The translations under genes and the position numbers were made by a program. Shown one piece after another: positions 1 to 64,000 of a stretch of DNA of 64,000 bases. Each line of letters opens with the position of its first letter. Positions within the stretch are counted from its first letter, which is position 1. The notes under the pieces are model-generated. The model was not told the origin of the DNA and searched no databases. It worked only from the letters and a program-made list of their open reading frames with translations. The DNA is from Roseiflexus sp. RS-1 (GTDB lineage Bacteria > Chloroflexota > Chloroflexia > Chloroflexales > Roseiflexaceae): NCBI RefSeq assembly GCF_000016665.1, contig NC_009523.1, positions 4,525,501-4,589,500 of the forward strand. Reading direction: 5' to 3'.

Positions 1-712
1 CGGTGACGTGGAAGAACTGCTGAATGCGGTTGGCGCCGTCGATTTCAGCGGCTTCGTACAGCGCCGTAGGCACGCCTTGAAGCGCCGAGAGATAGATCAG
101 CATGGTGCCGCCGAAGCCCCAGAGCGACATGAGCGTGAATGAAGGAATGACCCAGTTCGGGTCCTGCAACCAGCGCGGTCCGGTGATGCCCAGCGGGATC
201 AGACCATTGGGTCCGACCAGAGTGCGGATGATCAGGTTGATAGCGCCAAACTGCGGGTTGAGCAACCAGGAGAAGAGCAATGCAACGGCGACGCTGCCGC
301 CCAGGAGTGCGGGCAGGTAGTAGAGCGTGCGGAAGACGCCGAGCGCCGGGACACGTTGATTGAGCAGCACTGCCAGCATCAAGCCGAAGAAGATGCCCAG
401 CGGCACACTCAACAACGTGTAGTAACTGGTGACCTGGAGCGATTTCCAGTACACCCGATCATTGAACAGATTGATGTAATTGTCGAAGCCTACCCAGACC
501 GGCGGACTTGCCACATTGAACACCGTCATGCTGTAGTAGGCGGACATAACAATCGGGTAGAAGGTAAACGCCAGAAACCCGATGACCCATGGAGAAATGA
601 AGATCCAGAACCAGAGCGCTTCACGCCGCTCGATTTTTCCAGCCGGGATCAAGCCAAACAATGCTGGCTTTCGTTTGTGCCGGGCTGGAACTTGCGCCGT
701 TTGCACCGCCAT
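1..712 (-). CDS. Sugar ABC transporter permease, MalF/UgpA type (3' end beyond window)
   Basis: Reading the minus strand from an ATG at 712 gives about 237 residues before the window edge. The N-terminus is basic and cytoplasmic, followed by a membrane segment (FWIFISPWVIGFLAFTFYPIV) that is typical of MalF/UgpA-like permeases, and further hydrophobic helices. The visible part stops inside the cytoplasmic EAA loop (YEAAEIDGANRIQQFF), the contact site for the ATPase. The role is carbohydrate import across the cytoplasmic membrane with a binding protein, a second permease and an ATPase, none of which is in view. A GAGGGGG ribosome-binding site lies just upstream of the start. A LacI-family gene lies upstream on the same strand and could be its regulator, although a beta-propeller gene sits between them. 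The substrate cannot be read from the sequence. Confidence 0.9.
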   Translation of the reverse strand, partial: MAVQTAQVPARHKRKPALFGLIPAGKIERREALWFWIFISPWVIGFLAFTFYPIVMSAYYSMTVFNVASPPVWVGFDNYINLFNDRVYWKSLQVTSYYTLLSVPLGIFFGLMLAVLLNQRVPALGVFRTLYYLPALLGGSVAVALLFSWLLNPQFGAINLIIRTLVGPNGLIPLGITGPRWLQDPNWVIPSFTLMSLWGFGGTMLIYLSALQGVPTALYEAAEIDGANRIQQFFHVT

Positions 713-776
713 ACTGCACCCCCTCTGTTCTTGTGCACCATCACACCATTGTGTTTTGGGCGTTCCTGATGTCCGA

Positions 777-2045
777 TCAACTCAGCAGTTCGATGACTCT
801 GCCATCGGTGGTGCGCACATAGATCGCGCGCCCCGCAATGACCGGCGCCGTCGTCGCCAGTCGTGGCACCGGCTGCGACCAGACGCTGGCGCCGGTAGCG
901 ATGTCAATTGCCTCAACGGTTGCGCTGGCGCCCATGCCGTTGACAACAAAGACGTACTGCTGTGTCAGCGCAGGGAGAGAGACATAGTTGACATCCCGGA
1001 ACGACCATAACTCCCGTCCGTTGGAGCGATCCAGCGCAAACAGTTCATTCGTCGTTTTGACAAATACGATGTCGCCCTGTGCACCAGCCGGGATGAGCGC
1101 CTTGCCAGGAATATTCTTCTCCCAGCGTTTTGCGCCATCACCTGCATCGAGCGCAATCATGCTCTGACCACTGCTGATCAACACCATATCGCCCGTCGCC
1201 ACCGACGAGAAATAGACAGCGGAGTATGCCGGGTAAGACCAGATCAGAGCGCCAGTGTGTTGATCAATCGCGTAGAAATAGGAAAAATCGGAGACGAATA
1301 CGCGCCCGTCAGCTACGGCAGCCGATGAGGTGACGAAATCCTGCGCGCTGAACTCCCAGCGTACTTTGCCGGTTACCGCATCCAGCGCATAGAGTTCTTT
1401 GCCAGCGCCAACGTATACGACGCCATCGACGACGACCGGTGACGTCAGGTGTCCACCGAAATAATTATTGGTGGAAGAACTCAATCGTTTGGGGGTGAAT
1501 GTCCAGCGCTGCCGACCGCTGCTCAACTCCAGCGCTACCAGTTGCCCCTGATTTGCCTGTTCCGCGCGAAAGTACACCGTATCGCCAGCGACGGCGGGCG
1601 AGATATAGGCGCCTTTCTGCCGGTACGCCCAGCGTTGTCGCCCGGTGCGCAGATCGATGGCGCTCAGGGCGTCTTTCGTCTCCAGCAGTATCAAGCCACG
1701 GGCAATGACTGGCGGGGAGACTCCCTCTTCAAACGAGGCGGCGACGACCACTCGTTGCTGATCGAGCGGTGGCGCGATGGGTGTTTCAACGGCGCGGGTG
1801 CGTGCCGGGTTCAACCCTTCCATCGCCCAATCACCTGCTCCGTCAGGGGTGATGCGTGCAGGATTGGAGGGAGCGAAAGGATTATCAGGAACCACGGGGA
1901 CGTTCACATTCGATACGGCGGTTGGAGCATATGGCGTGGACGCAGGGGAAGGTTGCGACGGCGGGCGCAATGCCACATAGCCAATCGCTCCGAGGAGAGC
2001 GATAACGGCGACCATCCACACGCTGCGTTGCCCGGTGGCGCTCAT
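777..2045 (-). CDS. Membrane-anchored PQQ-type beta-propeller protein
   Basis: The 422-residue product has one N-terminal hydrophobic segment (about residues 9-26, VWMVAVIALLGAIGYVAL), a Pro/Ser/Thr-rich linker, and then about seven beta-propeller blades. Each blade carries a 'D..TG...W' motif, such as DLRTGRQRWAY, DAVTGKVRWEF, DQHTGALIWSY and DIATGASVWSQ. This is the PQQ-like repeat also found in BamB and in quinoprotein dehydrogenases. No catalytic dehydrogenase residues or heme motif are visible, so a structural or binding role outside the membrane is more likely than PQQ catalysis. The start at 2045 is preceded by GGAG at good spacing. It lies between the LacI gene and the ABC permease on the same strand, only 64 bp from the permease start, so it may be co-transcribed with the permease. 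Confidence 0.8.
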   Translation of the reverse strand: MSATGQRSVWMVAVIALLGAIGYVALRPPSQPSPASTPYAPTAVSNVNVPVVPDNPFAPSNPARITPDGAGDWAMEGLNPARTRAVETPIAPPLDQQRVVVAASFEEGVSPPVIARGLILLETKDALSAIDLRTGRQRWAYRQKGAYISPAVAGDTVYFRAEQANQGQLVALELSSGRQRWTFTPKRLSSSTNNYFGGHLTSPVVVDGVVYVGAGKELYALDAVTGKVRWEFSAQDFVTSSAAVADGRVFVSDFSYFYAIDQHTGALIWSYPAYSAVYFSSVATGDMVLISSGQSMIALDAGDGAKRWEKNIPGKALIPAGAQGDIVFVKTTNELFALDRSNGRELWSFRDVNYVSLPALTQQYVFVVNGMGASATVEAIDIATGASVWSQPVPRLATTAPVIAGRAIYVRTTDGRVIELLS

Positions 2046-2196
2046 GCCATGCTCCGTCGTGATAGCAGGCGGCGATCATCGAATGTGCGGAGAAGGGTGC
2101 AGGAACCGCGCATGTAGCGATGATGTACCGCGCTGTACGTCTACTCGCTCCTTGCGGCGCCGGTTCGGGCATTATAGAACCGGCAACCAGTACATG

Positions 2197-3204
2197 TCAA
2201 TCGTTTGGAACGCGCCCGGTTGATGAACGAACGATCAGTTCGGTCTTGACTGTCGTGCGCATGTGTTCCGGTTGTTCACCATCGATCAGACGGCAGACCA
2301 GATCGGCAGCCATTTCACCCATCGCGTGCAGCGGTTGTCGCATTGTTGTCAGGGGCGGACACGCCAGCGCCGCTTCGGGGGTGTCGTCGAACCCGATGAC
2401 CGACAGATCCGCCGGGATGCGTAATCCGTTGCGTGCGGCGACATGCAGCGTCCCGATTGCCATCAAATCATTGCAGGCAAAAATGGCTGTTGGGCGTGGA
2501 TCGAGCGCAAGCAATTGCTCCGCGCCTGCAATGCCGCTGGCAAAACTGAAATCGCCGCGCGCTGCCAGCGCCTGGTTGAACGGTATGCCATAGTCGCGTA
2601 ATGCTGCTGTGTAGCCATCGAGTCGGAGTTGCCCGACCGGTATATCGCTGCGTCCGGTAATGATGCCGATACGGCGATGCCCCAGGCTGATCAGATGTTC
2701 GGTTGCCAGATAGGCGCCGTGATAGTTATCCACCGTAATGCCGTAGACATCCATATCGTACTGCAGATCGACATGCACGATGGGGACGCGGCTCGGTGTC
2801 AGGCGGCTCAGACTCAGGCTGTTCGCCAGCGGCAGCACGATGATCAACCCATCGATGCGCCGACTCCGCTGCAATGTGTCGATGACATCGAATTGGGTGG
2901 CATCTTCGACAGTCGCCAGCAACATAAAACGACCGCGACGACGGAGCGCTTTCGCCACGCCATCGATAGTTTGTGCAAAAAAGGTGGATGTCACTGTATC
3001 GACAATAATGCCGACGATGTCGGTGCGGTTGCGGGAGAGGCTGACTGCCTGCGCATTGGGGTGGTAGTCGAGTTCGGCGATCACCCGCAGGACGTGTTCG
3101 CGTGTTGCCTCCGCCACGTCGGGGCTGTTGTTGATCACGCGCGAGACGGTTTGATACGACACGCCAGCACGTAATGCCACTTCGCGGATGGTGCTTCGCC
3201 GCAT
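2197..3204 (-). CDS. LacI-family transcriptional regulator
   Basis: The 335-residue protein has the classic LacI/GalR layout. Residues 4-23 form the helix-turn-helix (TIREVALRAGVSYQTVSRVI), followed by the hinge helix region (YHPNAQAVSLSRNRTD) and a periplasmic-binding-protein-like effector domain from about residue 62 to the end. The length is normal for the family. It probably represses or activates a sugar-uptake operon, and the ABC permease downstream is the nearest candidate target. A strong sigma-70-like promoter and an inverted repeat lie directly upstream, suggesting autoregulation. The effector is unknown. The call is firm for the family and inferential for the target. Confidence 0.93.
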   Translation of the reverse strand: MRRSTIREVALRAGVSYQTVSRVINNSPDVAEATREHVLRVIAELDYHPNAQAVSLSRNRTDIVGIIVDTVTSTFFAQTIDGVAKALRRRGRFMLLATVEDATQFDVIDTLQRSRRIDGLIIVLPLANSLSLSRLTPSRVPIVHVDLQYDMDVYGITVDNYHGAYLATEHLISLGHRRIGIITGRSDIPVGQLRLDGYTAALRDYGIPFNQALAARGDFSFASGIAGAEQLLALDPRPTAIFACNDLMAIGTLHVAARNGLRIPADLSVIGFDDTPEAALACPPLTTMRQPLHAMGEMAADLVCRLIDGEQPEHMRTTVKTELIVRSSTGRVPND

Positions 3205-3240
3205 AATCTCACCCTGCGCACGGAACGTTTCAGTATGCTT

Positions 3241-3254
3241 TGTGATCGGTCACA
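3241..3254. promoter_or_regulatory. Candidate operator overlapping the LacI-gene promoter
   Basis: TGTGATCGGTCACA has TGTGA/TCACA arms around a 4-bp centre. It lies immediately downstream of the -10 box, where a bound repressor would block initiation. An operator for the adjacent LacI-family protein is the simplest reading; a CRP-like site would look similar. Confidence 0.45.
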
Positions 3255-3281
3255 CTATACCATAATGTACGTCATTGTCAA
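3254..3281 (-). promoter_or_regulatory. Sigma-70-like promoter of the LacI-family gene
   Basis: On the minus strand, TTGACA (3281-3276) and TATAGT (3259-3254) are separated by 16 bp, a near-consensus promoter ending about 50 bp upstream of the LacI start codon. The -35 box overlaps the last codons of the upstream alkyltransferase-like gene. Confidence 0.7.
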
Positions 3282-3592
3282 GAGAGTTTTCCGTCCCACA
3301 GGTACCTGTGCAGATCGACGTAGCCGTGTTCGTTGAACACAACTCCTTCGGCTTCCAGGAGCGCCCGTTGCAGGTCGGCGTAATACTCGTTGCTGATCCG
3401 TCCTGCTGCGTTGATCACGCGCCACCAGGGTACGTGGCGCGCCTGCGCCGGACCAAGCGCGTGCAACGCCCATCCGACGCCACGTGCGCCGCGCGGCACT
3501 GCGGTCATTGCCGCAATGCGCCCATATGTCGAAACCCGACCCGGCGGAATACGGCAGACGATTGCGTAGACATCATCGTAATAACCGGCCAT
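3278..3592 (-). CDS. Alkyltransferase-like protein (MGMT fold without the acceptor cysteine)
   Basis: The 104-residue protein matches the C-terminal DNA-binding half of O6-alkylguanine-DNA alkyltransferases: IPPGRVSTYGRIAAM (helix-turn-helix with the Tyr at 23), an ARGVGWAL segment supplying the Arg finger, and then residues 55-58 reading PWWR where true alkyltransferases have PCHR. Because the cysteine is replaced by Trp56, the protein cannot accept an alkyl group. Members of this ATL group bind O6-alkylguanine lesions and hand them to nucleotide excision repair. The ORF ends next to the promoter of the LacI gene. The size is normal for stand-alone ATL proteins. mfd, a transcription-coupled repair gene, is also in this window but is not adjacent. 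Confidence 0.88.
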   Translation of the reverse strand: MAGYYDDVYAIVCRIPPGRVSTYGRIAAMTAVPRGARGVGWALHALGPAQARHVPWWRVINAAGRISNEYYADLQRALLEAEGVVFNEHGYVDLHRYLWDGKLS

Positions 3593-3613
3593 GCATCGCC
3601 TCTCTTCGCCTGG

Positions 3614-5611
3614 TTATGGGGTAAACGTGTCGTCGTAGCGCTCGAAGGTGCCATCATCGTACAGAACATAGATTGTTTTCCCGCGCCCCAGTCCTTCACT
3701 GCTGTAGATCATCACTCCTCCGGTGAACGGTTGATACGCCCCCTCGATTGTCGCGCTCTGCGGGCGGAGCGCAAAGCCGAGGTTCTGGCGCACGCCCGGA
3801 TTGGTCGCCCAGACGGTTCCAAAAATGTCCACCGGTGTTTGCAACCCCGCCGGAGGTGTGGGAGTCGCCGGTGTGTCGGGCGGCGGCGGCGCCGGGTACG
3901 GGAAGCGTTGCCACTCGCCGCGGGTGAAGCCGATCAGCACATAAATGTCGCCAATTGGGAGGAACGAGATCATGCTGCCGCTCTCGAAGCGTTGCTCGAT
4001 CAATGTGTTGCTGCCGCCGCGCTCGATGTCGGTCGGGCAACCGAGACGGCGCGCTACAGTTGGGTTCTTGTTCCACACCTCGCCGAACCCGCGGATGGGC
4101 GCAATCGGGCAGGGAGTTGGCGTGAGTGTCGCAGTTGGCGTGGCAGTATTCGTTGCCGTCGGTGTCGATGACGGCGTTGGCGTGATCGATGGCGATGGCG
4201 ATGGTGTCGCAGTCGGCGTCTCAGTCGGCGCTGAAGTGGGTGTTGCGGATGGTGTGTTCGTCGGGCGCGGCGTTGGCGTCGGCGGAACCGGTGTGGCGGT
4301 GGCGGTGGGCGATGGCGTCGCGGTTGGCGTTTCGGTCGGCGCCGGTGTCGGGCTTGGAAGCGCGGTTGGCGTTGGTGTTGCTGTCGGTGTTGTGGTGAAC
4401 GTTGGCGTTGGCGTGGCTGTGTCGATCACCAGCAACGCTGTGGACGTCGGCGTCGGAGCGAACAGCAATCTCCCCGCCAGGACCGCTCCGCCGCCGCCAA
4501 GGATCAATGCACCGAGCGCCAGGAGTGCGATCAATGCGGGATGCAGTGGACGACGCGGTGGAACAGCAGCGCCGGTCGTTGGTGGTGGCGGCGGCAGTGG
4601 CGCTTCGTGCCGTGCCGAAGGCGGGCGCACGTCGCCGATGCCGGTAGGTGCATCAGCAGCGACACGCACCATGTCCGGCGCCGGTCGTGGTGTGCTGGCA
4701 ATCGGGCGCAGCGGCGCTTCCATCCGGGCTGCCGAGCGCAGTGCACGGACGAATTCCCCGGCGGTGCGGTAGCGATCCGCCGGTCGGCGCGCCAGCGCCA
4801 GGCGGATGGCAGCGCCGATCGGTTGCGGAATGGTTGGGTCGAGCGCCGACGGATCAACGATGGCGCCTTCGAGATGCCCAAGCAGCACTTCCTGGGTCGT
4901 TCCCTCGAATGGACTGCGCCCGGTGAGGCAGCGAAATGTCAGCACTCCCAGCGCGTACACATCAGCGCGCCCGTCAATGCGCACATCGCCGCGGATCTGT
5001 TCCGGCGCCATGTACTCCGGCGTCCCGATCAGGACGCCGGTGGTAGTCGTCCCCGGCGCATCCAGCGCCTTTGCAATCCCGAAGTCGGTCAGGATCGCCC
5101 GCATGGTCGGAACGGTCAGTCGCACCTGTTCCAGCAGATCGGGATTGCTCCGGTTCCACAGCGTTCCCAGCCCCTCCAGAATGATGTTCGCCGGTTTGAT
5201 ATCGCGGTGGATGACGCCATTCGCGTGCGCATAGTCGAGTGCTGCGGCAAGCTGATCGAGCAGCGCTATCGTTTCATCGATGGTCAGACGCTGACGCACG
5301 CGCAGCACATCGGCGAGCGAAGGACCGTCGAGCAGGCGCATCGCAATGAACGCTGTCCCATCAGTCTCGCCAATGTCGTAGATCGGTACAATGCCGGGAT
5401 GGTCGAGACGCGCTGCAAGCACCGCTTCGCGCCGGAAGCGTTCGACCAGGGTGGCGTCGCTGAGAAACTGCGGATAGAGCACTTTGAGCGCCACATCGCG
5501 TTGCAGCACCGTATCACGCGCGCGGTAGACTGCGGCCATCCCGCCCTGACCGAGCAACGCAAGAACGTGGTAGCGACCGATCGTCTGCCCCACCATGTCT
5601 TCGAGGCGCAT
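3614..5611 (-). CDS. Transmembrane Ser/Thr protein kinase with LGFP-like C-terminal repeats
   Basis: The 665-residue Hanks-type kinase begins at ATG 5611, where GGAG sits 5-8 bp upstream; an earlier in-frame start lies inside the preceding gene and is less likely. Residues 14-280 form the kinase domain, with a glycine loop ([10 protein letters not shown]), catalytic Lys43, HRDIKPAN at 135-142 and DFG at 176-178. There are 39 residues between the two catalytic Asp residues, about 20 more than usual. A hydrophobic segment near residue 375 ([20 protein letters not shown]) is followed by a Pro/Thr-rich stalk. Two repeats then start [19 protein letters not shown] and [17 protein letters not shown]; they resemble LGFP cell-wall-binding repeats. 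It probably senses an extracellular or wall signal. The preceding gene ends at 5622, 10 bp upstream. Confidence 0.88.
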
Positions 5612-5621
5612 AGATCTCCTG

Positions 5622-7532
5622 TCAACCAACAAGAAAACCATTGACAAAGAGCGCCGTCGTCCACCCCAGCAGGACGAGCGCCGCCGGTATCGTCGCCAGC
5701 AGCGCCGGGCGCCGTTCGATGAGCAGCGCCATCATCAGAAACGCCGGGAGCGCCAGCAGCACGTAGCGCGGGAGTGAATGCGATACATTCGTCAGATAGG
5801 CGGGCAAAAGCATCATCACTGCTGTCAGACTGTATGCCAGCGGCAGACGGCGCAGCGCGACTGCGGCGAGTCCGGCGAACGACAGCCAGACCGCCAGTTG
5901 AAAGGCGCGTGTGGGCCAGTGACCGCTCCAGTGTGTCGAGCCGGTTGCAATCGTGTCGATCATTATGAACAATTGTACCCACGGCGGACTCAATTGCTGA
6001 TCCCAGATGTCGCGTTGAGTTTGCAGGAAAATCAGTGGTGATCCGAACTGTTGCCACTGATATGCCATGAACAGACCGATCCCCAGCGCCGGAAGCAGTG
6101 GCGCCAGATACGCCCGTGTCAGCGGCAGCAGTCGCCACCCGGCATGCTCCAGCACCGCCAGCGCCAGAACCGGTGCGATCAGTACGCCCGGCAGACGGGT
6201 CAGACTCAGGAAGAAACCGGCGATACCCGCCAGCATCCAGCGCTGGCGACGCAATCCCCACAATGCAAGCGCCAGCAATGCCAGCGCCACCGACTCGGCG
6301 TACACTGCTCCCAGAAAGAAAGACGTGGGAAAGCACAACAGCGTTGCAACTGCACGATAGGCGACCTGCGCTCCAAAATCGCGTGCAACCACGTCGGCAA
6401 ACAGCAGAACGGCAGCGATCAGCGCGCAGTGCGCAACGATCATCCCTGCAAGAACGGCATCTCCTCCGGTTAATGGCAGAAGAGCACGGATGAGTAGGGG
6501 ATAGAACGGCAGAAATGCCATATTTGCGTGCTCTTCTGGCGGATGCTGATACCCAGGCGTAACGATGCTCAGGTACAGCCGCGAGTCCCAGTGCGACCAG
6601 GTGGTGCTGACGACCTGCATGAAGGTTACAGGTGCGCGAACCTTGCCATCGGTTGAACTGACGATATGTTGCGCCAGCGGGAACAGCCGCTCGCTCGTAT
6701 GCAGGGCGGCCCATGCGACGATCCAGAGTGCCACACGCCATACCCCGACCAGCAGCGCCGCTGCGAGCAGCGTCCGGCGCACCAGCCAGGATGGCGGACG
6801 AACCACAAGTGCACCAAATGCCGTCATTGTCATTCCGGCGAGAAGCCAGAGTTCCAGCGATTCGTTCTGACTGCGCAACAGCCAGGCAATGCCGCCAGTC
6901 AGAATGGATACAGGCGCCAGAAGTGCGACACTCCAGGCTTTTCTATCGCTGAGCAGGGCAATCGTCATCCAGCCGCTGCCGAACGCAACGACCGCCACGA
7001 TCAGCGTCAGCATGGAGGGGAGCGTCCATCCGGTCGAGCGGATCTCCAGATCATCGAACAGCACTCCCAAACGCCGGGTATCCCCAGGCGGTTGTATCGT
7101 CGTGCTCCTCACGATTACCGCCAGCGCTCCACGCGCATCAGTGGGCGCGAGGAAGCGATAGACACGCATCACACCGACTTCGCCAATCGCGATATCTTCT
7201 CCGCCAACTATGATCGTCGTGGGAAGCGGGTCGCGGACCCCTGGACCACCCATGCGCACACGAACCTCATATGAACCAATACCGATCATGGGTTCAAGGA
7301 TCAGTGACTCCCCCTGCGAGTAGGCATACGACATCGACGCGCTCCGTTCGGCGTCGAAGAGACGCGAGATCGGCGCCGGTTGACTCCCGACATCGTATGC
7401 AACACGCATGGGAACTGTATGGATCAGGATTATGATCGCCAGCGTTGCAATCGCGACGACCAGCGATCCTCTGGTGAAGACCGTGTTCTGGCTGCGTTGT
7501 TGATCCAGCACCGCAGGAGCGATTGTTTGCAT
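5622..7532 (-). CDS. Polytopic membrane mannosyltransferase-like protein (PIG-V type)
   Basis: The 636-residue protein starts best at ATG 7532, because the longer reading frame runs back into the divergent PBP gene. It has a first membrane helix near residue 25, then an extracytoplasmic beta-rich region, and many more helices. The segment [15 protein letters not shown], followed by [21 protein letters not shown], is the signature of PIG-V-like GT-C mannosyltransferases, which use polyprenyl-phosphate sugars outside the membrane; the Asp in WDSRLY is the expected catalytic or ligand residue. The substrate is unknown; a glycolipid or glycoprotein is plausible. It is likely co-transcribed with the downstream kinase gene, since only 10 bp separate them. 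A general glycosyltransferase family 39-like membrane protein is the alternative. Confidence 0.75.
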
Positions 7533-7572
7533 AGGCCCGATTATAGCATCTGAGCCGATGGGCGCAATGTGG

Positions 7573-7578
7573 TACAAT
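7573..7578 (+). promoter_or_regulatory. -10 box seven bases before the PBP start codon (possible leaderless promoter)
   Basis: TACAAT at 7573-7578 is followed by six bases and then ATG at 7585. If it is used, transcription would start at or next to the A of the ATG, giving a leaderless mRNA. No Shine-Dalgarno sequence precedes the ATG, and no clear -35 box is visible. Confidence 0.4.
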
Positions 7579-7584
7579 CGGGGT

Positions 7585-10392
7585 ATGGACAACATTCGAC
7601 GCAATCGGCGCAGTCGTTTACTGGCAGGCAGGCGACTGCCGGGACGTGCGCCGCTGACGCCGGGCATGTTGCGGCGCGGGCGCGCAGTCGAAACAGAGAT
7701 GCGTTTTGGCGGGATACTGGCGCGCCTTATGCTGGCATTCCTGGCGCTGGCAGGCGTGGTAGCGCTGGGTGTCGCCGGAACAGCCTACAGCGCCTACAGC
7801 GATCTGGCGGCATCGCTCAAGCCGCGACTGGCAGCGATCGAAAACCGTGAAAGTTTCGAGACGACGCGGTTGTACGACCGTAACGGTCAACTCCTCTACG
7901 AATTCTTCGGCGCCGGGAAGCGCACCCGCGTTCCGCTCGATCAGATATCGACCTACCTGATCAGCGCGACGGTTGCCATCGAAGATCGCACCTTTTTCGA
8001 GAATCGCGGCGTGGATTATCTGGGCATTGCACGCACGCTGTTCTCCAGTCTGCAAGCCGGTGAAGAGACCGGCGGCGCTTCGACGATTACGCAACAACTG
8101 ATCAAAAACGTTGTGCTCAGTGATGAAGAGCGACGGTACGAGAACAGGTATCAACGGAAACTGATCGAGATAATTCTGGCGCAGGAACTTTCGGAGCAGT
8201 ATTCGAAGAACGATATCCTCGAGTTGTACCTGAACGAAATCTACTACGGCAATCTGGCGTATGGCGTCGAAGCGGCTGCCAATGTCTATTTCGACATCCC
8301 GGCGAAAGATTTGAATCTGCCGCAGGCGGCATTGCTGGCAGGGTTGCCGCAGTTGCCCGGCGTCTACGATCCGTTCAACTATCTTGATGGCGGCGTACTC
8401 AAGGGGGTTCGCCTGGAGGATGGCTGGCTGAGTCCGGCGTATCGGCTGCCGACCGGAACGCCGCCGCCCAAGTGGCGGCAGGTTGCTGTGCTGCGGCAGA
8501 TGGTGGACGAAGGGATGATCACCGATCAGGTGGCGCGTCGTGCTGCAGCCGTCGATCTGCGATTCGCCAGCCAGGAAGTGCCGCTCAACGCCCCACACTT
8601 CGTTTTCTACGTTCGTCGTCTGCTGGAAGAGGAGTACGGACCGCAGTTCGCCAATATGGGTCTGTCGATCTACACGACGATTGACCTGGATCTGCAACGC
8701 ATGGCGCAGGAGAAGGCCGCCGAACGCATCCAGGAACTCGAAGCGCGCAATATCCACAATGCGGCGGTCGTTATTCTTCAACCGAACACGGGCCAGATCC
8801 TGGCGATGGTCGGCAGCATCGATTACAACAGGACGATCCCGACGAAAACGCCGGGTGAAACCGGCAATGTGCTCGATGGTCAGGTGAACGTTGCGGTGCG
8901 CGAGCGTCAGCCAGGATCGGCGCTGAAGCCGTTTACCTATCTGGCGGCGATGGAACGCGGTATGACCCCGGAAACCGTGATTTGGGACGTGCCGACGAAG
9001 TTTCCTTTGCTGGCCGGGATGAATGAGTGGTACGAGCCGCAGAACTACAATGGTCGCTGGAACGGACCGGTGCGCATGCGCGCGGCGCTTGCCAACTCGC
9101 TGAATATGCCAGCGGTCAAAGCGTTGAAGTTTGCCGGCATCGACCAGACGATTGGATTGTTGCGCCGCGCCGGTATCACCACCCTGCGGCGTGGCAGCGG
9201 CTTTTACGGGCTGGCGCTGACCCTGGGCGGCGGCGAAGTGACGCCGCTGGAATTAACCGCTGCCTACAATACGCTGGCGAGCGGTGGACGGTACTATCCA
9301 CCGGTCGCCATTCTCAAAGTCGTCGATGCAAACGGACGAACGCTCCAGGAGTTTCGCCCGACGATCCGCCCGCAGACGCTCAATCCGGATCATGTGGCGA
9401 TTATTACCGACATACTGAGTGACGACGCAGCGCGCGCGCCAGTCTGGGGATTGAACAGCAAATTGAAACTCTCGCGTCCGGCTGCGGTCAAGACCGGAAC
9501 GTCAAACGACTGGCGCGACGCCTGGGCGGTGGGCTACACGCCGTATGTGACCGTCGGCGTGTGGACCGGCAATAACAACAATGAACCGACGAAAAAAGTC
9601 GAAAGCCTGACCGGTGGCGGGGTCATCTGGCACAACATTATGGAGGAGTTGTTTGCCAATCCAAAGTTCCAGCGGTTGCTCGCCGAGCCGTATCCCGATG
9701 GACGGCTGCCGATCGACTTCACGAAACCTTCGTGGCTGGTGCGCCGACCGATCTGTCCGTTGCCTGGACCGTACAATGCCTACCGCGAAGAACTGTTCGC
9801 ACCAGACATGCTCGCATCGAACGCGATCCCTGTCTCTGATACGACTCAACTCTGCCAGAACATTTTTACCGAGGTTCCGGTGGTGCAGTTGAGCGACAGC
9901 CCGATCGAGGCGACCGCCCTGATCACTGACACTGCGATTGCCGGGCAATGGTACTGCACACCTGGGGAAGATCAGAGGATTGCGCCGGATCAGGTGACGA
10001 CGATCCTGGCGTGGAACGTGCCGCCGCCCGACCCGGACGAACAGATCGTCTATACCTGGGAAGGTATGAGCAACACGCTCGGCAACCGAACCGTTGCACC
10101 GATCGTCGCCGCAGCTATTCCTGCCTGCACGGCAGATATGCTGATCCCCTCCACACCGCCGACTCCCGGAGCGGTGCGGATGCCGGATCTGCGGCGCTTT
10201 GGCGAAAATCAGGCAAAAGAGCAACTGGCAGCGCTCGGTATTTTCAATGTCTACGTCGATTACCAGACGCGCGACCGCATTCCTGATGTGTACGATGAGT
10301 ATGCTCCCTATGCCGTGGTCAGCACACTGCCTGCGCCCGGTGAATGGATCGACCCGAATGCGACTGTCGTGCTGGGAGTGCGCGCGCCGTAA
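7585..10392 (+). CDS. Bifunctional penicillin-binding protein 1A with PASTA domain
   Basis: The 935-residue class A PBP makes peptidoglycan outside the membrane. A basic cytoplasmic tail and one membrane helix (about residues 45-70) precede the GT51 glycosyltransferase, with catalytic Glu in EDRTFF at 133 and the later GGASTITQQLIKN motif. The transpeptidase follows, with SALK at 445-448 (active-site Ser445), an SLN motif in ALANSLNMPAVK, and KTGT at 636-639. The last 75 residues (MPDLRRFGENQAKEQLAALG onward) form a single PASTA domain, which in related proteins binds wall fragments or beta-lactams. The start at 7585 was chosen because a -10 box sits seven bases upstream; upstream in-frame ATGs at 7558 and 7567 would place that box inside the gene. 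It abuts the convergent glucosaminidase gene with no gap. Confidence 0.95.
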   Translation: MDNIRRNRRSRLLAGRRLPGRAPLTPGMLRRGRAVETEMRFGGILARLMLAFLALAGVVALGVAGTAYSAYSDLAASLKPRLAAIENRESFETTRLYDRNGQLLYEFFGAGKRTRVPLDQISTYLISATVAIEDRTFFENRGVDYLGIARTLFSSLQAGEETGGASTITQQLIKNVVLSDEERRYENRYQRKLIEIILAQELSEQYSKNDILELYLNEIYYGNLAYGVEAAANVYFDIPAKDLNLPQAALLAGLPQLPGVYDPFNYLDGGVLKGVRLEDGWLSPAYRLPTGTPPPKWRQVAVLRQMVDEGMITDQVARRAAAVDLRFASQEVPLNAPHFVFYVRRLLEEEYGPQFANMGLSIYTTIDLDLQRMAQEKAAERIQELEARNIHNAAVVILQPNTGQILAMVGSIDYNRTIPTKTPGETGNVLDGQVNVAVRERQPGSALKPFTYLAAMERGMTPETVIWDVPTKFPLLAGMNEWYEPQNYNGRWNGPVRMRAALANSLNMPAVKALKFAGIDQTIGLLRRAGITTLRRGSGFYGLALTLGGGEVTPLELTAAYNTLASGGRYYPPVAILKVVDANGRTLQEFRPTIRPQTLNPDHVAIITDILSDDAARAPVWGLNSKLKLSRPAAVKTGTSNDWRDAWAVGYTPYVTVGVWTGNNNNEPTKKVESLTGGGVIWHNIMEELFANPKFQRLLAEPYPDGRLPIDFTKPSWLVRRPICPLPGPYNAYREELFAPDMLASNAIPVSDTTQLCQNIFTEVPVVQLSDSPIEATALITDTAIAGQWYCTPGEDQRIAPDQVTTILAWNVPPPDPDEQIVYTWEGMSNTLGNRTVAPIVAAAIPACTADMLIPSTPPTPGAVRMPDLRRFGENQAKEQLAALGIFNVYVDYQTRDRIPDVYDEYAPYAVVSTLPAPGEWIDPNATVVLGVRAP

Positions 10393-11010
10393 CTACCTGC
10401 CGGTGACGATGCGGGTGGCAATTGCCGCAATCTTTGCCCCATAATCGATGCCTGGACTCGCCCATCCCTGTCCGGTGGGGTTATGCACCCTGCCGAGTTG
10501 TTTAAGGATCGGCGCTGAGCCGCGCATGCGCGCTGGCAGCGCCCGGTAGCGCAAGGCACGTTCAATGGCGGCGCGTTGCACCGGGTTCTCGGCGCCGATG
10601 GGCAGCGCATACGCCAGCAACCGCCCGACATGCGCCGGTATCGCGTCGTGCTCCCAGGTGGCGAAGCTGACGCCCGCTTCCCACTGTTGCCGTTGTGGAT
10701 TGAACGCCCAACCGTTCGTGTCTGGCGGCGGGGTCGCCTGCTTTTGACCGGTAACGCCAATTCCTGCCGGGTTGCGCTGCGGACGCGCCGCCCAGAAACT
10801 GGTCAGGTTGCCGGTTTCGTGGATCATCTGCGCCACCGCCAGCGTTGGATCGATTCCGACTTCTGCACAGAGTTGCCAGTAGACCGGCACGATGACCGCT
10901 TCAATATCGTGGGTGGTGTATTCGCCATGCGGTCGTGCCAGGATGAAAGCAGCGATTTGGGCGACACCGGCGGTAGGTCTGCCCAGAATTGGCGTTTGTT
11001 CGCTGAACAT
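10393..11010 (-). CDS. Glucosaminidase-family cell wall hydrolase
   Basis: The 205-residue protein resembles the endo-beta-N-acetylglucosaminidase (FlgJ/LytG-like) domain. It has DIEAVIVPVYWQLCAEVGID, then LAVAQMIHETGNLTSFWA with the expected catalytic Glu65 in the HETG motif, and ARPQRNPAGIGVTG, which matches the conserved 'N..GI' substrate loop. No signal peptide is visible, so either export is non-classical or the enzyme acts on imported or recycled material. It converges on the PBP1A gene and its stop codon abuts the PBP stop codon. Pairing a wall hydrolase with a wall synthase fits peptidoglycan remodelling, but the two genes are on opposite strands and not co-transcribed. Confidence 0.75.
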   Translation of the reverse strand: MFSEQTPILGRPTAGVAQIAAFILARPHGEYTTHDIEAVIVPVYWQLCAEVGIDPTLAVAQMIHETGNLTSFWAARPQRNPAGIGVTGQKQATPPPDTNGWAFNPQRQQWEAGVSFATWEHDAIPAHVGRLLAYALPIGAENPVQRAAIERALRYRALPARMRGSAPILKQLGRVHNPTGQGWASPGIDYGAKIAAIATRIVTGR

Positions 11011-11072
11011 CGATCGCTTCTCCGTTCGATGGGTGGAGGTGGTGAAGCAGATGGTGCGATGCTGGCTGGCAG

Positions 11073-11306
11073 GTGTTATTCTACTGCAAAAATATGGTTG
11101 GCAAGCCGGTTATCAAGGGAACACGTTTGACCGTGGAATATGTTCTTCGTTTGCTGGCTCATGGCGCGACAGTTGCAGAGATTCTTGAAGAATACCAGGA
11201 TCTGACGCCTGAAGATATTCAAGCGTGCCTGCTGTTTGCCTCAACGTCTCTGGCGAACACCGTGTTTCTGCCGTTGAAGGCAGGTTCGTTTTGCGCGTCC
11301 AGATGA
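11073..11306 (+). CDS. Small DUF433-family protein (antitoxin-like), partner gene absent
   Basis: The 77-residue product contains the DUF433 core MVGKPVIKGTRLTVEYVLRL followed by GATVAEILEEYQDLTPEDI and a family-like tail. DUF433 proteins are small winged-helix proteins usually encoded just before a DUF5615 or PIN-like toxin. No such partner follows: the next 300 bp are repeats. The GTG at 11073 is the first in-frame start and the ATG at 11094 the alternative. The N-terminus is a few residues shorter or more diverged than usual, so this may be a surviving solo antitoxin or a decaying remnant. Confidence 0.6.
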   Translation: MLFYCKNMVGKPVIKGTRLTVEYVLRLLAHGATVAEILEEYQDLTPEDIQACLLFASTSLANTVFLPLKAGSFCASR

Positions 11307-11389
11307 GTGAGCGCCTGCCTGACAGGCGCTTCGCACAGCGATTAATAAAGCGCCTGTCGGTATGCCTCAACAGCGATCATCTGCGATTC

Positions 11390-11620
11390 ATGGTCTTTGA
11401 GTAAATAGTCCGCTATAGCCCGCGCAGGCGGGCTTTGCCTTGGCTAGCCGAGGGCTTATGGTCTTTGAAGAAATAATCCGGTATAGCCCGCGCAGGCGGG
11501 CTTCGCCTTCCATAGCCGAGGGCTTCAGCCCCACGGCAAGGACGTATACCGGATTTAATTCTCAATCTCCATCAGCCCCACGGCTAGCGCAGTATAGCGG
11601 AATAAATTCTCAATCTCCAT
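11390..11620 (+). repeat. R1 repeat, nested: one 116-bp copy inserted inside another
   Basis: A complete R1 copy (11458-11572) interrupts an outer R1 copy whose halves are 11390-11457 and 11573-11620. The halves join to give about 116 bp of consensus. The break falls between GGGCTT and CAGCCC, the loop of an R1 internal hairpin. Outside the outer copy, GCGAT and ATCGC arms flank it. This array fills the 327-bp gap between the DUF433 gene and the SdrD-like gene; no other feature is visible there except a short inverted repeat near 11315-11355. Confidence 0.8.
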
Positions 11621-11633
11621 CTATCGCGGATAT

Positions 11634-14456
11634 TTACCGGATTACCAGCGGCAGCGTCACCAGATACGGCGGCGATGTCGTCTGCACCCGCGCCATTGCC
11701 GGTCCGTACCGGTTGACGCGCCCGGTGGTTTCGACCTCCTCTAGCCAATACGTATACGCAGCGCCTGGTTGTGCTGTCGTGTCGCGCCATTCATACGTCG
11801 CGCCGTAGCCGGGTCCGCCGCGCGCGCGGATGAGCGTCGGCGTGACGATGATCGCGTCGTCGATCCGCCCCGTGGCGCTGCGCAGCAGGCGGAATCCGGC
11901 GGTATCGAGTTCCATTGCTGTGACCCAGCGGATCATCACTGCATCGCCTTCCCAACCGGCGGTGAAAGACATGAGCGCAATCGCGGTTGGAACACCCTCG
12001 AAGAAGCCAAAGTCGTAGGTGTGATTGTTCGTCCCGGCTGCGGCGTGGTTGTTGTAGGGAATGACGAAGACTGCGTTGTTGCCGACCGTCTCGCCATCTG
12101 AGTCGCGGCTATCGCCATTGGGACTGCTATCATTGTCGTTGACGGTCAGGGTCAGGTTGGTCAGTGCCGGTTGGCGGTTCGGACCGGTGATGTTGGGAAT
12201 GCGAACCTCATACTCCGACGCGCCTCCCGGCGTTCCGGTGCGGGGGCGAATGCCGATGCCGCCATCGTGGATGATGTTGTCCTGCAGGTTGTCATCCGTG
12301 CTGTTCGTTCCGCTGCGGAAGTAGTACGTTCCTGCGGCGTCGGTCACGGCAACGCCAATGCGCACGCCGTTGCGCCACAGTTCGACCGTTACCCCAGGGA
12401 TCGGCGGTTCGTCCGGGTCCTGCACGCCGTTCCGATTTCTGTCGAGCCAGACACGGTTGCCAATTTCGAGCGGCGCCTGATTGCAAAACGTTTCGAGATC
12501 GCCAAGCCCGGCGGATTTCCCGAAGGTCGCGCGTCGCACTTCTGTTCCCGGCGGCGAGCCAATCGGTTGATCCCGCCCAAAGATGACGTAGGCATCGGTC
12601 AGCGCGCCGTTGGCGGCGTTGAACCAGCGCAAACCGCCAGAGCGAACCGGACCGTTCTGGTCTGCTGGCAGCGCGTCGTAGGCCGTGACAATAATCTGCC
12701 GTTGACTATAGTACAACGCCATGCCGCCAATCGTCACTTCATCGTGGGCTGAGCCATACTCGTCGCGGCTGTAGAACTCGCCGTTGCCCGGTCCCTGTCG
12801 GTTGCCGGTCGAACCGCCGACGAGACCGCCGGGACACACGCCAGCGTTTTCAAGGCTGTAACCGGTGGGAGTCGCTGGATTAACACAGACGCGCAACAGA
12901 TCGCCGGCGGCAACGCCAGCATACTCGTTTGTATCGGCGGCGATGGGGCTGTAGTTGCGATTGCCCAACTGCATGCCCGCACGGTCGTTGAGCGCCACGA
13001 TGATGGCGCCGTCAACGTCGAAGTCGATCGACGTGAGCATCGGTTGCGGGTACATCGTCTGCCCGAATGGACCGTCGCCAGGCAACGGCATAGGCGGACC
13101 GATGTCGCTCCACTCGTCGATCCAGGGCAACCACGCAGCTGATGGCCGATTGCCGACGCCGCCGTTCGAGATGCGACCGCGCGGGTAATTGAGCGGGAAC
13201 GAAAAGACTTCGGTGAAATTACCGACCGCGCCGGTCGGATCGTGGCGATAGATATGCGCCGTCAGATCGCTCGAATCGACATTTTTTCCCGCATAGGGTC
13301 GTTCGCCTGAACAGACGCCGCCGACATAGACCTGCCCGGCATACGTCTTCACTGCCCAGGGGCGGAACTCCCCATTGCGGCAGGCAGGTGTCGGCAGGGG
13401 ATGGACGGTGATGTCCGCCGCAGTTGGTGTAACCGGCGGAACGCCGATGCGGATCTCCAGCAGGGTGCGCGCGGTCAGATTGACGACCCAGAGGGTCTCT
13501 TCATCCTCCGAGAGCGAAATGCCGCCAATCCCGATTTTGCCGACTGCATCAAACACTGCCGGGTCGCGGTTGGGATCACCTTCGTTGATGCTCAGATCGC
13601 CGGGAGCGCGCGGACTGGTGCCAACCGCGACGCCAGGCGGGTATCCTGCGGCATTCAGATCGATCAACACGCTGGGGGCGGTGACGCGATCGCGATCAAT
13701 GCGATAGATAGCGCCGATCCCGCCCGCACCAAAGCCGGTGTGACGTTTCACAACCGCCGATGCCAGCAACGTCCGACTGGAACGCTGGTAGGCAAGCCCC
13801 CACGTAGCGCCAACCTGCTGACCGGTTGCCAGATACACGTTCTCATCCGGACCGGTGGTTGCTGGCGTGAAGGGCACCTGCACGATTGCCGATCGCGTAG
13901 CGGTGGAACCGCCACCCTGCGGATCGCCGTTAGTGTAGCAACTGGTGACCAGATCCGGGTCTTGCTGGCAGTACTCTGCCGGATTGTGGAGCGCGAAGTC
14001 GATATTCGAAGAGTTGCCGTCCGGCACGAATTGCACACTCGTGTTGTTACCGCCACCCTGCGCTGCCGGGCGCATATGGGAGGGCCACCCGCTAAACTCG
14101 ATGCGGTATGGTCCCACACCGGTGGCATTGAGGGTATAACTGCCGATCGCAGGCGCATTGAGCGCCGTACATTCCGGGATCGGATTCCCGGAACCGAGAC
14201 ACAGCGTGGCGAAACTGACAGCCACGCCTGCACTTGCGCCGGATGGGTCATAGGCGGTGACCGTGATGCCACCGACCCCAGGCTCATTTGCGTCACGCAC
14301 GCCATCGCCGTCGAAATCGCGGAAGACAGCGCCACTGATGACGCCAGCTGCCTGAACGCTTGCGGGCAAGGGAAGCGTTGCGATAACCAGCGCCGTGATG
14401 AGCGCTCCGACGGTCAACGCCAGCGAGTGCTGTTTGATGGTGAGAAAGAGTTTCAT
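11634..14456 (-). CDS. Large secreted SdrD-B-domain protein
   Basis: The 940-residue protein starts at ATG 14456, where AAGGA lies about 9 bp upstream. It has a Sec signal peptide (LALTVGALITALVIATLPLPASVQAAG, cleavage near residue 36). Two Cna-B/SdrD-B-like domains follow: an N-terminal one with VFRDFDGDGVRDANEPGVGG and a second near residue 690 with NRVWLDRNRNGVQDPDEPP. Both have the Ca-binding DxDxDG-like loop. Between them is a large region resembling a beta-propeller (SDLTAHIYRHDPTGAVG and similar). The C-terminal 110 residues contain an FN3-like segment (MSFTAGWEGDAVMIRWVTAM) and end in LVTLPLVIR. It lies 23 bp downstream of the di-heme peroxidase gene, forming a likely two-gene operon. 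A surface or sheath structural role is inferred. Confidence 0.85.
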   Translation of the reverse strand: MKLFLTIKQHSLALTVGALITALVIATLPLPASVQAAGVISGAVFRDFDGDGVRDANEPGVGGITVTAYDPSGASAGVAVSFATLCLGSGNPIPECTALNAPAIGSYTLNATGVGPYRIEFSGWPSHMRPAAQGGGNNTSVQFVPDGNSSNIDFALHNPAEYCQQDPDLVTSCYTNGDPQGGGSTATRSAIVQVPFTPATTGPDENVYLATGQQVGATWGLAYQRSSRTLLASAVVKRHTGFGAGGIGAIYRIDRDRVTAPSVLIDLNAAGYPPGVAVGTSPRAPGDLSINEGDPNRDPAVFDAVGKIGIGGISLSEDEETLWVVNLTARTLLEIRIGVPPVTPTAADITVHPLPTPACRNGEFRPWAVKTYAGQVYVGGVCSGERPYAGKNVDSSDLTAHIYRHDPTGAVGNFTEVFSFPLNYPRGRISNGGVGNRPSAAWLPWIDEWSDIGPPMPLPGDGPFGQTMYPQPMLTSIDFDVDGAIIVALNDRAGMQLGNRNYSPIAADTNEYAGVAAGDLLRVCVNPATPTGYSLENAGVCPGGLVGGSTGNRQGPGNGEFYSRDEYGSAHDEVTIGGMALYYSQRQIIVTAYDALPADQNGPVRSGGLRWFNAANGALTDAYVIFGRDQPIGSPPGTEVRRATFGKSAGLGDLETFCNQAPLEIGNRVWLDRNRNGVQDPDEPPIPGVTVELWRNGVRIGVAVTDAAGTYYFRSGTNSTDDNLQDNIIHDGGIGIRPRTGTPGGASEYEVRIPNITGPNRQPALTNLTLTVNDNDSSPNGDSRDSDGETVGNNAVFVIPYNNHAAAGTNNHTYDFGFFEGVPTAIALMSFTAGWEGDAVMIRWVTAMELDTAGFRLLRSATGRIDDAIIVTPTLIRARGGPGYGATYEWRDTTAQPGAAYTYWLEEVETTGRVNRYGPAMARVQTTSPPYLVTLPLVIR

Positions 14457-14479
14457 GGGTGTGTTCCTTTTGAACATAG

Positions 14480-15604
14480 TTACCTGCCTGGATCTGCGAT
14501 GGACAGACGGGGTCCATTGAACGGATTGGCAAATGCCAGCGATTGCAATGCGTCGGCGTCGGTCAGCGATTCGAGGAATACGATCAGGTCGCGGCGTTCA
14601 TCGTCGCTCAGCACAAAACCGGCAACGAGCGGGTGGCGCGCAGCGCGGCGCTCCAGCTCAGAACCCGCGTCCAGTTGTCCCCCCGATTCGTAGAAGCGGA
14701 TGACCGCATCGAGGGTTGGCAGGCTGCCGTCGTGCATGTAGGGCGCCGTTACTGCCACGTTGCGCAGCGGCGGCACGCGGAACCGGTATGCATCGGTTGC
14801 AGCGCCGGTATGCTCTGCCAGCCCGCGATCGGCGCTACGCCCGGTGCCTGTCGCCACATACGCCAGGTCGGACCAGCGTGGCGGCGCGGCGCGATTGGGT
14901 GGAACCAGATCGACGTGGCAGTGACCGCATGCCAGACCTGGCGAAAAGAAGAGTGCCATGCCGCGTCGAGCGCTTTCGGTGAGGGCTGTGGTCTCCCCGT
15001 GGTAAATATACCGGTCATACGGGGTGTTCCGCCCGTGCAGCGAACGGGTAAAAGCTGCCAGCGCTTCGATCACACGATCCCAGGTGAATGGATCGTCATC
15101 TGCGGGGAACGCAGCAGCGAATCGCTGGCGATAATCCGGGTCTGCGCGAAGCCTGTCGATCACACGTTGCTCATTGCCTGCCACCCCCATTTCGGGCGGA
15201 TCGGCGGCGAAGAGCGCGCGCGCTATCTGGTGTTCCAGGGTGCGAACCTGTGGATTCGCCCAGGTGAGCGCCGTCAATTCACCGCTATTCAACAATCCCG
15301 GCGTATTTCGGCGCAGCGGTACGTCGGTAGCGCCAATCGAAACGACACGCCCGTCGCTAAACCCCAGTTCCTGGCGGTGACAGGTGGCGCAGGCGATGCG
15401 TTCATTTGCCGAGAGGCGCCGGTCATAAAAGAGCCAGCGACCAAGTTCGATCATCGCGCGAGGCGAACCGGCGGATGCTGGCGTTGCGGCGCCCGGCGTC
15501 AACCGTTGTATTCCACCGACAAACGCCACAATCAGCAGCGCTGCACCACCCAGGGCAATTGCAAGCGGCAGACGAACAGCGTGCACCTTTGGACGTAGCA
15601 TCAT
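14480..15604 (-). CDS. Di-heme cytochrome c peroxidase / MauG-family protein
   Basis: The 374-residue product has an N-terminal membrane anchor or signal (LPLAIALGGAALLIVAFVGG) and two c-type heme motifs: CATCH in ERIACATCHRQELGFSD and CGHCH in GLACGHCHVDL. The spacing and the surrounding GRWLFYDRRLSANERIACATC and PPLRNVAVTAPYMHDG segments match bacterial cytochrome c peroxidases and MauG-like enzymes. The role is reduction of peroxide or oxidation of a protein partner outside the membrane, using electrons from small cytochromes. The start is uncertain: tandem ATGs at 15604/15601 are preferred, with 15622 possible. It precedes the SdrD-like gene by 23 bp on the same strand, so the two products may work at the cell surface. 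Confidence 0.9.
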   Translation of the reverse strand: MMLRPKVHAVRLPLAIALGGAALLIVAFVGGIQRLTPGAATPASAGSPRAMIELGRWLFYDRRLSANERIACATCHRQELGFSDGRVVSIGATDVPLRRNTPGLLNSGELTALTWANPQVRTLEHQIARALFAADPPEMGVAGNEQRVIDRLRADPDYRQRFAAAFPADDDPFTWDRVIEALAAFTRSLHGRNTPYDRYIYHGETTALTESARRGMALFFSPGLACGHCHVDLVPPNRAAPPRWSDLAYVATGTGRSADRGLAEHTGAATDAYRFRVPPLRNVAVTAPYMHDGSLPTLDAVIRFYESGGQLDAGSELERRAARHPLVAGFVLSDDERRDLIVFLESLTDADALQSLAFANPFNGPRLSIADPGR

Positions 15605-15777
15605 GACAAAGCAAAACTGCATGCGGAGTATGGCGGCGCCAGTACCCCCCATCCAGGGCGATGCCAGCAGGTCAGAACGTGTCGGTATTGATGAATGCTG
15701 GTCGTACTATCCTAACACGCAAAACGGCGCGGATCAATCGTCAAATTTGTCAAAAGAGGTTAGATATTGGATAAAAA

Positions 15778-15807
15778 TTGTCATTATTGCAGTGTCTGGC
15801 GTATACT
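15778..15807 (+). promoter_or_regulatory. Promoter of the VOC-family gene
   Basis: TTGTCA (15778-15783) and TATACT (15802-15807) are 18 bp apart. A second overlapping pair, TTGCAG (15787) and TACAAT (15811-15816), has the same spacing. Both lie within 65 bp of the start codon at 15843. This AT-rich stretch separates the gene from the divergent peroxidase gene. Confidence 0.55.
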
Positions 15808-15842
15808 TGTTACAATCTGGTTGTCCTACGAAAGGAGTGACG

Positions 15843-16241
15843 ATGCGACTCGAACACATTGCTTTGAATGTTGCCGATCCAGACGCCATGGCGCGCTGGT
15901 ATACGTCTCATCTGGGGATGCAGATCGTGCGTCATATTCCGACCCCCAACGCCACCTATTTCCTGGCAGACTCGGCGCGCATGAGCGTGATCGAGATCTA
16001 TCATAATCCTGCCGCGCCTGTGCCCGACTACGCCGCCTTCTCGCCGCTGGCGCTGCACCTGGCGTTCAGCACCAGCGATATGGAAGCCGATATTGCCCGT
16101 CTGGTCGCCGCAGGCGCGACGCACGTCGCACCCATTGATGTAACGCCTGCTGGAGATCGGCTCACGTTTCTGCGTGATCCGTGGCAGATCGCGATCCAGC
16201 TTGCGCAACGGAAGACGCCGCTCTTGCAACCAGCGTCCTGA
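15843..16241 (+). CDS. VOC-family (glyoxalase/bleomycin-resistance) protein
   Basis: The 132-residue protein has two beta-alpha-beta-beta-beta modules: MRLEHIALNVADPDAMARWYTSHLGM, with the metal-ligand His5, and LALHLAFSTSDMEADIARLVAAG, ending in DRLTFLRDPWQIAIQLAQR. It carries the paired metal ligands expected in this superfamily (His in the first strand of each module and an acidic residue in VIEIY). It could be a glyoxalase, a ring-cleaving dioxygenase or a resistance protein; the substrate cannot be told. The start at 15843 has an AAAGGAGTG ribosome-binding site, and a promoter lies directly upstream. It is monocistronic, followed by repeats and an insertion element. Confidence 0.85.
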   Translation: MRLEHIALNVADPDAMARWYTSHLGMQIVRHIPTPNATYFLADSARMSVIEIYHNPAAPVPDYAAFSPLALHLAFSTSDMEADIARLVAAGATHVAPIDVTPAGDRLTFLRDPWQIAIQLAQRKTPLLQPAS

Positions 16242-16522
16242 CAGTCACACCGGTAACGATTGTCGATGCCACGACGACACCTGCACAAACGGCAACGTCT
16301 GCCACCAACCGAGGGTGGGTGCGAGCATGAGTTGTCAGGCGGCCGTCCGCCGCCCCGCCCGATGCTCATGGAGATTGAAAATTATAGCAGTTCTCACAAA
16401 GATTGGTCTTGTTGGGCAGGGTTGCACCCGCCATCGAAAGCAGACGCCTTGTGTGCCATCCCTTCGCGTGCTCCGCGTCTCTGTGCATCAGACCGGCTCA
16501 CGCGGAGTAACTGTGTTGCTTG

Positions 16523-17485
16523 TCAAGGGGCGCTCGTATGCACAGCCGGATCCCAGGGCTTTTGCTGACGCAATATTGCGCCGAGAATAGTCAGCAGCTT
16601 GCGCATCGCAGCGACGATGGCGACCTTGCGCGGCTTGCCAGCTTGACACAGGCGCTGATAGAAGGCGCGCCTGACCAGACGGCGCCGCGTGGCCGCCAGG
16701 GTCGCCATGTACAACACGCTGCGCACATCCCTCCTGCCGCCGGAGATATGCCGGGGTTTGTGCTGTGCGCCGCTCTGATTGGCATACGGCGCAACGCCCA
16801 CAACGGCCGCCGCTTCCGTGCGCTTGATGGTCCCCAGTTCGGGCAGGCGGAGCAGCAGGTTCAGTGCGGTGATCGCGCCGATGCCGGGCACGCTGTCGCG
16901 CAGCTCCCGTTTCCGGCGCACCTCGTCGGTGCGCTCCGCCTCGTTGTCGCGTTCCTGCTCAAGCGCACGGATCTCCTGATCCAGCCAATCAATATGCTTC
17001 TGGATGCCCGGGCGGAGGTTCGGCGCGGCAGCCGTCAACCGATTGATCTCAGCCGTCCGCATCTGAATCACCTGCTCCCGCCGGACCAGCAGGTCGCGCA
17101 AGGATGCGCGCTGCTCGTCCGTCGCTTGGTGGTGCGGCGGGCGCACCCGTTCGGCAAAGCGGGCGAGCAACCGGGCATCCAGGCGGTCGGTCTTCGCCTG
17201 GCGTCCTTCCGCGTGCGCCAGGGCGCGCACGCGGCGTGGCTGCACCCGCGCCGTCGGCACGCCAGCCTGGAGCAGTTGGGCGAACACCATGCGCTCCAGC
17301 CCGCCGGTCGCCTCCAGCACAATCAGGGTCGGCTGCAGGCGCTGGAGTCGCGTGACCAGGAGCTGGACACCTTCGTCGGTATACGGTATCGTCTCGAGTG
17401 GCGCGTGCGGGTCGGCGCCAAACGCCACATCCAGCGTCTGTTTGGAGACATCAATGCCGATAAAGAGCGACTCACGGGAAGCCAT
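16523..17485 (-). CDS. IS110-family transposase
   Basis: The 320-residue protein has the two IS110 domains. The N-terminal RuvC-like DEDD domain shows FIGIDVSKQTLDVAFG (Asp12), TLIVLEATGGLE (Glu) and KTDRLDARLLARF (the D..D pair). After a coiled region, the C-terminal transposase_20 domain contains LRDSVPGIGAITALNLL and ISGGRRDVRSVLYMATLAA, including the serine used in recombination. The length and all motifs are intact, so it may be active. IS110 enzymes use a non-coding bridge RNA encoded beside the gene; the non-coding stretch 17486-17851 is the likely place. Its CDS covers most of the mobile element at 16382-17866. Confidence 0.93.
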   Translation of the reverse strand: MASRESLFIGIDVSKQTLDVAFGADPHAPLETIPYTDEGVQLLVTRLQRLQPTLIVLEATGGLERMVFAQLLQAGVPTARVQPRRVRALAHAEGRQAKTDRLDARLLARFAERVRPPHHQATDEQRASLRDLLVRREQVIQMRTAEINRLTAAAPNLRPGIQKHIDWLDQEIRALEQERDNEAERTDEVRRKRELRDSVPGIGAITALNLLLRLPELGTIKRTEAAAVVGVAPYANQSGAQHKPRHISGGRRDVRSVLYMATLAATRRRLVRRAFYQRLCQAGKPRKVAIVAAMRKLLTILGAILRQQKPWDPAVHTSAP

Positions 17486-17763
17486 ACACAGAACCTCCTG
17501 AGGAAAACGGCGCCAGCCTTGCTAGCATATGCGGGTTTGAGGGCCCAGATAACTGTTCGGCTTGGTCGCGTTGAAGGACACGGCTACCCAACACTCCGCG
17601 GCGATCTCGTGAACCTGGCGCAGAACGGTATACCGTGTCCCGTTAGATTATACTAGGCGCAGAGGCGCGGAGAGCGCGCGCAGGTCTTGCAAGGTCTGTC
17701 AGACGGGGCTGCACCCGTCGCTGGAAACGAGCGCTTCACGCGCCGCCTCGAGGCGGCGCCGTG

Positions 17764-17787
17764 GGGGGCACGGCATGCCGTGCCCCC
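17764..17787. repeat. 24-bp perfect GC-rich palindrome
   Basis: The sequence is perfectly self-complementary around GGCATGCC. A 28-bp palindrome with the same core (GCACGGCATGCCGTGC) occurs at 48171-48198. Here it lies in the non-coding 5' side of the IS110 transposase, within the 796-bp non-coding stretch 17486-18281. That stretch also contains two similar segments that begin CCCGTCGCTGGAA. Confidence 0.6.
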
Positions 17788-17866
17788 ACACCCGTCGCTG
17801 GAAGTGGGCGCCTCGCGCAACGCGGCAGACCCGGACGAGGGTCAACGTATTTGAGAACTGCTATAA

Positions 17867-17964
17867 ATCCGCTATACTGCGCTAGCCGTGGGGCTGAAGC
17901 CCTCGGCTAACCAGGGCAAAGCCCGCCTGCGCGGGCTATACCGGATTATTTATTCAAAGACCAT
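17867..17964 (-). repeat. R1 repeat, larger part of a copy split by the 1.5-kb element
   Basis: It matches R1 from its TATAGCGG end through both internal hairpins to the ATGGTCTTTGAATAAATAAT end (read on the minus strand). The missing 14 bp of the other end, ATGGAGATTGAAAA, lie at 16368-16381, across the inserted element. The outer flanks can pair: GCCCGACGCTT on one side and GAGCATCGGGC on the other. Confidence 0.8.
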
Positions 17965-18130
17965 AAGCGTCGGGCTGCGCGCACGAAGGGCGCTGCCGCA
18001 CCCGCGCTGGCGCGTGCGGATGCTCCGCGCCAGCCCCGCGCCAGCGGGGCTTCGTGCGCGCAGCGCGGGCGTTCACGTCCGCGCGGGCGTTGCGCGCCCT
18101 CGTGCATGCGCATGCTGCGGAACCAACCGC

Positions 18131-18235
18131 GCCGCCCCGCCCGACACTGAACCGGCGGGCCGGGCGAACGACGGGCGCCGCCCCGCCCGACACTGAACCG
18201 GCGGGCTGGGCGAACGACGGGCGCCGCCCCGCCCG
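18131..18235. repeat. 46-bp GC-rich tandem repeat, about 2.3 copies
   Basis: Units start at 18131, 18177 and 18223 (the last partial) with GCCGCCCCGCCCGACACTGA; the first two differ at one position. The array lies just upstream of the HEPN-CBS gene. A related GCCGCCCCGCCCGA stretch occurs near 16350. The surrounding DNA (17970-18280) is very GC-rich and otherwise holds no gene that I can support. Confidence 0.7.
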
Positions 18236-18281
18236 CACGCCGGGGGATACGCATGCGGAGCGCTCACCTTCTTGTCAATGC

Positions 18282-19076
18282 ATGACTGCTCCCACCGAGG
18301 GTTTTGCGCGCCGGGCGCTGGCGTTGCGTGCCATGCTGTGCGACGACAGCGCCAGCGCAGGCGATCAGGCGCTCAAATTGCTCGAAGAGTATCTCGAACG
18401 CCTGACGTACCGCTACGGCTATGTCGGCGATGGAAGCCTGGGGCGCTATGCAAACTTTCTCCGCGGACGAGACGCGCTCGATGAAGACCTTATCGAGCGC
18501 ATCGACGCTTATACGCAGGTGCGCAACTGTCTGGCGCATTCCTGCGGGTTGCAGACCTCTCTCGATCTGGTTGCCGGGCTGATCGAGTTCATCGAGTTCC
18601 TCCTCAAGCGCAGCGCTCCAACCGCCGAAGAGTTGATGACGCGCGCCGTTCGCACTATCGATCAGACGGAGTCGCTGGCGCATGACCTGCTGATTCGCAG
18701 CGGCTATGGACGGTTGCCGGTGTTGAGCGATGATCGCCGGATTGTCGGATTGTTGACGGAGCGCGATCTTGTGGCGACACAGGCGCTTGCTGAGCGGGCG
18801 AATCGGCGTTTCGCCGATCTGACGGTTGCCGATGTATTGCCGCCAGACGCTCTTGATCGCGTGGTGTGCATTGCGCCAGACACGCCGCGTGAGGATGTGG
18901 CGGAAGCGTTGACGCGCAGCGGGGTGATTGCGTGTCCGGTCACGCCGGGCGGTTTGCCCGATAAAGCGCCGCCCGGCATCATCACCCATGCAGATGTGCT
19001 CTATCGGATGCAGGGATGCTCGCGGGGAAGGGAACCCAGGAGTCGCGTTCGGCGTCGTAGCCGTACCGCAGCGTAA
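18282..19076 (+). CDS. HEPN-like domain fused to a CBS pair (candidate nucleotide-gated RNase)
   Basis: The 264-residue protein has an all-helical N-terminal domain (about residues 5-112) with R81-NCLA-H86 (RNCLAH), the Rx4H motif with a polar residue after Arg that marks HEPN RNases. Residues 113-165 form one CBS domain (AEELMTRAVRTIDQTESLAHD to IVGLLTERDLV) and 178-242 a second (FADLTVADVLPPDALDRVVCI to IITHADVL). CBS pairs bind AMP, ATP, SAM or cyclic dinucleotides, so ligand binding could control the RNase-like domain. No partner antitoxin gene is adjacent. The start is uncertain, since no good ribosome-binding site precedes 18282 and the upstream frame runs into repeats. The basic C-terminal tail overlaps the convergent gene by 95 bp. 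The CBS call is firm; the HEPN call rests on motif and predicted helices. Confidence 0.72.
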   Translation: MTAPTEGFARRALALRAMLCDDSASAGDQALKLLEEYLERLTYRYGYVGDGSLGRYANFLRGRDALDEDLIERIDAYTQVRNCLAHSCGLQTSLDLVAGLIEFIEFLLKRSAPTAEELMTRAVRTIDQTESLAHDLLIRSGYGRLPVLSDDRRIVGLLTERDLVATQALAERANRRFADLTVADVLPPDALDRVVCIAPDTPREDVAEALTRSGVIACPVTPGGLPDKAPPGIITHADVLYRMQGCSRGREPRSRVRRRSRTAA

Positions 19077-20052
19077 CCTGCTGTTGTTCGGAGACGGCGC
19101 GCAGGTTGAAGGTGAACGGCACGATGAAGAGGGTCATGTTCGTCTGATCGAAACTGATCCGGCGCACACGCGGATCGGCAAACGTCGTCACCTGCTCGTC
19201 GAGAGTCAGATCGATGCGAAACTCGCCGGTGGCGTGACCGGCGGCGTCCAGTTCAACCGAGCCAACGTCGGCGCTGCGCGCCAGCCCGACGTACAGACGC
19301 TTCCCTGTACGCCCCTGAAACACTGCCAGCCCGATGGCATCGATGCCGATCACCTCATCACTGATCTCCCTGCTCGCCAGGTCGATCCGCACGATCCGCC
19401 CCTCTTCCGACTGCCGGGTCGAACCGGCGACCGTGCTGACATAGAGCGCGTGGGTGTCGCAGTCGTATGTCATTCCCAGTATCCCGAACGGATTATCGCT
19501 CGAACCGGCTGGCGCGCCCGGCAGGGTGACGAACGGCTGCAATTCTGCCGTGTCGCTATCGATCCGGTAAATCACATTCAGGCTTCCCGGCGGGTTGTCA
19601 CTCACGGCGGTGCGTGGCACGGCAGCGGTATAGATATGCCCATCGCGGTCGATGACGAATGGTCCAAGCGTTCCGGCATCGTCCCATGACGGCTCCTGAT
19701 GAATGTCGCGCAGCGCAGGATCGGCAGTGACCGGCACGCGCCCGTCGAAGATCACCAGACCGCGGTACAGGCGCTCACTGGTGCTGATGCCGAGGCGGTC
19801 GGCATACCCCAATCGTGCGGCGAAACGCGGAATACTGCGACAACCGGTGACGCCGCCGATGACCCCGGAAGATTGCGTCGGCGCCTGCGATGCCTGTTCC
19901 GCGCGGCGCGTCATCCACCACCCCGCGCCTGCTACTGCCAGCAGCACGATGACCCCCACCGCCAGCAACAGGAATCCGCGAGTAGCATTCGGTGGTGCAG
20001 ATGCGGTCGTGCGGCGCCTTCGCAATGTCGCCGTCTGACGCCGTTTCCCCAT
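18982..20052 (-). CDS. Membrane-anchored beta-propeller-like protein of unknown function
   Basis: The 356-residue protein starts at ATG 20052, which overlaps the TGA of the preceding gene (TGATG), implying translational coupling; the longer frame would start inside that gene. A basic N-terminus (MGKRRQTATLRRRR) and one membrane helix (GFLLLAVGVIVLLAVAGAGWWM, about residues 24-45) leave the rest outside the membrane. Repeated segments such as FVIDRDGHIYTAAV, VIYRIDSDTAELQPFV and RIVRIDLASREISDEV look like propeller blades in the SMP-30/NHL style. No catalytic residues are recognisable. Its 3' end overlaps the convergent HEPN-CBS gene by 95 bp, an unusually deep tail-to-tail overlap. Confidence 0.7.
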   Translation of the reverse strand: MGKRRQTATLRRRRTTASAPPNATRGFLLLAVGVIVLLAVAGAGWWMTRRAEQASQAPTQSSGVIGGVTGCRSIPRFAARLGYADRLGISTSERLYRGLVIFDGRVPVTADPALRDIHQEPSWDDAGTLGPFVIDRDGHIYTAAVPRTAVSDNPPGSLNVIYRIDSDTAELQPFVTLPGAPAGSSDNPFGILGMTYDCDTHALYVSTVAGSTRQSEEGRIVRIDLASREISDEVIGIDAIGLAVFQGRTGKRLYVGLARSADVGSVELDAAGHATGEFRIDLTLDEQVTTFADPRVRRISFDQTNMTLFIVPFTFNLRAVSEQQQVTLRYGYDAERDSWVPFPASIPASDRAHLHG

Positions 20053-21839
20053 CAGTTGCCTCCGATTGGTACGAACAGTGGACCGGCGGCGCAGGGCCAG
20101 ACACGGGGCACAAAAACGCCATCTTGCAGGATCGAGTCGGCCCAACAGTATTCGGCGCCAGGGGTGTCCGAGTTTTTCAACTGCGGGACGTACCAGATGA
20201 CCAGCGGTGCATACTCCAGCGACTCCGGCGGTGTCAGGAAGCGCTCCGGTCCCTGACGTTCATCGGTATTGCAACAATCGCCAAGCGTTGGCAGATCGCT
20301 CTCCCCCTCGTCGCGCTCAACGTCGCCGCGCACAGCATAGAGATAGGCGTTGTCGCCGCGTCCGCCATCGTTGAACTGACCACGCCCCGGTGCAATATAC
20401 CATCCGTGTCGGCTGACGTTCGTCACCCGATACTGATACCCCTCCGGCGTATACGCGGTCGTATCACGCTGCACCTGCCATCCCTCGGTCTTCCAGTCCC
20501 GCCAGCCAGCGCCGGTCCATTCGGCGAAGGTATATCGGTCTTCCGCCAGTGCAATCCGCATAACCGGACGATACATGCCATCATTGCCGCAACCGCGTCC
20601 TTCGCTCACGAATACGATGCGAAAACTGCCATCCTGGTAGAACTCATAGCGTTGACGGTACGCATAGTTGCATGGCGTGGGCCAGAACTCGCTGCGGAAG
20701 CGTTGCACCAGTGCAAACCCGTCAACGCCATTTGCCGCACGGATCGGCTCGATCTGAGGTCCATCCCATGCCACCACTGCAGCTGCCGAAAATGCCGGAC
20801 ATCCGAGTGCATCGCTGTAGCCAAACCCTTCCTGTTGCGAATAACTGATGTGGACATCGACCAGTTTGGCGCTACGGAGCACCGGACGATCATTGAAGCG
20901 CACATCTTCGATGCGCAACCCGTCGGTACTGGTCAGCAGATAATGGAGCGACCACCCATCGCGGCGCACATCGGTCGCCCGATCACAGTACTGCGCCGTC
21001 ACCACGTCGTCCTGCAACCGCTGCTCGGTGACCGGACGACGACTCGATACACCCAGGTCGGTCCAGCGCAGACCGACAATTGTGTAATCGACCAGATCGA
21101 CGATCACCCACAGCGCCCGTTCGCCCCAGACAAAGATCGGCGCCGTACACAGGTGACGGGATCGTTCGCAGACGGTCGCCTGGAACTGCACTTTCATCTG
21201 CGGTTGCTGGATCATCTGCTGATCGGGAGGCAACCCCAGTTCTGCGCGCACTTCGGGCGCTGCCAGCGCAATCTGCGCCGCCAGATCCAGCAGATGGCGC
21301 GGCACAATTGTCGGTTGTGTATCATCGAGCGATGTGACGCGATGGACTCGCCCCGCCTGCGGATCGACAACCGCAAGCACCGTGCGATCGCGCGCGTAGT
21401 CGTACAGTTCGACCCGGTAGCACGTCCGGTTACGACAGACATCCCCCGCCAGCGCATCATCCGCCGGACCGAGCGGATAGATGCCGAAGACCTCGGATCG
21501 CACCAGGCGTCCATCCGCCGTCGCCAGCGCCTGACGCACGCGCTCATCGGCGACGGCTATCCGCCAGGCTGCCTGCTGTGCTGCGTCGAGTCCATCGAGC
21601 AGCATCAGTGGTTCAGCGCGCGCCAGCGCCTGCTCAACCTGCGCGCGACGTTCTGCCAGCAATGGCGCCGCTGACGGCGGCGGCGTGGCGCGAGGCGCAA
21701 GACGCCCCGGATCGGCTGGCGGCGTCATCGGGCGGACAATCGGCGTGCGTTGGGGTACAGATGTGGGTGGAGGTGACGCTGCAGGTTGACCACAGGCAAT
21801 CAGAAAGATCAGAAAGATGATCGTCAAGACACGCTTCAT
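20052..21839 (-). CDS. Large lipoprotein of unknown function
   Basis: The 595-residue protein starts best at ATG 21839. Its lipoprotein signal peptide is MKRVLTIIFLIFLIACGQPA, with a lipobox L-I-A-C and a diacylglyceryl-modified Cys17. A Pro/Thr linker follows, then a long extracellular region with no repeat or domain I recognise; it contains many aromatic residues and several Cys (for example CCNTDERQG near the C-terminus). The stop codon overlaps the start of the downstream membrane-anchored propeller gene (TGATG), so the two proteins are made together and probably act in one surface complex. The first stretch has alternating helices (VEQALARAEPLMLLDGLDAA). No function is assigned. Confidence 0.72.
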   Translation of the reverse strand: MKRVLTIIFLIFLIACGQPAASPPPTSVPQRTPIVRPMTPPADPGRLAPRATPPPSAAPLLAERRAQVEQALARAEPLMLLDGLDAAQQAAWRIAVADERVRQALATADGRLVRSEVFGIYPLGPADDALAGDVCRNRTCYRVELYDYARDRTVLAVVDPQAGRVHRVTSLDDTQPTIVPRHLLDLAAQIALAAPEVRAELGLPPDQQMIQQPQMKVQFQATVCERSRHLCTAPIFVWGERALWVIVDLVDYTIVGLRWTDLGVSSRRPVTEQRLQDDVVTAQYCDRATDVRRDGWSLHYLLTSTDGLRIEDVRFNDRPVLRSAKLVDVHISYSQQEGFGYSDALGCPAFSAAAVVAWDGPQIEPIRAANGVDGFALVQRFRSEFWPTPCNYAYRQRYEFYQDGSFRIVFVSEGRGCGNDGMYRPVMRIALAEDRYTFAEWTGAGWRDWKTEGWQVQRDTTAYTPEGYQYRVTNVSRHGWYIAPGRGQFNDGGRGDNAYLYAVRGDVERDEGESDLPTLGDCCNTDERQGPERFLTPPESLEYAPLVIWYVPQLKNSDTPGAEYCWADSILQDGVFVPRVWPCAAGPLFVPIGGN

Positions 21840-21930
21840 GGGCGCCCCGTGCATACGCAGGAACAAGCGGTATCACCGGTTCATAGTACCACGAGTCGTC
21901 TGGCTCTGGCGAATGGAACCGGCGGAGTAA

Positions 21931-22530
21931 GAGCCTATCCGAAGAACCCGGCGGCGCGCACGGCGATCACGCCGCAGGCGAAAAGGTTCCAGTGGTTCGG
22001 ATAGGCGCTGAGCACACCGGGTTGCATGACGGTTTCGCGTGGCGGAACGACGAACCTGGTGCGACAGGGTGGTTCCGCTCGCCGCCTGGCGACTGAAGTC
22101 GCGGCTGGCAGGCGGGAAGCCCGCCTGCGCGGGCGTGAGGGAGCGCATCCCGCTCGTCCGTAGCCAGGCCCGTCGGACTTCCACGTCTTAGCGCCTATCC
22201 GAAGAACCCGGCGGCGCGCACGGCGATCACGCCGCAGGCGAAACGGTTACCGTTGTTCGGATAGGCGCTGAGCACACCGAGTCGCATGACGGTTTCGCGT
22301 GGCGGAACGACGAACCTTGTGCGACAGGGTGGTTCCGCTCGCCGCCTGGCGACTGAAGTCGCGGCTGGCAGGCGGGAAGCCCGCCTGCGCGGGCTTGCGG
22401 GGGCGCATCCCGCTCGCCCGTAGCCAGGCCCGTCGGACTTCCACGTCTTAGCGCCTATCCGAAGAACCCGGCGGCGCGCACGGCGATCACGCCGCAGGCG
22501 AAAAGGTTCCAGTTGTTCGGATAGGCTCTA
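21931..22530. repeat. 260-bp direct repeat, 2.3 copies, with an 80-bp inverted-repeat module
   Basis: Copies begin at 21931, 22191 and 22451, exactly 260 bp apart, and differ at few positions; the third stops after 80 bp. Each 80-bp start is bounded by GCCTATCCGAA and TTCGGATAGGC, an 11-bp inverted repeat as in a miniature transposon. The other 180 bp contain a GCAGGCGGG/CCCGCCTGC hairpin. Short reading frames here are by-products of the repeat and are not called. Confidence 0.8.
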
Positions 22531-22635
22531 AGTGTTCACATTTCTCCTGGGAGCGAGGGCATCTTGCCCTCGCAGACGCGACACGGACGGGACTCCCTCG
22601 CCCCCAGGCGCGTGCGTTGCCCCTGGTGCAAACAG
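22531..22635. repeat. Interspersed hairpin repeat, copy 1
   Basis: About 100 bp are shared with 46708-46807, starting at a TTTCTCCTGGGAGCGAGGG core, followed by a GCGAGGGC/GCCCTCGC hairpin with a 5-base loop. The copies diverge toward the right end. It adjoins the 260-bp repeats directly. Confidence 0.65.
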
Positions 22636-22639
22636 GCGC

Positions 22640-23251
22640 CCGGCAGGATGCCTCGGGGAGCAGGAAGCAATCTGTCTGCGCTCTGTGATAGTGCTGGTCA
22701 TGTCCTTGAGAGAAGAACTGACAACCATATTTATACACCTGAGATGAATTGTTTGTCATTTCTAAAAGACTTGACAGTAATCTTCCAAAGATCGGTATTC
22801 TACTTGAAAATAAAGCATGACTTAGATGCGAGGATGTTCATTGTTTGTGTTTGAGCGCCTGATCCAATGGCTTATCTCCTCAAAATTCTTGCTCATATGT
22901 GCACATAATATACCTCTTGTTTACCTTCTGGAATCACCGCATCACGTATCTGATGATAAAAATGTCATAATAGTGATCATAGTTGGTTGGCGGTTGTTCA
23001 TCTTCGGTTGCTAGAGTGGGTTGCGAAGAAAGCAACAACCTTCCCCCTTTCCACCTATCACTCCACCCCCATCAGGCACGAACAGCGTAGCACATCTTCA
23101 GATAATTGGGTGTGATGGACGATCCTCGTGATCGGGTCTTCGTCACGCCAGCTTATGACGCCAGTTCTCTGGCGGTGGGTGTGTTTATGCTCGCAGACAC
23201 AGCGCCCGGCTGTGGTTGGTGCTGGCAGCAGTGGTTCGGAGGACCATGGCA
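22640..23251 (+). other. AT-rich non-coding leader before the exopolysaccharide locus
   Basis: No supportable gene is present in about 600 bp. From about 22690 to 23010 the base composition is far more AT-rich than the surrounding coding DNA. It contains a TTGACA...TATTCT pair, a 12-bp palindrome TATGTGCACATA at 22896-22907, and a small GTTGC/GCAAC hairpin near 23017. Such a stretch is a likely landing site for regulators or silencing proteins, or an untranslated leader, for the 25-kb locus that follows. Confidence 0.5.
22771..22801 (+). promoter_or_regulatory. Candidate promoter of the exopolysaccharide locus
   Basis: TTGACA at 22771-22776 and TATTCT at 22796-22801 are 19 bp apart, slightly wide. 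If used, the untranslated leader would be about 440 nt. The nearby perfect palindrome at 22896-22907 could be an operator. Confidence 0.35.
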
Positions 23252-24694
23252 ATGGATACACGAGCATTTCGGCGATTGATGCGGCGGCGATGGCGTTCAA
23301 TCCTGGCAGGAACAATCATCGTCGGGGTGCTGACACTGATCGTCGATCTGCTTCAACCGCCGGTCTACCAGGCGTCGGCGACCCTCCTCGTCAACCAGAA
23401 TCGGGGCATGACGGCGCCGAGTTATGAATCGGTGCTGATGAGTCAACAACTGACGCGCACCTATGCGGAACTTTTGAAGAAGCGACCGCTCTACGAGGGG
23501 GTGATTGCCAGTCTGAATCTCGAAACGACACCGGAGCGGTTAATGCGCAACGTCCGGGTGTCTACCATTCGCGATACGCAGTTGATCGTTGTGTCGGTGC
23601 GCGACCGCTCCCCCCAACGCGCCGCAGAAATTGCGAACGAACTGGTGCGTCTTCTCCGTGAGCAGGATCGTCAATTGCTCGCGGGCGCGTATGCGGGAGG
23701 AGAAAGAGGACTGAGCGTGGTTGAACCGGCGTGGCCCGATCCAGTCCCGTTCAGTCCAAAGATCGCACGTGATGTGTTGCTGGGCGTGATCTTCGGTCTG
23801 TTGGGCATGTTCGGCATTGCCGTGGTGCGTGAGTACATCGATGAGACGGTCAAGACCAGCGATGACGCCGCACGATTGACCAATGCGCCTGTTCTTGGGG
23901 TTATCCGGGGCGCTTCCGGCGCTGCGCAACGGTCATTTGCCATCGACGATCACACACCGGAAGCCTACCGTATGCTTGCGGTGCATCTGCGCACCGTGCT
24001 GCACGATCAGCGCGCGTCTACGCTGATCGTTACCAGCGCGGAACCGTTGGAAGATGCCCGCACAGTGGCTGCATATCTGGCAGCGGTCTCTGCCCGGATT
24101 GGTCAACGGGTCATTCTGGTGGATGGCGATCTGCGGCAACCGATGCTTCACTCCTTTTTTGACCTGGCGGGTGTTCCTGGATTGAAAGAAGCGCTGGAAT
24201 GCGCTCAGTCGCTGCCGGTCTACCGCTACCTGCGCCCGACGTCGTTTGCCCACCTGATGCTGCTACCCGGCGGCGAGCCGACGGCGAATCCGATGATCCT
24301 GCTCGACTCATCACGGCTGCATGACATTGTTGCGGAACTGCACCAGCACGCCGAACTGGTGATCATGGTCGGTCCGGCGCTGCTCGCCTTCGCCGATACG
24401 CTGCTGCTTGCGAAAACGGCAGACGCTGCTCTGCTCGTCGTGCGCGCCGAATCGACCGGCGCTGCTGCCACCGTTGCCGCCCGCGCGATGCTGGATCGGG
24501 CGTCGATCCGGATGGCAGGAGTCGTCCTGACCGGCGCGGTCGATGAACCGCTCGCCTCCTGGAGCGGCGATCCGGCGGATATTGGATCCCCTGTGACCCG
24601 CCAGCGCCTGGGGTTGGGAACGGGAGGAAAACATGCGCTGCGTGGTGTGGCGCCGCCGACATCCTCGACTTCATCACGCGCGTCGGACGCATAG
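23252..24694 (+). CDS. Polysaccharide co-polymerase (Wzz-like) fused to a degenerate tyrosine-kinase domain
   Basis: The 480-residue protein has a Wzz domain flanked by membrane helices (SILAGTIIVGVLTLIVDLL near residue 15 and DVLLGVIFGLLGMFGIAVV near 175). The cytoplasmic half is shaped like a CapB/BY-kinase, but the P-loop at about 261-272 reads TSAEPLEDARTV instead of the usual G.GKS/T, and the Walker B position reads LVIMVGPALL without its Asp. Only the Walker A' motif VDGDLRQP (290-297) survives, and there is no C-terminal Tyr cluster. The protein should control chain length without being an active kinase. ATG 23252 is preferred because GGAGG lies at ideal spacing; 23246 is the alternative. 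It is the first gene of the locus. Confidence 0.87.
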   Translation: MDTRAFRRLMRRRWRSILAGTIIVGVLTLIVDLLQPPVYQASATLLVNQNRGMTAPSYESVLMSQQLTRTYAELLKKRPLYEGVIASLNLETTPERLMRNVRVSTIRDTQLIVVSVRDRSPQRAAEIANELVRLLREQDRQLLAGAYAGGERGLSVVEPAWPDPVPFSPKIARDVLLGVIFGLLGMFGIAVVREYIDETVKTSDDAARLTNAPVLGVIRGASGAAQRSFAIDDHTPEAYRMLAVHLRTVLHDQRASTLIVTSAEPLEDARTVAAYLAAVSARIGQRVILVDGDLRQPMLHSFFDLAGVPGLKEALECAQSLPVYRYLRPTSFAHLMLLPGGEPTANPMILLDSSRLHDIVAELHQHAELVIMVGPALLAFADTLLLAKTADAALLVVRAESTGAAATVAARAMLDRASIRMAGVVLTGAVDEPLASWSGDPADIGSPVTRQRLGLGTGGKHALRGVAPPTSSTSSRASDA

Positions 24695-24785
24695 GCTTCC
24701 TTCATTTCCGACAGTTCCAATCCGCATATCGACGACGACTTCTCACAGTGAATATGGTCGCTGACATGTGCGAGGGAGGTGTACG

Positions 24786-26297
24786 ATGTCCCTTCCCATA
24801 CTCAGAGTCGCCATTGGAATGCTGGCAGTTGTTCTGCTGATCGGCGCTGTGCTGATGGCATCCGGTCGCACAGGTGTTTTGCCTGCCACGCAGTCAGCGC
24901 CTGACTCTGCGCCGCCGCCACCGGTTGTTGCGCCCGGTACGCAACCGATCGTGGCGAACGGCATTGTGGCGCCGGCAACGCACGTCGATCTGCGCTTCGA
25001 GACCGGTGGGATCGTGCGGGATGTGCTGGTGCGCGAAGGAGATGTCGTTCAGGCTGGCGATCCGATCCTGCGTCTCGACACAAGCGACCTGGAACTGCGA
25101 TGCGCTCAGGTGCGCGCGCAACTATCGGCAGCTCAGGCGCAGTATGAACTGCTGGCCGGTCCGGTGGCGCCAGCCGATATTCAACGCGCCCAGGCGGTGC
25201 TGGCACGTGCCCGGGCGCATCTACGCGAAGTGAGCGGCGCGGTCACCCCGACTGCTCGACGGGCGGCGCAGGCGCGACTCGAAGCCGCGCGTGTGGCGCT
25301 GGCGCGTCTCGAAGAAGGTCCGAATCCGGCGGATGTGCGCGCCCTGCGTGCCGAACTGCGCCAGGCGGAAGCGGAATTGCGGGCGACGCACGATCGCCTG
25401 TCGCTCGAAAAGACCACGCTGCGTCTGCAGATGGAACAGGCAGCCAATGTCCTGCGCGATCGTCAGACGGAGTATGCGCGCATCCGCGACGAGAACCAGG
25501 CGCGAACCGAGCCGCTGACAGCCGATCAGCGTGTACGGGAAGCCAGCGCGCGACTGGCGATGGAAAATGCCGAGAAGGCGCTCGAACAGGCGCGCGTGGC
25601 GTATGAAGCTGCGCTCCAGGCGGAACGAACCGGCATCGCCGCTGCCGAGGCGCGTGTCGAAGCTGTGAAAGCGCGCCTGGATCGCATCCTGGCAGGCGCC
25701 GATGCGGATCAGATCGCCGCAGCGCGCGCAGCGGTCGCGCAGGCGGAAGACGATCTGGCGCGCCTTCAGGACGAACGCCGTGCGGCGCTCGTCGAGATCG
25801 CCCGAATGGAGGTGGCAATCGCCGAAGCCGAACTGGAGCGCTTGCTGGCTGGAGCGCGCCCGGCGGAGGCGGCGATTGCGCGCGCACGTGTCGAGGAAGC
25901 GCGCGCGGCGCTTCAGCAGGCGGAACTCGCGCTGGAACGCGCCACACTTCGCGCTCCGATAACCGGAGTGGTCGCAGCGCTCAATATCCGCCCCGGCGAA
26001 GTCGCAGACCCCCATCTCGTTGCCGCCAGGCTGGCGGATGTGCGCGGATGGCGTATCGAAACCACCAATCTGAGCGAACTGAATGTGACGCGCCTGCGCG
26101 AGGGCGACCCGGCGATCATCCGTCTGAATGCGATCCCGGACCTCGAAATTCCCGGCAGGGTGACCAGTATCAAACCACTGGGCGCCGGTCAGGAAGGTGA
26201 TGTGACACTCTACACCGTGATTATCACTCCTGATCGACTGGATGAGCGGTTGCGCTGGAATATGACCGCAATGGTGCAGATTACACCGGGGCGTTAG
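24786..26297 (+). CDS. HlyD/RND-type membrane fusion (adaptor) protein
   Basis: The 503-residue protein has an N-terminal membrane anchor (AIGMLAVVLLIGAVLMASG), a first lipoyl half (VDLRFETGGIVRDVLVREGDVVQAGDPILRLD), a very long coiled-coil hairpin rich in Ala, Arg and Glu (about residues 95-395), the second lipoyl half (LERATLRAPITGVVAALNIRPGEVA) and a beta-barrel end (IIRLNAIPDLEIPGRVTSI). The start at 24786 has GAGGGAGGT upstream. Adaptors of this family link an inner-membrane transporter to an outer component, but no ABC exporter or outer-membrane channel is encoded in this locus. It may serve polysaccharide export through a thick wall or act with a transporter elsewhere. Confidence 0.88.
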   Translation: MSLPILRVAIGMLAVVLLIGAVLMASGRTGVLPATQSAPDSAPPPPVVAPGTQPIVANGIVAPATHVDLRFETGGIVRDVLVREGDVVQAGDPILRLDTSDLELRCAQVRAQLSAAQAQYELLAGPVAPADIQRAQAVLARARAHLREVSGAVTPTARRAAQARLEAARVALARLEEGPNPADVRALRAELRQAEAELRATHDRLSLEKTTLRLQMEQAANVLRDRQTEYARIRDENQARTEPLTADQRVREASARLAMENAEKALEQARVAYEAALQAERTGIAAAEARVEAVKARLDRILAGADADQIAAARAAVAQAEDDLARLQDERRAALVEIARMEVAIAEAELERLLAGARPAEAAIARARVEEARAALQQAELALERATLRAPITGVVAALNIRPGEVADPHLVAARLADVRGWRIETTNLSELNVTRLREGDPAIIRLNAIPDLEIPGRVTSIKPLGAGQEGDVTLYTVIITPDRLDERLRWNMTAMVQITPGR

Positions 26298-26306
26298 TTC
26301 TGGCAG

Positions 26307-28985
26307 ATGAGTGAGAGAGAAGGTATGCACGCGCTATTTCCGAAAACCATGGCAAGATGCGCTGTTCTCCTGTCACTGACGCTCTCAATGCTCTCCTTTT
26401 GCGGGTCGGGCAGCCCTGTTCCTGTCGAGTCAACGATGGATTCAGGACATACTCCACGCGCAACAGTGGAAGGCGCGCCGCCTGATCCAACCGCCGTTCC
26501 CGTCGCATCAGCGGATCATAGCACGACACCCGAGACGGACACGACCAAAGAGGTGACGCTGCGAACCCGCGATGGGTTGACCTTCGTTTTTGACCGGCAG
26601 AGCGGCAGGTTTACGCGCGTGGATGTGCAGACGAGGGCATTCGCACTGACCACCGGACGTGATCTGGGGGTGTACCTCTTCGATGCGCGGGGAAATTCCC
26701 TGCTCGACCTGCGTTCTACCCCTGCTACACGGGTGGAGCGCATAGGCGATGACCTGATCATTTCTCGCGAACAGCGCATGACAAACGTACAGACGGTTGA
26801 AAAATGGACGGCGCATGCCAACCGGATCGATCTTGAAACCACCATCGTCAATACCGACTCTTCGACGCCATCTCGTGCTATTGAAGCGTGTTTACAACTT
26901 CCGCTCGATCTGGTCAACGCATACTGGTACCACCATTTTGAGGATCGGGAAATCATCACAAATCGCAGCGAACCGTATAAAACCGTTCTTCAGCGACTGA
27001 TAGACATCGGGACGTTTGGTGATGGAAGTTTCCACCTGAAAACCGATCTGGACATCAACTTGAATGGTCTCAACCTGATCGGCAACAATGAGTTCGGTCT
27101 GGCGATATCAATCAACCCTGAACAACCTGCGACCTACTATGTTCGTTATGACCCGCAACGTCTCTCATATGACGCTTGCTTCCATCTTGGCATTTACAAC
27201 GAGCATATTCGCTTCGGCAACCGTGTTTCCTTTGCACTTTCGCTTTTCGTGCCGGACGAGCCTCCATGGGGATTACGTTCAGCATACGCAAAATACATTG
27301 CGATCTATCCGCAATCGCACAAAGGCAGATTGCCGCGCAAAACAACCATGGTCGTGCTGGAAGAGTACAGTTACAGCGCATTTCCCAACCCGCTCGAGTA
27401 CCGGATCGGCGCTGTCTGGGGGCGCTACAAGGCGCAAAACCGGCGTTTCGGGGTCGACGACCTGGTCTACATCTGGCCCCATGGTTATTACGATCGTGGG
27501 ATGCGCCTGAAAGTTCAGCCGTCATCAGCGGGGAGCGTTCAGACATGGGAAGCGGATATCGCCGCCTGTTTTGCACTGTACGAAGACATCGATCAGGGCA
27601 GGGCGCCTTTCGCCGAAACATGCACCGGTTCGTACCCATTTGCAACCTGCACCAGGCAAAGAGAACGCGGACAGATCTACGGACCGGTCTTCGAGCGCGA
27701 TAGGGGCAGCGGATGGCGGCGCGCCGAAGCGTACCAGATGACGGTCAGCAACGGACCGAACTTCCTGATCGGGCAATTCCGCCTGCCAGCGCCATTTGTC
27801 GCATCGCTTTTGCAGGATGCCGACGGACGCTGGCTGAATGCGATGAGTTTTGCTTCGATGATCACCGAAATTCCCTGGGAGCCGGGCGTTCGCCGCTGTA
27901 TTTTCGACGGCATCAATCCCGATCCGGGAGTGAATGTGGCGCTGTCGAATGAACCGCGTTCTGCACCTGCGCCCACGATCGTGAGCAATTTTGGTGAGTT
28001 GAATCTGGAAGTGGTCAAACGCGCGCATGGGTTGTACGGTCCTGGTTACCTCGATACCCATCCCGACGAAGGAACAACCCTCTACCACGGGGTCGCCGTC
28101 GATACGGTCGGGGTCTATTTACGTCCCGATTTCAACCCGCGCGCGCTGCGGGTGGCTTCGCTGCCGCTCAGTTATGACCGTGTCACCGGGCGTGTGGTCG
28201 CACTGGAACATCTGACGACGCTGGCATTTTTGCGGGCATTGCGGGCATCGATCCCGTCGGATGCCCCAATTGCATCGAGTGGCGCTCCGATCGGCGGGAT
28301 TCTGTTCCAGGAAGCGGATTATATCCTCGAGGAGTTCGTCAAGATCGAGCGCAACGGTCGATTGATCGACGAATTGTACGACGAAACGCAGCCAAACAAA
28401 CTGCGCCTGATCAACCGGATCCGTATGGGCGCCAATCAGCGCCCAATCACGTTCAGTGTTCGTTTCGAGCGCGCCACCAGCGATCGCGCTTTTCTGGAAC
28501 AGATTCGACGTTATCTGCCGCTCTACACTGCAAAAGGGATCTACGTCAACATTGATCGCTATGGCAATGATCCAGAGCGCTATTTCTGGAGCGATCCGCC
28601 ATCCAGCCAGGACGTGTTGCGCGCCTACCGGCAGCATTTGCACGCCGTACATGCGCTGAACGTCGCCGGATGGCAACCAGTTCCGTATGCCACTGCGAGT
28701 GAGGGCATTCTGGTCGAACGGTTCGGGCAGGACTACCTGACCTTCTACAACCCTGACGAGCGACCGCGAACGGCAACCGTCGCCATCAACTGGCGCGCTA
28801 TCGGACTGAATGCGCCGCCGTCTCGCATCGTCGATTTCGACACAGGAACGGAACTGCCCTTTCGCGTGTCCGGTGACAGCATGACCATCGATGCGCTGGC
28901 GCTCGACGGGCTGGCTGCACGCATCGTTCGGATCAGGGATACGAAGGTCGGGACGGTTCTGCTGCCGCTCGTGGTTGCGCCGTAA
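26307..28985 (+). CDS. Large predicted lipoprotein, possible glycan-acting enzyme, unknown family
   Basis: The 892-residue protein begins with a signal-like segment (CAVLLSLTLSMLSFCGSGS) whose LSFC looks like a lipobox. A beta-rich first third (LTFVFDRQSGRFTRVDVQTRAF, then VEKWTAHANRIDLETTIVN) resembles the N-terminal beta-sandwich of several glycoside hydrolase clans. The middle and end have barrel-like alternation and acidic candidates (FDGINPDPG, YLDTHPDEGTTLYHG, ILFQEADYILEEFVK). The last residues are GTVLLPLVVAP, similar to the tail of the SdrD-like protein. Because it lies inside the polysaccharide locus, hydrolysis or trimming of the polymer is a reasonable guess, but no family is recognised. 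The start could also be 26325. Confidence 0.6.
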   Translation: MSEREGMHALFPKTMARCAVLLSLTLSMLSFCGSGSPVPVESTMDSGHTPRATVEGAPPDPTAVPVASADHSTTPETDTTKEVTLRTRDGLTFVFDRQSGRFTRVDVQTRAFALTTGRDLGVYLFDARGNSLLDLRSTPATRVERIGDDLIISREQRMTNVQTVEKWTAHANRIDLETTIVNTDSSTPSRAIEACLQLPLDLVNAYWYHHFEDREIITNRSEPYKTVLQRLIDIGTFGDGSFHLKTDLDINLNGLNLIGNNEFGLAISINPEQPATYYVRYDPQRLSYDACFHLGIYNEHIRFGNRVSFALSLFVPDEPPWGLRSAYAKYIAIYPQSHKGRLPRKTTMVVLEEYSYSAFPNPLEYRIGAVWGRYKAQNRRFGVDDLVYIWPHGYYDRGMRLKVQPSSAGSVQTWEADIAACFALYEDIDQGRAPFAETCTGSYPFATCTRQRERGQIYGPVFERDRGSGWRRAEAYQMTVSNGPNFLIGQFRLPAPFVASLLQDADGRWLNAMSFASMITEIPWEPGVRRCIFDGINPDPGVNVALSNEPRSAPAPTIVSNFGELNLEVVKRAHGLYGPGYLDTHPDEGTTLYHGVAVDTVGVYLRPDFNPRALRVASLPLSYDRVTGRVVALEHLTTLAFLRALRASIPSDAPIASSGAPIGGILFQEADYILEEFVKIERNGRLIDELYDETQPNKLRLINRIRMGANQRPITFSVRFERATSDRAFLEQIRRYLPLYTAKGIYVNIDRYGNDPERYFWSDPPSSQDVLRAYRQHLHAVHALNVAGWQPVPYATASEGILVERFGQDYLTFYNPDERPRTATVAINWRAIGLNAPPSRIVDFDTGTELPFRVSGDSMTIDALALDGLAARIVRIRDTKVGTVLLPLVVAP

Positions 28986-29012
28986 GCGCCTATCTGACAG
29001 AACGGGACGCAT

Positions 29013-30335
29013 ATGTTGATGGATCGTGATCGATCGTTTGCCCGGCTCTCACTGCGCGCCAATTTTTCCTGGACATTCGTCGGGAATGTGGTGTACGCCG
29101 CGTGTCAGTGGGGGATGCTGATGGCGCTGGCAAAACTTGGCTCACCTGCAATGGTTGGCATGTTTGCGCTTGGTCTGGCAATTACTGCGCCGGTGTTCAT
29201 GTTCGCCAACCTGCATCTGCGCACCATCCAGGCGACCGATGCGCGGCAACAGTATCAGTTTCGCGACTATCTCAGCGTGCGCCTGGCGACGACGGCGCTG
29301 GCGTTGCTGGTTGTGGCAGCGATTGTTGTGCTCGTTGGGTACGCCTGGGAGACCGCGGCGGTCATCCTGGCGGTTGGATGCGCCAAGGCGTGCGAGTCGA
29401 TCAGCGACATTTTTTATGGGCTGCTTCAGCGACTGGAACGAATGGATCGCATCGCCGCCGGGATGATGCTGAAGGGCATCGTGTCGCTGGTTGCCCTGGC
29501 AACTGGCGTTTCTCTGACCGGTTCCGCCTTCTGGGGCGTGGTTGGGTTGACCGCTGTGTGGGCGGTGGTGCTGGCATTCTACGATGTGCCGAATGGGTTG
29601 CAGGCATTGCGACAGACGCAGCCGATCCGCGAGCGATCCTCACCGCCGCAACGTGTGGCGGTTGCGACCCGCCTGGCGTGGATGGCACTCCCGCTCGGTG
29701 TCGGGATCATGCTGGTTTCGCTGAGTACCGCGATCCCGCGCTATTTCGTCGAGCGCATTCTGGGCGAGGAGAGTCTGGGCATCTTTGCAGCAATCGCCTA
29801 CATTCAGGTCGCCGGAACAACCGTCGTCGGCGCGCTCGCGGCTGCTGCCAATCCGCGTCTGGCGCAGCACTACGCCTTCGGTGAGATACACGCCTTTCGC
29901 GGGTTGCTGTTCAAACTGGCGGCGATTGCGCTGGCGCTGGGCGGCGCTGGAGTGCTGATCGCCTGGCTGATTGGCGGTTGGGTGCTGACCCTGATCTACC
30001 GACCGGAGTATGGCGCGTACAACCATGTGTTCGTGCTGGTGATGGTCGCTGCCGGTATCGGATATGTCGGATGGTTCGTCGGAGATGCGATGACTGCGGT
30101 TCGTCGCCTACGGGCGCAGGCGTTGCTCTTTCTTGGCATGACGGCGGCAACGATCGGCGCGTGCGCCTGGCTGATCCCGCTGTTTGGTCTGACCGGCGCA
30201 GCCGTGGCGACGATGGTCACATCGGTGATCCACGCAATCGGCGGGTTCCTGATCGTCGAACACGCGCTGCGTTCCCTGGAGTCGGACATGCGTGCCGGTC
30301 GCTCATTGACAGGCGGCGTTTCGTACCGCAGATGA
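29013..30335 (+). CDS. Wzx-type polysaccharide flippase
   Basis: The 440-residue polytopic protein has about 12 to 14 hydrophobic helices and the layout of the MOP/MATE polysaccharide-flippase family. The first helix follows SLRANFSWTFVGNVVYAACQWGMLMALAKLGSP, the usual family N-terminus. It should move undecaprenyl-linked repeat units across the cytoplasmic membrane. It precedes the Wzy polymerase gene by only 10 bp, and together they indicate the Wzx/Wzy pathway. ATG 29013 has GGGA a few bases upstream; 29019 is an alternative start. Confidence 0.9.
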   Translation: MLMDRDRSFARLSLRANFSWTFVGNVVYAACQWGMLMALAKLGSPAMVGMFALGLAITAPVFMFANLHLRTIQATDARQQYQFRDYLSVRLATTALALLVVAAIVVLVGYAWETAAVILAVGCAKACESISDIFYGLLQRLERMDRIAAGMMLKGIVSLVALATGVSLTGSAFWGVVGLTAVWAVVLAFYDVPNGLQALRQTQPIRERSSPPQRVAVATRLAWMALPLGVGIMLVSLSTAIPRYFVERILGEESLGIFAAIAYIQVAGTTVVGALAAAANPRLAQHYAFGEIHAFRGLLFKLAAIALALGGAGVLIAWLIGGWVLTLIYRPEYGAYNHVFVLVMVAAGIGYVGWFVGDAMTAVRRLRAQALLFLGMTAATIGACAWLIPLFGLTGAAVATMVTSVIHAIGGFLIVEHALRSLESDMRAGRSLTGGVSYRR

Positions 30336-30345
30336 GAGGAAACCA

Positions 30346-31842
30346 ATGGATCGCGCCATCCAGAACGCCGTACCGGTTCATCAGGCATCACGCGCCTCCG
30401 GTCGTCCCATCGATAGTTTTGTCATCTCGGTCTACGTCTGTGCGTTGACGCTGGCGATCTTTGTGGCGCTGTCGGATCAGTTCTGGCACTGGTTTGTTAT
30501 TCCGGTGCTGATGGCGGGTGTTCTGATCGGCATCGACGCGGTGGACTGGGCGCGGGGAAAGATGGACCTGTTCGATCCGATCGGTCTATCAGGCGCATTT
30601 GGCTGGTTTTTCTTCTTCTTTGCGCCGTTGCTGACCGTGGCGATCAACTACTGGCTGATCTACGTCGATCCGCCAGCAGAGCGGCGTGATTGGCTGGGAT
30701 GGATGGCGTTGCTCAATCTATTGGGCTTGATGATCTATCGCGGCATTCGATTGATCTACTTCCAGCGCGAACGCAGCATACATACATTCTGGAAGATCGA
30801 TCAGAAGCGATTCTATGTTCTGGGCGCTCTGGGGCTGGCAGTCACCGCTTTTCTTCAAATCTACGTCTACCTCAGTATGGGCGGAATTCAGGGATTTATC
30901 CAGGAAGCAACCGATCAACGCGCTATTCGACTGAGTCTTCAGGGTTTTGGGCAGATTTTCATGGTTTCGGAGAGCTTTCCGATCATTGCTCTGATGATGT
31001 TCATCATCTATGCGTATCACCAGAAATCGCCCGTGTATCGTTCATGGCTGGTTATCTGCATCGTGTTGCTGATCTATTTCGGTCTGAAACTCTTCTTTGG
31101 CGGGTTGCGCGGCAGTCGGAACAACACAATCTGGGGATTATTCTGGGCGGTCGGACTGATCCACTTCTGGTTGCGCCCCGTGACGCGCAAAGTCGCGCTG
31201 ATCGGATTGGGTTTTCTGATCGCATTCATGTATGTCTACGGGTTTTATAAGAATGCCGGTCTGGATGCATTGCGCCTGTTTGAAGACCCGTCCGTGCGCG
31301 TCGAACTGGAGCGCGAAACCCGCCGCGATCTTCCCACGCTGCTGCTGGGCGATCTTGGGCGCAGCGATGTGCAGGCGTTCGTGCTCTATCAACTGGCCCG
31401 CCCCGACAGCGATTACGACTATGCGTTCGGGCGCACCTATGTCGCCGCATTTGCCGTGCTCATTCCGCGCTCTCTGGTCGAGCGCATGCCGAGCAAGACG
31501 CTTGAAGGCACCGAAGCGCTCTACGGCAAAGGATCGTACATCCCTGTCGATTTCGAGGCGTCGCAACTCTACGGCATCGCTGGCGAGGCAATGCTCAACT
31601 TTGGGTTTGCTGCCGCACCCATTTCGTTCATCTTCTTCGGGCTGGCAAACTGCTCGGTGCGGCGCTGGCTCTTCGGTTTGACTCCAGGAGATGCGCGTCT
31701 GCTGTTCTATCCGTTTCTCGCGCTCTTCTGCTTCTACATGCTCGCCTGCGATCTGGAGAACCTGGTTTTCGACATTATCAAGAACGTTGCCGTTCCGCTG
31801 GCCATCACGCTGCTCTCACTATCATCGGTCCGCCGTGGATGA
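30346..31842 (+). CDS. Wzy-type polysaccharide polymerase
   Basis: The 498-residue protein has about 11 to 12 membrane helices with a large extracytoplasmic loop between about residues 300 and 390 (ETRRDLPTLLLGDLGRSDVQAF to LEGTEALYGKGSYIPVDFEAS). This is the usual topology for O-antigen or capsule polymerases, which show little sequence conservation. Its position between the flippase and the glycosyltransferases supports the role. The start has GAGG upstream. It should join repeat units at the outer face of the membrane, with chain length set by the Wzz-like protein. Confidence 0.82.
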   Translation: MDRAIQNAVPVHQASRASGRPIDSFVISVYVCALTLAIFVALSDQFWHWFVIPVLMAGVLIGIDAVDWARGKMDLFDPIGLSGAFGWFFFFFAPLLTVAINYWLIYVDPPAERRDWLGWMALLNLLGLMIYRGIRLIYFQRERSIHTFWKIDQKRFYVLGALGLAVTAFLQIYVYLSMGGIQGFIQEATDQRAIRLSLQGFGQIFMVSESFPIIALMMFIIYAYHQKSPVYRSWLVICIVLLIYFGLKLFFGGLRGSRNNTIWGLFWAVGLIHFWLRPVTRKVALIGLGFLIAFMYVYGFYKNAGLDALRLFEDPSVRVELERETRRDLPTLLLGDLGRSDVQAFVLYQLARPDSDYDYAFGRTYVAAFAVLIPRSLVERMPSKTLEGTEALYGKGSYIPVDFEASQLYGIAGEAMLNFGFAAAPISFIFFGLANCSVRRWLFGLTPGDARLLFYPFLALFCFYMLACDLENLVFDIIKNVAVPLAITLLSLSSVRRG

Positions 31843-31867
31843 GGGTTATCTGAAAGAGGGAAGTCTT

Positions 31868-33103
31868 ATGCGGGTTGTCGTATCGCTCGAACATCACTTT
31901 GATCGCACGCCAGACGGCGTTGTCTGGACACAGACACAATTCCCGTACCGTTTCTGGCAACGCTATCTGGAGGTGTTCGACCAGGTGCAGGTCGTTGCGC
32001 GGGTGCGTGATGTGCGCAAAGCTGCGCCCGACTGGCAGCGCGCCGATGGGCGTTCAGTCTCATTTGCCGCCATTCCCGATTACCTGGGACCGCGCCAGTA
32101 TCTGATGCGCATCCGTCAGGTGCGCACGGCTGCGCGTGGCGCAATCGGCGCGGAGGATGCTGTGATTCTGCGTGTCAGTTCGCAGATCGCCGATGTGATC
32201 TATCCGTTGCTCCGGCGCCAGGCGCGTCCGTATGGCGTCGAGGTTGTCAGCGACCCATATGATGTGTTTGCGCCCGGTTCGGTCAGGCACCCGCTGCGCC
32301 CATTCTTTCGCTGGTTATTCCCATATCGCCTGCGGCAGCACTGCGCCAACGCAGCAGCCGCATGCTACGTCACCGCGCAGGCGCTACAGCGCCGGTACCC
32401 ATGCCCATTGTTCTCGGTGTCCGCGTCGGATGTCGAGCTGCCCGACGATGCGATCGTCGCTGCACCACGTCCGCTGCGCGCGCATGCCGCTGCCCATCGC
32501 CTCATCTTCGTCGGCACACTGGGGCAGTTGTACAAGGCGCCGGATGTGCTGATCGACGCAGTGGCGGCATGCGCGCGCGATGGCGTCGATCTGACGCTAA
32601 CCCTGGTCGGCGACGGGAAGCATCGACCAGAATTGGAAGCGCGTGCGCGTCAGCTTGGTATCGCCGATCGGGTGGTCTTTCGCGGGTGGGTGACGGCAGG
32701 TGCAGCAGTGCGCGCCGAACTGGATGCAGCAGACCTGTTCGTGCTGCCGTCGCGACAGGAGGGGATGCCGCGCGCCATGATCGAAGCGATGGCGCGTGCG
32801 CTTCCCTGTATTGGCTCGACGGTCGGCGGCATCCCGGAACTGTTGCCGCCCGAAGACCTTGTGCCTCCTGGCGATGCGCTGGCGCTGGCGCGTGCGATCC
32901 GCGCAATGACATCCGATCCCGAACGGATGGCGCACGCCTCGGCGCGTAACCTGGAACGCGCGCGCTCATTCACCGAATCCAGGCTACGCACGCAACGGCT
33001 CGCCTTCTTCCGGCATGTGCGTGAGCAGACTGAGACCTGGCTCGCTGCTCAACGCTCATCAACACCAGTGCAGGCAAAGCGCCATTCGGCAACAGGAAGG
33101 TGA
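31868..33103 (+). CDS. Glycosyltransferase, GT4 type
   Basis: The 411-residue GT-B fold enzyme has the C-terminal nucleotide-sugar domain LIFVGTLGQLYKAPDVLIDAV, then LTLVGDGKHRPELEARARQLG, and the E(x7)E motif in RQEGMPRAMIEAMARALPCIGSTVGGIPELL. The start at ATG 31868 is 25 bp after the wzy stop codon; the longer in-frame ORF begins inside wzy and is rejected. It adds a sugar to the lipid-linked repeat unit on the cytoplasmic side. The donor and acceptor are not readable. Confidence 0.9.
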   Translation: MRVVVSLEHHFDRTPDGVVWTQTQFPYRFWQRYLEVFDQVQVVARVRDVRKAAPDWQRADGRSVSFAAIPDYLGPRQYLMRIRQVRTAARGAIGAEDAVILRVSSQIADVIYPLLRRQARPYGVEVVSDPYDVFAPGSVRHPLRPFFRWLFPYRLRQHCANAAAACYVTAQALQRRYPCPLFSVSASDVELPDDAIVAAPRPLRAHAAAHRLIFVGTLGQLYKAPDVLIDAVAACARDGVDLTLTLVGDGKHRPELEARARQLGIADRVVFRGWVTAGAAVRAELDAADLFVLPSRQEGMPRAMIEAMARALPCIGSTVGGIPELLPPEDLVPPGDALALARAIRAMTSDPERMAHASARNLERARSFTESRLRTQRLAFFRHVREQTETWLAAQRSSTPVQAKRHSATGR

Positions 33104-33106
33104 CTT

Positions 33107-34270
33107 ATGCCACGGTTATTGATCGTCACAACAATTCCGGCAACGCTGTCGGCATTCCTGCTGCCATTTGCCCGGCATTACCGCGCGTGTGGGTGGCAGG
33201 TCGATGCGATGACGCGCAGCGAGCCGATCACTCCCGATATCCATTCAGCCTTCGATCATGTCTGGACGCTGCCCTGGTCGCGTCATCCGGTCAACCCGTC
33301 CAATCTCATCGGAACGCCGCAGCGCATCCGGCGGATTGTCGAACGCGAGCGGTATGACATCGTCCATGTGCATACGTCTGTTGCCGCGTTTGTGACACGC
33401 TACGCTCTCCGCGATCTCCGGCGGCGCCTTGGGGTGTGCGTGATCTACACCGCGCACGGGTTCAATTTCGACCAGAGTATGCCGTGGCACAAAAATCTGG
33501 CGTTTCTGACGCTGGAAAAACTGGCAAGCGCCTGGATGGATTATCAGGTGGTGATCAACCGCACCGATGAACTGGCAGCCATTCGCTACCGTCTCGCACC
33601 GCCGGATCGGGTCTGGTACATGCCGGGCATCGGCGTCGATCTGACCCACTATTGCCCCGACAGTATCCCCGACGCGGAGGCGGAAGCGGTGCGTCGGGAG
33701 ATAGGCGTCGCCCCCGATGAAGCGCTCGTGCTGATGATTGCCGAGTTTATTCCGCGTAAGCGCCACACCGATGTGTTGCGCGCGTTTGCGCAGCTTGGAC
33801 GACGCGACACTCACCTGGCGCTGGCGGGAACCGGACCGTTGCTGGAACCGATGCGTCGTCTGGCGGTCGACCTCGGCATTGCCGGACAGACCCATTTTCT
33901 GGGGTATCGCAGCGATGTGCCAGCGCTCCTCAGGGCTGCAACCGTGATGATCCTGCCATCGCGGCAGGAAGGGTTGCCGCGCAGCATTCTGGAGGCGATG
34001 GCAATGGGTGTGCCCGTGATCGGCTCAGACATCCGTGGTGTGCGCGACCTGCTGGCAGACGGCGCCGGCATGCTCGTGCCGGTTGGCGACATCGAAGCAC
34101 TGGCGCATGCCATGGCTCGCGTCATCGATGATCGCGCCGCGGCGCGCGCAATGGCGGAACGTGGTCTGGAACAGGCGCAGCGGTACGACCTGCAGCGTAT
34201 CATCGCGCTGCACGATCAGTTGTATGCGGCAGCGTTGAGCAAGCGACATGCATATGCGCCAATATCGTAG
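33107..34270 (+). CDS. Glycosyltransferase, GT4 type (second)
   Basis: The 387-residue enzyme starts with PRLLIVTTIPATLSAFLLPFARHYRACGW and has DIVHVHTSVAAFVTRYALR, YTAHGFNFDQSM, a donor domain beginning VLMIAEFIPRKRHTDVLRAF, and the E(x7)E motif in PSRQEGLPRSILEAMAMGVPVIGSDIRG. These match GT4 enzymes close to the CapM/WcaA-like capsule group. It lies 3 bp after the first glycosyltransferase gene, so translation is probably coupled, and 13 bp before the initiating transferase. Confidence 0.9.
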   Translation: MPRLLIVTTIPATLSAFLLPFARHYRACGWQVDAMTRSEPITPDIHSAFDHVWTLPWSRHPVNPSNLIGTPQRIRRIVERERYDIVHVHTSVAAFVTRYALRDLRRRLGVCVIYTAHGFNFDQSMPWHKNLAFLTLEKLASAWMDYQVVINRTDELAAIRYRLAPPDRVWYMPGIGVDLTHYCPDSIPDAEAEAVRREIGVAPDEALVLMIAEFIPRKRHTDVLRAFAQLGRRDTHLALAGTGPLLEPMRRLAVDLGIAGQTHFLGYRSDVPALLRAATVMILPSRQEGLPRSILEAMAMGVPVIGSDIRGVRDLLADGAGMLVPVGDIEALAHAMARVIDDRAAARAMAERGLEQAQRYDLQRIIALHDQLYAAALSKRHAYAPIS

Positions 34271-34283
34271 AGGAGGTCCGCCT

Positions 34284-34937
34284 GTGTACAGGAACTATGG
34301 AAAACGCGCCTTCGATCTTGTGCTGGTTGTGCCGGCGCTGATCGTGTTGGCGCCGGTGATGGCGATCCTTGCAGTGCTGATCCGGATTGCAATGGGATCG
34401 CCGGTTATCTTCACGCAGGAGCGCGCCGGGAAGGATGGGAAACCCTTCAGGCTCTACAAATTCCGCAGCATGACCAATGCGCGCGATGCACAGGGCAACC
34501 TGCTGCCCGACGAGCAACGTCTCACGCCGTTCGGCAAGTTTCTGCGCAGCACGAGCCTGGATGAACTGCCACAGTTATTCAATGTTCTGCGCGGCGACAT
34601 GAGCCTGGTGGGACCGCGCCCGTTGCTGGTGAAATACATCGACCGGTACACCCAGGATCAACGTCGTCGGCTGGAGGTGCTGCCGGGGATAACGTGCCAG
34701 GCAGTGCTCCACGGGCGGAGCAACCAGACGTGGGATCAAATCCTGGCGCACGATGTCTGGTATGTCGATCACATCAGTCTCTGGACTGACCTGCGCATTC
34801 TGATCGGAACCGTGCGCGTGGTGCTGACACGCGAAGGGGTCGAGCGCAGTGCGAACGGCCAGATTCCAGAGTTTCTCGGCGTACTCGCCCGGCAACCGGG
34901 CAGTGCGTCGGACGCGCCGCCAGCCGGAGGTTCGTAA
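34284..34937 (+). CDS. Initiating sugar-phosphate transferase (polyisoprenyl-phosphate hexose-1-phosphate transferase)
   Basis: The 217-residue protein has one N-terminal membrane segment ([24 protein letters not shown]) and the small PGT core: [26 protein letters not shown], then [25 protein letters not shown], with the conserved Asp-Glu pair. It is the monotopic, short form without the large N-terminal extension found in WcaJ. It transfers a sugar-phosphate to undecaprenyl phosphate and so starts repeat-unit assembly. GTG at 34284 has a perfect AGGAGGT seven bases away; the earlier ATG at 34248 lies within the preceding gene. Confidence 0.92.
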
Positions 34938-34939
34938 AC

Positions 34940-35836
34940 GTGGACGTTCGCTATCTCGAACAGGTGAAAGCGATGAAGGTAACGCTTATTCGCTCGGCTC
35001 GTGACGCGGAAGCAGTCTTCGATGACGTGGAGCGTCTGTTCCAGCGCGTCTTTGGCTATCGTCTGGACCGGAGGGCATGGGCGCGCTTTTACTTCGTCAA
35101 TCCGTATGGTGATGCGATTGTTGCGCTTGGCTGGAGCGGTGACCTTCTGGTCGGGCATCAGGCGCTCGTACCGCACGCAATTACCGATGGGCATGGACGG
35201 GAATACCGCTATTACCTGGCGATGAGTCTCATGCTGCACCCCGATCATCGTGGTTTCCCGGCATTTCATCGCCTGGTGGCGACGACGACAGCAGTGGCGC
35301 GACAGGAGGGTGCGCCGTTCATTCTGGGGTTTCCGAACGGCAATTCCTACGCGCTCTTCCAGCGCGCCTTCGGATGGAAAACGCTGCTGGAAACTGAACT
35401 GTACAACTGGCATTCTGCCACGCCAACCGGTCCGCCACGGAGCGTCACACCATTGCCGCACCTGCGCCTGACGGACGAGGCAGGTCCGCCCTGCGATGAA
35501 ACATACCGCCAGTGGCGCAGCCTGGAACTTCCCTATTATGCCGAACGGGTCAATGGGCGGCTTGCCGTCATCTACAAGATCGAGCGCGACGGAACGCTCA
35601 CCCTACTCGACGCATTGACCGATGACACGCATCACGCGGCGGATGATCTGGCGGCATTGCTGACATACACCGGCGCGCGCCAGGTGCGCATGACCGGCGT
35701 GCATGCCCGGATGATCGGTCTCGATCCGTCGATCATGGAGCGACACACCGATTACCGGTTGCGCATGTGCTATGCCCCGATCACGGCGGATCCGCCGCCG
35801 TTGCGTTTCAGTTTGCTGTTGAGCGATGTGTTCTGA
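34940..35836 (+). CDS. GNAT-family acyltransferase
   Basis: The 298-residue protein has an N-terminal GNAT-like core: DAEAVFDDVERLFQRVFGYRLD, then LAMSLMLHPDHRGFPAFHRLV, an LHP..RG acyl-CoA-binding loop. The segment PFILGFPNGNSYALFQRAFGWK is typical of GNAT proteins in polysaccharide clusters that acylate sugars. A second, weaker domain fills the C-terminal half. GTG at 34940 follows the transferase gene by 2 bp. It probably adds an acyl group to an amino sugar of the repeat unit; the donor is unknown and could be CoA or the ACP encoded downstream. Confidence 0.72.
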   Translation: MDVRYLEQVKAMKVTLIRSARDAEAVFDDVERLFQRVFGYRLDRRAWARFYFVNPYGDAIVALGWSGDLLVGHQALVPHAITDGHGREYRYYLAMSLMLHPDHRGFPAFHRLVATTTAVARQEGAPFILGFPNGNSYALFQRAFGWKTLLETELYNWHSATPTGPPRSVTPLPHLRLTDEAGPPCDETYRQWRSLELPYYAERVNGRLAVIYKIERDGTLTLLDALTDDTHHAADDLAALLTYTGARQVRMTGVHARMIGLDPSIMERHTDYRLRMCYAPITADPPPLRFSLLLSDVF

Positions 35837-35855
35837 CGAATGAAGGAGTAGATGC

Positions 35856-36521
35856 ATGAACGTCCTGATTGTGGCTGCGCATCCGGATGATGAAGTCCTG
35901 GGGTGCGGCGGAGTCACGGTGCGTCACGTTGAACGCGGCGACCGGGTCTATGTGGTGGTGGTCACCCGTGGTTTCCCTGAGATCTTTTCGCCGGAGATCG
36001 ACGAAGAGGATCGCCAGCATGCGCGTGAAGCGCACGAGATACTCGGCGGCGCGGGGATCTTCTTTCTCGACTTTCCGGCGCCGCGTCTCGATACAGTGCC
36101 GGGGCACGAACTGGCGGACGCGCTCCGTGAGGTGATCTTCTCGGTCAACGCCGACGTGGTCTATACCCCGTTCGGCGGCGATCTGCACACTGATCACAAA
36201 GCCACCTACCTGGCGACCCTGGTTGCATCGCGCCCGGTCAACCACTGTCCGGTCCGGCGGCTCCTCTGTTACGAAACCCTCTCGGAGACCGATTGGGCGT
36301 CGCCGCTGGACGATGGCGCCTTCAAGCCAACCGTTTTTGTGGACATCAGTAACGTTCTGGAACGCAAACTTCAGGCGCTTGCCTGTTTTCGCAACGAACT
36401 GAAACAGCCGCCCCATCCCCGTTCGTTGCGCGCAATCGAGGCGCTGGCGCGAGTCCGCGGCAGCACGGCAGGTCTGATGGCGGCAGAAGCATTCATGCTG
36501 GTTCGTGAAATCATCGATTGA
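35856..36521 (+). CDS. PIG-L family N-acetyl-sugar deacetylase
   Basis: The 221-residue zinc enzyme carries AHPDDE at residues 8-13 (ligands His9 and Asp12, base Asp11) and the third ligand in DLHTDHK near residue 112. Family members remove N-acetyl from GlcNAc-type substrates, including lipid-linked and nucleotide-linked ones. Here it should expose an amine on a sugar, which the neighbouring acyltransferases or ligase could then modify. GAAGGAG precedes the start. The reading frame and motifs are intact. Confidence 0.88.
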   Translation: MNVLIVAAHPDDEVLGCGGVTVRHVERGDRVYVVVVTRGFPEIFSPEIDEEDRQHAREAHEILGGAGIFFLDFPAPRLDTVPGHELADALREVIFSVNADVVYTPFGGDLHTDHKATYLATLVASRPVNHCPVRRLLCYETLSETDWASPLDDGAFKPTVFVDISNVLERKLQALACFRNELKQPPHPRSLRAIEALARVRGSTAGLMAAEAFMLVREIID

Positions 36522-36536
36522 ACAAAGGAGCACGGT

Positions 36537-36860
36537 ATGCAGGTCACAGCGCTGGACATTCCCGCTCAGATTCGCACCTACATCACGCACAACCTGTTGT
36601 TCGGCGACGAAAGTCTGATCTACAGCGATGAGGACTCGTTTCTCGAACGAGGGATTGTGGACTCGCTCGGCGTGATCGAACTGGTGACCTTCCTGGAAGC
36701 ACAGTTTGGCATCAGCGTCGCCGATCACGAACTGATACCCGAAAACTTCGACTCGGTGAAGAACCTTGCGGAGTATGTGGCGCGCAAACTTGAGACGGCA
36801 ACGCTTGCAGAAGCGCCACGCTCGTCATTTGATCTGGGGGAAGCCTATGCTGGTCCATGA
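36537..36860 (+). CDS. Acyl carrier protein
   Basis: The 107-residue protein has the ACP fold with the phosphopantetheine site in GIVDSLGVIELVTFLE (Ser43) and a low-charge tail after residue 90. It is longer than fatty-acid ACP and resembles peptidyl-carrier-like or EPS-cluster ACPs. It probably receives an acyl or aminoacyl group from the AMP ligase encoded next. The stop overlaps the ligase start by 14 bp, consistent with coupled translation. AAGGAG precedes its start. Confidence 0.88.
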   Translation: MQVTALDIPAQIRTYITHNLLFGDESLIYSDEDSFLERGIVDSLGVIELVTFLEAQFGISVADHELIPENFDSVKNLAEYVARKLETATLAEAPRSSFDLGEAYAGP

Positions 36861-38406
36861 CTTTCTGATCAACAGCGCCGCGCGATTGCCGGATAAGGTT
36901 GCGCTGGTGTGCGATGGACACCGGATGACCTACCGCGACCTCGATCTGATGACCAATCGCCTGGCGCGCGCGCTCGTGGAGCATGGCGTCGGGCGCGGTG
37001 ATCGGGTGGCGATCTTCATGCCCAACTCGGTCGAAGCGGTGGTCGGGATTTTTGCTGCGCTCAAGGCGGGCGGCGTCTTCGTGGTCATCAACCATACGAC
37101 CAAACAGGACAAACTAACCGCCATTCTGAACAACTGTCGCGCCGCTGCGCTGATTGCCGATGCGCAGATCAGAGACGTACATTTGTCGGCGCTGCTCCAC
37201 GATGCGCCATCGCTCAGGGTTGGCGTGCTGTGCAATCAAGGCGCTGCTGCCCGTATCACCCATCCACGTTTCATCGATTTCGACGCTGTGCAGGCACAGT
37301 ACGACGCTGCGCCGCTCCCGCGCGTCACTATCGATCTCGACCTGGCGTGCCTGATCTACACTTCGGGCAGCACCGGGGAACCGAAGGGGGTCATGAGCGA
37401 TCACAGCAATGTCGTCTTTGCCAGCGAGTCGATCATCACCTATGTGCAGAATGTCGAAGATGATGTCGTCATCAACATGCTGCCGCTTTCCTTCGATTAT
37501 GGTCTCTACCAGCTGCTCATGACCTTCCGTTTCGGCGGCAGACTGGTGCTCGAACGCTCGTTTGCATATCCTGCGGCGATCCTCAGGCGCATCGAGGAAG
37601 AGCGTGTCACCGGTTTTCCCGGCGTTCCGACGATCTATGCCCTTCTCCTGCAGATGGATCTGAGCCGCTACGATCTGTCGAGCATCCGGTATCTCACGAA
37701 CACTGCTGCCGCGTTGCCCCCCAGCCACGTGCTGGAACTGCGTCGAACCTTTCACTGGGCGCGCCTCTACTCGATGTACGGTCTGACCGAAACCAAACGC
37801 ACGCTCTACCTGCCGCCCGAAGAAGTGGAGCGTCGCCCCGGTTCGGTTGGCATTGCCATTCCGGGTACCGAGGTCTGGATCGAAGATGAACAGGGGAACC
37901 GCCTCGGACCGGGTGAGGTTGGCGAACTGGTGGTGCGTGGACGGCACGTGATGCGCGGCTACTGGGAAGCGCCAGAAGCCACGGCACAGCGTTTCCGCCC
38001 CGGTCCGCTGCCGGGTGAGCGTGTGTGCTACACCGGCGACCTGTTTCGCATGGATGCCGATGGGTTTCTGTACTTCGTCGGGCGTAAGGACGACATCATC
38101 AAAAGTCGTGGTGAAAAAGTCGCACCCAAAGAAGTCGAAAACGTCATTTACGAACTGCCGGGCGTGGTGGCGGTCGCAGTGGTGGGTGTCCCCGACCCGA
38201 TCCTGGGGCAGGCAATTAAGGCATTCGTTGTCACAAAGAATGCCGATCTGACAGAGATGCAGGTTCTGGCGCACTGCCGTTCGCGACTGGAAGATTTCAT
38301 GGTGCCGCGGTACGTCGAGTTCCGCGATGAACTGCCGGTCAACACGTCAGGAAAAATTGCCCGGCGAGAATTGACACAGGCGTTGAACGCTGACCGTTCA
38401 ACCTGA
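36847..38406 (+). CDS. AMP-forming acyl ligase (acyl-CoA synthetase family)
   Basis: The 519-residue ANL-superfamily enzyme has the P-loop YTSGSTGEPKGV at 171-182, an ATP-binding SMYGLTETKRTLYL motif, YTGDLFRMDADGFLYFVGRKDDIIKS, and the catalytic lysine in NTSGKIARREL near residue 503. It activates a carboxylate as acyl-AMP and should load the adjacent ACP. It resembles acyl-ACP ligases found in exosortase-associated polysaccharide clusters. ATG 36847 overlaps the ACP gene by 14 bp. The carboxylate could be a fatty acid, an amino acid or a uronic acid. Confidence 0.88.
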   Translation: MLVHDFLINSAARLPDKVALVCDGHRMTYRDLDLMTNRLARALVEHGVGRGDRVAIFMPNSVEAVVGIFAALKAGGVFVVINHTTKQDKLTAILNNCRAAALIADAQIRDVHLSALLHDAPSLRVGVLCNQGAAARITHPRFIDFDAVQAQYDAAPLPRVTIDLDLACLIYTSGSTGEPKGVMSDHSNVVFASESIITYVQNVEDDVVINMLPLSFDYGLYQLLMTFRFGGRLVLERSFAYPAAILRRIEEERVTGFPGVPTIYALLLQMDLSRYDLSSIRYLTNTAAALPPSHVLELRRTFHWARLYSMYGLTETKRTLYLPPEEVERRPGSVGIAIPGTEVWIEDEQGNRLGPGEVGELVVRGRHVMRGYWEAPEATAQRFRPGPLPGERVCYTGDLFRMDADGFLYFVGRKDDIIKSRGEKVAPKEVENVIYELPGVVAVAVVGVPDPILGQAIKAFVVTKNADLTEMQVLAHCRSRLEDFMVPRYVEFRDELPVNTSGKIARRELTQALNADRST

Positions 38407-38419
38407 CAGGAGTGTATCC

Positions 38420-40414
38420 ATGTGCGGGATTGTGGGTATCGTCAATATCCAGGGTGATCAACCGATCCACGAAGAGACGCTCCGCCGGATGCTGGCAATG
38501 ATCCGGCACCGCGGACCCGATCAGTTTGGCATCTATCTCGACGATCAGGCTGGTCTGGGCAATGCGCGTTTGAGCATTATCGATCTGCACGGCGGTCAAC
38601 AACCGATTGCCAATGAAGACGAAACGCTCTGGATCGTCTTCAACGGTGAGATTTTCAACTATGTGGAACTGCGCTCCGACCTGGAAGCGCGTGGACATCG
38701 CTTCACCACCAGTACCGACACCGAGGTGATCCTGCACCTGTACGAAGATCATGGACCGGCGTGTCTCTCCCTGCTCAACGGTCAATTCGCCATCGCTCTC
38801 TGGGATGCGCGTGAACAGACACTCTTCCTGGCGCGTGATCGGGTTGGCATTCTGCCGTTGTTCTACACTATCGTCGATGGCGCACTGATCTTCGGTTCCG
38901 AAATAAAAGCAATCCTGGCGGATCCGCGCGTGCCGCGAGCGATCGATCCGGTGGCGCTGGAGCAGATTTTCACCTTCTGGAGCACCCTCTCGCCACGAAC
39001 GATCTTTCGCAACATTGTCGATCTTCCGCCCGGACACTATCTGATCGCGCGCCAGGGACAGATCGACATCCGACCCTACTGGCGTCTCGATTTCGGTCTG
39101 CCGGTGCGTGAGCGCAGTGAAGATGAATATATCGAGGAATTGCGCGAACTGCTGATCGATGCAACGCGGATCCGCCTGCGGGCTGATGTGCCGGTTGGCG
39201 CGTACCTGAGCGGCGGACTCGACTCCTCGACGGTGGCGGCAATCGTGCGCAGCGCCGCCGGAGTTCAGCTCGACACCTTTTCGATTGCGTTCAGCGATCC
39301 CGAATTCGACGAGAGTTCTTTTCAGCGCCAGATGGCGCAATTCCTCGGAACCGACCATCAGGTGGCGTTTGTCACCCATGCCGACATCGGGCGCGTCTTC
39401 CCGGAGGTGATCTGGCATACTGAAACGCCAATCCTGCGCACCTCACCCGCGCCGCTCTTCCTCCTCTCGCAGCTGGTGCGCGACCGGAACTATCGTGTGG
39501 TGCTGACCGGTGAAGGCGCCGACGAATTCCTGGCAGGGTACGACATTTTCAAGGAAGCGAAAGTGCGACGCTTCTGGGCGCGTCAACCGACATCGCGCCT
39601 GCGACCGCTCCTGTTTCGCCGGCTCTATCCATGGATCGCCGGGTTTGCCAGCAGCAACACAGCCTATCTGTCGGCATTTTTTAGCGAAGGATTGATGGAT
39701 ACGCAGGCGCCGGACTATTCCCATCGTCCACGCTGGCGCACCACCAGTCGGATCCGACGATTCTTCAGCGACGAGGTGCGTCAGGCTGCCGATGCACTGG
39801 CGCAGCCGGAGGATCGCGCACCGTTCTACCCGGAAGCGTTCAGCACGTGGGATCCATTGCAGCAGGCGCAGTACCTGGAAATCACCACCTTTCTCTCGCA
39901 GTACCTGCTCGCAGCCCAGGGCGATCGGATGCTCATGGCGCACGCCGTCGAGGGGCGCTTCCCCTTCCTCGATCATCGGGTGATCGAGTTTGCCAGCCGA
40001 CTGCCGTCACGTCTGAAACTGCGCGGTCTGACCGAAAAGTACATTCTGCGCCAGGTCAGCCGTCGCTGGCTCCCGGACGCGATCTGGCAGCGCGCGAAGC
40101 AACCGTATCGCGCGCCGATCCACCGGAGTTTCTTCAACGATGCGCGTCCGGGCTATGTCGATCATCTGCTCGCGCCGGAATACATCCAGGCGACGGGTCT
40201 GTTCCGCCCCATGGCTGTTGCGCATTTGAGGAAGAAAGCGCTCTCCGGGGTGCGTCTGAGCGAAACCGAGGATATGGCGCTGGTGGGGATTCTCTCGACA
40301 CACCTGCTGGTTGAGCAGTTCATTCGTGACATGCGTATGCCGCAGCCGCTCTCGGATGCGGATGATGTCAGGGTGTGCATACGAAGCGGCGTGGCAGCAG
40401 GAGGAGACCGATGA
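38420..40414 (+). CDS. asnB-like: Asparagine-synthase-type glutamine amidotransferase
   Basis: The 664-residue protein has the N-terminal nucleophile Cys2 (MCGIVGIVN) and glutaminase domain, followed by the PP-loop S264-S270 (SGGLDSS) of the synthetase domain, and RFPFLDHRVIEFASRLP near the end. It is typical of AsnB-like enzymes that amidate carboxyl groups of non-Asp substrates in polysaccharide and secondary-metabolite clusters. An amide on a uronic acid or on an ACP-bound acyl group is the likely product. AGGAG precedes the start, and its stop overlaps the NadE-like start by 4 bp. Free asparagine biosynthesis cannot be excluded. Confidence 0.87.
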   Translation: MCGIVGIVNIQGDQPIHEETLRRMLAMIRHRGPDQFGIYLDDQAGLGNARLSIIDLHGGQQPIANEDETLWIVFNGEIFNYVELRSDLEARGHRFTTSTDTEVILHLYEDHGPACLSLLNGQFAIALWDAREQTLFLARDRVGILPLFYTIVDGALIFGSEIKAILADPRVPRAIDPVALEQIFTFWSTLSPRTIFRNIVDLPPGHYLIARQGQIDIRPYWRLDFGLPVRERSEDEYIEELRELLIDATRIRLRADVPVGAYLSGGLDSSTVAAIVRSAAGVQLDTFSIAFSDPEFDESSFQRQMAQFLGTDHQVAFVTHADIGRVFPEVIWHTETPILRTSPAPLFLLSQLVRDRNYRVVLTGEGADEFLAGYDIFKEAKVRRFWARQPTSRLRPLLFRRLYPWIAGFASSNTAYLSAFFSEGLMDTQAPDYSHRPRWRTTSRIRRFFSDEVRQAADALAQPEDRAPFYPEAFSTWDPLQQAQYLEITTFLSQYLLAAQGDRMLMAHAVEGRFPFLDHRVIEFASRLPSRLKLRGLTEKYILRQVSRRWLPDAIWQRAKQPYRAPIHRSFFNDARPGYVDHLLAPEYIQATGLFRPMAVAHLRKKALSGVRLSETEDMALVGILSTHLLVEQFIRDMRMPQPLSDADDVRVCIRSGVAAGGDR

Positions 40415-41448
40415 CATTCGGGACACATGTGTTACAGATCGATGCCGCTGCCGAGACGGAGCGCATCATTGCCTGGTTGCAGCGCCACGTCATCAGAACC
40501 TTCCACCGTCAGGGGGTTGCGCTGGGGATCAGCGGCGGCATCGACTCATCGGTGGCGCTGGCGCTCTGTGTGCGCGCCTTCGGTCCGCAGCGCGTGGTTG
40601 CGTTGATGATGCCGGAGCGCGACTCCGACCCGGAAACGCTGCATCTCTCGGAGATGGTTGCGCGGCACTATGGCGTCGAGCCGATCCTGGAGGATATTAC
40701 GCCGGTGCTCGAAGGATTTGGATGCTACCGTCGTCGTGATGAGGCGGTGCGTCGCATCTTCCCGGAGTACAACGCTGAACGCGGCTACAAAATGCGCATT
40801 GTGCTGCCGCAGAATCTGCTCGATGCCGATACGCTGAACGTCTTCTCGCTCGAAATTGTCACGCCCGATGGCGAAGTCAAAAGCAAACGCTTACCGCCGC
40901 GCGAGTATGCGCAGATTGTCGCCGCCTCGAATTTCAAGCAACGCACCCGCATGGCGATGCTGTACTACCACGCCGAGGTGCGCAATTACGCAGTCGTCGG
41001 CACGCCGAACAAGAATGAGCACGACCAGGGTTTCTTCGTCAAGTACGGTGACGGCGGCGCCGATCTGCGTCCAATTGTGCATCTGTACAAAACACAGGTC
41101 TATCAACTGGCGCGCTATCTTGAGGTGCCGGAGGTCATCCAGCGTCGCCCGCCAACGTCGGATACCTACAGCGCACCGACCACGCAGCAGGAATTCTTCT
41201 TTCGCCTTCCCTTTGAGACGATGGATCTGCTCTGGTATGCGCAGGAACATAACGTATCGCCCGACGATGCGGCGCAGGCATTGGGGTTGACGCCGGTGCA
41301 GGTGCAGCGCGCCTTCAACGATTTTGCCCGTAAGCAACGCACGACCGCATATCTGCGCATGCCTGTGCTGGAACTGCGCAGCGCGGATCAGAACGGCGAG
41401 CCGCTGAAATCTGTGGAGTTTCGCAGGAACGAAGGAGCACACACGTGA
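40411..41448 (+). CDS. NadE-like PP-loop amide synthetase
   Basis: The 345-residue protein has the PP-loop SGGIDSS at 41-47, NKNEHDQGFFVKYGDGGADLRPI, and RRPPTSDTYSAP, all matching the NAD synthetase fold. No glutaminase domain is present, so ammonia would be used directly or supplied by a partner. True NadE enzymes make NAD+ from deamido-NAD; a housekeeping role is possible, but its position between an AsnB-type enzyme and a FemAB-like gene, with 4-bp overlaps at both ends, suggests a dedicated amidation of a sugar or acyl substrate. ATG 40411 follows GAGGAG. Confidence 0.83.
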   Translation: MTFGTHVLQIDAAAETERIIAWLQRHVIRTFHRQGVALGISGGIDSSVALALCVRAFGPQRVVALMMPERDSDPETLHLSEMVARHYGVEPILEDITPVLEGFGCYRRRDEAVRRIFPEYNAERGYKMRIVLPQNLLDADTLNVFSLEIVTPDGEVKSKRLPPREYAQIVAASNFKQRTRMAMLYYHAEVRNYAVVGTPNKNEHDQGFFVKYGDGGADLRPIVHLYKTQVYQLARYLEVPEVIQRRPPTSDTYSAPTTQQEFFFRLPFETMDLLWYAQEHNVSPDDAAQALGLTPVQVQRAFNDFARKQRTTAYLRMPVLELRSADQNGEPLKSVEFRRNEGAHT

Positions 41449-42536
41449 TACAGGAGCAGTTGTTTACCATCGAGGATCGGGATGCCTGGGAGGAGGCGAT
41501 GCCGACGCACATCAGTGTATTTGGCAGTATCGGCTACGCCTGCATTGTGCAGCGTCACATCGGCTATCCTGCCCGCTTGTTTGTTGTGTCGTCCGGCACA
41601 GGGCGGATCGTTTACCCTTTCTTTCTGCGTCCAGTGGCGAATCTGCCATTTGCGCAACAGTATGCGCCGTTCTGGGATACCCTCACCCCTGAGTATACCG
41701 GTCCGATGGCATGGGGTGAGGTGACGCCCCTGCTCAGGTATTTCTTCGACGAACGCTGGAACCGGTTCTGTGAAGAACAGGGGGTTGTGGCGGAATTTGC
41801 CCACCTGCATCCATCGGAGCGCGCCGCCGACCTGCTGGACTCCGCGCACGTGCAGTTCAATCGCGAGATCGTCGTTGTCGATCTGACGCTTCCGGAGGAG
41901 AATCTGTGGCGCCATTCCTTCTCGCTCTCCTGCCGCAAGAACATTCAGCGCGCACACCGCGATCAGGTGCGCGTTGTCGAAGGGCGAACTGATGCCGATG
42001 TGCGCGAGTTCCACCGCATCTATACGATGACGATGGAGCGTCGTCAGGCGCACAAACGCTACTTTTTCTCGCTCGACTATTTTCTGGCGTTTCGCGACGA
42101 ATTGCCCGATAACACGCTGTTTCTGTTCGCCGTGTATCGTGATCGGGCGATTGCGGCGCACCTGTATCTCTATGATGATGAAGAGATGCACGATTTTCTC
42201 GGCGGCATGGAAGAGGAGCATAAGCGACTGCGTCCGGCGAACGCCGTCATTTATGCTGCTATTCAGTGGGGGCGACGCCGTGGGAAGCGTCGGCTCATTC
42301 TGGGGGGAGGGTATCAGCAGAACGATGGGATCTATCAGTTCAAGGCAAGTTTCTCTCCGCTGCGCGCACGTTTCTCAACGTATCGACGGGTGCGCCATCC
42401 GACGCTGTATGCCGATCTCTGCCAGGCATGGACGGAGTACTACGGATGCGCTCTGCCGCAGGACGCAACGTATTTCCCGGCGTATCGCATGATCCCGCCG
42501 CAGGATGCAGGATTGGCGCGCGAGGTTGGCGGTTAG
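41445..42536 (+). CDS. FemAB/BioF2-like acyl- or aminoacyltransferase
   Basis: The 363-residue protein resembles FemAB-type double-GNAT proteins found in polysaccharide clusters: FSLSCRKNIQRAHRDQVRVVEG, then EFHRIYTMTMERRQAHKRYFFS, HDFLGGMEEEHKRLRPANAVIYAAIQWGRRR and GGGYQQNDGIYQFKASFSP. The last segment is a signature of this group. FemAB enzymes add amino acids from aminoacyl-tRNA to wall precursors; the cluster types may acylate the polymer with another donor. Its GTG overlaps the preceding stop codon (GTGA). A predicted role in decorating the repeat unit is inference. Confidence 0.75.
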   Translation: MIQEQLFTIEDRDAWEEAMPTHISVFGSIGYACIVQRHIGYPARLFVVSSGTGRIVYPFFLRPVANLPFAQQYAPFWDTLTPEYTGPMAWGEVTPLLRYFFDERWNRFCEEQGVVAEFAHLHPSERAADLLDSAHVQFNREIVVVDLTLPEENLWRHSFSLSCRKNIQRAHRDQVRVVEGRTDADVREFHRIYTMTMERRQAHKRYFFSLDYFLAFRDELPDNTLFLFAVYRDRAIAAHLYLYDDEEMHDFLGGMEEEHKRLRPANAVIYAAIQWGRRRGKRRLILGGGYQQNDGIYQFKASFSPLRARFSTYRRVRHPTLYADLCQAWTEYYGCALPQDATYFPAYRMIPPQDAGLAREVGG

Positions 42537-42622
42537 ATGCGCCCCGTATGGGGGCGAAGCGGGTTCTTTGGTCTGAACATGTCGGAACGTCCACAAAGGC
42601 AGAGCATGCCAGGGAGCAGAAT

Positions 42623-43834
42623 ATGGACAGAGTGCCCATGTCATCGCCGGATGTGACCGATGCTGAGCGGGAAGTTGTCATGAAAGCGTTGCACACGCCG
42701 GTTTTGAGCATCGGACCGTATGTTCAACAGTTCGAGCAACGTCTGTCGGCGTTTGTTGGCGCTCGTTACGGGGTTGCAGTCAACTCTGGCACGAGCGGTC
42801 TGCATCTGAGCGTCATCGCTGCTGGCGTTACCGAATATGATCTGGTCGTCACGACGCCGTTTTCGTTTATCGCATCGGCAAACTGCATTCTGTACGAACG
42901 CGGCATCCCGATCTTCGTCGATGTCGATCCGCTGACGGGGAATATCGATCCGGAACAGGTGCATGCTGCGATAAGCGATCTCTCGCGCGGCGGGATGGCG
43001 GCGCGGCGCTGGTTGCCGCCCGCTCTGCGCAACGGTCGTTATGGTCGGGTGAAAGCCATTCTTGCAGTGCATGCGTTTGGTCAACCAGCGGATATGACGC
43101 CGATCGTCGCACTTGCGCGGCGGCGGAATCTGGTGGTCATCGAAGATGCCTGCGAGGCGCTTGGTTCGGAGTATCGCGGTCATCCGGCGGGGACGTTGGG
43201 CGATCTGGCTGTCTTTGCCTTCTACCCGAACAAACAGATCACCACCGGCGAAGGGGGCATGATTGTCACCAACAACGAAGAATGGGCTGTGTTGCTGCGC
43301 AGTCTGCGCAACCAGGGTCGTGATGTGTTCGACGCCTGGTTGAACCATACCCGGCTTGGCTTCAACTATCGGCTCGACGAGTTGAGCGCCGCGCTGGGGT
43401 GTGTGCAAATGCAGCGCATCCACGAGTTGCTGGCAAAACGCGCGCGAGTGGCGGCATGGTACAACGAACGGCTCGCCGATCTCGAACTGGTCGAACGTCC
43501 GCTGATCAGCGATACGACCACGGTGATGAGCTGGTTCGTCTATGTAGTGCGGATCAAGCCGCCCGCCCGACGCGATGGAGTGATGCGCCTGCTGGCAGCC
43601 AGCGGTATTCCGAGTCGTCCGTACTTTACACCGATCCATCTGCAACCGTTCTACCGCAAACGGTTCGGTTTCCGCCGGGGCGATTTCCCGGTGACCGAAC
43701 GCCTGGGGGATACGTCGCTGGCGCTGCCGTTTTCCAGCGTGATGACCGAATCGCAGGTCGATATGGTGTGTGAACAGTTGCGCCGCAGTCTGGTGCAATC
43801 GATCCAGTCGGAAGATACGGTAGGCGTGGCGTGA
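42623..43834 (+). CDS. DegT/DnrJ/EryC1-type sugar aminotransferase
   Basis: The 403-residue PLP enzyme has the Schiff-base lysine K204 in FYPNKQITTGEGGMI, VAVNSGTSGLHLSVIAAG, and VIEDACEALGSEYRG, where Asp binds the PLP ring. It converts a keto-sugar nucleotide to an amino sugar, probably the product of the dehydratase encoded further downstream. ATG 42623 is preferred because AGGGAG lies nearby; the longer ORF starts inside the preceding gene. An 86-bp gap upstream could hold an internal promoter. Confidence 0.9.
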   Translation: MDRVPMSSPDVTDAEREVVMKALHTPVLSIGPYVQQFEQRLSAFVGARYGVAVNSGTSGLHLSVIAAGVTEYDLVVTTPFSFIASANCILYERGIPIFVDVDPLTGNIDPEQVHAAISDLSRGGMAARRWLPPALRNGRYGRVKAILAVHAFGQPADMTPIVALARRRNLVVIEDACEALGSEYRGHPAGTLGDLAVFAFYPNKQITTGEGGMIVTNNEEWAVLLRSLRNQGRDVFDAWLNHTRLGFNYRLDELSAALGCVQMQRIHELLAKRARVAAWYNERLADLELVERPLISDTTTVMSWFVYVVRIKPPARRDGVMRLLAASGIPSRPYFTPIHLQPFYRKRFGFRRGDFPVTERLGDTSLALPFSSVMTESQVDMVCEQLRRSLVQSIQSEDTVGVA

Positions 43835-44502
43835 GTCGTGAGATGACAGATCAAAAACGAATATCACAATTGCGCATAATCACACGTCTGCAATGGTCAC
43901 ACCGATCCGCCCGCCTGGGATACGCAATGCTTTTGACTATCGCTGCTCTGACGGTCAGCGCCGGGTGGTGGTTGCCAGCGCTGGGCGGTCTGCTGGCGCT
44001 GGAAGGACGACCGGCGCACGCCGATGCGATTGTCGTGCTTGGCGGCGGGTTCCCGTTGCGTGACCAGCACGCGATCGATCTCTACCGTGAGGGATGGGCG
44101 CGGGAGATCTGGCGCACCGGCGATCTGCCCGGCGGCTCGGTCGTGTTACAGAAGGCGCGCCGACTGGCACTCCAGCAGGGGGTTCCCGAAACAGCATTCG
44201 TGCCGGTGGCGACCGATAGCACCTGGGCGGATGGGCGCGAAATTGCTCGCATGGCGCAGGAGCGCCACGCCCAACGCCTGCTCATCGTTACCGAGTGGCC
44301 CCACAGTCGGCGCGCTATGTGCGTGATTAATCGTCACCTTGCCGGTACCGGCGTCGTCGCGTTCTACGATGGTCCGCGCCATCCGCCCTACACGCCGTCC
44401 AACTGGTGGCGTGATCCCGAAGGTCGCCGGATCGTGTCTGGTGAAATGCTCAAGACGATCTACTACCTGTTGCGATTCGGCGTGACTCCCTGGGCATGTT
44501 GA
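43831..44502 (+). CDS. YdcF/DUF218-family membrane protein
   Basis: The 223-residue protein has one N-terminal membrane helix (GYAMLLTIAALTVSAGWWLPALG) and the DUF218 core ADAIVVLGGGFPLRDQHAIDLYREG, then LLIVTEWPHSRRAMCVI. Family members such as SanA and ElyC influence wall or envelope-polymer assembly, and the fold binds nucleotide or undecaprenyl-type ligands. The GTG at 43831 overlaps the aminotransferase stop (GTGA); ATG 43843 is the alternative. Its presence here fits a role in lipid-carrier recycling for polymer export. Confidence 0.78.
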   Translation: MSREMTDQKRISQLRIITRLQWSHRSARLGYAMLLTIAALTVSAGWWLPALGGLLALEGRPAHADAIVVLGGGFPLRDQHAIDLYREGWAREIWRTGDLPGGSVVLQKARRLALQQGVPETAFVPVATDSTWADGREIARMAQERHAQRLLIVTEWPHSRRAMCVINRHLAGTGVVAFYDGPRHPPYTPSNWWRDPEGRRIVSGEMLKTIYYLLRFGVTPWAC

Positions 44503-44545
44503 GCATTCCGCTGCGCAACGGCGCGGAGTGGAACAGGAGGAGGAT

Positions 44546-46516
44546 ATGTCACGATCATTGCCTGCCGGACATCTCTGCACAATCGATGTGTTGATGTTGA
44601 CTATTGCGGCGTTCGCCAGTTATGCACTACGTCTCGAGCGTCTCGATCTGGGTGAGCACTGGCGGTCGTTCGTGCTGTTTGCCGGAGCAGCGCCGGTTGT
44701 TGTGCTGATGCTCTTTGGGATGACACGGGTCTATGCCCAGTACTGGCGCTATGCATCGTTCCACGAGTTCAGTCTGCTGGCGTGGGCGCTTGTGTGCGCC
44801 GGGATCGTTCTGGAAGGCATGGTGCTGATCGGGCGCGCCCTGTTTCCAGCGATACCGGTTGTCCCGTTGTCGATCCCGCCGATCTTCGTCTTATCCGCGC
44901 TGACACTGACCGCATTGCCGCGCCTGATGATGCACGCGCGATTTCAACCTTCCCCCCGGCGCTGGCATCGACAGAGCGGTAATCGTGCGCTGATCATGGG
45001 CGCCGGTGAAGCCGGCGCAATGATTGTGCAGAGTATGCGTCTTGCCCGGCAGAATAATGTTATTGTGGGCTTTGTCGATGATAACCCGCACAAGCGAGGC
45101 GTGCGCATCAATGGCGCGCCGGTGCTCGGTGATCGTCACGATATTCCGCGTCTGGCGGCAGAGTATCAGATCAACGAGGTGATCATCGCCATGCCGAGTG
45201 CGCCGGGCAAAACCATCCGTGAGATTGTTGCGATCTGTGAACGTGCCGGTGTGCGCGCTCGCATCATCCCCGGAATAGCCGAACTGGTCGATGGTCGGTT
45301 CAGCGTCAATCATATCCGCGATGTGCAGATCGAAGACCTGCTCCGCCGCGCGCCGATACAAACCGATATGCAGGCGGTAGGGCGCCTGATCCGTGGGCGG
45401 CGCGTGCTGGTCACCGGCGGGGGCGGATCGATCGGGAGCGAAATCTGTCGCCACGTGCTGCGGTACGAACCGTCTGACCTGATCATTCTGGGGCACGGTG
45501 AAAACAGTGTATTCGCCATCCACAACGAGTTGTACCGGTGGTTGAACACGCCACGCGGAGAGTCGGATAGCGTAGACGGTGATGGACAATGCCGGTCATA
45601 CCGCACGCCAACGCTGCATACGGTGATTGCCGATATTCGCTTCTCCGAGCGCATTCACGCGGTGTTCGAGCGGTATCGTCCGGAGATCGTGTTCCATGCC
45701 GCAGCGCACAAGCACGTTCCGCTGATGGAAGCCAACCCCGTCGAAGCGGTGACCAACAATGTGCTTGGCACGCGCAATCTGCTCGATGCCGCAATTGTCA
45801 CCGGCGTTGAACGCTTCGTCATGATCTCGACCGATAAGGCGGTCAACCCCACCAGCATCATGGGCAGCAGCAAGCGTGCCGCCGAACTGCTGGTGCATCA
45901 CGCAGCGAAGGTCAGCGGTCGGGCGTTCATGGCAGTGCGTTTCGGCAACGTCCTGGGCAGTCGCGGCAGTGTTGTGTGGACGTTCAAGCAGCAGATTGCC
46001 GCCGGCGGACCGGTGACAGTAACCCATCCAGAGATGCGCCGTTATTTCATGACCATCCCCGAAGCGGTGCAACTGGTGTTGCAGGCGGCGGCGCTTGGTC
46101 GGGGCGGCGAGGTGTTTACGCTGGACATGGGTGAGCCGGTCAAGATTCTCGATCTGGCGCGCGATATGATCGAACTCTCCGGGTTGCAGGTAGGGCGCGA
46201 CATCGATATCGCCTTTGTAGGGTTGCGCCCAGGCGAGAAACTCTTTGAGGAACTGTTCCTGCCCGGCGAGCAGTACGACCGCACAAGCCACGAGAAGATT
46301 TTCATTGCCAGGAATGCCAGCCGGCTTGTCCCCGCCGATGTGCTCGCGCTGATCGCCGATCTTGAAGAGGCGGCTCTGTCGGACGATACGTCACGCACCG
46401 TCCGGTTGCTCCGTCTCATCGTTCAGCGCAGTCAATCGACGCCACACGAGGATGTGCACGGCGATCATACGCTCGAGCCTGCCAGCCTGCGCGCGCTCGC
46501 AGTGGGTGGGTCGTAG
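44546..46516 (+). CDS. FlaA1/CapD-type membrane nucleoside-diphosphate-sugar 4,6-dehydratase
   Basis: The 656-residue protein has four N-terminal membrane helices (residues about 10-130), then a first nucleotide-binding domain (NRALIMGAGEAGAMIVQSM near 150) and the SDR catalytic domain with VLVTGGGGSIGSEI at about 287-300. The active site reads ISTDKAVNPTSIMGSSKRAAELLVH, giving the Met/Lys variant seen in WbpM-type 4,6-dehydratases. It makes a 4-keto-6-deoxy sugar, matching the upstream aminotransferase. AGGAGGA precedes ATG 44546. It is followed by a 383-bp gap before the final gene. Confidence 0.9.
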   Translation: MSRSLPAGHLCTIDVLMLTIAAFASYALRLERLDLGEHWRSFVLFAGAAPVVVLMLFGMTRVYAQYWRYASFHEFSLLAWALVCAGIVLEGMVLIGRALFPAIPVVPLSIPPIFVLSALTLTALPRLMMHARFQPSPRRWHRQSGNRALIMGAGEAGAMIVQSMRLARQNNVIVGFVDDNPHKRGVRINGAPVLGDRHDIPRLAAEYQINEVIIAMPSAPGKTIREIVAICERAGVRARIIPGIAELVDGRFSVNHIRDVQIEDLLRRAPIQTDMQAVGRLIRGRRVLVTGGGGSIGSEICRHVLRYEPSDLIILGHGENSVFAIHNELYRWLNTPRGESDSVDGDGQCRSYRTPTLHTVIADIRFSERIHAVFERYRPEIVFHAAAHKHVPLMEANPVEAVTNNVLGTRNLLDAAIVTGVERFVMISTDKAVNPTSIMGSSKRAAELLVHHAAKVSGRAFMAVRFGNVLGSRGSVVWTFKQQIAAGGPVTVTHPEMRRYFMTIPEAVQLVLQAAALGRGGEVFTLDMGEPVKILDLARDMIELSGLQVGRDIDIAFVGLRPGEKLFEELFLPGEQYDRTSHEKIFIARNASRLVPADVLALIADLEEAALSDDTSRTVRLLRLIVQRSQSTPHEDVHGDHTLEPASLRALAVGGS

Positions 46517-46707
46517 CGGGTCGAACGCCCACGGCGCACGATGATCCTTCCTGCGGGTGACGCATGCTTCTGGATGGCGCAGTGTTCCGCGCTGTGGAGA
46601 GCGTGCGTCGCTTGCTGCGCTCCAGTACGCTGGCATGGAGTCGCTTCCTGTGCTGCCGCAGTTCAGGGCATCAGATCGCACCCAACGCCGGTGCGGAATA
46701 TCTCGTC

Positions 46708-46807
46708 AGTGTCCACATTTCTCCTGGGAGCGAGGGTATCTTGCCCTCGTAGACGCGACGAGGGCGGGACGCCCTCGCTCCCGGGCGTGTGTGTTCCTCC
46801 AGGTGTG
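46708..46807. repeat. Interspersed hairpin repeat, copy 2, in the gap before the last EPS gene
   Basis: It shares the TTTCTCCTGGGAGCGAGGG core and a hairpin with copy 1 at 22531-22635. The 383-bp gap 46517-46899 otherwise holds no gene that I can support. It may carry a terminator or a promoter for the epimerase gene, but neither is clear. Confidence 0.65.
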
Positions 46808-46899
46808 AACAGTTACACCGTCTCTGGAGTTGGACAAAACCGGTGAGTCGCGGTACGCTAGAGAACCTGGAGACGGCGCAGGCATGGGGAGGCAGATTC

Positions 46900-47865
46900 G
46901 TGCGCGTTTTCATTACTGGCATTACGGGTCCGGTTGGCAGCGCGCTTGCCGACTATCTGGTGACATTACCCGGCGTCGAGGTGCACGCTTTCAAACGCTG
47001 GCGTAGCGATACGCGCCCGATTGCGCATCTGCTTGGACGGATCACGGTGCACGAGGGAGACATCGAAGATCCGTACTCGGTGGCGCGTGCGGTGGAACGG
47101 GCGGCGCCGGAGCGCGTGTACCATCTGGCAGCGCAGAGTTATCCCAGCGAGTCGTGGGATGCGCCGGTTGTTACCATGCGCACCAATGTCGAGGGAACGA
47201 TCAACCTGCTGGAGGCGGTGCGCCGTTATGCGCCACGCGCGCGGGTGCATATCGCCGGCACCAGCGCCGAGTACGGCTGGGTACGTCCAGAAGAGACGCC
47301 GATCCGCGAAACGCATCCCACCCGTCCCCTCAGTCCCTATGGCGTGAGCAAGGTCGCAGCCGGATTGAGCGGCTTGCAGTACGCTGCCAACTACGGTTTA
47401 CACGTTGTCGTCACCCGTTCATTCAATCACGTTGGTCCGCACCAGGGCGACCGGTGCGCCATTCAGACATTCTGCCGTCAGATGGCGCTGATCGAGCATG
47501 ATCGTCAGGAACCGGTCATATACGTCGGCAATCTGGAGGCGCGGCGTGATTTTACCCATACGCGCGATGTGGCGCACGCGCTCTGGCTGTTGCTCGACCA
47601 TAGCGTGTCAGGTGAAATCTACAATCTCTGCTCAGGTGTGGCAACGCGCATCGGCGATATTGTTGCGCTGGTGCAACGGTCTGGTCGCGTTGCAACGGAA
47701 GTCCGCATCGATCCGTCGCGCCTGCGCCCGTCGGATGAGCCGCTGCTCGTGGGCGACAATACGAAACTGCGGCAGGCGACGGGATGGGCGCCCCAGATCG
47801 ATGTGCCAATGATGGTGGAGGAGTTGATGGCGTACTGGCGGGAGCGGATCGCTACGGGGGGGTGA
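46900..47865 (+). CDS. NAD-dependent sugar epimerase/dehydratase, GDP-mannose 4,6-dehydratase/reductase-like
   Basis: The 321-residue extended SDR enzyme has the glycine motif FITGITGPVGSALADYL at the N-terminus, HLAAQSYPSESWDAP, TSAEYGW (catalytic Ser) and the catalytic Tyr/Lys in PLSPYGVSKVAAGLSG. This arrangement resembles GDP-mannose 4,6-dehydratase and its partner reductases. GTG 46900 has GGGAGG upstream. It would supply a GDP-6-deoxy sugar to the locus. It may belong to a separate transcript, because repeats separate it from the rest. Confidence 0.85.
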   Translation: MRVFITGITGPVGSALADYLVTLPGVEVHAFKRWRSDTRPIAHLLGRITVHEGDIEDPYSVARAVERAAPERVYHLAAQSYPSESWDAPVVTMRTNVEGTINLLEAVRRYAPRARVHIAGTSAEYGWVRPEETPIRETHPTRPLSPYGVSKVAAGLSGLQYAANYGLHVVVTRSFNHVGPHQGDRCAIQTFCRQMALIEHDRQEPVIYVGNLEARRDFTHTRDVAHALWLLLDHSVSGEIYNLCSGVATRIGDIVALVQRSGRVATEVRIDPSRLRPSDEPLLVGDNTKLRQATGWAPQIDVPMMVEELMAYWRERIATGG

Positions 47866-47876
47866 GGTGTCCTCAC

Positions 47877-48100
47877 GGGGGTAGGTTTTTGGGGAAGCCC
47901 TTGCGTGCCATCTCCCGTTTCAGGCATCAGGACGCCCAAACTCCCCCTTCTCCCCTTGTGGGAGAAGGGGGCAGGGGGGATGCTTACAGGGGTAGGTTTT
48001 TAGGAAGACCCTGCGTTCCTTCTCTCGTTTTGGTTGTCCTGACGCCCAAACTCCCCCTTCTCCCCTTGTGGGAGAAGGGGGTTGGGGGGATGAGGGGCAA
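47877..48100. repeat. 112-bp tandem repeat, two copies
   Basis: Copies start at 47877 and 47989 with GGGGTAGGTTTTT. Each ends with a CTCCCCTTCTCCC-like hairpin around CCTTGTGGGAG. The repeats are diverged. They follow the last EPS gene and may help end transcription. The 776-bp stretch 47866-48641 holds only this, a palindrome and R1-related DNA. Confidence 0.65.
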
Positions 48101-48170
48101 AAGGCGTGGGAATGCAGCAAACCGCACATCTCTCCCAAGAACTCTACCCTTGAAAGGGTGAGGTGTCGGG

Positions 48171-48198
48171 GTCGGGGCACGGCATGCCGTGCCCCGAC
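48171..48198. repeat. 28-bp perfect palindrome
   Basis: The core GCACGGCATGCCGTGC is identical to the one at 17764-17787. A related, shorter GCGGCATGCCGTACCCCG segment follows at about 48212. No gene overlaps it. Confidence 0.65.
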
Positions 48199-48301
48199 GA
48201 CTCTGCCGCGACGCGGCATGCCGTACCCCGACGACTCTGCCGCGATGCGCCATGCCGTGTCGCACGAGATGCCCGCGTCCAGCGGAGTGTAGACCGAAAT
48301 T

Positions 48302-48417
48302 ATGGTCGTTGAGTAATTATTCCGCTATAGCCCATGCAGGCGGGCTTCGCCTTGCCTGGCCGAGGGCTTCAGCCCGACGGCGAGAGGCGCATACCGGACT
48401 TAATGCTCAATCTCCAT
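48302..48417 (+). repeat. R1 repeat, copy C, followed by an R1 3'-half remnant
   Basis: The full 116 bp run from ATGGTCGTTGAG to CTCAATCTCCAT. They are followed at once by CAGCCCCACGGC (48418 onward, to about 48449), the 3' half of another R1. The flanks GACCGAAAT (48292-48300) and ATTTCGGTC (48450-48458) are complementary, so the block sits inside a hairpin. A TGAGAACTGCT end like the termini of the 1.5-kb element lies at 48532. Confidence 0.75.
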
Positions 48418-48641
48418 CAGCCCCACGGCAATGGCGAATACCGGTTTATATTTCGGTCGCCGCGTGGGGGCGCGATGTTCGTTGCGGTCGTCTGGAGAGT
48501 GCTCAACTTTGTCCAATCGGTTCAGCCTCTGTGAGAACTGCTCTAAATGACTCTATAGGTCGCATCGCTGTATGCGGGCGCGACGCCCGCGCACCCGGCA
48601 TGCGGGCGCGACGCTGGCGTACCCACACGGAGGCGCGAGGT

Positions 48642-49214
48642 TTATCCCTGCGGTGCGGAGACTGGCTCCTCCGGTTCTGCGGCAGCTGGCGGGGCAGGCG
48701 TCGGAAGCGCTGCGATCTGGTAGAAGGCGACAATTTTGTCCCGCGCTAAGGCGGCAAAATCGCGTGGTATCGGCGTGCCGCCGGCGATCGGGAAGATCTG
48801 CACACTGCGCAGCGGCAGAAAATCCTCCATGAGTCGCTCAAGCGCCTCGGTCAGCGTCAGACCCGGACGGACATAACACGTCCCGCGAACGACGAAGGCA
48901 GTCGTGAAGAACATCACTGTCAACGGTACAACCTCCCGGCGTTGTTCTTCCAGCGGGTAATCGGGTGGCGGCGGCGCTTCTGTCAGGGTTGCGACCAGCA
49001 CCGCCTCTGATCGGTCGCAGAGGAGTTGCGGCAGGCGCTGTGTTGTGGGATGATGCCCCAGCGGTACGATCGTCGCGTCACGCAGGGTGAGGTAGCGGCG
49101 CTGTTCACCGTTGATCGCGTCACTGACGCGCCGATAGATGGTGAGATCATATGCCCCTGCAATGACCAGGCTGGTGGTGTAGATCTCGATCTGATGGGTA
49201 TAGAGCGGTGTCAG
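48642..49214 (-). CDS. Protein of unknown function, probably starting at a CTG codon
   Basis: The 190-residue reading frame is continuous with typical coding content and a Pro/Ala-rich tail (PAPPAAAEPEEPVSAPQG). Between an in-frame stop at 49232-49230 and the GTG at 49001 there is no ATG, GTG or TTG in frame. Protein-like sequence (LYTHQIEIYTTSLVIAGAY, RRYLTLRDATIVPL) fills this part. CTG at 49214 has GAGG six bases upstream, so it is the best start. A shorter GTG start at 49001 would remove half the protein. It follows aroA by 18 bp on the same strand. I do not recognise the family. Confidence 0.55.
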   Translation of the reverse strand: MTPLYTHQIEIYTTSLVIAGAYDLTIYRRVSDAINGEQRRYLTLRDATIVPLGHHPTTQRLPQLLCDRSEAVLVATLTEAPPPPDYPLEEQRREVVPLTVMFFTTAFVVRGTCYVRPGLTLTEALERLMEDFLPLRSVQIFPIAGGTPIPRDFAALARDKIVAFYQIAALPTPAPPAAAEPEEPVSAPQG

Positions 49215-49232
49215 ATTGCGCCTCGCACATCA

Positions 49233-50534
49233 CTATCGTTCTGCAACGCGCGCCAGGACGCCCCAGAACTCCGGATACGACACATCGACCGCCCCGGCGC
49301 CGCGCAGCGTCGTTTCGCCAGATGCCACAAGCCCGGCGATAGCCCATGTCATCGCCAGGCGATGATCGCCATGGCTGTCGAGCGAAGCGCCGCGTAGACG
49401 CGCGCCCCCTGAAATGACCATGCCATCACTGGTTGGCTCCACCGTTGCACCGAGCGCCGTCAGACCCGACGCCGCCGTTGCAATGCGATCAGTCTCTTTG
49501 ACACGCAGTTCCTGGGCGTCACGAATGATCGTTTCACCTTCTGCGCACGCTGCAGCGAGCGCCAGAACCGGCAGTTCATCGATCAGACGCGGGATTAGCG
49601 CGCCTTCAATGGTGATGCCACGCAACTGTGACGAACGCACGGTCACATCTCCGACCGGTTCACTCCCCTCGATGCGCTGATTCGTCACCTCGATCTGCGC
49701 ACCCATAGCGCGTAGTGCGTCAAGCGCGCCGGTGCGCGTCGGGTTGAGACAGACGCCGGTGGTTGTCAATTCGGCGTCGGGGTGGATGGCTGCCGCGACC
49801 CACCAGAAAGCCGCCGATGACGGATCACCCGGCGCCCGGAGCGATAGCGGACGCAGTGCATCGGAGTGTGCTGGCGGCGTCAGACGGATGACCGGCGTAT
49901 TGACCGTGATCTCAACTCCCATCGCTGCCAGCATACGCTCGGTATGGTCCCGCCCATCGGTACGACCAGTCAGCGTCAGCGGCGCATCGCCGAACAGCGC
50001 TGCCAGCAGCAGCGCGCTCTTGACCTGTGCCGACGCAATTGGCAGTTCGTATGCGCCGCCGTGCAGGTGTGCGCCGCGTACCGCCAGCGGCGCGCAGTTG
50101 CCCTGCTGCCGACCGTCGAGGCTGGCGCCGAGGGCGCGCAGCGGCGCAACAATGCGCTGCTGCGGACGTGAGCGGAGCGACGAGTCGCCGGTGAGCACGG
50201 CAAACATGCCCTCCTGCCCGGCGATCATGCCCGCCAGCAGGCGCAGCGTCGTGCCGGAGTTGCCGCAGTCCAGCACATCGACCGGCTCGCGGAGACCGCG
50301 CAACCCCGCGCCATCGACGCGCACCGTGGTTCCCTGGCGTTCGATGTGCACGCCGAGCGCCTGAACACAGGCAATGGTCGAGAGGCAATCCGCGCCGGTG
50401 AGAAAATTCGTAATCTCAGCGCTGCCAGCAGCAACTGCATTCAACAGAATCGCCCGATGCGAGATCGACTTATCGCCTGGGAGATCAATAATGCCGCGTA
50501 ATCGATGCGGAGGAGTGATGCTGTATATCATCAT
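49233..50534 (-). CDS. aroA: 3-phosphoshikimate 1-carboxyvinyltransferase (EPSP synthase)
   Basis: The 433-residue protein has the two-domain inside-out barrel signature: LPGDKSISHR at 19-27 (phosphate- and shikimate-binding Lys22), DCGNSGTTLRLLAG, and LRVKETDRIAT near residue 345. It joins shikimate-3-phosphate and phosphoenolpyruvate in aromatic amino acid synthesis in the cytoplasm. The length is standard. It lies between the FHA-type regulator and the CTG-start gene on the same strand; no other shikimate genes are nearby. Confidence 0.96.
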   Translation of the reverse strand: MMIYSITPPHRLRGIIDLPGDKSISHRAILLNAVAAGSAEITNFLTGADCLSTIACVQALGVHIERQGTTVRVDGAGLRGLREPVDVLDCGNSGTTLRLLAGMIAGQEGMFAVLTGDSSLRSRPQQRIVAPLRALGASLDGRQQGNCAPLAVRGAHLHGGAYELPIASAQVKSALLLAALFGDAPLTLTGRTDGRDHTERMLAAMGVEITVNTPVIRLTPPAHSDALRPLSLRAPGDPSSAAFWWVAAAIHPDAELTTTGVCLNPTRTGALDALRAMGAQIEVTNQRIEGSEPVGDVTVRSSQLRGITIEGALIPRLIDELPVLALAAACAEGETIIRDAQELRVKETDRIATAASGLTALGATVEPTSDGMVISGGARLRGASLDSHGDHRLAMTWAIAGLVASGETTLRGAGAVDVSYPEFWGVLARVAER

Positions 50535-50561
50535 TGCTTGCCACGTTCGGATCGTAACTCA

Positions 50562-51224
50562 TCACTGGTCTGGCTGAGTGACCAGTTTATACCCGAACCC
50601 ACGGACGGTCACAACAAAGCGCGGATTGCCGGGATCGGATTCGATCCGCTGGCGCAGGCGGTAGACCAGCGCATCGATGGCATTGTAATCGTACACTTCA
50701 TAATCCCACACATTCCTGGCGATCTCGTCCTTGCTCAACACCTGACCTTTATGGGTGTAGAGCAATTCGAGCAACTGGAACTCCTTCACCGTCAGCGGCG
50801 GATCGAGGAGTTTGCCGTGAATATAGACCTCCTTGGCGCGACTATCGACGCGCAGCGCCTCTTCGTGCGAGCGTACCCGCTTAAGAATCTCTAGCGGCAG
50901 TGGACCTTTCTGGGTCGCTTCGGGGTCGTTGAACACAATCTCAGCATCGGCGATCCAGATGCGATCCTGGTTGTGCAACGTCTGGACGCCCTCAATACGC
51001 TCGCCATTGACATAGGTTCCATTTGTGCTATCAAGGTCGCGGATCAGATATCCGCTTTCATCACGCTCAAGACGCGCATGGCGGCGCGATGCGAGCGGGT
51101 GATCGATCACAATATCATTTGCCGGGTCACGACCCAGCGTGAGGATCGGACGATCCCATTCGATCTGAATGGTTGCAGCATCCTGACGCCTGATAACCAG
51201 GATCGGTACAGGTCCCGACTGCAT
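50562..51224 (-). CDS. FHA domain fused to an OmpR-type winged-helix DNA-binding domain
   Basis: The 220-residue protein begins with an FHA domain (about residues 28-100): LTLGRDPANDIVIDHPLASRRHARLE, with Arg32, Ser47 and His50 of the phosphothreonine pocket, and STNGTYVNG with Asn68. It ends with a Trans_reg_C winged helix (LTVKEFQLLELLYTHKGQVLSKDEI, then DALVYRLRQRIESDPGNPRFVVTVRGFGYKL). It should bind DNA and recognise phosphothreonine in a protein. The divergent neighbouring gene encodes a Ser/Thr kinase, the natural partner. ATG 51224 has GGAGG upstream. It has its own strong promoter. Confidence 0.9.
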   Translation of the reverse strand: MQSGPVPILVIRRQDAATIQIEWDRPILTLGRDPANDIVIDHPLASRRHARLERDESGYLIRDLDSTNGTYVNGERIEGVQTLHNQDRIWIADAEIVFNDPEATQKGPLPLEILKRVRSHEEALRVDSRAKEVYIHGKLLDPPLTVKEFQLLELLYTHKGQVLSKDEIARNVWDYEVYDYNAIDALVYRLRQRIESDPGNPRFVVTVRGFGYKLVTQPDQ

Positions 51225-51309
51225 GGATAGCCTCCGAATTCCGTCACATTGACGCCATCTGTGCCACCGGCGCGTGATGTGGTACAATCATCGTCGGGTA
51301 CTGTAAGCG

Positions 51310-51339
51310 ATTATACCATTGACGGCGAAACAGTGACAA
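51310..51339 (-). promoter_or_regulatory. Promoter of the FHA-winged-helix gene
   Basis: On the minus strand, TTGTCA (51339-51334) and TATAAT (51315-51310) are 18 bp apart, a near-consensus promoter about 85 bp from the start. It lies in the intergenic region shared with the divergent kinase gene. Confidence 0.6.
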
Positions 51340-51391
51340 GACGAGCGAAGGGCGGATTTCGGGCGCGCGTCGGCACGGTGCGGGAGCGGCA

Positions 51392-53191
51392 ATGACCCGT
51401 CTCATCGGTCAACACCTTGGTCGCTATCTGGTGCAGGAAGAGATCGGGCGCGGCGGCATGGCGCGCGTCTATCGCGCTTTCGACACCTCGCTGAAGCGCA
51501 CCGTTGCGCTCAAGGTCCTGGCGCCGCATCTCGCGCTCGACCCGGAGTTCGAGCGGCGTTTTGAACGCGAAGCGATAACAGTTGCCAACCTCCGCCACCC
51601 CAACATCGTTACCGTGTACGACATCGGTGAAGCGAATGGTTTACGCTACATCGCAATGGAATATGTGCGCGGGCGAACGTTGCACGCGATCATCCGCGAG
51701 CGTGGCGCTCTGGGGCTGGCAATCGCTATCAGCATTATCGCTCCGGTCGCCGATGCGCTCGACCATGCGCATGCCCAGGGAGCGGTGCATCGCGATGTCA
51801 AGCCGCACAACATCCTGATCGATATTGAAGGGCGCGTGCTGCTGACCGACTTCGGCATTGCGCAGGCGCCGGATGGCGAGCGTCTCACGCGCACCGGCAT
51901 TTTTATGGGAACGCCGGAGTATATTTCGCCGGAACAGGCGTCGGCGCAGCGCGTCGATGGACGGAGCGACCTCTATTCGCTGGCAATTGTCACCTATGAG
52001 ATGATCACCGGCGTTGTGCCCTTCTCCGGCGCAACGCCGCAGTTGATCATGGCGCATGTGCAATCGCCGCCGCCGCCCCCCTCGTCGATTGCGCCCCAGG
52101 AGCCGCCGGAACTCGATCTGGTGCTGGCGCGCGCGCTTGCGAAGCGCCCCGAACAGCGTTTTGGCAGTGGCGCGGCGTTTGTCGAAGCATTGCGGATCGT
52201 TGCCCGACGTCATAACGTTGCACCCGCGTTGCAGCAGGAAATCGCCGATCTGGCACTGCCACGCGCTGTTCCGCACCGCGCGGCGCCGTCGTCGGCAACC
52301 ATCAACGGTCCGGCTGTGCGCCCGGTATCCGGCAGGGTGGATCAGGTTGTGTCACTGCGAGGCGATCAGACGCCGATCGGCGCTCCGCCCCAACGTCCGC
52401 CGCTCCGTTTCACCCCGGATCGCGGCGTATCATCAGGGACGTCGTTGCGTCCTCTGCCCGAACAACGTGGCATCCGCTGGTCAATCGTCGCTCCAATGAG
52501 CGCCGGGGTTATCGTTGTGGCGCTGATCGCAGCGCTCTTTGGCGCAGGGGTGTTCGGCGCTTCCGGGCAGGCGCAACCTGCTCCGCCGCCGGTGACGGTC
52601 ATGCTGACCGAAACGCCGCCGCTGCCGCCAACCTGGACGCCAGCGCCCTCGCCCACCTTTACGCCAACACCGGCGCCAACCGATACCCCCACGCCGGAAC
52701 CGCCAACTCCTGTACCGCCAACCCAGGCGCCGGTGTTCGTGCCTCCGCCGCCACCCCCGCCCCCGCCCCCGCCTCCGCCGACGGCAACCCCCGAACCGCC
52801 GACGGAGACGCCAACGGAGACGCCGACGGATACTCCTGAACCACCAACGGCGACACCGACACAGGCGACACCATCGGCAACCGGTACGCCCGAAGCGACG
52901 TCGACGGTCACTGCCACAGCGGGCACTGCCACGCCAACGGCGACGCCTGGCGCTACCGCAACTCCGACTCCCGGCGCAACGACAACGCCGGGTTCAGATC
53001 TCACGCCGACCGTCACGGTTACGCCAACATCCGGTGTCACGCCGACCGTCACGACTGGTTCGGCGACTACCGGGACGCCGCCAGCGGACGTCACTGCTTC
53101 GCCAACACCTTCGTCCACGCCGGAAGCATCGCCGACCGTTCCTTCGCCTTCGCCGGAAGCATCGCCAACCGCTTCACCGCCACCCGGTTGA
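51392..53191 (+). CDS. Transmembrane Ser/Thr protein kinase with Pro/Thr-rich extracellular tail
   Basis: The 599-residue Hanks-type kinase has IGRGGMARVYRAF, Lys41, HRDVKPHN at 133-140 and DFG at 153-155, with the usual 18 residues between the catalytic Asp residues. The kinase domain ends near residue 275. A basic juxtamembrane linker, a membrane helix (about 370-395), then 200 extracellular residues that are nearly all Pro, Thr, Ala and Glu repeats follow, including a run of about 13 Pro at 52740-52780. No sensor domain folds beyond the helix. GGAG precedes the start. It diverges from the FHA regulator, which may be its substrate or reader. Confidence 0.9.
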   Translation: MTRLIGQHLGRYLVQEEIGRGGMARVYRAFDTSLKRTVALKVLAPHLALDPEFERRFEREAITVANLRHPNIVTVYDIGEANGLRYIAMEYVRGRTLHAIIRERGALGLAIAISIIAPVADALDHAHAQGAVHRDVKPHNILIDIEGRVLLTDFGIAQAPDGERLTRTGIFMGTPEYISPEQASAQRVDGRSDLYSLAIVTYEMITGVVPFSGATPQLIMAHVQSPPPPPSSIAPQEPPELDLVLARALAKRPEQRFGSGAAFVEALRIVARRHNVAPALQQEIADLALPRAVPHRAAPSSATINGPAVRPVSGRVDQVVSLRGDQTPIGAPPQRPPLRFTPDRGVSSGTSLRPLPEQRGIRWSIVAPMSAGVIVVALIAALFGAGVFGASGQAQPAPPPVTVMLTETPPLPPTWTPAPSPTFTPTPAPTDTPTPEPPTPVPPTQAPVFVPPPPPPPPPPPPPTATPEPPTETPTETPTDTPEPPTATPTQATPSATGTPEATSTVTATAGTATPTATPGATATPTPGATTTPGSDLTPTVTVTPTSGVTPTVTTGSATTGTPPADVTASPTPSSTPEASPTVPSPSPEASPTASPPPG

Positions 53192-53221
53192 TGATCGGCG
53201 TCTGCTTTGCGAGGCGAACGT

Positions 53222-56200
53222 TCAACGTTCAACCCCCTGACCTTCAACCGTCTTCCCTTCCCCCAATACCGCCAGCACATCACACATAACCTCGATCCAC
53301 GCCGGATCGCCGCCTGCGTTATGCACACGCCGGTCAAGACGCACAAACTGCGGTCCGATACGTATGCCTCTGGCGCGGGCGAAGCGCCGCTCCAGTCTTG
53401 ATCGCGCCTGATCGTTCCCTTCCGGCAGGCGAATGATAAACTCGGCATCGGTGGTGACGACCGATGTCACACCGGCAGCCAGCGCCAGCGCCTTGATGCG
53501 CAACCAGATCAGCAGTTGATCTGCTGGCTCTGGCAGTTCTCCGAACCGGTCACGCAGTTCCTGGCGCAGGTCGCGCACTGCTTCTGGCGTTTGCGCTTCC
53601 GCCATACGCTGGTACACCGCCAGCCGCACCCGATCATCAGGAATGTAATCGACCGGCAGGTAAGCGTCGAGCGGGAGATCGAGCGTGACCAGCGGCGAGA
53701 TCAGCACCTTTTCATCCACCCGTACCGCCGGTCGTCTGGAGGGAACGGACGAACGTGCAGGCGGCGGCGTCTGCCCGTCGGAAGGTTGCGCTGGCGCGCC
53801 TGGGGATGTGCGCATTGCGTCTGTGCCGGTGATAAAGTTCGTTGCGATCAACCGCTGTTTCAGCGTGCGCACCGCCTGCTCAAGCAGACGCGAGTAGAGA
53901 TCAAAGCCAACTGCGGCGATATGTCCGCTCTGCTCAGCACCCAGCAGGTTTCCTGCGCCGCGAATCTCAAGATCGCGCATGGCGATACGGAACCCTGCGC
54001 CGAGTTCGGTCGCTTCCTGAATTGCCCGTAATCGCTCCTGCGCCTCCGGCGTCGAAGGACGTTCCGACTTGTAGAATAGATATGCATAGGCGCGCTGGGT
54101 GCTCCGCCCGACCCGACCGCGCAACTGGTACAACTGCGCCAGACCAAAATTGGTGGCGTCGTCGATGATAATCGTGTTGGCGTTGGGCACGTCCAATCCG
54201 CTCTCGATGATCGTCGTGCAGACCAGCACATCATCTCTGCCGGTGAAAAAGTCGAGCATCACCCGTTCCAGTTGATGTTCCTCAAGTTGCCCGTGCCCGA
54301 CGGCAATCCGGGCTTCCGGCACTAACCGGCGCAGCCGGTCGGCAACATAGTAGATGCTCTGCACCCGATTGTGCACGAAGTAGACCTGTCCGCCGCGGTC
54401 GAGTTCACGCAGAATGGCTTCACGGATCAGGCGTTCGTCGTAGGGCAACACGTAGGTTTTGATCGGAATACGGTCCTCCGGCGGCGTATCGATGATGCTG
54501 AGATCGCGGATGCCTGCCAGCGCCATGTGGAGCGTGCGCGGGATCGGCGTTGCCGTCAGGGTCAGAACATCCACATTGGTGCGCAACTGTTTGATACGCT
54601 CTTTGTGGCGCACGCCGAAGCGCTGCTCCTCGTCGATCACCAGCAGTCCCAGGTCTTTGAAGACCACATCTTTCGAGAGCAGACGGTGGGTGCCGATAAT
54701 GATGTCGATTTCGCCGCGCGCCAGGCGCTGGACAATCTCGCTCTGCTCCTTTGCCGAACGAAAGCGGGAAATCATATCGATCCTGACCGGGAATGCCGCC
54801 ATGCGCCGGCTGAAGGTGTCGTAGTGCTGCTGCACCAGCACGGTGGTTGGCGCCAGCACTGCCACCTGTTTACCGTCCTGCACCGCTTTGAACGCCGCCC
54901 GCAGCGCCACTTCCGTCTTACCAAACCCGACATCGCCGCAGACCAGACGATCCATCGGTTGCGGCTGCTCCATATCGCGTTTGACATCGATGATCGCTTT
55001 GAGCTGGTCGGGCGTTTCGACATAGGGGAAACTGGCTTCGAGTTCGCGTTGCCATTCGGTATCCGGGCTGAAGGCGTGCCCCTCCGCCAGTTGACGTTGC
55101 GCATAGAGGGTGATCAACTCTTCCGCCAGATCCTGCACAGCCGCGCGCGCCTTGCGCTTGGCGCGTTCCCAGTCCTGCGTGCCCAGGCGGGTGAGTTGCG
55201 GTTCGACATCGCCCGCGCCAATGTAGCGCGACACGCGATCGATCTGATCGACCGGCACGTAGAGCCGGTCGCCTTCGGCATACCGCAGATTCAGGTAGTC
55301 GCGCTCGATGCCGCCGACGCTTCGTCGTATCAATCCTTCATAGACGGCAATGCCATGCTCGATATGCACCACATAATCGCCCGGTTTCAATCCGCGCAGA
55401 AAGGCGGCGCGGTCTTCTGCGCGGCGATCATGGCGACGGCGACGATCGGCAATGATGCGTCGCTGCCGCCAACCGAAAATCTCGGTGTCGCTGTAGAGGG
55501 TCAGGTTGAGCGCTGGCATACGGAAGCCTTCGTCAAGCGTACCGTGGAGAACAGTCAACCCGGATACAACGTTCTCCACACCATCCGATGCATCGCGCTG
55601 CAACGCTTCTGTGACGAGTTCCTGCAACCGCGCCGCCTGAGGCGTGATGAGAACCACCCGCTCACCGGCGCGCAGTCGCTCGACGACATCGTCAACCAAT
55701 CGCCGGATCTGTCCGCCGAACAGTTCGGCAGGCGCAAACAGGCGTTCTGGCAGGAGATGAACCCGGAAGCGGTCTTCGGAGGGGTGTACGTTGCGGGTGT
55801 CGGTCAATGGCGCAGGATTGCCGTTCTGTTCCCCGAATGAAAAGGATGGTGGAAGCGGTGCAGGATCGGACAGCAGTACATCCCAGAACGGATGTTCGTT
55901 GTTGCTGAGATTCACCAGCGTGTGCGCTTCCGCCAGAGCCATCAGTTCGTGCCAGCGGAGATAGGGGCGCGGGAAGGCTGCTGGCAATTCGCCAGCATCG
56001 ATCTGCTGACGGCGGCGCGTTTCCGCCTGCTGATCAAGTTCGGTTGCGTGCTGCGCCAGCAGCAGCGCCTCGCTGAGAACCACCGGCGCCCCTGGCGGCA
56101 GATGGTGCAGCAGTGTACCCGGCGCCTGCGGGTTATCGCGGAAGAATGGTGCAAACAGCGCGCGCCCCTCGAAGCGCTCCCCATTCCTGATGTGATCGAA

Positions 56201-57019
56201 CGCCTGCAACCACTCATCGAGCGCTTCGTGCCGCAGCATCGACGTATCGATAGCGCGCATTCGTTCCAGCGCAACATCGCGTCGCCACAGCGGGAACTCG
56301 TGCGGCGGACCGATGATCGCAGCGCGGATCTGCGCCTCGCTGCGCTGCGTCAGCGGATCGAACCGCCGCAGACTATCGATCTCATCGCCAAAGAACTCAA
56401 TCCGCAGCGGAAGATCATCCCCCGGCGAAAACACATCGATGATGCCGCCGCGCCGGTTGACTTCGCCCGGCTCCTCGACCGTCGGCGCGTACCGATACCC
56501 CATAGCGATCAACCGTTCGATCAGATCATCGAGCGCATACGCCATGCCCCGCTCCAGGCGCACACTGGCATCGCGCAGTTCATCGGGCGTCAGCGATGGC
56601 TGCATCAACGCTTTGACCGGAGCGACGATCACGAACGGCGCCACATCCACATCGCCGGCGTTGAACGCCGCCAGGCGATGCAGCACACGCAACCGCGCCG
56701 TCAGAATGTCGGCGCCGGTTGACATATGCTCATACGGAAGCGCATCGCTCGCCGGAAACAGGAATACCCGATCTGTGCCGATCCACTGCCGCAGATCTTC
56801 ATGCGCGCGCAGCGCCGCATCGGTTGTGCCCACAAGGTACAGCAGCGGCGCAACGCCCTGGAGGGTAAAGGCGGCAACCAGCGGCGTCCGCGCTGCGCCT
56901 GGCGTCGGCGCGATATGCAGGCGCGCCCCCCGATGAGCGTGCAGCGTTGCAATCAGGTCCTGCACTGGCGCAATGGCGGTGATTTCTGCAAGCACAGTAG
57001 CACAGGTGGTCACTGACAT
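53222..57019 (-). CDS. mfd: Transcription-repair coupling factor
   Basis: The 1265-residue protein contains the UvrB-like N-terminal half, a CarD-type RNA-polymerase-interacting domain (LKPGDYVVHIEHGIAVYEGLIRR), the helicase motifs with P-loop CGDVGFGKTEVALRA and Walker B DEEQRFGV, and the translocation and C-terminal D7-like domain. It removes stalled RNA polymerase and recruits UvrA. ATG 57019 is preferred over the TTG at 57034; no strong ribosome-binding site is seen. It diverges from tig. The ATL protein near the other end of the window also feeds lesions to excision repair. Confidence 0.96.
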   Translation of the reverse strand: MSVTTCATVLAEITAIAPVQDLIATLHAHRGARLHIAPTPGAARTPLVAAFTLQGVAPLLYLVGTTDAALRAHEDLRQWIGTDRVFLFPASDALPYEHMSTGADILTARLRVLHRLAAFNAGDVDVAPFVIVAPVKALMQPSLTPDELRDASVRLERGMAYALDDLIERLIAMGYRYAPTVEEPGEVNRRGGIIDVFSPGDDLPLRIEFFGDEIDSLRRFDPLTQRSEAQIRAAIIGPPHEFPLWRRDVALERMRAIDTSMLRHEALDEWLQAFDHIRNGERFEGRALFAPFFRDNPQAPGTLLHHLPPGAPVVLSEALLLAQHATELDQQAETRRRQQIDAGELPAAFPRPYLRWHELMALAEAHTLVNLSNNEHPFWDVLLSDPAPLPPSFSFGEQNGNPAPLTDTRNVHPSEDRFRVHLLPERLFAPAELFGGQIRRLVDDVVERLRAGERVVLITPQAARLQELVTEALQRDASDGVENVVSGLTVLHGTLDEGFRMPALNLTLYSDTEIFGWRQRRIIADRRRRHDRRAEDRAAFLRGLKPGDYVVHIEHGIAVYEGLIRRSVGGIERDYLNLRYAEGDRLYVPVDQIDRVSRYIGAGDVEPQLTRLGTQDWERAKRKARAAVQDLAEELITLYAQRQLAEGHAFSPDTEWQRELEASFPYVETPDQLKAIIDVKRDMEQPQPMDRLVCGDVGFGKTEVALRAAFKAVQDGKQVAVLAPTTVLVQQHYDTFSRRMAAFPVRIDMISRFRSAKEQSEIVQRLARGEIDIIIGTHRLLSKDVVFKDLGLLVIDEEQRFGVRHKERIKQLRTNVDVLTLTATPIPRTLHMALAGIRDLSIIDTPPEDRIPIKTYVLPYDERLIREAILRELDRGGQVYFVHNRVQSIYYVADRLRRLVPEARIAVGHGQLEEHQLERVMLDFFTGRDDVLVCTTIIESGLDVPNANTIIIDDATNFGLAQLYQLRGRVGRSTQRAYAYLFYKSERPSTPEAQERLRAIQEATELGAGFRIAMRDLEIRGAGNLLGAEQSGHIAAVGFDLYSRLLEQAVRTLKQRLIATNFITGTDAMRTSPGAPAQPSDGQTPPPARSSVPSRRPAVRVDEKVLISPLVTLDLPLDAYLPVDYIPDDRVRLAVYQRMAEAQTPEAVRDLRQELRDRFGELPEPADQLLIWLRIKALALAAGVTSVVTTDAEFIIRLPEGNDQARSRLERRFARARGIRIGPQFVRLDRRVHNAGGDPAWIEVMCDVLAVLGEGKTVEGQGVER

Positions 57020-57192
57020 CACGGACACCAACACAGAAACGGAGCGCAGTCGCGTGACCGGCTCCCTACGGAAAATGTCACATCCGTTCGCAGGCTGGGG
57101 GGCGTAGAAACCTGGAAAGAACCGCTTCAGCCCTGCGCAGCGATGCTGAAGGTGTTATACCATGAAGCGCGCCGCAGCGCAAAGCCGCAACG

Positions 57193-57220
57193 TTGCGCGC
57201 ACGCTCCTTCGTGCTATAAT
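57193..57220 (+). promoter_or_regulatory. Promoter of the tig-clpP-clpX operon
   Basis: TTGCGC (57193-57198) and a consensus TATAAT (57215-57220) are 16 bp apart, leaving a short leader to GTG 57264. It lies in the 244-bp region between the divergent mfd and tig genes. Confidence 0.65.
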
Positions 57221-57263
57221 ACACAAGAATTGCTTTACTTTTCTAGCCCCTGGAGTACTATCG

Positions 57264-58883
57264 GTGAAGGTCACAACCGAAAAGAAACCGCGCAGCATTC
57301 TCGAACTCACCGTTGAACTGGACAAACAACAGATCGAGAAGGCGCTGGATCGCGCGGCACGGCGCATGTCGCAAAAATACAACATCCCTGGCTTTCGTAA
57401 AGGCAAAGCGCCTCGTTTCATCGTTGAAAACTACTTCGGTCGAGAAGCGCTGCTCGAAGAGGCGTCCGACGACCTGATCCAGAAGGCGTTCCAGGATGCG
57501 CTCAAGCAGGAAGGGATCGAGCCGTATGCCCAGGCGCACCTGACCGATGTCAACCTGACCGAAGCGCCGTACCGTTTTACCGTTGAAGTACCGGTCGCGC
57601 CAACCGTTGTTTTGCCCGATTATCGCGCCATCCACGTGCCGCTCGAAATCGAAGAGGTGACCGACGAAACGGTTAATCACGCGATGGAGATCCGCCGTGA
57701 CCGGCATGTCGTGTTGCGGGCGCTCGATGAACCTCGCCCGGCGCAGCCCGGCGATCAGTTGACCGTTCAGATTGAAACATTTGTGGACGGTGAGCCGCTC
57801 AATCCACGCGCCGAGGGCGAGGATATACCACAGTCCACCCTGGTGCTCGATCCTGAGCGCATCGTGCCCGGCCTGTACGAAGCGTTGGTTGGCGTATCGC
57901 CCAACACTATGGTGGATGTGACCGTCCGCATGTCGGATGACCACGAAAACGAACGGGTTCGCGGCAGGGACGTGCGCTTCGTTGTCAACGTACTGGATGT
58001 TCAGGAGCGACTTCTGCCGGAATGGGATGAACTGCCTGCGCTGGAAAACTTTGAGGGCACGCTTGACGAACTGCGCGAAAAAACCCGCAATGAACTGATC
58101 GAGGCGGCGCGCAAGAATGCCGAGGATGATGTGTTTGTCGAGTATGTGCGTCAGGTAATCGCCGCAACCACCTTCGATCTGCCCGATGCCCTGATTGTTC
58201 GGGAGGCGGACAGCATCCTGCGCGAGCGCGAGGCAGAGTTCGAGCGATACGGCATCAGTGCCGAGCAGATCTACGCAGCGCAGGGGAAGAAGCGCGACGA
58301 CCTGATCGAGGAGTTGAAACCGGTTGCTGAAGAACGCGCCAAACGCGGCCTGGTATTGCGCGAGATCGCAAAAGCCGAAGGTCTTGCGCCGGACGAATCA
58401 GAGATTGCGCGCGAGGTTGAAGACATTGTCGCAAGTATGGAGGAGGAGCGGCGTGACAGTGCGCGCACCCTGCTGGAAACAGAGTTGCGTCCCTTCGTCG
58501 TAGCCGGGATTGTTGATCGCAAACTGCGGCGTCGCATTCTTGCCATTGCAACCGGCGATCCGTCGTTTGAGCAGGCAGCGTCCCCCGAAGCCGCCAGCGA
58601 GCCGGAGAGCGCTGACGGTGGTGAGGCGCAAACGGTTGATACGCATATCGATAGCGCGCCTGTCGATGACGTTTCCACTAAGCAGGCAGCGTCCCCCGAA
58701 GCCGCCAGCGAGCCAGAGAGCGCTGACGGTGGTGAGGCGCAAACGGTTGATACGCATATCAATAGCGCACCTGTCGATGACGTTTCCACTGAGACGCCCA
58801 TCGTGTCGCAGGAAGAGAACGGAGAGTCGGTCGAGAACCAGAGCGTCGTCGATGTGGCGACGCCCGAAGCAAGAACGGAGTAA
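57264..58883 (+). CDS. tig: Trigger factor with a duplicated acidic C-terminal extension
   Basis: The 539-residue ribosome-associated chaperone and prolyl isomerase has the ribosome-docking motif GFRKGKAP at 43-50, an FKBP-like domain near residues 165-245 (PAQPGDQLTVQIETFVDG), and the helical C-terminal arms up to about residue 430. After that comes an acidic tail unusual for the family: two 37-residue units beginning QAASPEAASEPESADGG at 437 and 474, differing by very few residues, then a short end. The GTG at 57264 has GGAG upstream. It is followed by clpP 3 bp later, the usual order in many bacteria. Confidence 0.95.
   Translation: MKVTTEKKPRSILELTVELDKQQIEKALDRAARRMSQKYNIPGFRKGKAPRFIVENYFGREALLEEASDDLIQKAFQDALKQEGIEPYAQAHLTDVNLTEAPYRFTVEVPVAPTVVLPDYRAIHVPLEIEEVTDETVNHAMEIRRDRHVVLRALDEPRPAQPGDQLTVQIETFVDGEPLNPRAEGEDIPQSTLVLDPERIVPGLYEALVGVSPNTMVDVTVRMSDDHENERVRGRDVRFVVNVLDVQERLLPEWDELPALENFEGTLDELREKTRNELIEAARKNAEDDVFVEYVRQVIAATTFDLPDALIVREADSILREREAEFERYGISAEQIYAAQGKKRDDLIEELKPVAEERAKRGLVLREIAKAEGLAPDESEIAREVEDIVASMEEERRDSARTLLETELRPFVVAGIVDRKLRRRILAIATGDPSFEQAASPEAASEPESADGGEAQTVDTHIDSAPVDDVSTKQAASPEAASEPESADGGEAQTVDTHINSAPVDDVSTETPIVSQEENGESVENQSVVDVATPEARTE
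58572..58793 (+). repeat. 111-bp in-frame tandem duplication inside tig
   Basis: Two copies of 111 bp, starting at 58572 and 58683, are nearly identical and encode the 37-residue units at the C-terminus of trigger factor. The few differences and the retained reading frame suggest a recent duplication tolerated by the protein. Confidence 0.85.
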
Positions 58884-58886
58884 CCT

Positions 58887-59546
58887 ATGGGCATCTGGCA
58901 AACGAATCATCGGATTGACTGGACGTCGCCGCGCGTGGATGCACTCATCCCGATGGTGGTCGAGAGCACCAATCGCGGCGAGCGCGCATACGATATCTAC
59001 TCACGGTTGCTGAAAGAGCGCGTGATTCTGCTTGGTACGCCGATCGATGATCAGATCGCCAACCTGATCGTCGCGCAGTTGCTGTTCCTCGAACACGAAG
59101 ACCCGGATCGCGATATCTGGCTCTACATCAACAGCCCCGGCGGTTCGATCACGGCCGGTCTGGCGATCTACGACACCATGCAGGTCATTCGCCCCGATGT
59201 GGCGACGGTTTGCGTCGGCATGGCGGGCAGCATGGCGACGCCGATCCTGGCTGGCGGCGCGAAAGGCAAGCGCTACAGCCTGCCGCATTCGACGATCCAT
59301 ATGCATCCGGCGGGTGGCGGTGCGCGCGGTTACGCGCCCGACGTCGAGATTATGGCGCGCGAGTTGCTGCGCGAGCAACAGTTGATCCGCGAACTGCTGG
59401 CGAAGGATACCGGTCAGCCGCTCGAACGCATCGCGCGCGACTTCGACCGCGACCTGTTCATGGATCCGCAACAGGCAAAAGAGTATGGTATCATCGACGA
59501 GATTTTGACCCGTGAAGATCTGCCGGCTGCCGGCGAGCGCCGCTGA
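58887..59546 (+). CDS. clpP: ATP-dependent Clp protease proteolytic subunit
   Basis: The 219-residue serine protease has Ser115 in [13 protein letters not shown], the catalytic His in the [11 protein letters not shown] segment, and the Asp in the later [10 protein letters not shown] segment. It also has [18 protein letters not shown] and ends with [10 protein letters not shown]. The subunits form a tetradecamer that degrades proteins unfolded by ClpX or other Clp ATPases. It begins 3 bp after tig and precedes clpX by 18 bp, forming a normal operon. The IHMHP segment has one residue more than the MIHQP form of E. coli. Confidence 0.95.
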
Positions 59547-59564
59547 ACGGCTACAGGAGCGCGT

Positions 59565-60875
59565 ATGTCTCGCACACGCAGCGGTAACGCAAATTCGTCG
59601 AATAATCGCGGTGCATACCTCTGTTCGTTCTGTGGACGGGGACAGGAAGAGGTGCAGCGCCTGATCGCCGGTCCCGGCAATGTGTTTATCTGCGATGAGT
59701 GCGTCGCGCTGTGCAGCGCGATCATCGCCGAAGAAACCGGGACACGCCCGTCGACCCGACGTTCCTCCGCCAGCCTGCCGGCGCGCCTGCCCACGCCGCG
59801 CCGCCTGCGCGAATGGCTCGATCAGTATGTCATCGGGCAGGATCGCGCAAAAGTGGTGCTATCGGTGGCGGTCTATAACCACTACAAGCGCCTCCGCGCC
59901 GGGCAGAATGCTGATGATGTCGAGATCGGCAAGAGCAATATTTTGCTGATCGGTCCGACCGGCAGCGGAAAGACGTTGCTGGCGCAGACGCTGGCGCGAG
60001 TGCTCGATGTTCCCTTCGCTATCGCCGATGCCACCGCGCTGACCGAGGCAGGGTACGTCGGCGAGGATGTCGAAAACATTCTCCTGCGGTTGATCCAGGC
60101 TGCCGAAGGTGATATCGAACGCGCGCAGACCGGGATCATCTACATCGATGAGATCGATAAAATTGCGCGCAAGAGTGATAATCCGTCGATTACGCGCGAT
60201 GTGTCGGGCGAAGGGGTGCAACAGGCGTTGCTGAAGATTCTCGAAGGGTGCGTGGCGCATGTGCCGCCGGTTCCCGGTCGCAAACATCCGCAGCAGGAGT
60301 ATATTTCGTTCGATACGACCCACGTGCTCTTCATCTGCGGCGGCGCCTTCGAGGGTCTCGACAAAATCATCAGCCAGCGCATCGGCGGCAAGCGCAGCAT
60401 CGGCTTCCACGCTGGCGAGTCTTCCGATGCTCCGGCATCGTTGCTGTCGCAGGTCACGCCGGATGACCTGCTGCGCTACGGTTTCATCCCCGAATTCGTC
60501 GGGCGGCTTCCGGTTGTCGCGGCGCTCGATCCGCTCGATAAGCAGGCAATGATCCGCATTCTGACCGAGCCGCGCAATGCGATCATCAAGCAGTACCAGA
60601 AGATGCTCGCCCTCGACCACGTTGAACTCGAGGTCACGCCCGACGCGCTTGAAGCGATTGCGGAGCGGGCGCTCAGATCAAAGACGGGCGCGCGCGCGCT
60701 GCGCACGATCGTTGAGGAGATCCTGCTCGACGTGATGTACGAAGTGCCTTCGCAGGAGCACATCGGGCGTTGCATCATCAACGCCGAAGTGGTCGAAGGG
60801 CGCGGGCACCCGATCCTGGTGCCGCGCTCCGCTGAACGGCAGGAGTACCGCCGACGCATGGACGAGGCTGTGTAA
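59565..60875 (+). CDS. clpX: ATP-dependent Clp protease ATP-binding subunit ClpX
   Basis: The 436-residue AAA+ unfoldase starts with the zinc-binding domain ([11 protein letters not shown] to CDECVALC, four Cys), then the P-loop [10 protein letters not shown], the pore loop GYVGEDV, Walker [14 protein letters not shown], the [12 protein letters not shown] loop and [12 protein letters not shown]. It recognises tagged substrates and feeds them to ClpP. All motifs are intact and the length is standard. The next gene starts 18 bp later, so it may be part of the same transcript. Confidence 0.96.
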
Positions 60876-60893
60876 CGTTCCCTGGAGAAACCT

Positions 60894-61790
60894 ATGACCG
60901 CGCCGCAACCCACGGAACCGCGCGCGACAATCGGCGTCATTGGCGGGAGCGGATTGTACGCCATGGAGGGGCTTGCCGACGTCGAGCGTGTGACGCTGGA
61001 GACCCCGTTTGGCGCGCCGAGCGACGCGTATGTCATTGGAACCATCGCCGGGCGTCGTGTCGCGTTTTTGCCGCGTCACGGCGTCGGTCACCGCTTTTCG
61101 CCGAGCGAAGTTCCGAATCGCGCCAATATCTATGGTTTCCGCATGCTCGGCGTTCGCTACCTGATCGCCGTGAGCGCCGTCGGCAGCCTGCGCGAAGAGT
61201 ATGCCCCCGGGCACATCGTCATCCCTGACCAGTTGTACGACCGCACCAAAGGACATCGCCCCGACACGTTTTTCGGCGGGGGGCTTGTGGTGCATGTGCA
61301 GTTCGACCGCCCGTTCGACGCCGGGCTTTCTGATCGTCTGGAGCAGGCGGCGCGCGCTGCCGGCGCGACGGTGCATCGCGGCGGGACGCTGGTGGTGATG
61401 GAGGGTCCACAGTTCAGCACGCTCGCAGAAAGTGAAGAGAACCGGCGTCGCGGGCATGACCTGATCGGCATGACCGCGCTGCCCGAAGCCAAACTGGCGC
61501 GCGAGGCGGAGATCGCCTATGCGATGCTGGCGATGGTGACCGATTACGACTGCTGGCATCCCGGGCACGATGCCGTGACCGTCGAAATGGTCGTGCAGGT
61601 GCTGCGCGCCAATGCGCGCCTGGCGCAGGACGTGGTGCAGCGCGTGATCCCCCTGATCGGCGATGGCTTCGATAGCCCGGCGCACCGCGCGCTGGCGACC
61701 GCGATCATTACCGACCCCGCCGTTGTGCCGCCCGAAAAACTGGCGCAGGTTGAGCTGCTGGTCGGGCAGTATATGCGCAGGGATGCGTAG
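60894..61790 (+). CDS. mtnP: S-methyl-5'-thioadenosine phosphorylase
   Basis: The 298-residue protein has IGVIGGSGLYAMEGL, PRHGVGHRFSPSEVPNRANIY and VVMEGPQFSTLAESE, all typical of the MTAP branch of purine nucleoside phosphorylases. It splits methylthioadenosine with phosphate to adenine and methylthioribose-1-phosphate in the methionine salvage pathway. Distinguishing it from other PNPs rests on the EGPQFST and PNRANI segments. It lies 18 bp after clpX and is the last intact gene before the decayed region. Confidence 0.9.
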   Translation: MTAPQPTEPRATIGVIGGSGLYAMEGLADVERVTLETPFGAPSDAYVIGTIAGRRVAFLPRHGVGHRFSPSEVPNRANIYGFRMLGVRYLIAVSAVGSLREEYAPGHIVIPDQLYDRTKGHRPDTFFGGGLVVHVQFDRPFDAGLSDRLEQAARAAGATVHRGGTLVVMEGPQFSTLAESEENRRRGHDLIGMTALPEAKLAREAEIAYAMLAMVTDYDCWHPGHDAVTVEMVVQVLRANARLAQDVVQRVIPLIGDGFDSPAHRALATAIITDPAVVPPEKLAQVELLVGQYMRRDA

Positions 61791-61930
61791 TTTTCTTCTG
61801 CGATATCGATGATTCTAACCGGGAATCGCTCCCTTTCTGGCGCCAGCGCCCTCTTGCCAGCGGACGCACACGGTGCCAACAGGCGCAACCGGGGGCATCT
61901 GTCCGGCGAGTCTGGGACGCGGCGTGCGAA

Positions 61931-62208
61931 TTATCGCCCTGCCTGCTCCGCACAGGTCGGTCCATCGTCGGGAATGCCGTACTGCGCACGCTCCTCGGGG
62001 TGAAGTCACGCTGCAGGCGAGAACAGAGATCGGCGACCGTATCGGCGATCTCGACGTCCCACAGGCGTGCGGCGCCATCGGTGCTGGTGGTGAGCACGCG
62101 CTTGTCATCGGGGATGAAGGCGATCGCCCCCGCGAGGCCAATCGTTCCCGTATGGCCAACAAACCGCCGCACCTCCTGCCCGGTCGCCGGATCCCACAGC
62201 TCAGGCAC
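61931..62208 (-). pseudogene. Remnant of a WD40-repeat protein
   Basis: The minus-strand text reads LWDPATGQEVRRFVGHTGTI and AFIPDDKRVLTTSTDGAARLWDV, one and a half WD40 repeats, then RLQRDFTP. At that point the frame must shift to read EERAQYGIPDDGPTCAEQ, the usual ending of bacterial WD40 proteins, before a stop. The N-terminal part is missing where an R1 copy begins at 62216. It is broken by truncation and one frameshift. Confidence 0.75.
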
Positions 62209-62215
62209 GCGGTTG

Positions 62216-62331
62216 ATGGAGATTGAGAATTTATTCCGCTATACCGCGCTAGCCGTGGGGCTGAAGCCCTCGGCTAACCAGGGCAAAGCCCGCCTGCGCG
62301 GGCTATACCGGATTATTTATTCAAAGACCAT
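62216..62331 (-). repeat. R1 repeat, copy D, inserted in the 145-bp array unit
   Basis: The 116-bp copy reads, on the minus strand, from ATGGTCTTTGAA to CTCAATCTCCAT with no gaps. Its flanks, GCGGTTG and AAACCGC, are the two sides of a GCGGTT-AACCGC hairpin that appears uninterrupted in the neighbouring array. R1 therefore lies exactly in that hairpin loop. Confidence 0.85.
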
Positions 62332-63340
62332 AAACCGCGCCTGAGCGGACGCTTCGCGCCGGGCGACCGCCTAGGCGGTCGCCGTGGCAGCGTCCACGCA
62401 GGTGGACGCCCGGCGAAAAGCCTTCCAGAGGCGATTTCAATCGCTGAACGCCAGGCAGCCTGAGCTCAGGCATGCGGTTGAAGCCGCGCCTGAGCGGACG
62501 CTTCGCGCCGGGCGACCGCCTAGGCGGTCGCCGTGGTGGCGTCCACGCAGGTGGACGCCCGGCGAAAAGCCTTCCAGAGGCGATTTCAATCGCTGAACGC
62601 CAGGCAGCCTGAGCTCAGGCATGCGGTTGAAACCGCTAGGAGGACGCTTCGCGCCGGGCGACCGCCTAGGCGGTCGCCGTGGCAGCGTCCACGCAGGTGG
62701 ACGCCCGGCGAAAAGCCTTCCAGAGGCGATTGCAAGCGCTGAACTGAGGTAACTGCTCAGGCATGCGGTTGAAACCGCGCCTGAGCGGACGCTTCGCGCC
62801 GGGCGACCGCCTAGGCGGTCGCCGTGGTGGCGTCCACGCAGGTGGACGCCCGGCGAAAAGCCTTCCAGAGGCGATTTCAATCGCTGAACTGAGGTAACCG
62901 CTCAGGCATGCGGTTGAAACCGCGCCTGAGCGGACGCTTCGCGCCGGGCGACCGCCTATGCGGTCGCCGTGGCAGCGTCCACGCAGGTGGACGCCCGGCG
63001 AAAAGCCTTCCAGAGGCGATTTCAATCGCTGAACTGAGGTAACTGCTCAGGCATGCGGTTGAAACCGCGCCTGAGCGGACGCTTCGCGCCGGGCGACCGC
63101 CTATGCGGTCGCCGTGGCAGCGTCCACGCAGGTGGACGCCCGGCGAAAAGCCTTCCAGAGGCGATTTCAATCGCTGAACTGAGGTAACTGCTCAGGCATG
63201 CGGTTGAAACCGCGCCTGAGCGGACGCTTCGCGCCAGGCGACCGCCTATGAGGTCGCTGTGGCAGCGTCCACGCAGGTGGACGCCCGGCTAAAAGCTTTC
63301 CAGAGGCGATTTCAATCGCTGAACGCCAGGCAGCCTGAGT
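62332..63340. repeat. Seven-unit tandem array of about 145 bp, dense in hairpins
   Basis: Reference points GGACGCTTCGCGCC fall at 62347, 62496, 62642, 62787, 62932, 63077 and 63222, giving spacings of 149, 146 and then 145. Each unit contains GCGACCGCCTAGGCGGTCGC (a perfect 20-bp palindrome in the first four units), GCGTCCAC/GTGGACGC with a GCAG loop, GCGATT/AATCGC and CGGTT/AACCG hairpins. The last unit is the most diverged. Reading frames through the array in both directions are by-products of a length with few stops and are not called. Confidence 0.85.
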
Positions 63341-63451
63341 AGTTACCTGCTGAGGACATAACGTCCATAACACGTCTGCAAGCGCCGCCACCGGGAGGTC
63401 GGGAACGCGGTAGAACATCGGGACGTTGGTGATGAACTTTGATAGCACTGC

Positions 63452-63571
63452 TCACGCAGCCCGGCGTTGCAGGTCATAGGGCTGGATCAAGACCTCAGCC
63501 GGCGCCCCTAAGCCCTGGTGTAACTTCCGAATCATCTCAAGCGTAACATGATCCCGCAATGGGATCAAGAA
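63452..63571 (-). pseudogene. Fragment of a HigA-type antitoxin (C-terminal)
   Basis: The minus-strand reading HVTLEMIRKLHQGLGAPAEV, then LIQPYDLQRRAA and a stop, matches the end of HigA-type antitoxins (TLEMIRKLHQGLGIPAEVL is the usual wording). Only about 40 residues remain; the HTH core and the toxin partner are missing. It is too short to be functional. Confidence 0.6.
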
Positions 63572-63589
63572 GCCGCGCCCTTAATCGTT

Positions 63590-63779
63590 CTACAGTGGCA
63601 TTGCAAGTACACGCAAGGCATATGTTTCACCACCGACCCACTCGTCATCGGGTTCGCCAGGAACCACCGGCTCGAAGCGCAGGAGCGATGCGGAGACAAA
63701 GCATCGAGTCCGGGCGGTTGATCGCATCCCAGAATTGTTCAGCCGCACCATCGAATGTGGTTGAAATCCGTACCAGCGT
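63590..63779 (-). pseudogene. Frameshifted fragment of an SRPBCC-type protein
   Basis: The minus strand encodes LVRISTTFDGAAEQFWDAIN, then after a one-base frame change LLRFEPVVPGEPDDEWVGG, then a stop. Together they match the start of SRPBCC (START-like) proteins such as polyketide-cyclase-like proteins. The first frame lacks a start codon, and the second ends early. It lies between the HigA and serine-hydrolase fragments on the same strand. Confidence 0.55.
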
Positions 63780-63821
63780 GAATCATTCCTGTGCTGATGG
63801 TTGCGCCATCCGCCAGCCCGC

Positions 63822-64000
63822 TCAACGTGCAGTGCGAACCAGATCCATCATGAAGAAAAATGGCCGTGCCGGGGCAATCACGTTCAGGGTTCCGGTGATA
63901 TAGAGCGACCGCGACGGGCAGGCGAAGGCGAAGGACCCGGTCGAGCCGGAATGGCCGACGAATTCAGGGAGCGGGGTAATCCAGAAGTAACGCGGCAATT
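63822..64000 (-). CDS. C-terminus of a class C beta-lactamase-like serine hydrolase (partial)
   Basis: The last 59 residues of a minus-strand gene enter from the right edge. FVGHSGSTGSFAFACPSRSL is the conserved HxGxTG-type end motif of the serine beta-lactamase-like hydrolase family, in the position of the KTG box. The rest, including the SxxK Ser and YxN, lies beyond the window. Whether it is intact cannot be judged here. Confidence 0.7.
   Translation of the reverse strand, partial: LPRYFWITPLPEFVGHSGSTGSFAFACPSRSLYITGTLNVIAPARPFFFMMDLVRTAR

Follow-up and report, generated by a model that had tools for sequence, protein, structure and literature searches.

Fusions of an HEPN domain to a CBS pair had already been reported in 2013, the HEPN-CBS and HEPN-CBS-HD examples including Pelobacter propionicus gi 118580987 and Nostoc alr3009 (PMC3710099). 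Compared by description only, they have the same domain pair as the family analysed here and are predicted to be active, and the same logic has been proposed for them, in which nucleotide sensing controls RNA stability. The HEPN-CBS-HD fusions have an HD domain, whereas the present family has none. DS-11 (NF053863) is a single-protein CBS/HEPN anti-phage system tested in 2026, and its defence is abolished by mutating HEPN residues or the adenine-contacting tyrosine of the CBS part (PMC13092281). Like the present family, DS-11 has a CBS pair and an HEPN R-N-x3-H motif in one protein with no partner gene, and gating of the HEPN nuclease by an adenine ligand is proposed for both. However, DS-11 begins with the CBS pair and has a C-terminal HEPN domain, while here HEPN comes first and CBS last. 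Csm6, the CARF-HEPN RNase of type III CRISPR, also has a ligand-binding domain controlling a fused HEPN RNase, but the sensor is CARF instead of a CBS pair and the domain order is opposite to that found here; no CRISPR link was seen in the neighbourhoods examined. HepT, the toxin of the type VII HEPN/MNT systems, shares the HEPN fold and the Rx4HxY pattern with the Chloroflexales homologues. Unlike HepT, the present family has a fused CBS pair and no MNT partner that could be found, and the Tyr is missing in the copy described below and in distant homologues.

An open ORF of Roseiflexus sp. RS-1 (18282-19076, forward strand) encodes a 264-residue protein of this kind. All positions without a locus name refer to the window, the 64,000-nucleotide stretch that was analysed, from a genome of one contig (5.80 Mb). 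A sequence-only reading of the window had taken this exact architecture to be without a characterised example, a view that is corrected by the fusions in PMC3710099 and by DS-11 in PMC13092281, though the order of DS-11 is reversed. With HEPN-CBS fusions on record since 2013, this architecture counts as a variant of an established type. I consider it probable, at about 60%, that the intact Chloroflexota family is a single-gene ligand-gated HEPN ribonuclease and that the window copy is its decaying remnant. The family would be a subfamily of its own, with HEPN first and CBS second, that works like DS-11 and Csm6.

HEPN domain and CBS pair

18303..18617, + strand: HEPN domain, residues 8-112 (AlphaFold2 pLDDT 82.7, pTM 0.75; VIA-align Z 12.2 to 2hsb, 11.6 to 5yep_C)
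18522..18539, + strand: RNCLAH (Rx4H) motif, residues 81-86 (sequence, alignment of 11 sequences)
18627..19010, + strand: CBS pair, residues 116-243, with GIITHAD in CBS2, Thr and Asp of which are invariant in homologues (PF00571, alignment)

The only Pfam match in the window protein is the CBS pair (PF00571, two stretches, E 8.3e-14), as had been proposed for the C-terminal half. Each structure model was built from five sequences. The full-length model has a pTM of only 0.51, so that the arrangement of the domains is uncertain, and because it gave only CBS structures among the matches listed, the HEPN domain was searched separately. The AlphaFold2 model of the N-terminal domain has five helices, and RNCLAH ends the helix of residues 68-86. 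Its top VIA-align matches are HEPN structures (Z 12.2 to 9), although a Z of such size in helical bundles is not decisive by itself. The best is 2hsb (rmsd 2.4, 114 aligned), followed by HepT 5yep and Csm6′, whose HEPN domain aligns at the same Z of 11.6, and then by AbiV, LsoA, and Las1. HEPN-fold proteins occupy all of the Foldseek ranks 1-29, with weak E-values (best 0.039). The predicted fold is therefore that of HEPN, as the sequence-only reading had expected.

Eleven sequences from two Chloroflexota groups were aligned; the homologue in L033 was excluded due to an in-frame stop. While identity among the eleven falls to 34-36%, R81, N82, L84, A85, H86, G89, L90, and the helix-2 residue E35 are invariant. 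RNCLAH is thus no chance match, and the earlier identification of an HEPN Rx4H motif with a polar residue after Arg is upheld by R81, N82, and H86 in every sequence. The Tyr of Rx4HxY is less constant: Chloroflexales homologues have RNCLAH(S/T)Y, the window copy has Cys (Y88C), and the G160 group has Ser. The published HEPN active site combines an Rx4-6H ending helix 3, where a polar residue follows Arg, with an acidic helix-2 residue (PMC3710099), and this description fits the fold, R81/N82/H86, and E35. No family model matched the window copy's own N-terminal domain. Single members gave weak matches to HepT-like (0.0009), NTase_sub_bind (0.004), and Hypoth_Ymh (0.027), and one homologue matched the HepT_toxin model weakly (E 0.0055), while a search of PDB sequences with the HEPN-domain profile gave chance matches only. 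With fold and motif taken together, the prediction of an N-terminal HEPN domain is firm.

In the 11 aligned sequences, the CBS2 TxxD motif is invariant and CBS1 always keeps its Asp, but several homologues have another residue in place of the CBS1 Thr of TxxD. When the L008 homologue was modelled, its structure matched CBS pairs at a Z of about 15, among them structures crystallised with AMP, ADP, ATP, Ap4A, and c-di-AMP. The ligand of the CBS pair may be an adenine nucleotide or a related signal. CBS pairs can also bind non-adenine ligands or serve as dimer contacts.

The fusion itself is borne out, and an HEPN fold with a conserved Rx4H and a fused CBS pair makes a ligand-gated RNase plausible. 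In the proposed mechanism, the N-terminal HEPN domain would dimerise, and the dimer would cut RNA without metal via R81/N82/H86. The HEPN activity would be held or released by the C-terminal CBS pair, to which an adenine nucleotide or a related signal would bind. Since the CBS pair would gate HEPN itself, a separate antitoxin would not be needed. RNase activity of the family is predicted from alignment and models, and an intact motif in an HEPN fold is no proof of it. I also infer the direction of gating and the biological role, which may be stress shut-down or phage defence.

Homologues and gene neighbourhoods

Homologues were matched in 11 of 82 Chloroflexales genomes and, elsewhere in Chloroflexota, in three genomes of one family (G160, G517, and G568). 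HEPN is first and CBS is last in all of the aligned sequences. The intact lineages have omega values of 0.13-0.35 (pairs with measurable dS), and on these substitution ratios they are under purifying selection. The closest named relatives of the window protein come from Roseiflexus metagenome-assembled genomes. An intact copy is absent from all six Roseiflexus genomes. G009 carries the same gene as a pseudogene. In G013, a metagenome-assembled genome, it is frameshifted; the shift may stem from faulty assembly and was not counted as proof of decay. Three other Roseiflexus genomes gave no match. The G046 homologue adjoining carA (L033 2400-3262) has an in-frame TGA and a frame shift near the end; it may be decaying too, or misassembled. 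Weak matches in G671 and G512 were rejected as members of the family, being different proteins without CBS domains. No homologues were found in phage records, plasmid records, or viral contigs. The distribution is patchy, but it is chromosomal with some synteny, a pattern that does not point to a mobile toxin-antitoxin system.

Three Oscillochloris genomes have carA, the HEPN-CBS gene, and a type II-like DNA methylase gene in a row on one strand:

L039 7753-10733, same strand: carA, HEPN-CBS, methylase
L040 8689-11689, same strand: carA, HEPN-CBS, methylase
L041 8253-11274, same strand: carA, HEPN-CBS, methylase

In L033 as well, carA lies upstream of the HEPN-CBS gene. In three Roseiflexaceae relatives, a GT4 glycosyltransferase gene is divergent to the HEPN-CBS gene, and the G160, G517, and G568 homologues have other neighbours. 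Several homologue contigs are short, so these neighbourhoods are incomplete.

Same-strand carA immediately upstream in four Chloroflexaceae loci altogether suggests another role for the protein, that of a CBS nucleotide sensor which controls a neighbour, for instance CarA (carbamoyl-phosphate synthase), and cuts no RNA, with HEPN as a mere dimerisation or RNA-binding module. Many CBS proteins are indeed sensors that bind partner enzymes. However, R, N, and H of Rx4H are invariant at 34-36% identity, which a mere scaffold would have no need of, and the carA link is missing in Roseiflexaceae and in the G160 group. I consider a pure sensor unlikely.

State of the window copy

16260..16316, + strand: 5′ end of the gene, cut off from the rest; its codons (L)SMPRRHLHKRQRLPPTEG correspond to the N-termini of the uninterrupted relatives L034 and L038 (blastn)
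16317..18290, no strand: composite insert inside the gene, 1974 bases (flanking near-identical 12-mers)
16523..17485, − strand: IS110-family transposase within the insert (Pfam PF01548 E 2.3e-24, PF02371 E 3e-14)
17864..17968, no strand: repeat of about 105 bp within the insert (dozens of genome copies, 91-100% identity)
18683..18684, + strand: site at which two codons of the first CBS1 helix are deleted, SLAH--DLLI vs SLAHVRDLMI (comparison with relatives)
19011..19076, + strand: read-through tail, 21 extra residues (CAG in place of the relatives' stop)

The flanks of the insert were compared with the relatives one by one. The N-termini of the uninterrupted relatives are MSMPRRRTHKPQRLPPTEGFARR (L034) and MPRRQPQKRHRLPPVEGFARR (L038), and in blastn the DNA upstream of the insert matches both loci (16266-16316 vs L034, 80%; 15843-16306 vs L038, 79%). 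The continuation that matches the relatives, PTEGFARR, starts at 18291. The insert is flanked by the 12-mers CCAACCGAGGGT (16305-16316) and CCCACCGAGGGT (18291-18302), which are identical at 11 of 12 positions. Elsewhere in the genome, the IS110 element recurs in at least 39 near-full copies. In G009, too, the pseudogene of this gene contains a stretch related to the 105-bp repeat. Since the original start lies at 16260-16316 and the continuation at 18291, the ATG at 18282 belongs to the insert, and no ribosome-binding site is evident before it. At the other end, the window has CAG (19011-19013) after YRM, where the relatives stop, and its own stop codon is at 19074-19076.

The CBS half was compared with that of G009, its nearest relative, and 12 nonsynonymous and 4 synonymous changes were found. 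The probability of this split is 0.0002 at an omega of 0.15 and 0.035 at 0.35, and it is 0.58 if the sequence is neutral. The CBS half of the window copy evolves near-neutrally relative to G009, and the protein of the gene next to the window copy is 97.7% identical to that of G009. The two loci differ in a further respect: the HEPN half is 84% identical (L037 17817-18151), whereas the CBS half and the downstream DNA are 95.6% identical (L037 15345-17722). This identity step suggests a recombination boundary near 18625.

Could the ORF still work, if the insert provided ATG 18282 as a new start, perhaps with a promoter as well, and the shortened CBS pair were functional? The HEPN domain is complete and in frame, the lost N-terminal residues form a variable tail that is also missing in Oscillochloris homologues, and the HEPN half has an omega of 0.11 in comparison with G013, though the break may be younger than most of that distance. 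On the other hand, two codons of CBS1 and the stop are lost, Y88C and similar changes fall on otherwise conserved sites, and the ratio of nonsynonymous to synonymous changes against G009 and the lack of an evident ribosome-binding site point the same way, as do the broken G009 gene and the frameshifted G013 gene. A working gene at this position is quite improbable. The sequence-only reading was right that 18282-19076 is open, but the ORF is not an intact gene, as it starts within the insert, reads through its end, and has lost two CBS1 codons. Its tacit assumption of a working copy is not supported, in view of the severed start, the lost stop, and the near-neutral CBS half. The window copy has neither the original start, nor the original stop, nor a frame under purifying selection, and looks like a decaying remnant.

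Growth control, defence, and relation to DS-11

A different role may be considered for the intact family. It may be a vertically inherited chromosomal HEPN RNase whose CBS pair reads the nucleotide pool and which trims RNA for growth control, tied to carbamoyl-phosphate and pyrimidine supply through carA and serving neither defence nor a toxin-antitoxin system; I give this only an outside chance. It is very improbable that the protein is the HEPN toxin of an HEPN/MNT (type VII) pair silenced by AMPylation of the Rx4HxY Tyr: Chloroflexales homologues show that pattern, HepT is among the best folds, and one homologue touches the HepT_toxin model, but no MNT-type antitoxin motif was present on either strand of the examined neighbourhoods, some of them on short contigs, at the Tyr position the window has Cys and the G160 group has Ser, and a CBS pair is fused instead.

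As for the preferred reading of a ligand-gated RNase, its setting was assessed as well. The repeats and the insertion element beside the ORF had been taken as a setting common for defence genes. They are what broke the window copy, and in the neighbourhoods examined the intact homologues lie outside defence islands. A defence-island reading was rejected, as there was no PADLOC match and the neighbours are carA, GT4 glycosyltransferase, amidase, and DUF309 genes. The methylase gene adjoining the HEPN-CBS gene in the three Oscillochloris genomes weakly keeps a link with defence open. The window copy itself is of little weight, save as a warning that an adjacent insertion element can point to gene disruption instead of a defence island.

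CBS-gated HEPN RNases are barely characterised, and DS-11 is the one tested system found in the literature. With its inverse domain order, a second subfamily would make it convenient to test whether HEPN is generally gated by CBS and which nucleotide is read. Its members are small, and intact ones exist in named Oscillochloris genomes.

The family was rejected as DS-11 itself. Besides the reversed order, the window protein matches NF053863 in the CBS part only (E 0.051; 12.7 bits against a cut-off of 260), an intact homologue reaches 16.4 bits, also below the cut-off, and the HEPN-to-HEPN profile match between DS-11 and the family is weak (28% probability). Other Chloroflexales have DS-11-like proteins in which CBS precedes a C-terminal HEPN (L042 1501-2235, L043, and L045). 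Their HEPN motifs are RNIVFH, RNDLAH, and RNALAH, and all three fall under the DS-11 cut-off. Two of the three are open frames of 595-632 residues with extra C-terminal sequence.

Follow-up and report, generated by a model that had tools for sequence, protein, structure and literature searches.

Four genes within a polysaccharide cluster of Roseiflexus sp. RS-1, encoding an ACP, an AMP-forming ligase, an AsnB-type amidotransferase and a NadE-like PP-loop enzyme, form a core that recurs in at least six phyla. The complete set, on a single strand and within ~4.7–6.4 kb, was found in 33 of the 36 loci examined, from Chloroflexota, Acidobacteriota, Pseudomonadota, Bacteroidota, Ignavibacteriota, and Planctomycetota. 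Because these genes remain together in so many loci across these phyla, their adjacency is not due to chance. At least six gene orders were observed among the loci examined. The core is both wider and smaller than the unit proposed by an earlier sequence-only reading, and it is not peculiar to Chloroflexota. The conserved unit is the four-gene core; the seven-gene block around it is specific to Roseiflexus, with PIG-L, this particular GNAT, and the directly adjoining FemAB belonging only to that version. In the literature collection searched, no description of the combination was found.

The window, i.e., the whole stretch of DNA analyzed, is 64,000 nucleotides long. The block occupies positions 34973–42536 and was confirmed in coordinates, strand, and gene identities; the number of genes is seven rather than the eight originally counted. 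These genes and the neighbors most relevant to function are as follows.

34248..34937, + strand: sugar-phosphate transferase initiating the repeat unit of the polymer (PF02397, 213 bits)
34973..35836, + strand: GNAT-family acyltransferase (Acetyltransf_9, PF13527; a weak match, 28 bits vs. a cut-off of 25, E 2e-6)
35856..36521, + strand: PIG-L deacetylase (PF02585, 87 bits; AHPDDE and HTDH motifs)
36537..36860, + strand: ACP, core gene 1 (PP-binding, PF00550; DSL motif)
36847..38406, + strand: AMP-forming ligase, core gene 2 (best model TIGR03098, 484 bits vs. a cut-off of 592)
38420..40414, + strand: AsnB-type glutamine-dependent amidotransferase, core gene 3 (TIGR01536, above cut-off)
40411..41448, + strand: NadE-like PP-loop enzyme, core gene 4 (SGGIDSS; NF002048, 509 bits vs. 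a cut-off of 313)
41445..42536, + strand: FemAB-like acyl/aminoacyl transferase (PF02388, 58 bits; TIGR03019, 27 bits vs. a cut-off of 260)
42623..43834, + strand: DegT/DnrJ/EryC1 aminotransferase, C4-type, PseC/LegC-like (PF01041; below cut-off with both PseC, 301 bits, and LegC, 293 bits)
44528..46516, + strand: membrane-type NDP-sugar 4,6-dehydratase (PF02719, PF13727; best NCBIfam model PseB, below cut-off)

Genes in the block are separated by gaps of 19, 15, and 13 bp or overlap by 14, 4, and 4 bp, and an 86-bp gap follows between FemAB and the DegT aminotransferase. The surrounding cluster also includes Wzz-like and HlyD-type genes and two GT4 glycosyltransferases in addition to the sugar-phosphate transferase, NDP-sugar dehydratase, and DegT genes listed, neighbors that bear out the original placement of a functional module within a polysaccharide cluster.

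Distances between core proteins suggest that they travel together. Across the core loci, pairwise distances were correlated for AsnB and NadE (r = 0.86) and for the ligase and NadE (0.59), and none of 2,000 permutations gave a value as high. When 72,556 plasmids were searched with each core protein as a separate query, the four record sets were nearly identical: 116 records for NadE (Sinorhizobium 76, Azospirillum 12, Ensifer 9, Shinella 8, Mesorhizobium 7), 120 each for AsnB and the ACP (per-group counts 76, 12, 9, 8, and 8 for both), and 126 for the ligase (74, 12, 9, 8, and 8). The four genes are thinly scattered within the groups surveyed, with the core present in 13 of 400 Chloroflexota genomes and 2 of 289 genomes from the class of locus L018, a sparse distribution as expected for an accessory pathway. 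One Roseiflexus genome (G330) had no NadE match, but its contigs end inside the module, so it is unusable as an empty site.

The cassette NadE is a paralogue of NAD synthetase and not the housekeeping enzyme. The sequence-only reading had allowed that it might be the sole copy in the genome; a second NadE is present (a PF02540 ORF of 696 aa at C1:3330274, 78 bits), as is an additional one in five of the six other genomes checked, which rules out the housekeeping assignment. Its fold is that of NadE (Z 27.5, rmsd 2.9 over 248 residues to 2e18), with the same PP-loop chemistry as NadE (2e18, 1ee1) and the Francisella NMN synthetase (3fiu), and in alignments the PP-loop and catalytic core of NAD synthetases are conserved. 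It departs from these enzymes in a ~56-residue insertion and an altered P2 loop, whose Q(T/S)DE motif is absent from the cassette members examined, and in lying beside ACP, ligase, and AsnB genes. The fold, the conserved core, and the NCBIfam name NAD(+) synthase would fit a bona fide auxiliary NAD (or NMN) synthetase carried along in the operon, and the Francisella enzyme is a known case of a substrate-shifted NadE paralogue. We regard this as very unlikely, however, given the further NadE copies, the insertion and missing motif, and a subfamily that tracks the cassette AsnB as closely as noted above. Three other cassette NadEs score 428, 510, and 516 bits against the same subfamily model, NF002048 (PRK00876). 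The cassette enzyme is not the housekeeping one, a separate NAD synthetase being present, so NF002048 seems to consist mostly of cassette enzymes.

The conserved catalytic core of the NadE-like protein leaves room for NaAD amidation by the cassette enzyme. The AsnB protein has its N-terminal Cys and intact glutaminase and synthetase domains, and its best solved relatives are the hydroxyamidotransferase 7ylz and E. coli AsnB (1ct9).

Among the EPS genes of XrtA/PEP-CTERM systems is a comparable set of three, for a ligase, an AsnB-type protein, and a FemAB-type protein (TIGR03098, TIGR03108, TIGR03019), and XrtA-associated models are among the best or detectable matches of the three Roseiflexus proteins. 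The window could on that basis hold such a cluster after loss of its exosortase. In contrast to XrtA loci, all three proteins fall below the model cut-offs (besides the ligase and FemAB scores listed above, 471 vs. 817 bits for the amidotransferase), and the locus has an extra NadE paralogue, which XrtA clusters are not, to our knowledge, known to carry. A profile search of the whole genome for exosortase (PF09721) gave no match at E 0.001, so that none was detected in the genome any more than in the window. On the model cut-offs and this search together we reject an exosortase system, and a lost-exosortase origin is the most improbable of the explanations considered here.

One of the closest known counterparts is a cassette on S. 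meliloti pSymB, where homologues of AsnB (52% identity), ACP (38%), ligase (55%), and NadE (50%) lie in one block; unlike in Roseiflexus, no PIG-L, GNAT, or FemAB gene adjoins them. Three pSymB proteins match the ACP, and only the one in the cassette adjoins a related AMP ligase. Based on position and gene content, the cassette appears to contain SMb20650 (AMP ligase) and SMb20651 (ACP). SMb20650 is reported to acylate holo-SMb20651 in E. coli and to be unable to stand in for FadD when cells grow on oleate (PMC7232532). Loading of the ACP by the ligase thus has published support from the S. meliloti homologue, and by analogy the Roseiflexus pair may act in the same way.

The best solved relatives of the Roseiflexus ligase are NRPS amino-acid adenylation domains. 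It has K317-R318 and an A4-type Asp217 that lines up with the A4 Asp in linear gramicidin synthase; in NRPS A-domain-like adenylating enzymes this residue binds the alpha-amino group. A motif survey of cassette ligases found the A4 Asp kept in type I and Gly or Cys in types II and III, and because of this replacement amino-acid loading is probably not general among cassettes. The nearest NCBIfam models to the ACP are the ornithine-lipid OlsHI ACP and AmcB of cispentacin synthesis, both below cut-off, and it scores 25 bits against the DltC model (cut-off 68). In D-alanylation, DltA and DltC likewise pair a stand-alone adenylating enzyme with the stand-alone carrier it loads for surface-polymer decoration; the cassette differs by adding two amidating PP-loop enzymes. 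Neither DltB (MBOAT) nor DltD was detected among the Pfam-scanned genes of 23216–47865, where three ORFs (26307, 29013, 30346) had no Pfam match.

The ligase could instead serve an ordinary fatty-acyl or hydroxyacyl decoration, placing a medium or long fatty acid on the ACP for O- or N-acylation, with AsnB and NadE acting elsewhere, for example in converting a uronic acid to a uronamide. In O-antigens, uronamides are products of AsnB-like enzymes of the WbpS type; annotation places the ligase family under long-chain acyl-CoA ligase or TIGR03098; and at locus L019 a broken ligase coexists with the other core genes. We consider this quite unlikely, as steps independent of one another would not keep the four genes so tightly together, the ligase has amino-acid adenylation domains as its best solved relatives, and SMb20650 reportedly does not substitute for FadD on oleate.

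Genomic surroundings of the core are of two kinds. The core lies within glycan context in the window and at loci L013, L018, L026, and L053; in Roseiflexus, Bacteroidota, L013, L018, and L053 it sits among glycosyltransferases, sugar-phosphate transferases, NDP-sugar enzymes, and FemAB. It lies outside glycan clusters in Geothrix isolates (L012) and on several rhizobial plasmids, and such stand-alone cores often occur with a HemK/PrmC-like NPPY methyltransferase and an uncharacterized ~370-aa protein. Since some cores are thus found away from polysaccharide clusters, decorating a polymer may be just one use among several. The stand-alone loci, together with the NRPS-like ligase and the AmcB score of the ACP, could also mean that the cassette makes a free small molecule (a secreted metabolite, signal, or compatible solute) that is released from the ACP, its location in polysaccharide clusters being secondary. 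The glycan and FemAB genes around the core at the loci named above, and the lack of any thioesterase or exporter constantly associated with them, argue against this, and we judge it unlikely.

Accessory genes vary by lineage. Proteins beside the core include acyltransferases of differing folds (FemAB, GNAT, hexapeptide, Acyl_transf_3, and MBOAT), with no one family constant across core loci; other FemAB proteins lie near it in L018, L025, L026, and L053. The Roseiflexus GNAT is present in L007–L009. No relation was detected between this GNAT and accessory proteins of other lineages, homology to the ~370-aa protein of rhizobial loci or to the L028 GNAT included, and its predicted structure is of low confidence (mean pLDDT 60). 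PIG-L is absent from the non-Roseiflexus loci, and deacetylation, once proposed as the opening step, is not a general one. The DegT aminotransferase, with the 4,6-dehydratase as partner, is a possible source of the amine acceptor, and an amine made by the NDP-sugar 4,6-dehydratase and C4-type DegT is at least as likely as one exposed by PIG-L.

Our preferred, still tentative reading, to which we give just short of an even chance, is that the core makes an ACP-bound acyl group with one or two ATP-derived amide-type nitrogens, which a local acyltransferase moves to an acceptor. The AMP ligase would adenylate a small acid (perhaps an amino acid for this ligase type) and load it onto the ACP; AsnB would place a glutamine nitrogen on a free carboxylate to give an amide; the NadE-like enzyme would adenylate either another carboxylate or the amide just formed, then add ammonia, yielding a diamide or amidine; and a lineage-specific acyltransferase would transfer the finished group. 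In the window, FemAB and/or GNAT would be the transferase, acting in a surface polymer, and the acceptor would probably be a 4-amino sugar, through its free amine (dehydratase at 44528 and DegT at 42623), or, alternatively, an amine uncovered by PIG-L. What this analysis contributes directly is the co-inheritance of the four genes, the active-site motifs, and the NadE paralogy; the identity of the acid, the sequence in which amidation proceeds and its targets, the product, and the acceptor are inferred. A bolder version is rather unlikely: that the two PP-loop enzymes, working one after the other, convert an acid held on the ACP into an acyl group bearing an amidine or diamide, that this pathway has spread horizontally and serves across phyla as a portable means of decorating glycans and other acceptors, and that NF002048 is a misnamed amidine/amide synthetase. 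We know of no described counterpart to carrier-bound amidation with two PP-loop enzymes.

The compact four-gene pathway is common to phototrophic Chloroflexota, Geothrix, Bacteroidota, and the standard symbiosis model S. meliloti, a genetically tractable organism. Working out the pathway would put a name to a new chemical group, probably amide-containing, correct the annotation of an NAD synthetase subfamily that is at present filed under NAD metabolism, and assign a purpose to a rhizobial ACP. The four-gene core provides a simple genomic signature by which the group can be located elsewhere.

The seven same-strand genes GNAT, PIG-L, ACP, AMP ligase, AsnB, NadE-like, and FemAB lie in that order in the window (C1:4525501–4589500 of a single-contig genome of 5,801,598 bp). 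The sequence-only reading had described a tight block of eight genes; the intergenic spacing agrees, whereas the gene number is seven. The cassette discussed below is the four-gene core running from ACP to NadE-like.

Core and flanking features of the seven-gene block (window positions)
34248–34937, sugar-phosphate transferase, left flank
36537–41448, + strand, core: ACP, AMP ligase, AsnB, NadE-like
42623–43834, DegT aminotransferase, right flank

Active-site motifs read from the sequence include DSL in the ACP, an N-terminal Cys and SGGLDSS in AsnB, SGGIDSS in the NadE-like protein, and AHPDDE and HTDH in PIG-L. In the wider cluster, Pfam identifies a Wzz-domain protein, an HlyD-type protein, two GT4 glycosyltransferases, a membrane NDP-sugar 4,6-dehydratase, and an NDP-sugar epimerase/dehydratase. 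A Pfam scan matched no family for the products of 29013 and 30346, whose position and size would fit a flippase and a polymerase. A repeat of ~110 bp (about 46705–46816) has dozens of dispersed copies, 79–91% identical, in the related Roseiflexus genome G330.

Searching with the NadE-like protein returned 24 loci from Chloroflexota, Acidobacteriota, Bacteroidota, Ignavibacteriota, Planctomycetota, and one alphaproteobacterial MAG, with the closest cassette relatives in Roseiflexus MAGs. The four core genes adjoin one another in nearly all 24, while PIG-L, the 287-aa GNAT, and a FemAB gene immediately adjoining NadE are confined to Roseiflexus among them. When loci from plasmids and other Chloroflexota were added to the NadE-search loci, 33 of 36 had all four genes complete on one strand within ~4.7–6.4 kb; the exceptions are L020 (contig edge), L053 (divergent ligase), and L055 (partial, distant AsnB). 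The ligase of L019 is split over several frames. Gene order varies (ACP-ligase-AsnB-NadE, ACP-AsnB-ligase-NadE, AsnB-ACP-ligase-NadE, NadE-AsnB-ligase-ACP, ligase-AsnB-NadE-ACP, and others), and pairwise identities of AsnB and NadE are correlated across 31 loci (r = 0.86, reached by 0 of 2,000 permutations). The lack of a NadE match in G330, a 95%-identical Roseiflexus, is no evidence of absence: its contigs C153 and C148 end inside the module, and the equivalent of about 36960–42363 is missing from the assembly.

Plasmid searches, whose E-value limits were not equal between queries, matched nearly identical sets of records (NadE 116, AsnB 120, ACP 120, ligase 126), a co-occurrence test independent of any one query. 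By genus, these included Sinorhizobium (74–76 over the four queries), Azospirillum (12), Ensifer (9), Shinella (8), and Mesorhizobium (7–8). Streptomyces plasmids gave ACP matches and no NadE match, and one linear plasmid carries a cassette-like AsnB (39%; NZ_CP108509.1, 907329–909263), possibly marking a NadE-less variant. The cassette NadE occurs in 13 of 400 sampled Chloroflexota genomes and 2 of 289 from the class of L018, a sparse distribution as expected of an accessory pathway moving between lineages. L018 itself (1–9325), on a Rhodospirillales-binned contig, is nearer to Roseiflexus than most Chloroflexota copies are (NadE 78%, ligase 74%, AsnB 68%), reflecting either inter-phylum transfer or mis-binning.

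The cassette NadE is a paralogue. The window's genome encodes a second PF02540 protein (696-aa frame), and in five of the six other cassette genomes checked a full-length NadE likewise lies apart from the cassette (frames of 550–709 aa). The structural model (pLDDT 84) has the NadE fold and aligns with the solved NadE 2e18 (Z 27.5, rmsd 2.9 over 248 residues), with ~56 additional residues between two conserved blocks (query 103–173, chain 90–104). Where three solved NadEs have Q(T/S)DE, aligned cassette members have (T/S)Q(E/Q)EF or EFY. This protein and three other cassette NadEs score well above the cut-off of NF002048; that model's name, "NAD(+) synthase," is thus probably wrong or incomplete for cassette proteins. 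A published survey examined the genes around NAD synthetases in eight hundred genomes, in search of glutaminase partners; its available part does not mention the cassette (PMC3376133).

The nearest curated model to the ligase, TIGR03098 (XrtA-associated ligases), scores under its cut-off; among solved structures, the ligase most resembles adenylation domains of NRPSs, in which the A4 Asp aligns with Asp217. In enzymes that activate amino acids, this Asp holds the amino group. It is present in most cassettes and replaced by Gly or Cys in others, so motifs do not fix the substrate; an Arg three residues past the Glu of the TE motif is kept in nearly all ligases. For the window type, we favor an amino acid or some other polar acid as substrate. 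In a Chloroflexota locus (L048, 4390–7716), two ligases of different type flank the ACP and may load two acids.

On S. meliloti pSymB, the cassette ACP adjoins the AMP ligase, and this is the one of three ACP-like matches with a detectable relative of the window ligase beside it. The pair probably corresponds to SMb20651 and SMb20650. According to PMC7232532, the pSymB genes for SMb20650 and the ACP SMb20651 are cotranscribed, and SMb20650 acylates this ACP in E. coli but does not substitute for FadD on oleate.

In the pathway that we favor, the ligase would load the ACP, as reported for a homologue; family chemistry suggests amidation by both AsnB and the NadE-like enzyme, and a local acyltransferase would transfer the group. 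Transferases vary by lineage (FemAB and GNAT in the window, hexapeptide proteins in Geothrix and Bacteroidota, others elsewhere). The neighboring dehydratase and C4-type aminotransferase, which is PseC/LegC-like with model scores under cut-off, could supply a 4-amino sugar as a natural N-acyl acceptor, with PIG-L a second potential amine source.

The main doubt about polymer decoration is genomic context. Geothrix isolates and several rhizobial plasmids carry the cassette outside glycan clusters, often near a HemK/PrmC-like methyltransferase, and a free metabolite as its product therefore stays a serious rival. Upstream of one Geothrix cassette (L012, 566–2442) are a peptidyl-arginine-deiminase-family gene and a carbon-nitrogen hydrolase, families that recur in five Geothrix loci; the former family includes agmatine deiminases, and a polyamine link is possible. 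Two further kinds of protein lie beside cassettes.

Proteins beside cassettes (locus positions)
L012 11019–11939; L026 4566–5381 and 11140–12495; L023 11104–11943: openings like FLHHSTGE or FGHQSVGN
L034 13030–14142; L031 7095–8204; L061 5105–6211: ~370 aa, conserved

The first kind, from Acidobacteriota, Bacteroidota, and Thermoflexus, has no informative Pfam family and looks SGNH-like by eye. The second (38–54% identity), from rhizobia, had no Pfam match in the two members scanned.

Each part of the cassette is of a known kind, and work in S. meliloti has dealt with one pair; our search, thin on subscription journals, found no published description of the four-gene unit. We rate the cassette as a putative carrier-protein-based acyl donor pathway; amidine synthesis on a carrier protein is a bolder, less likely possibility.
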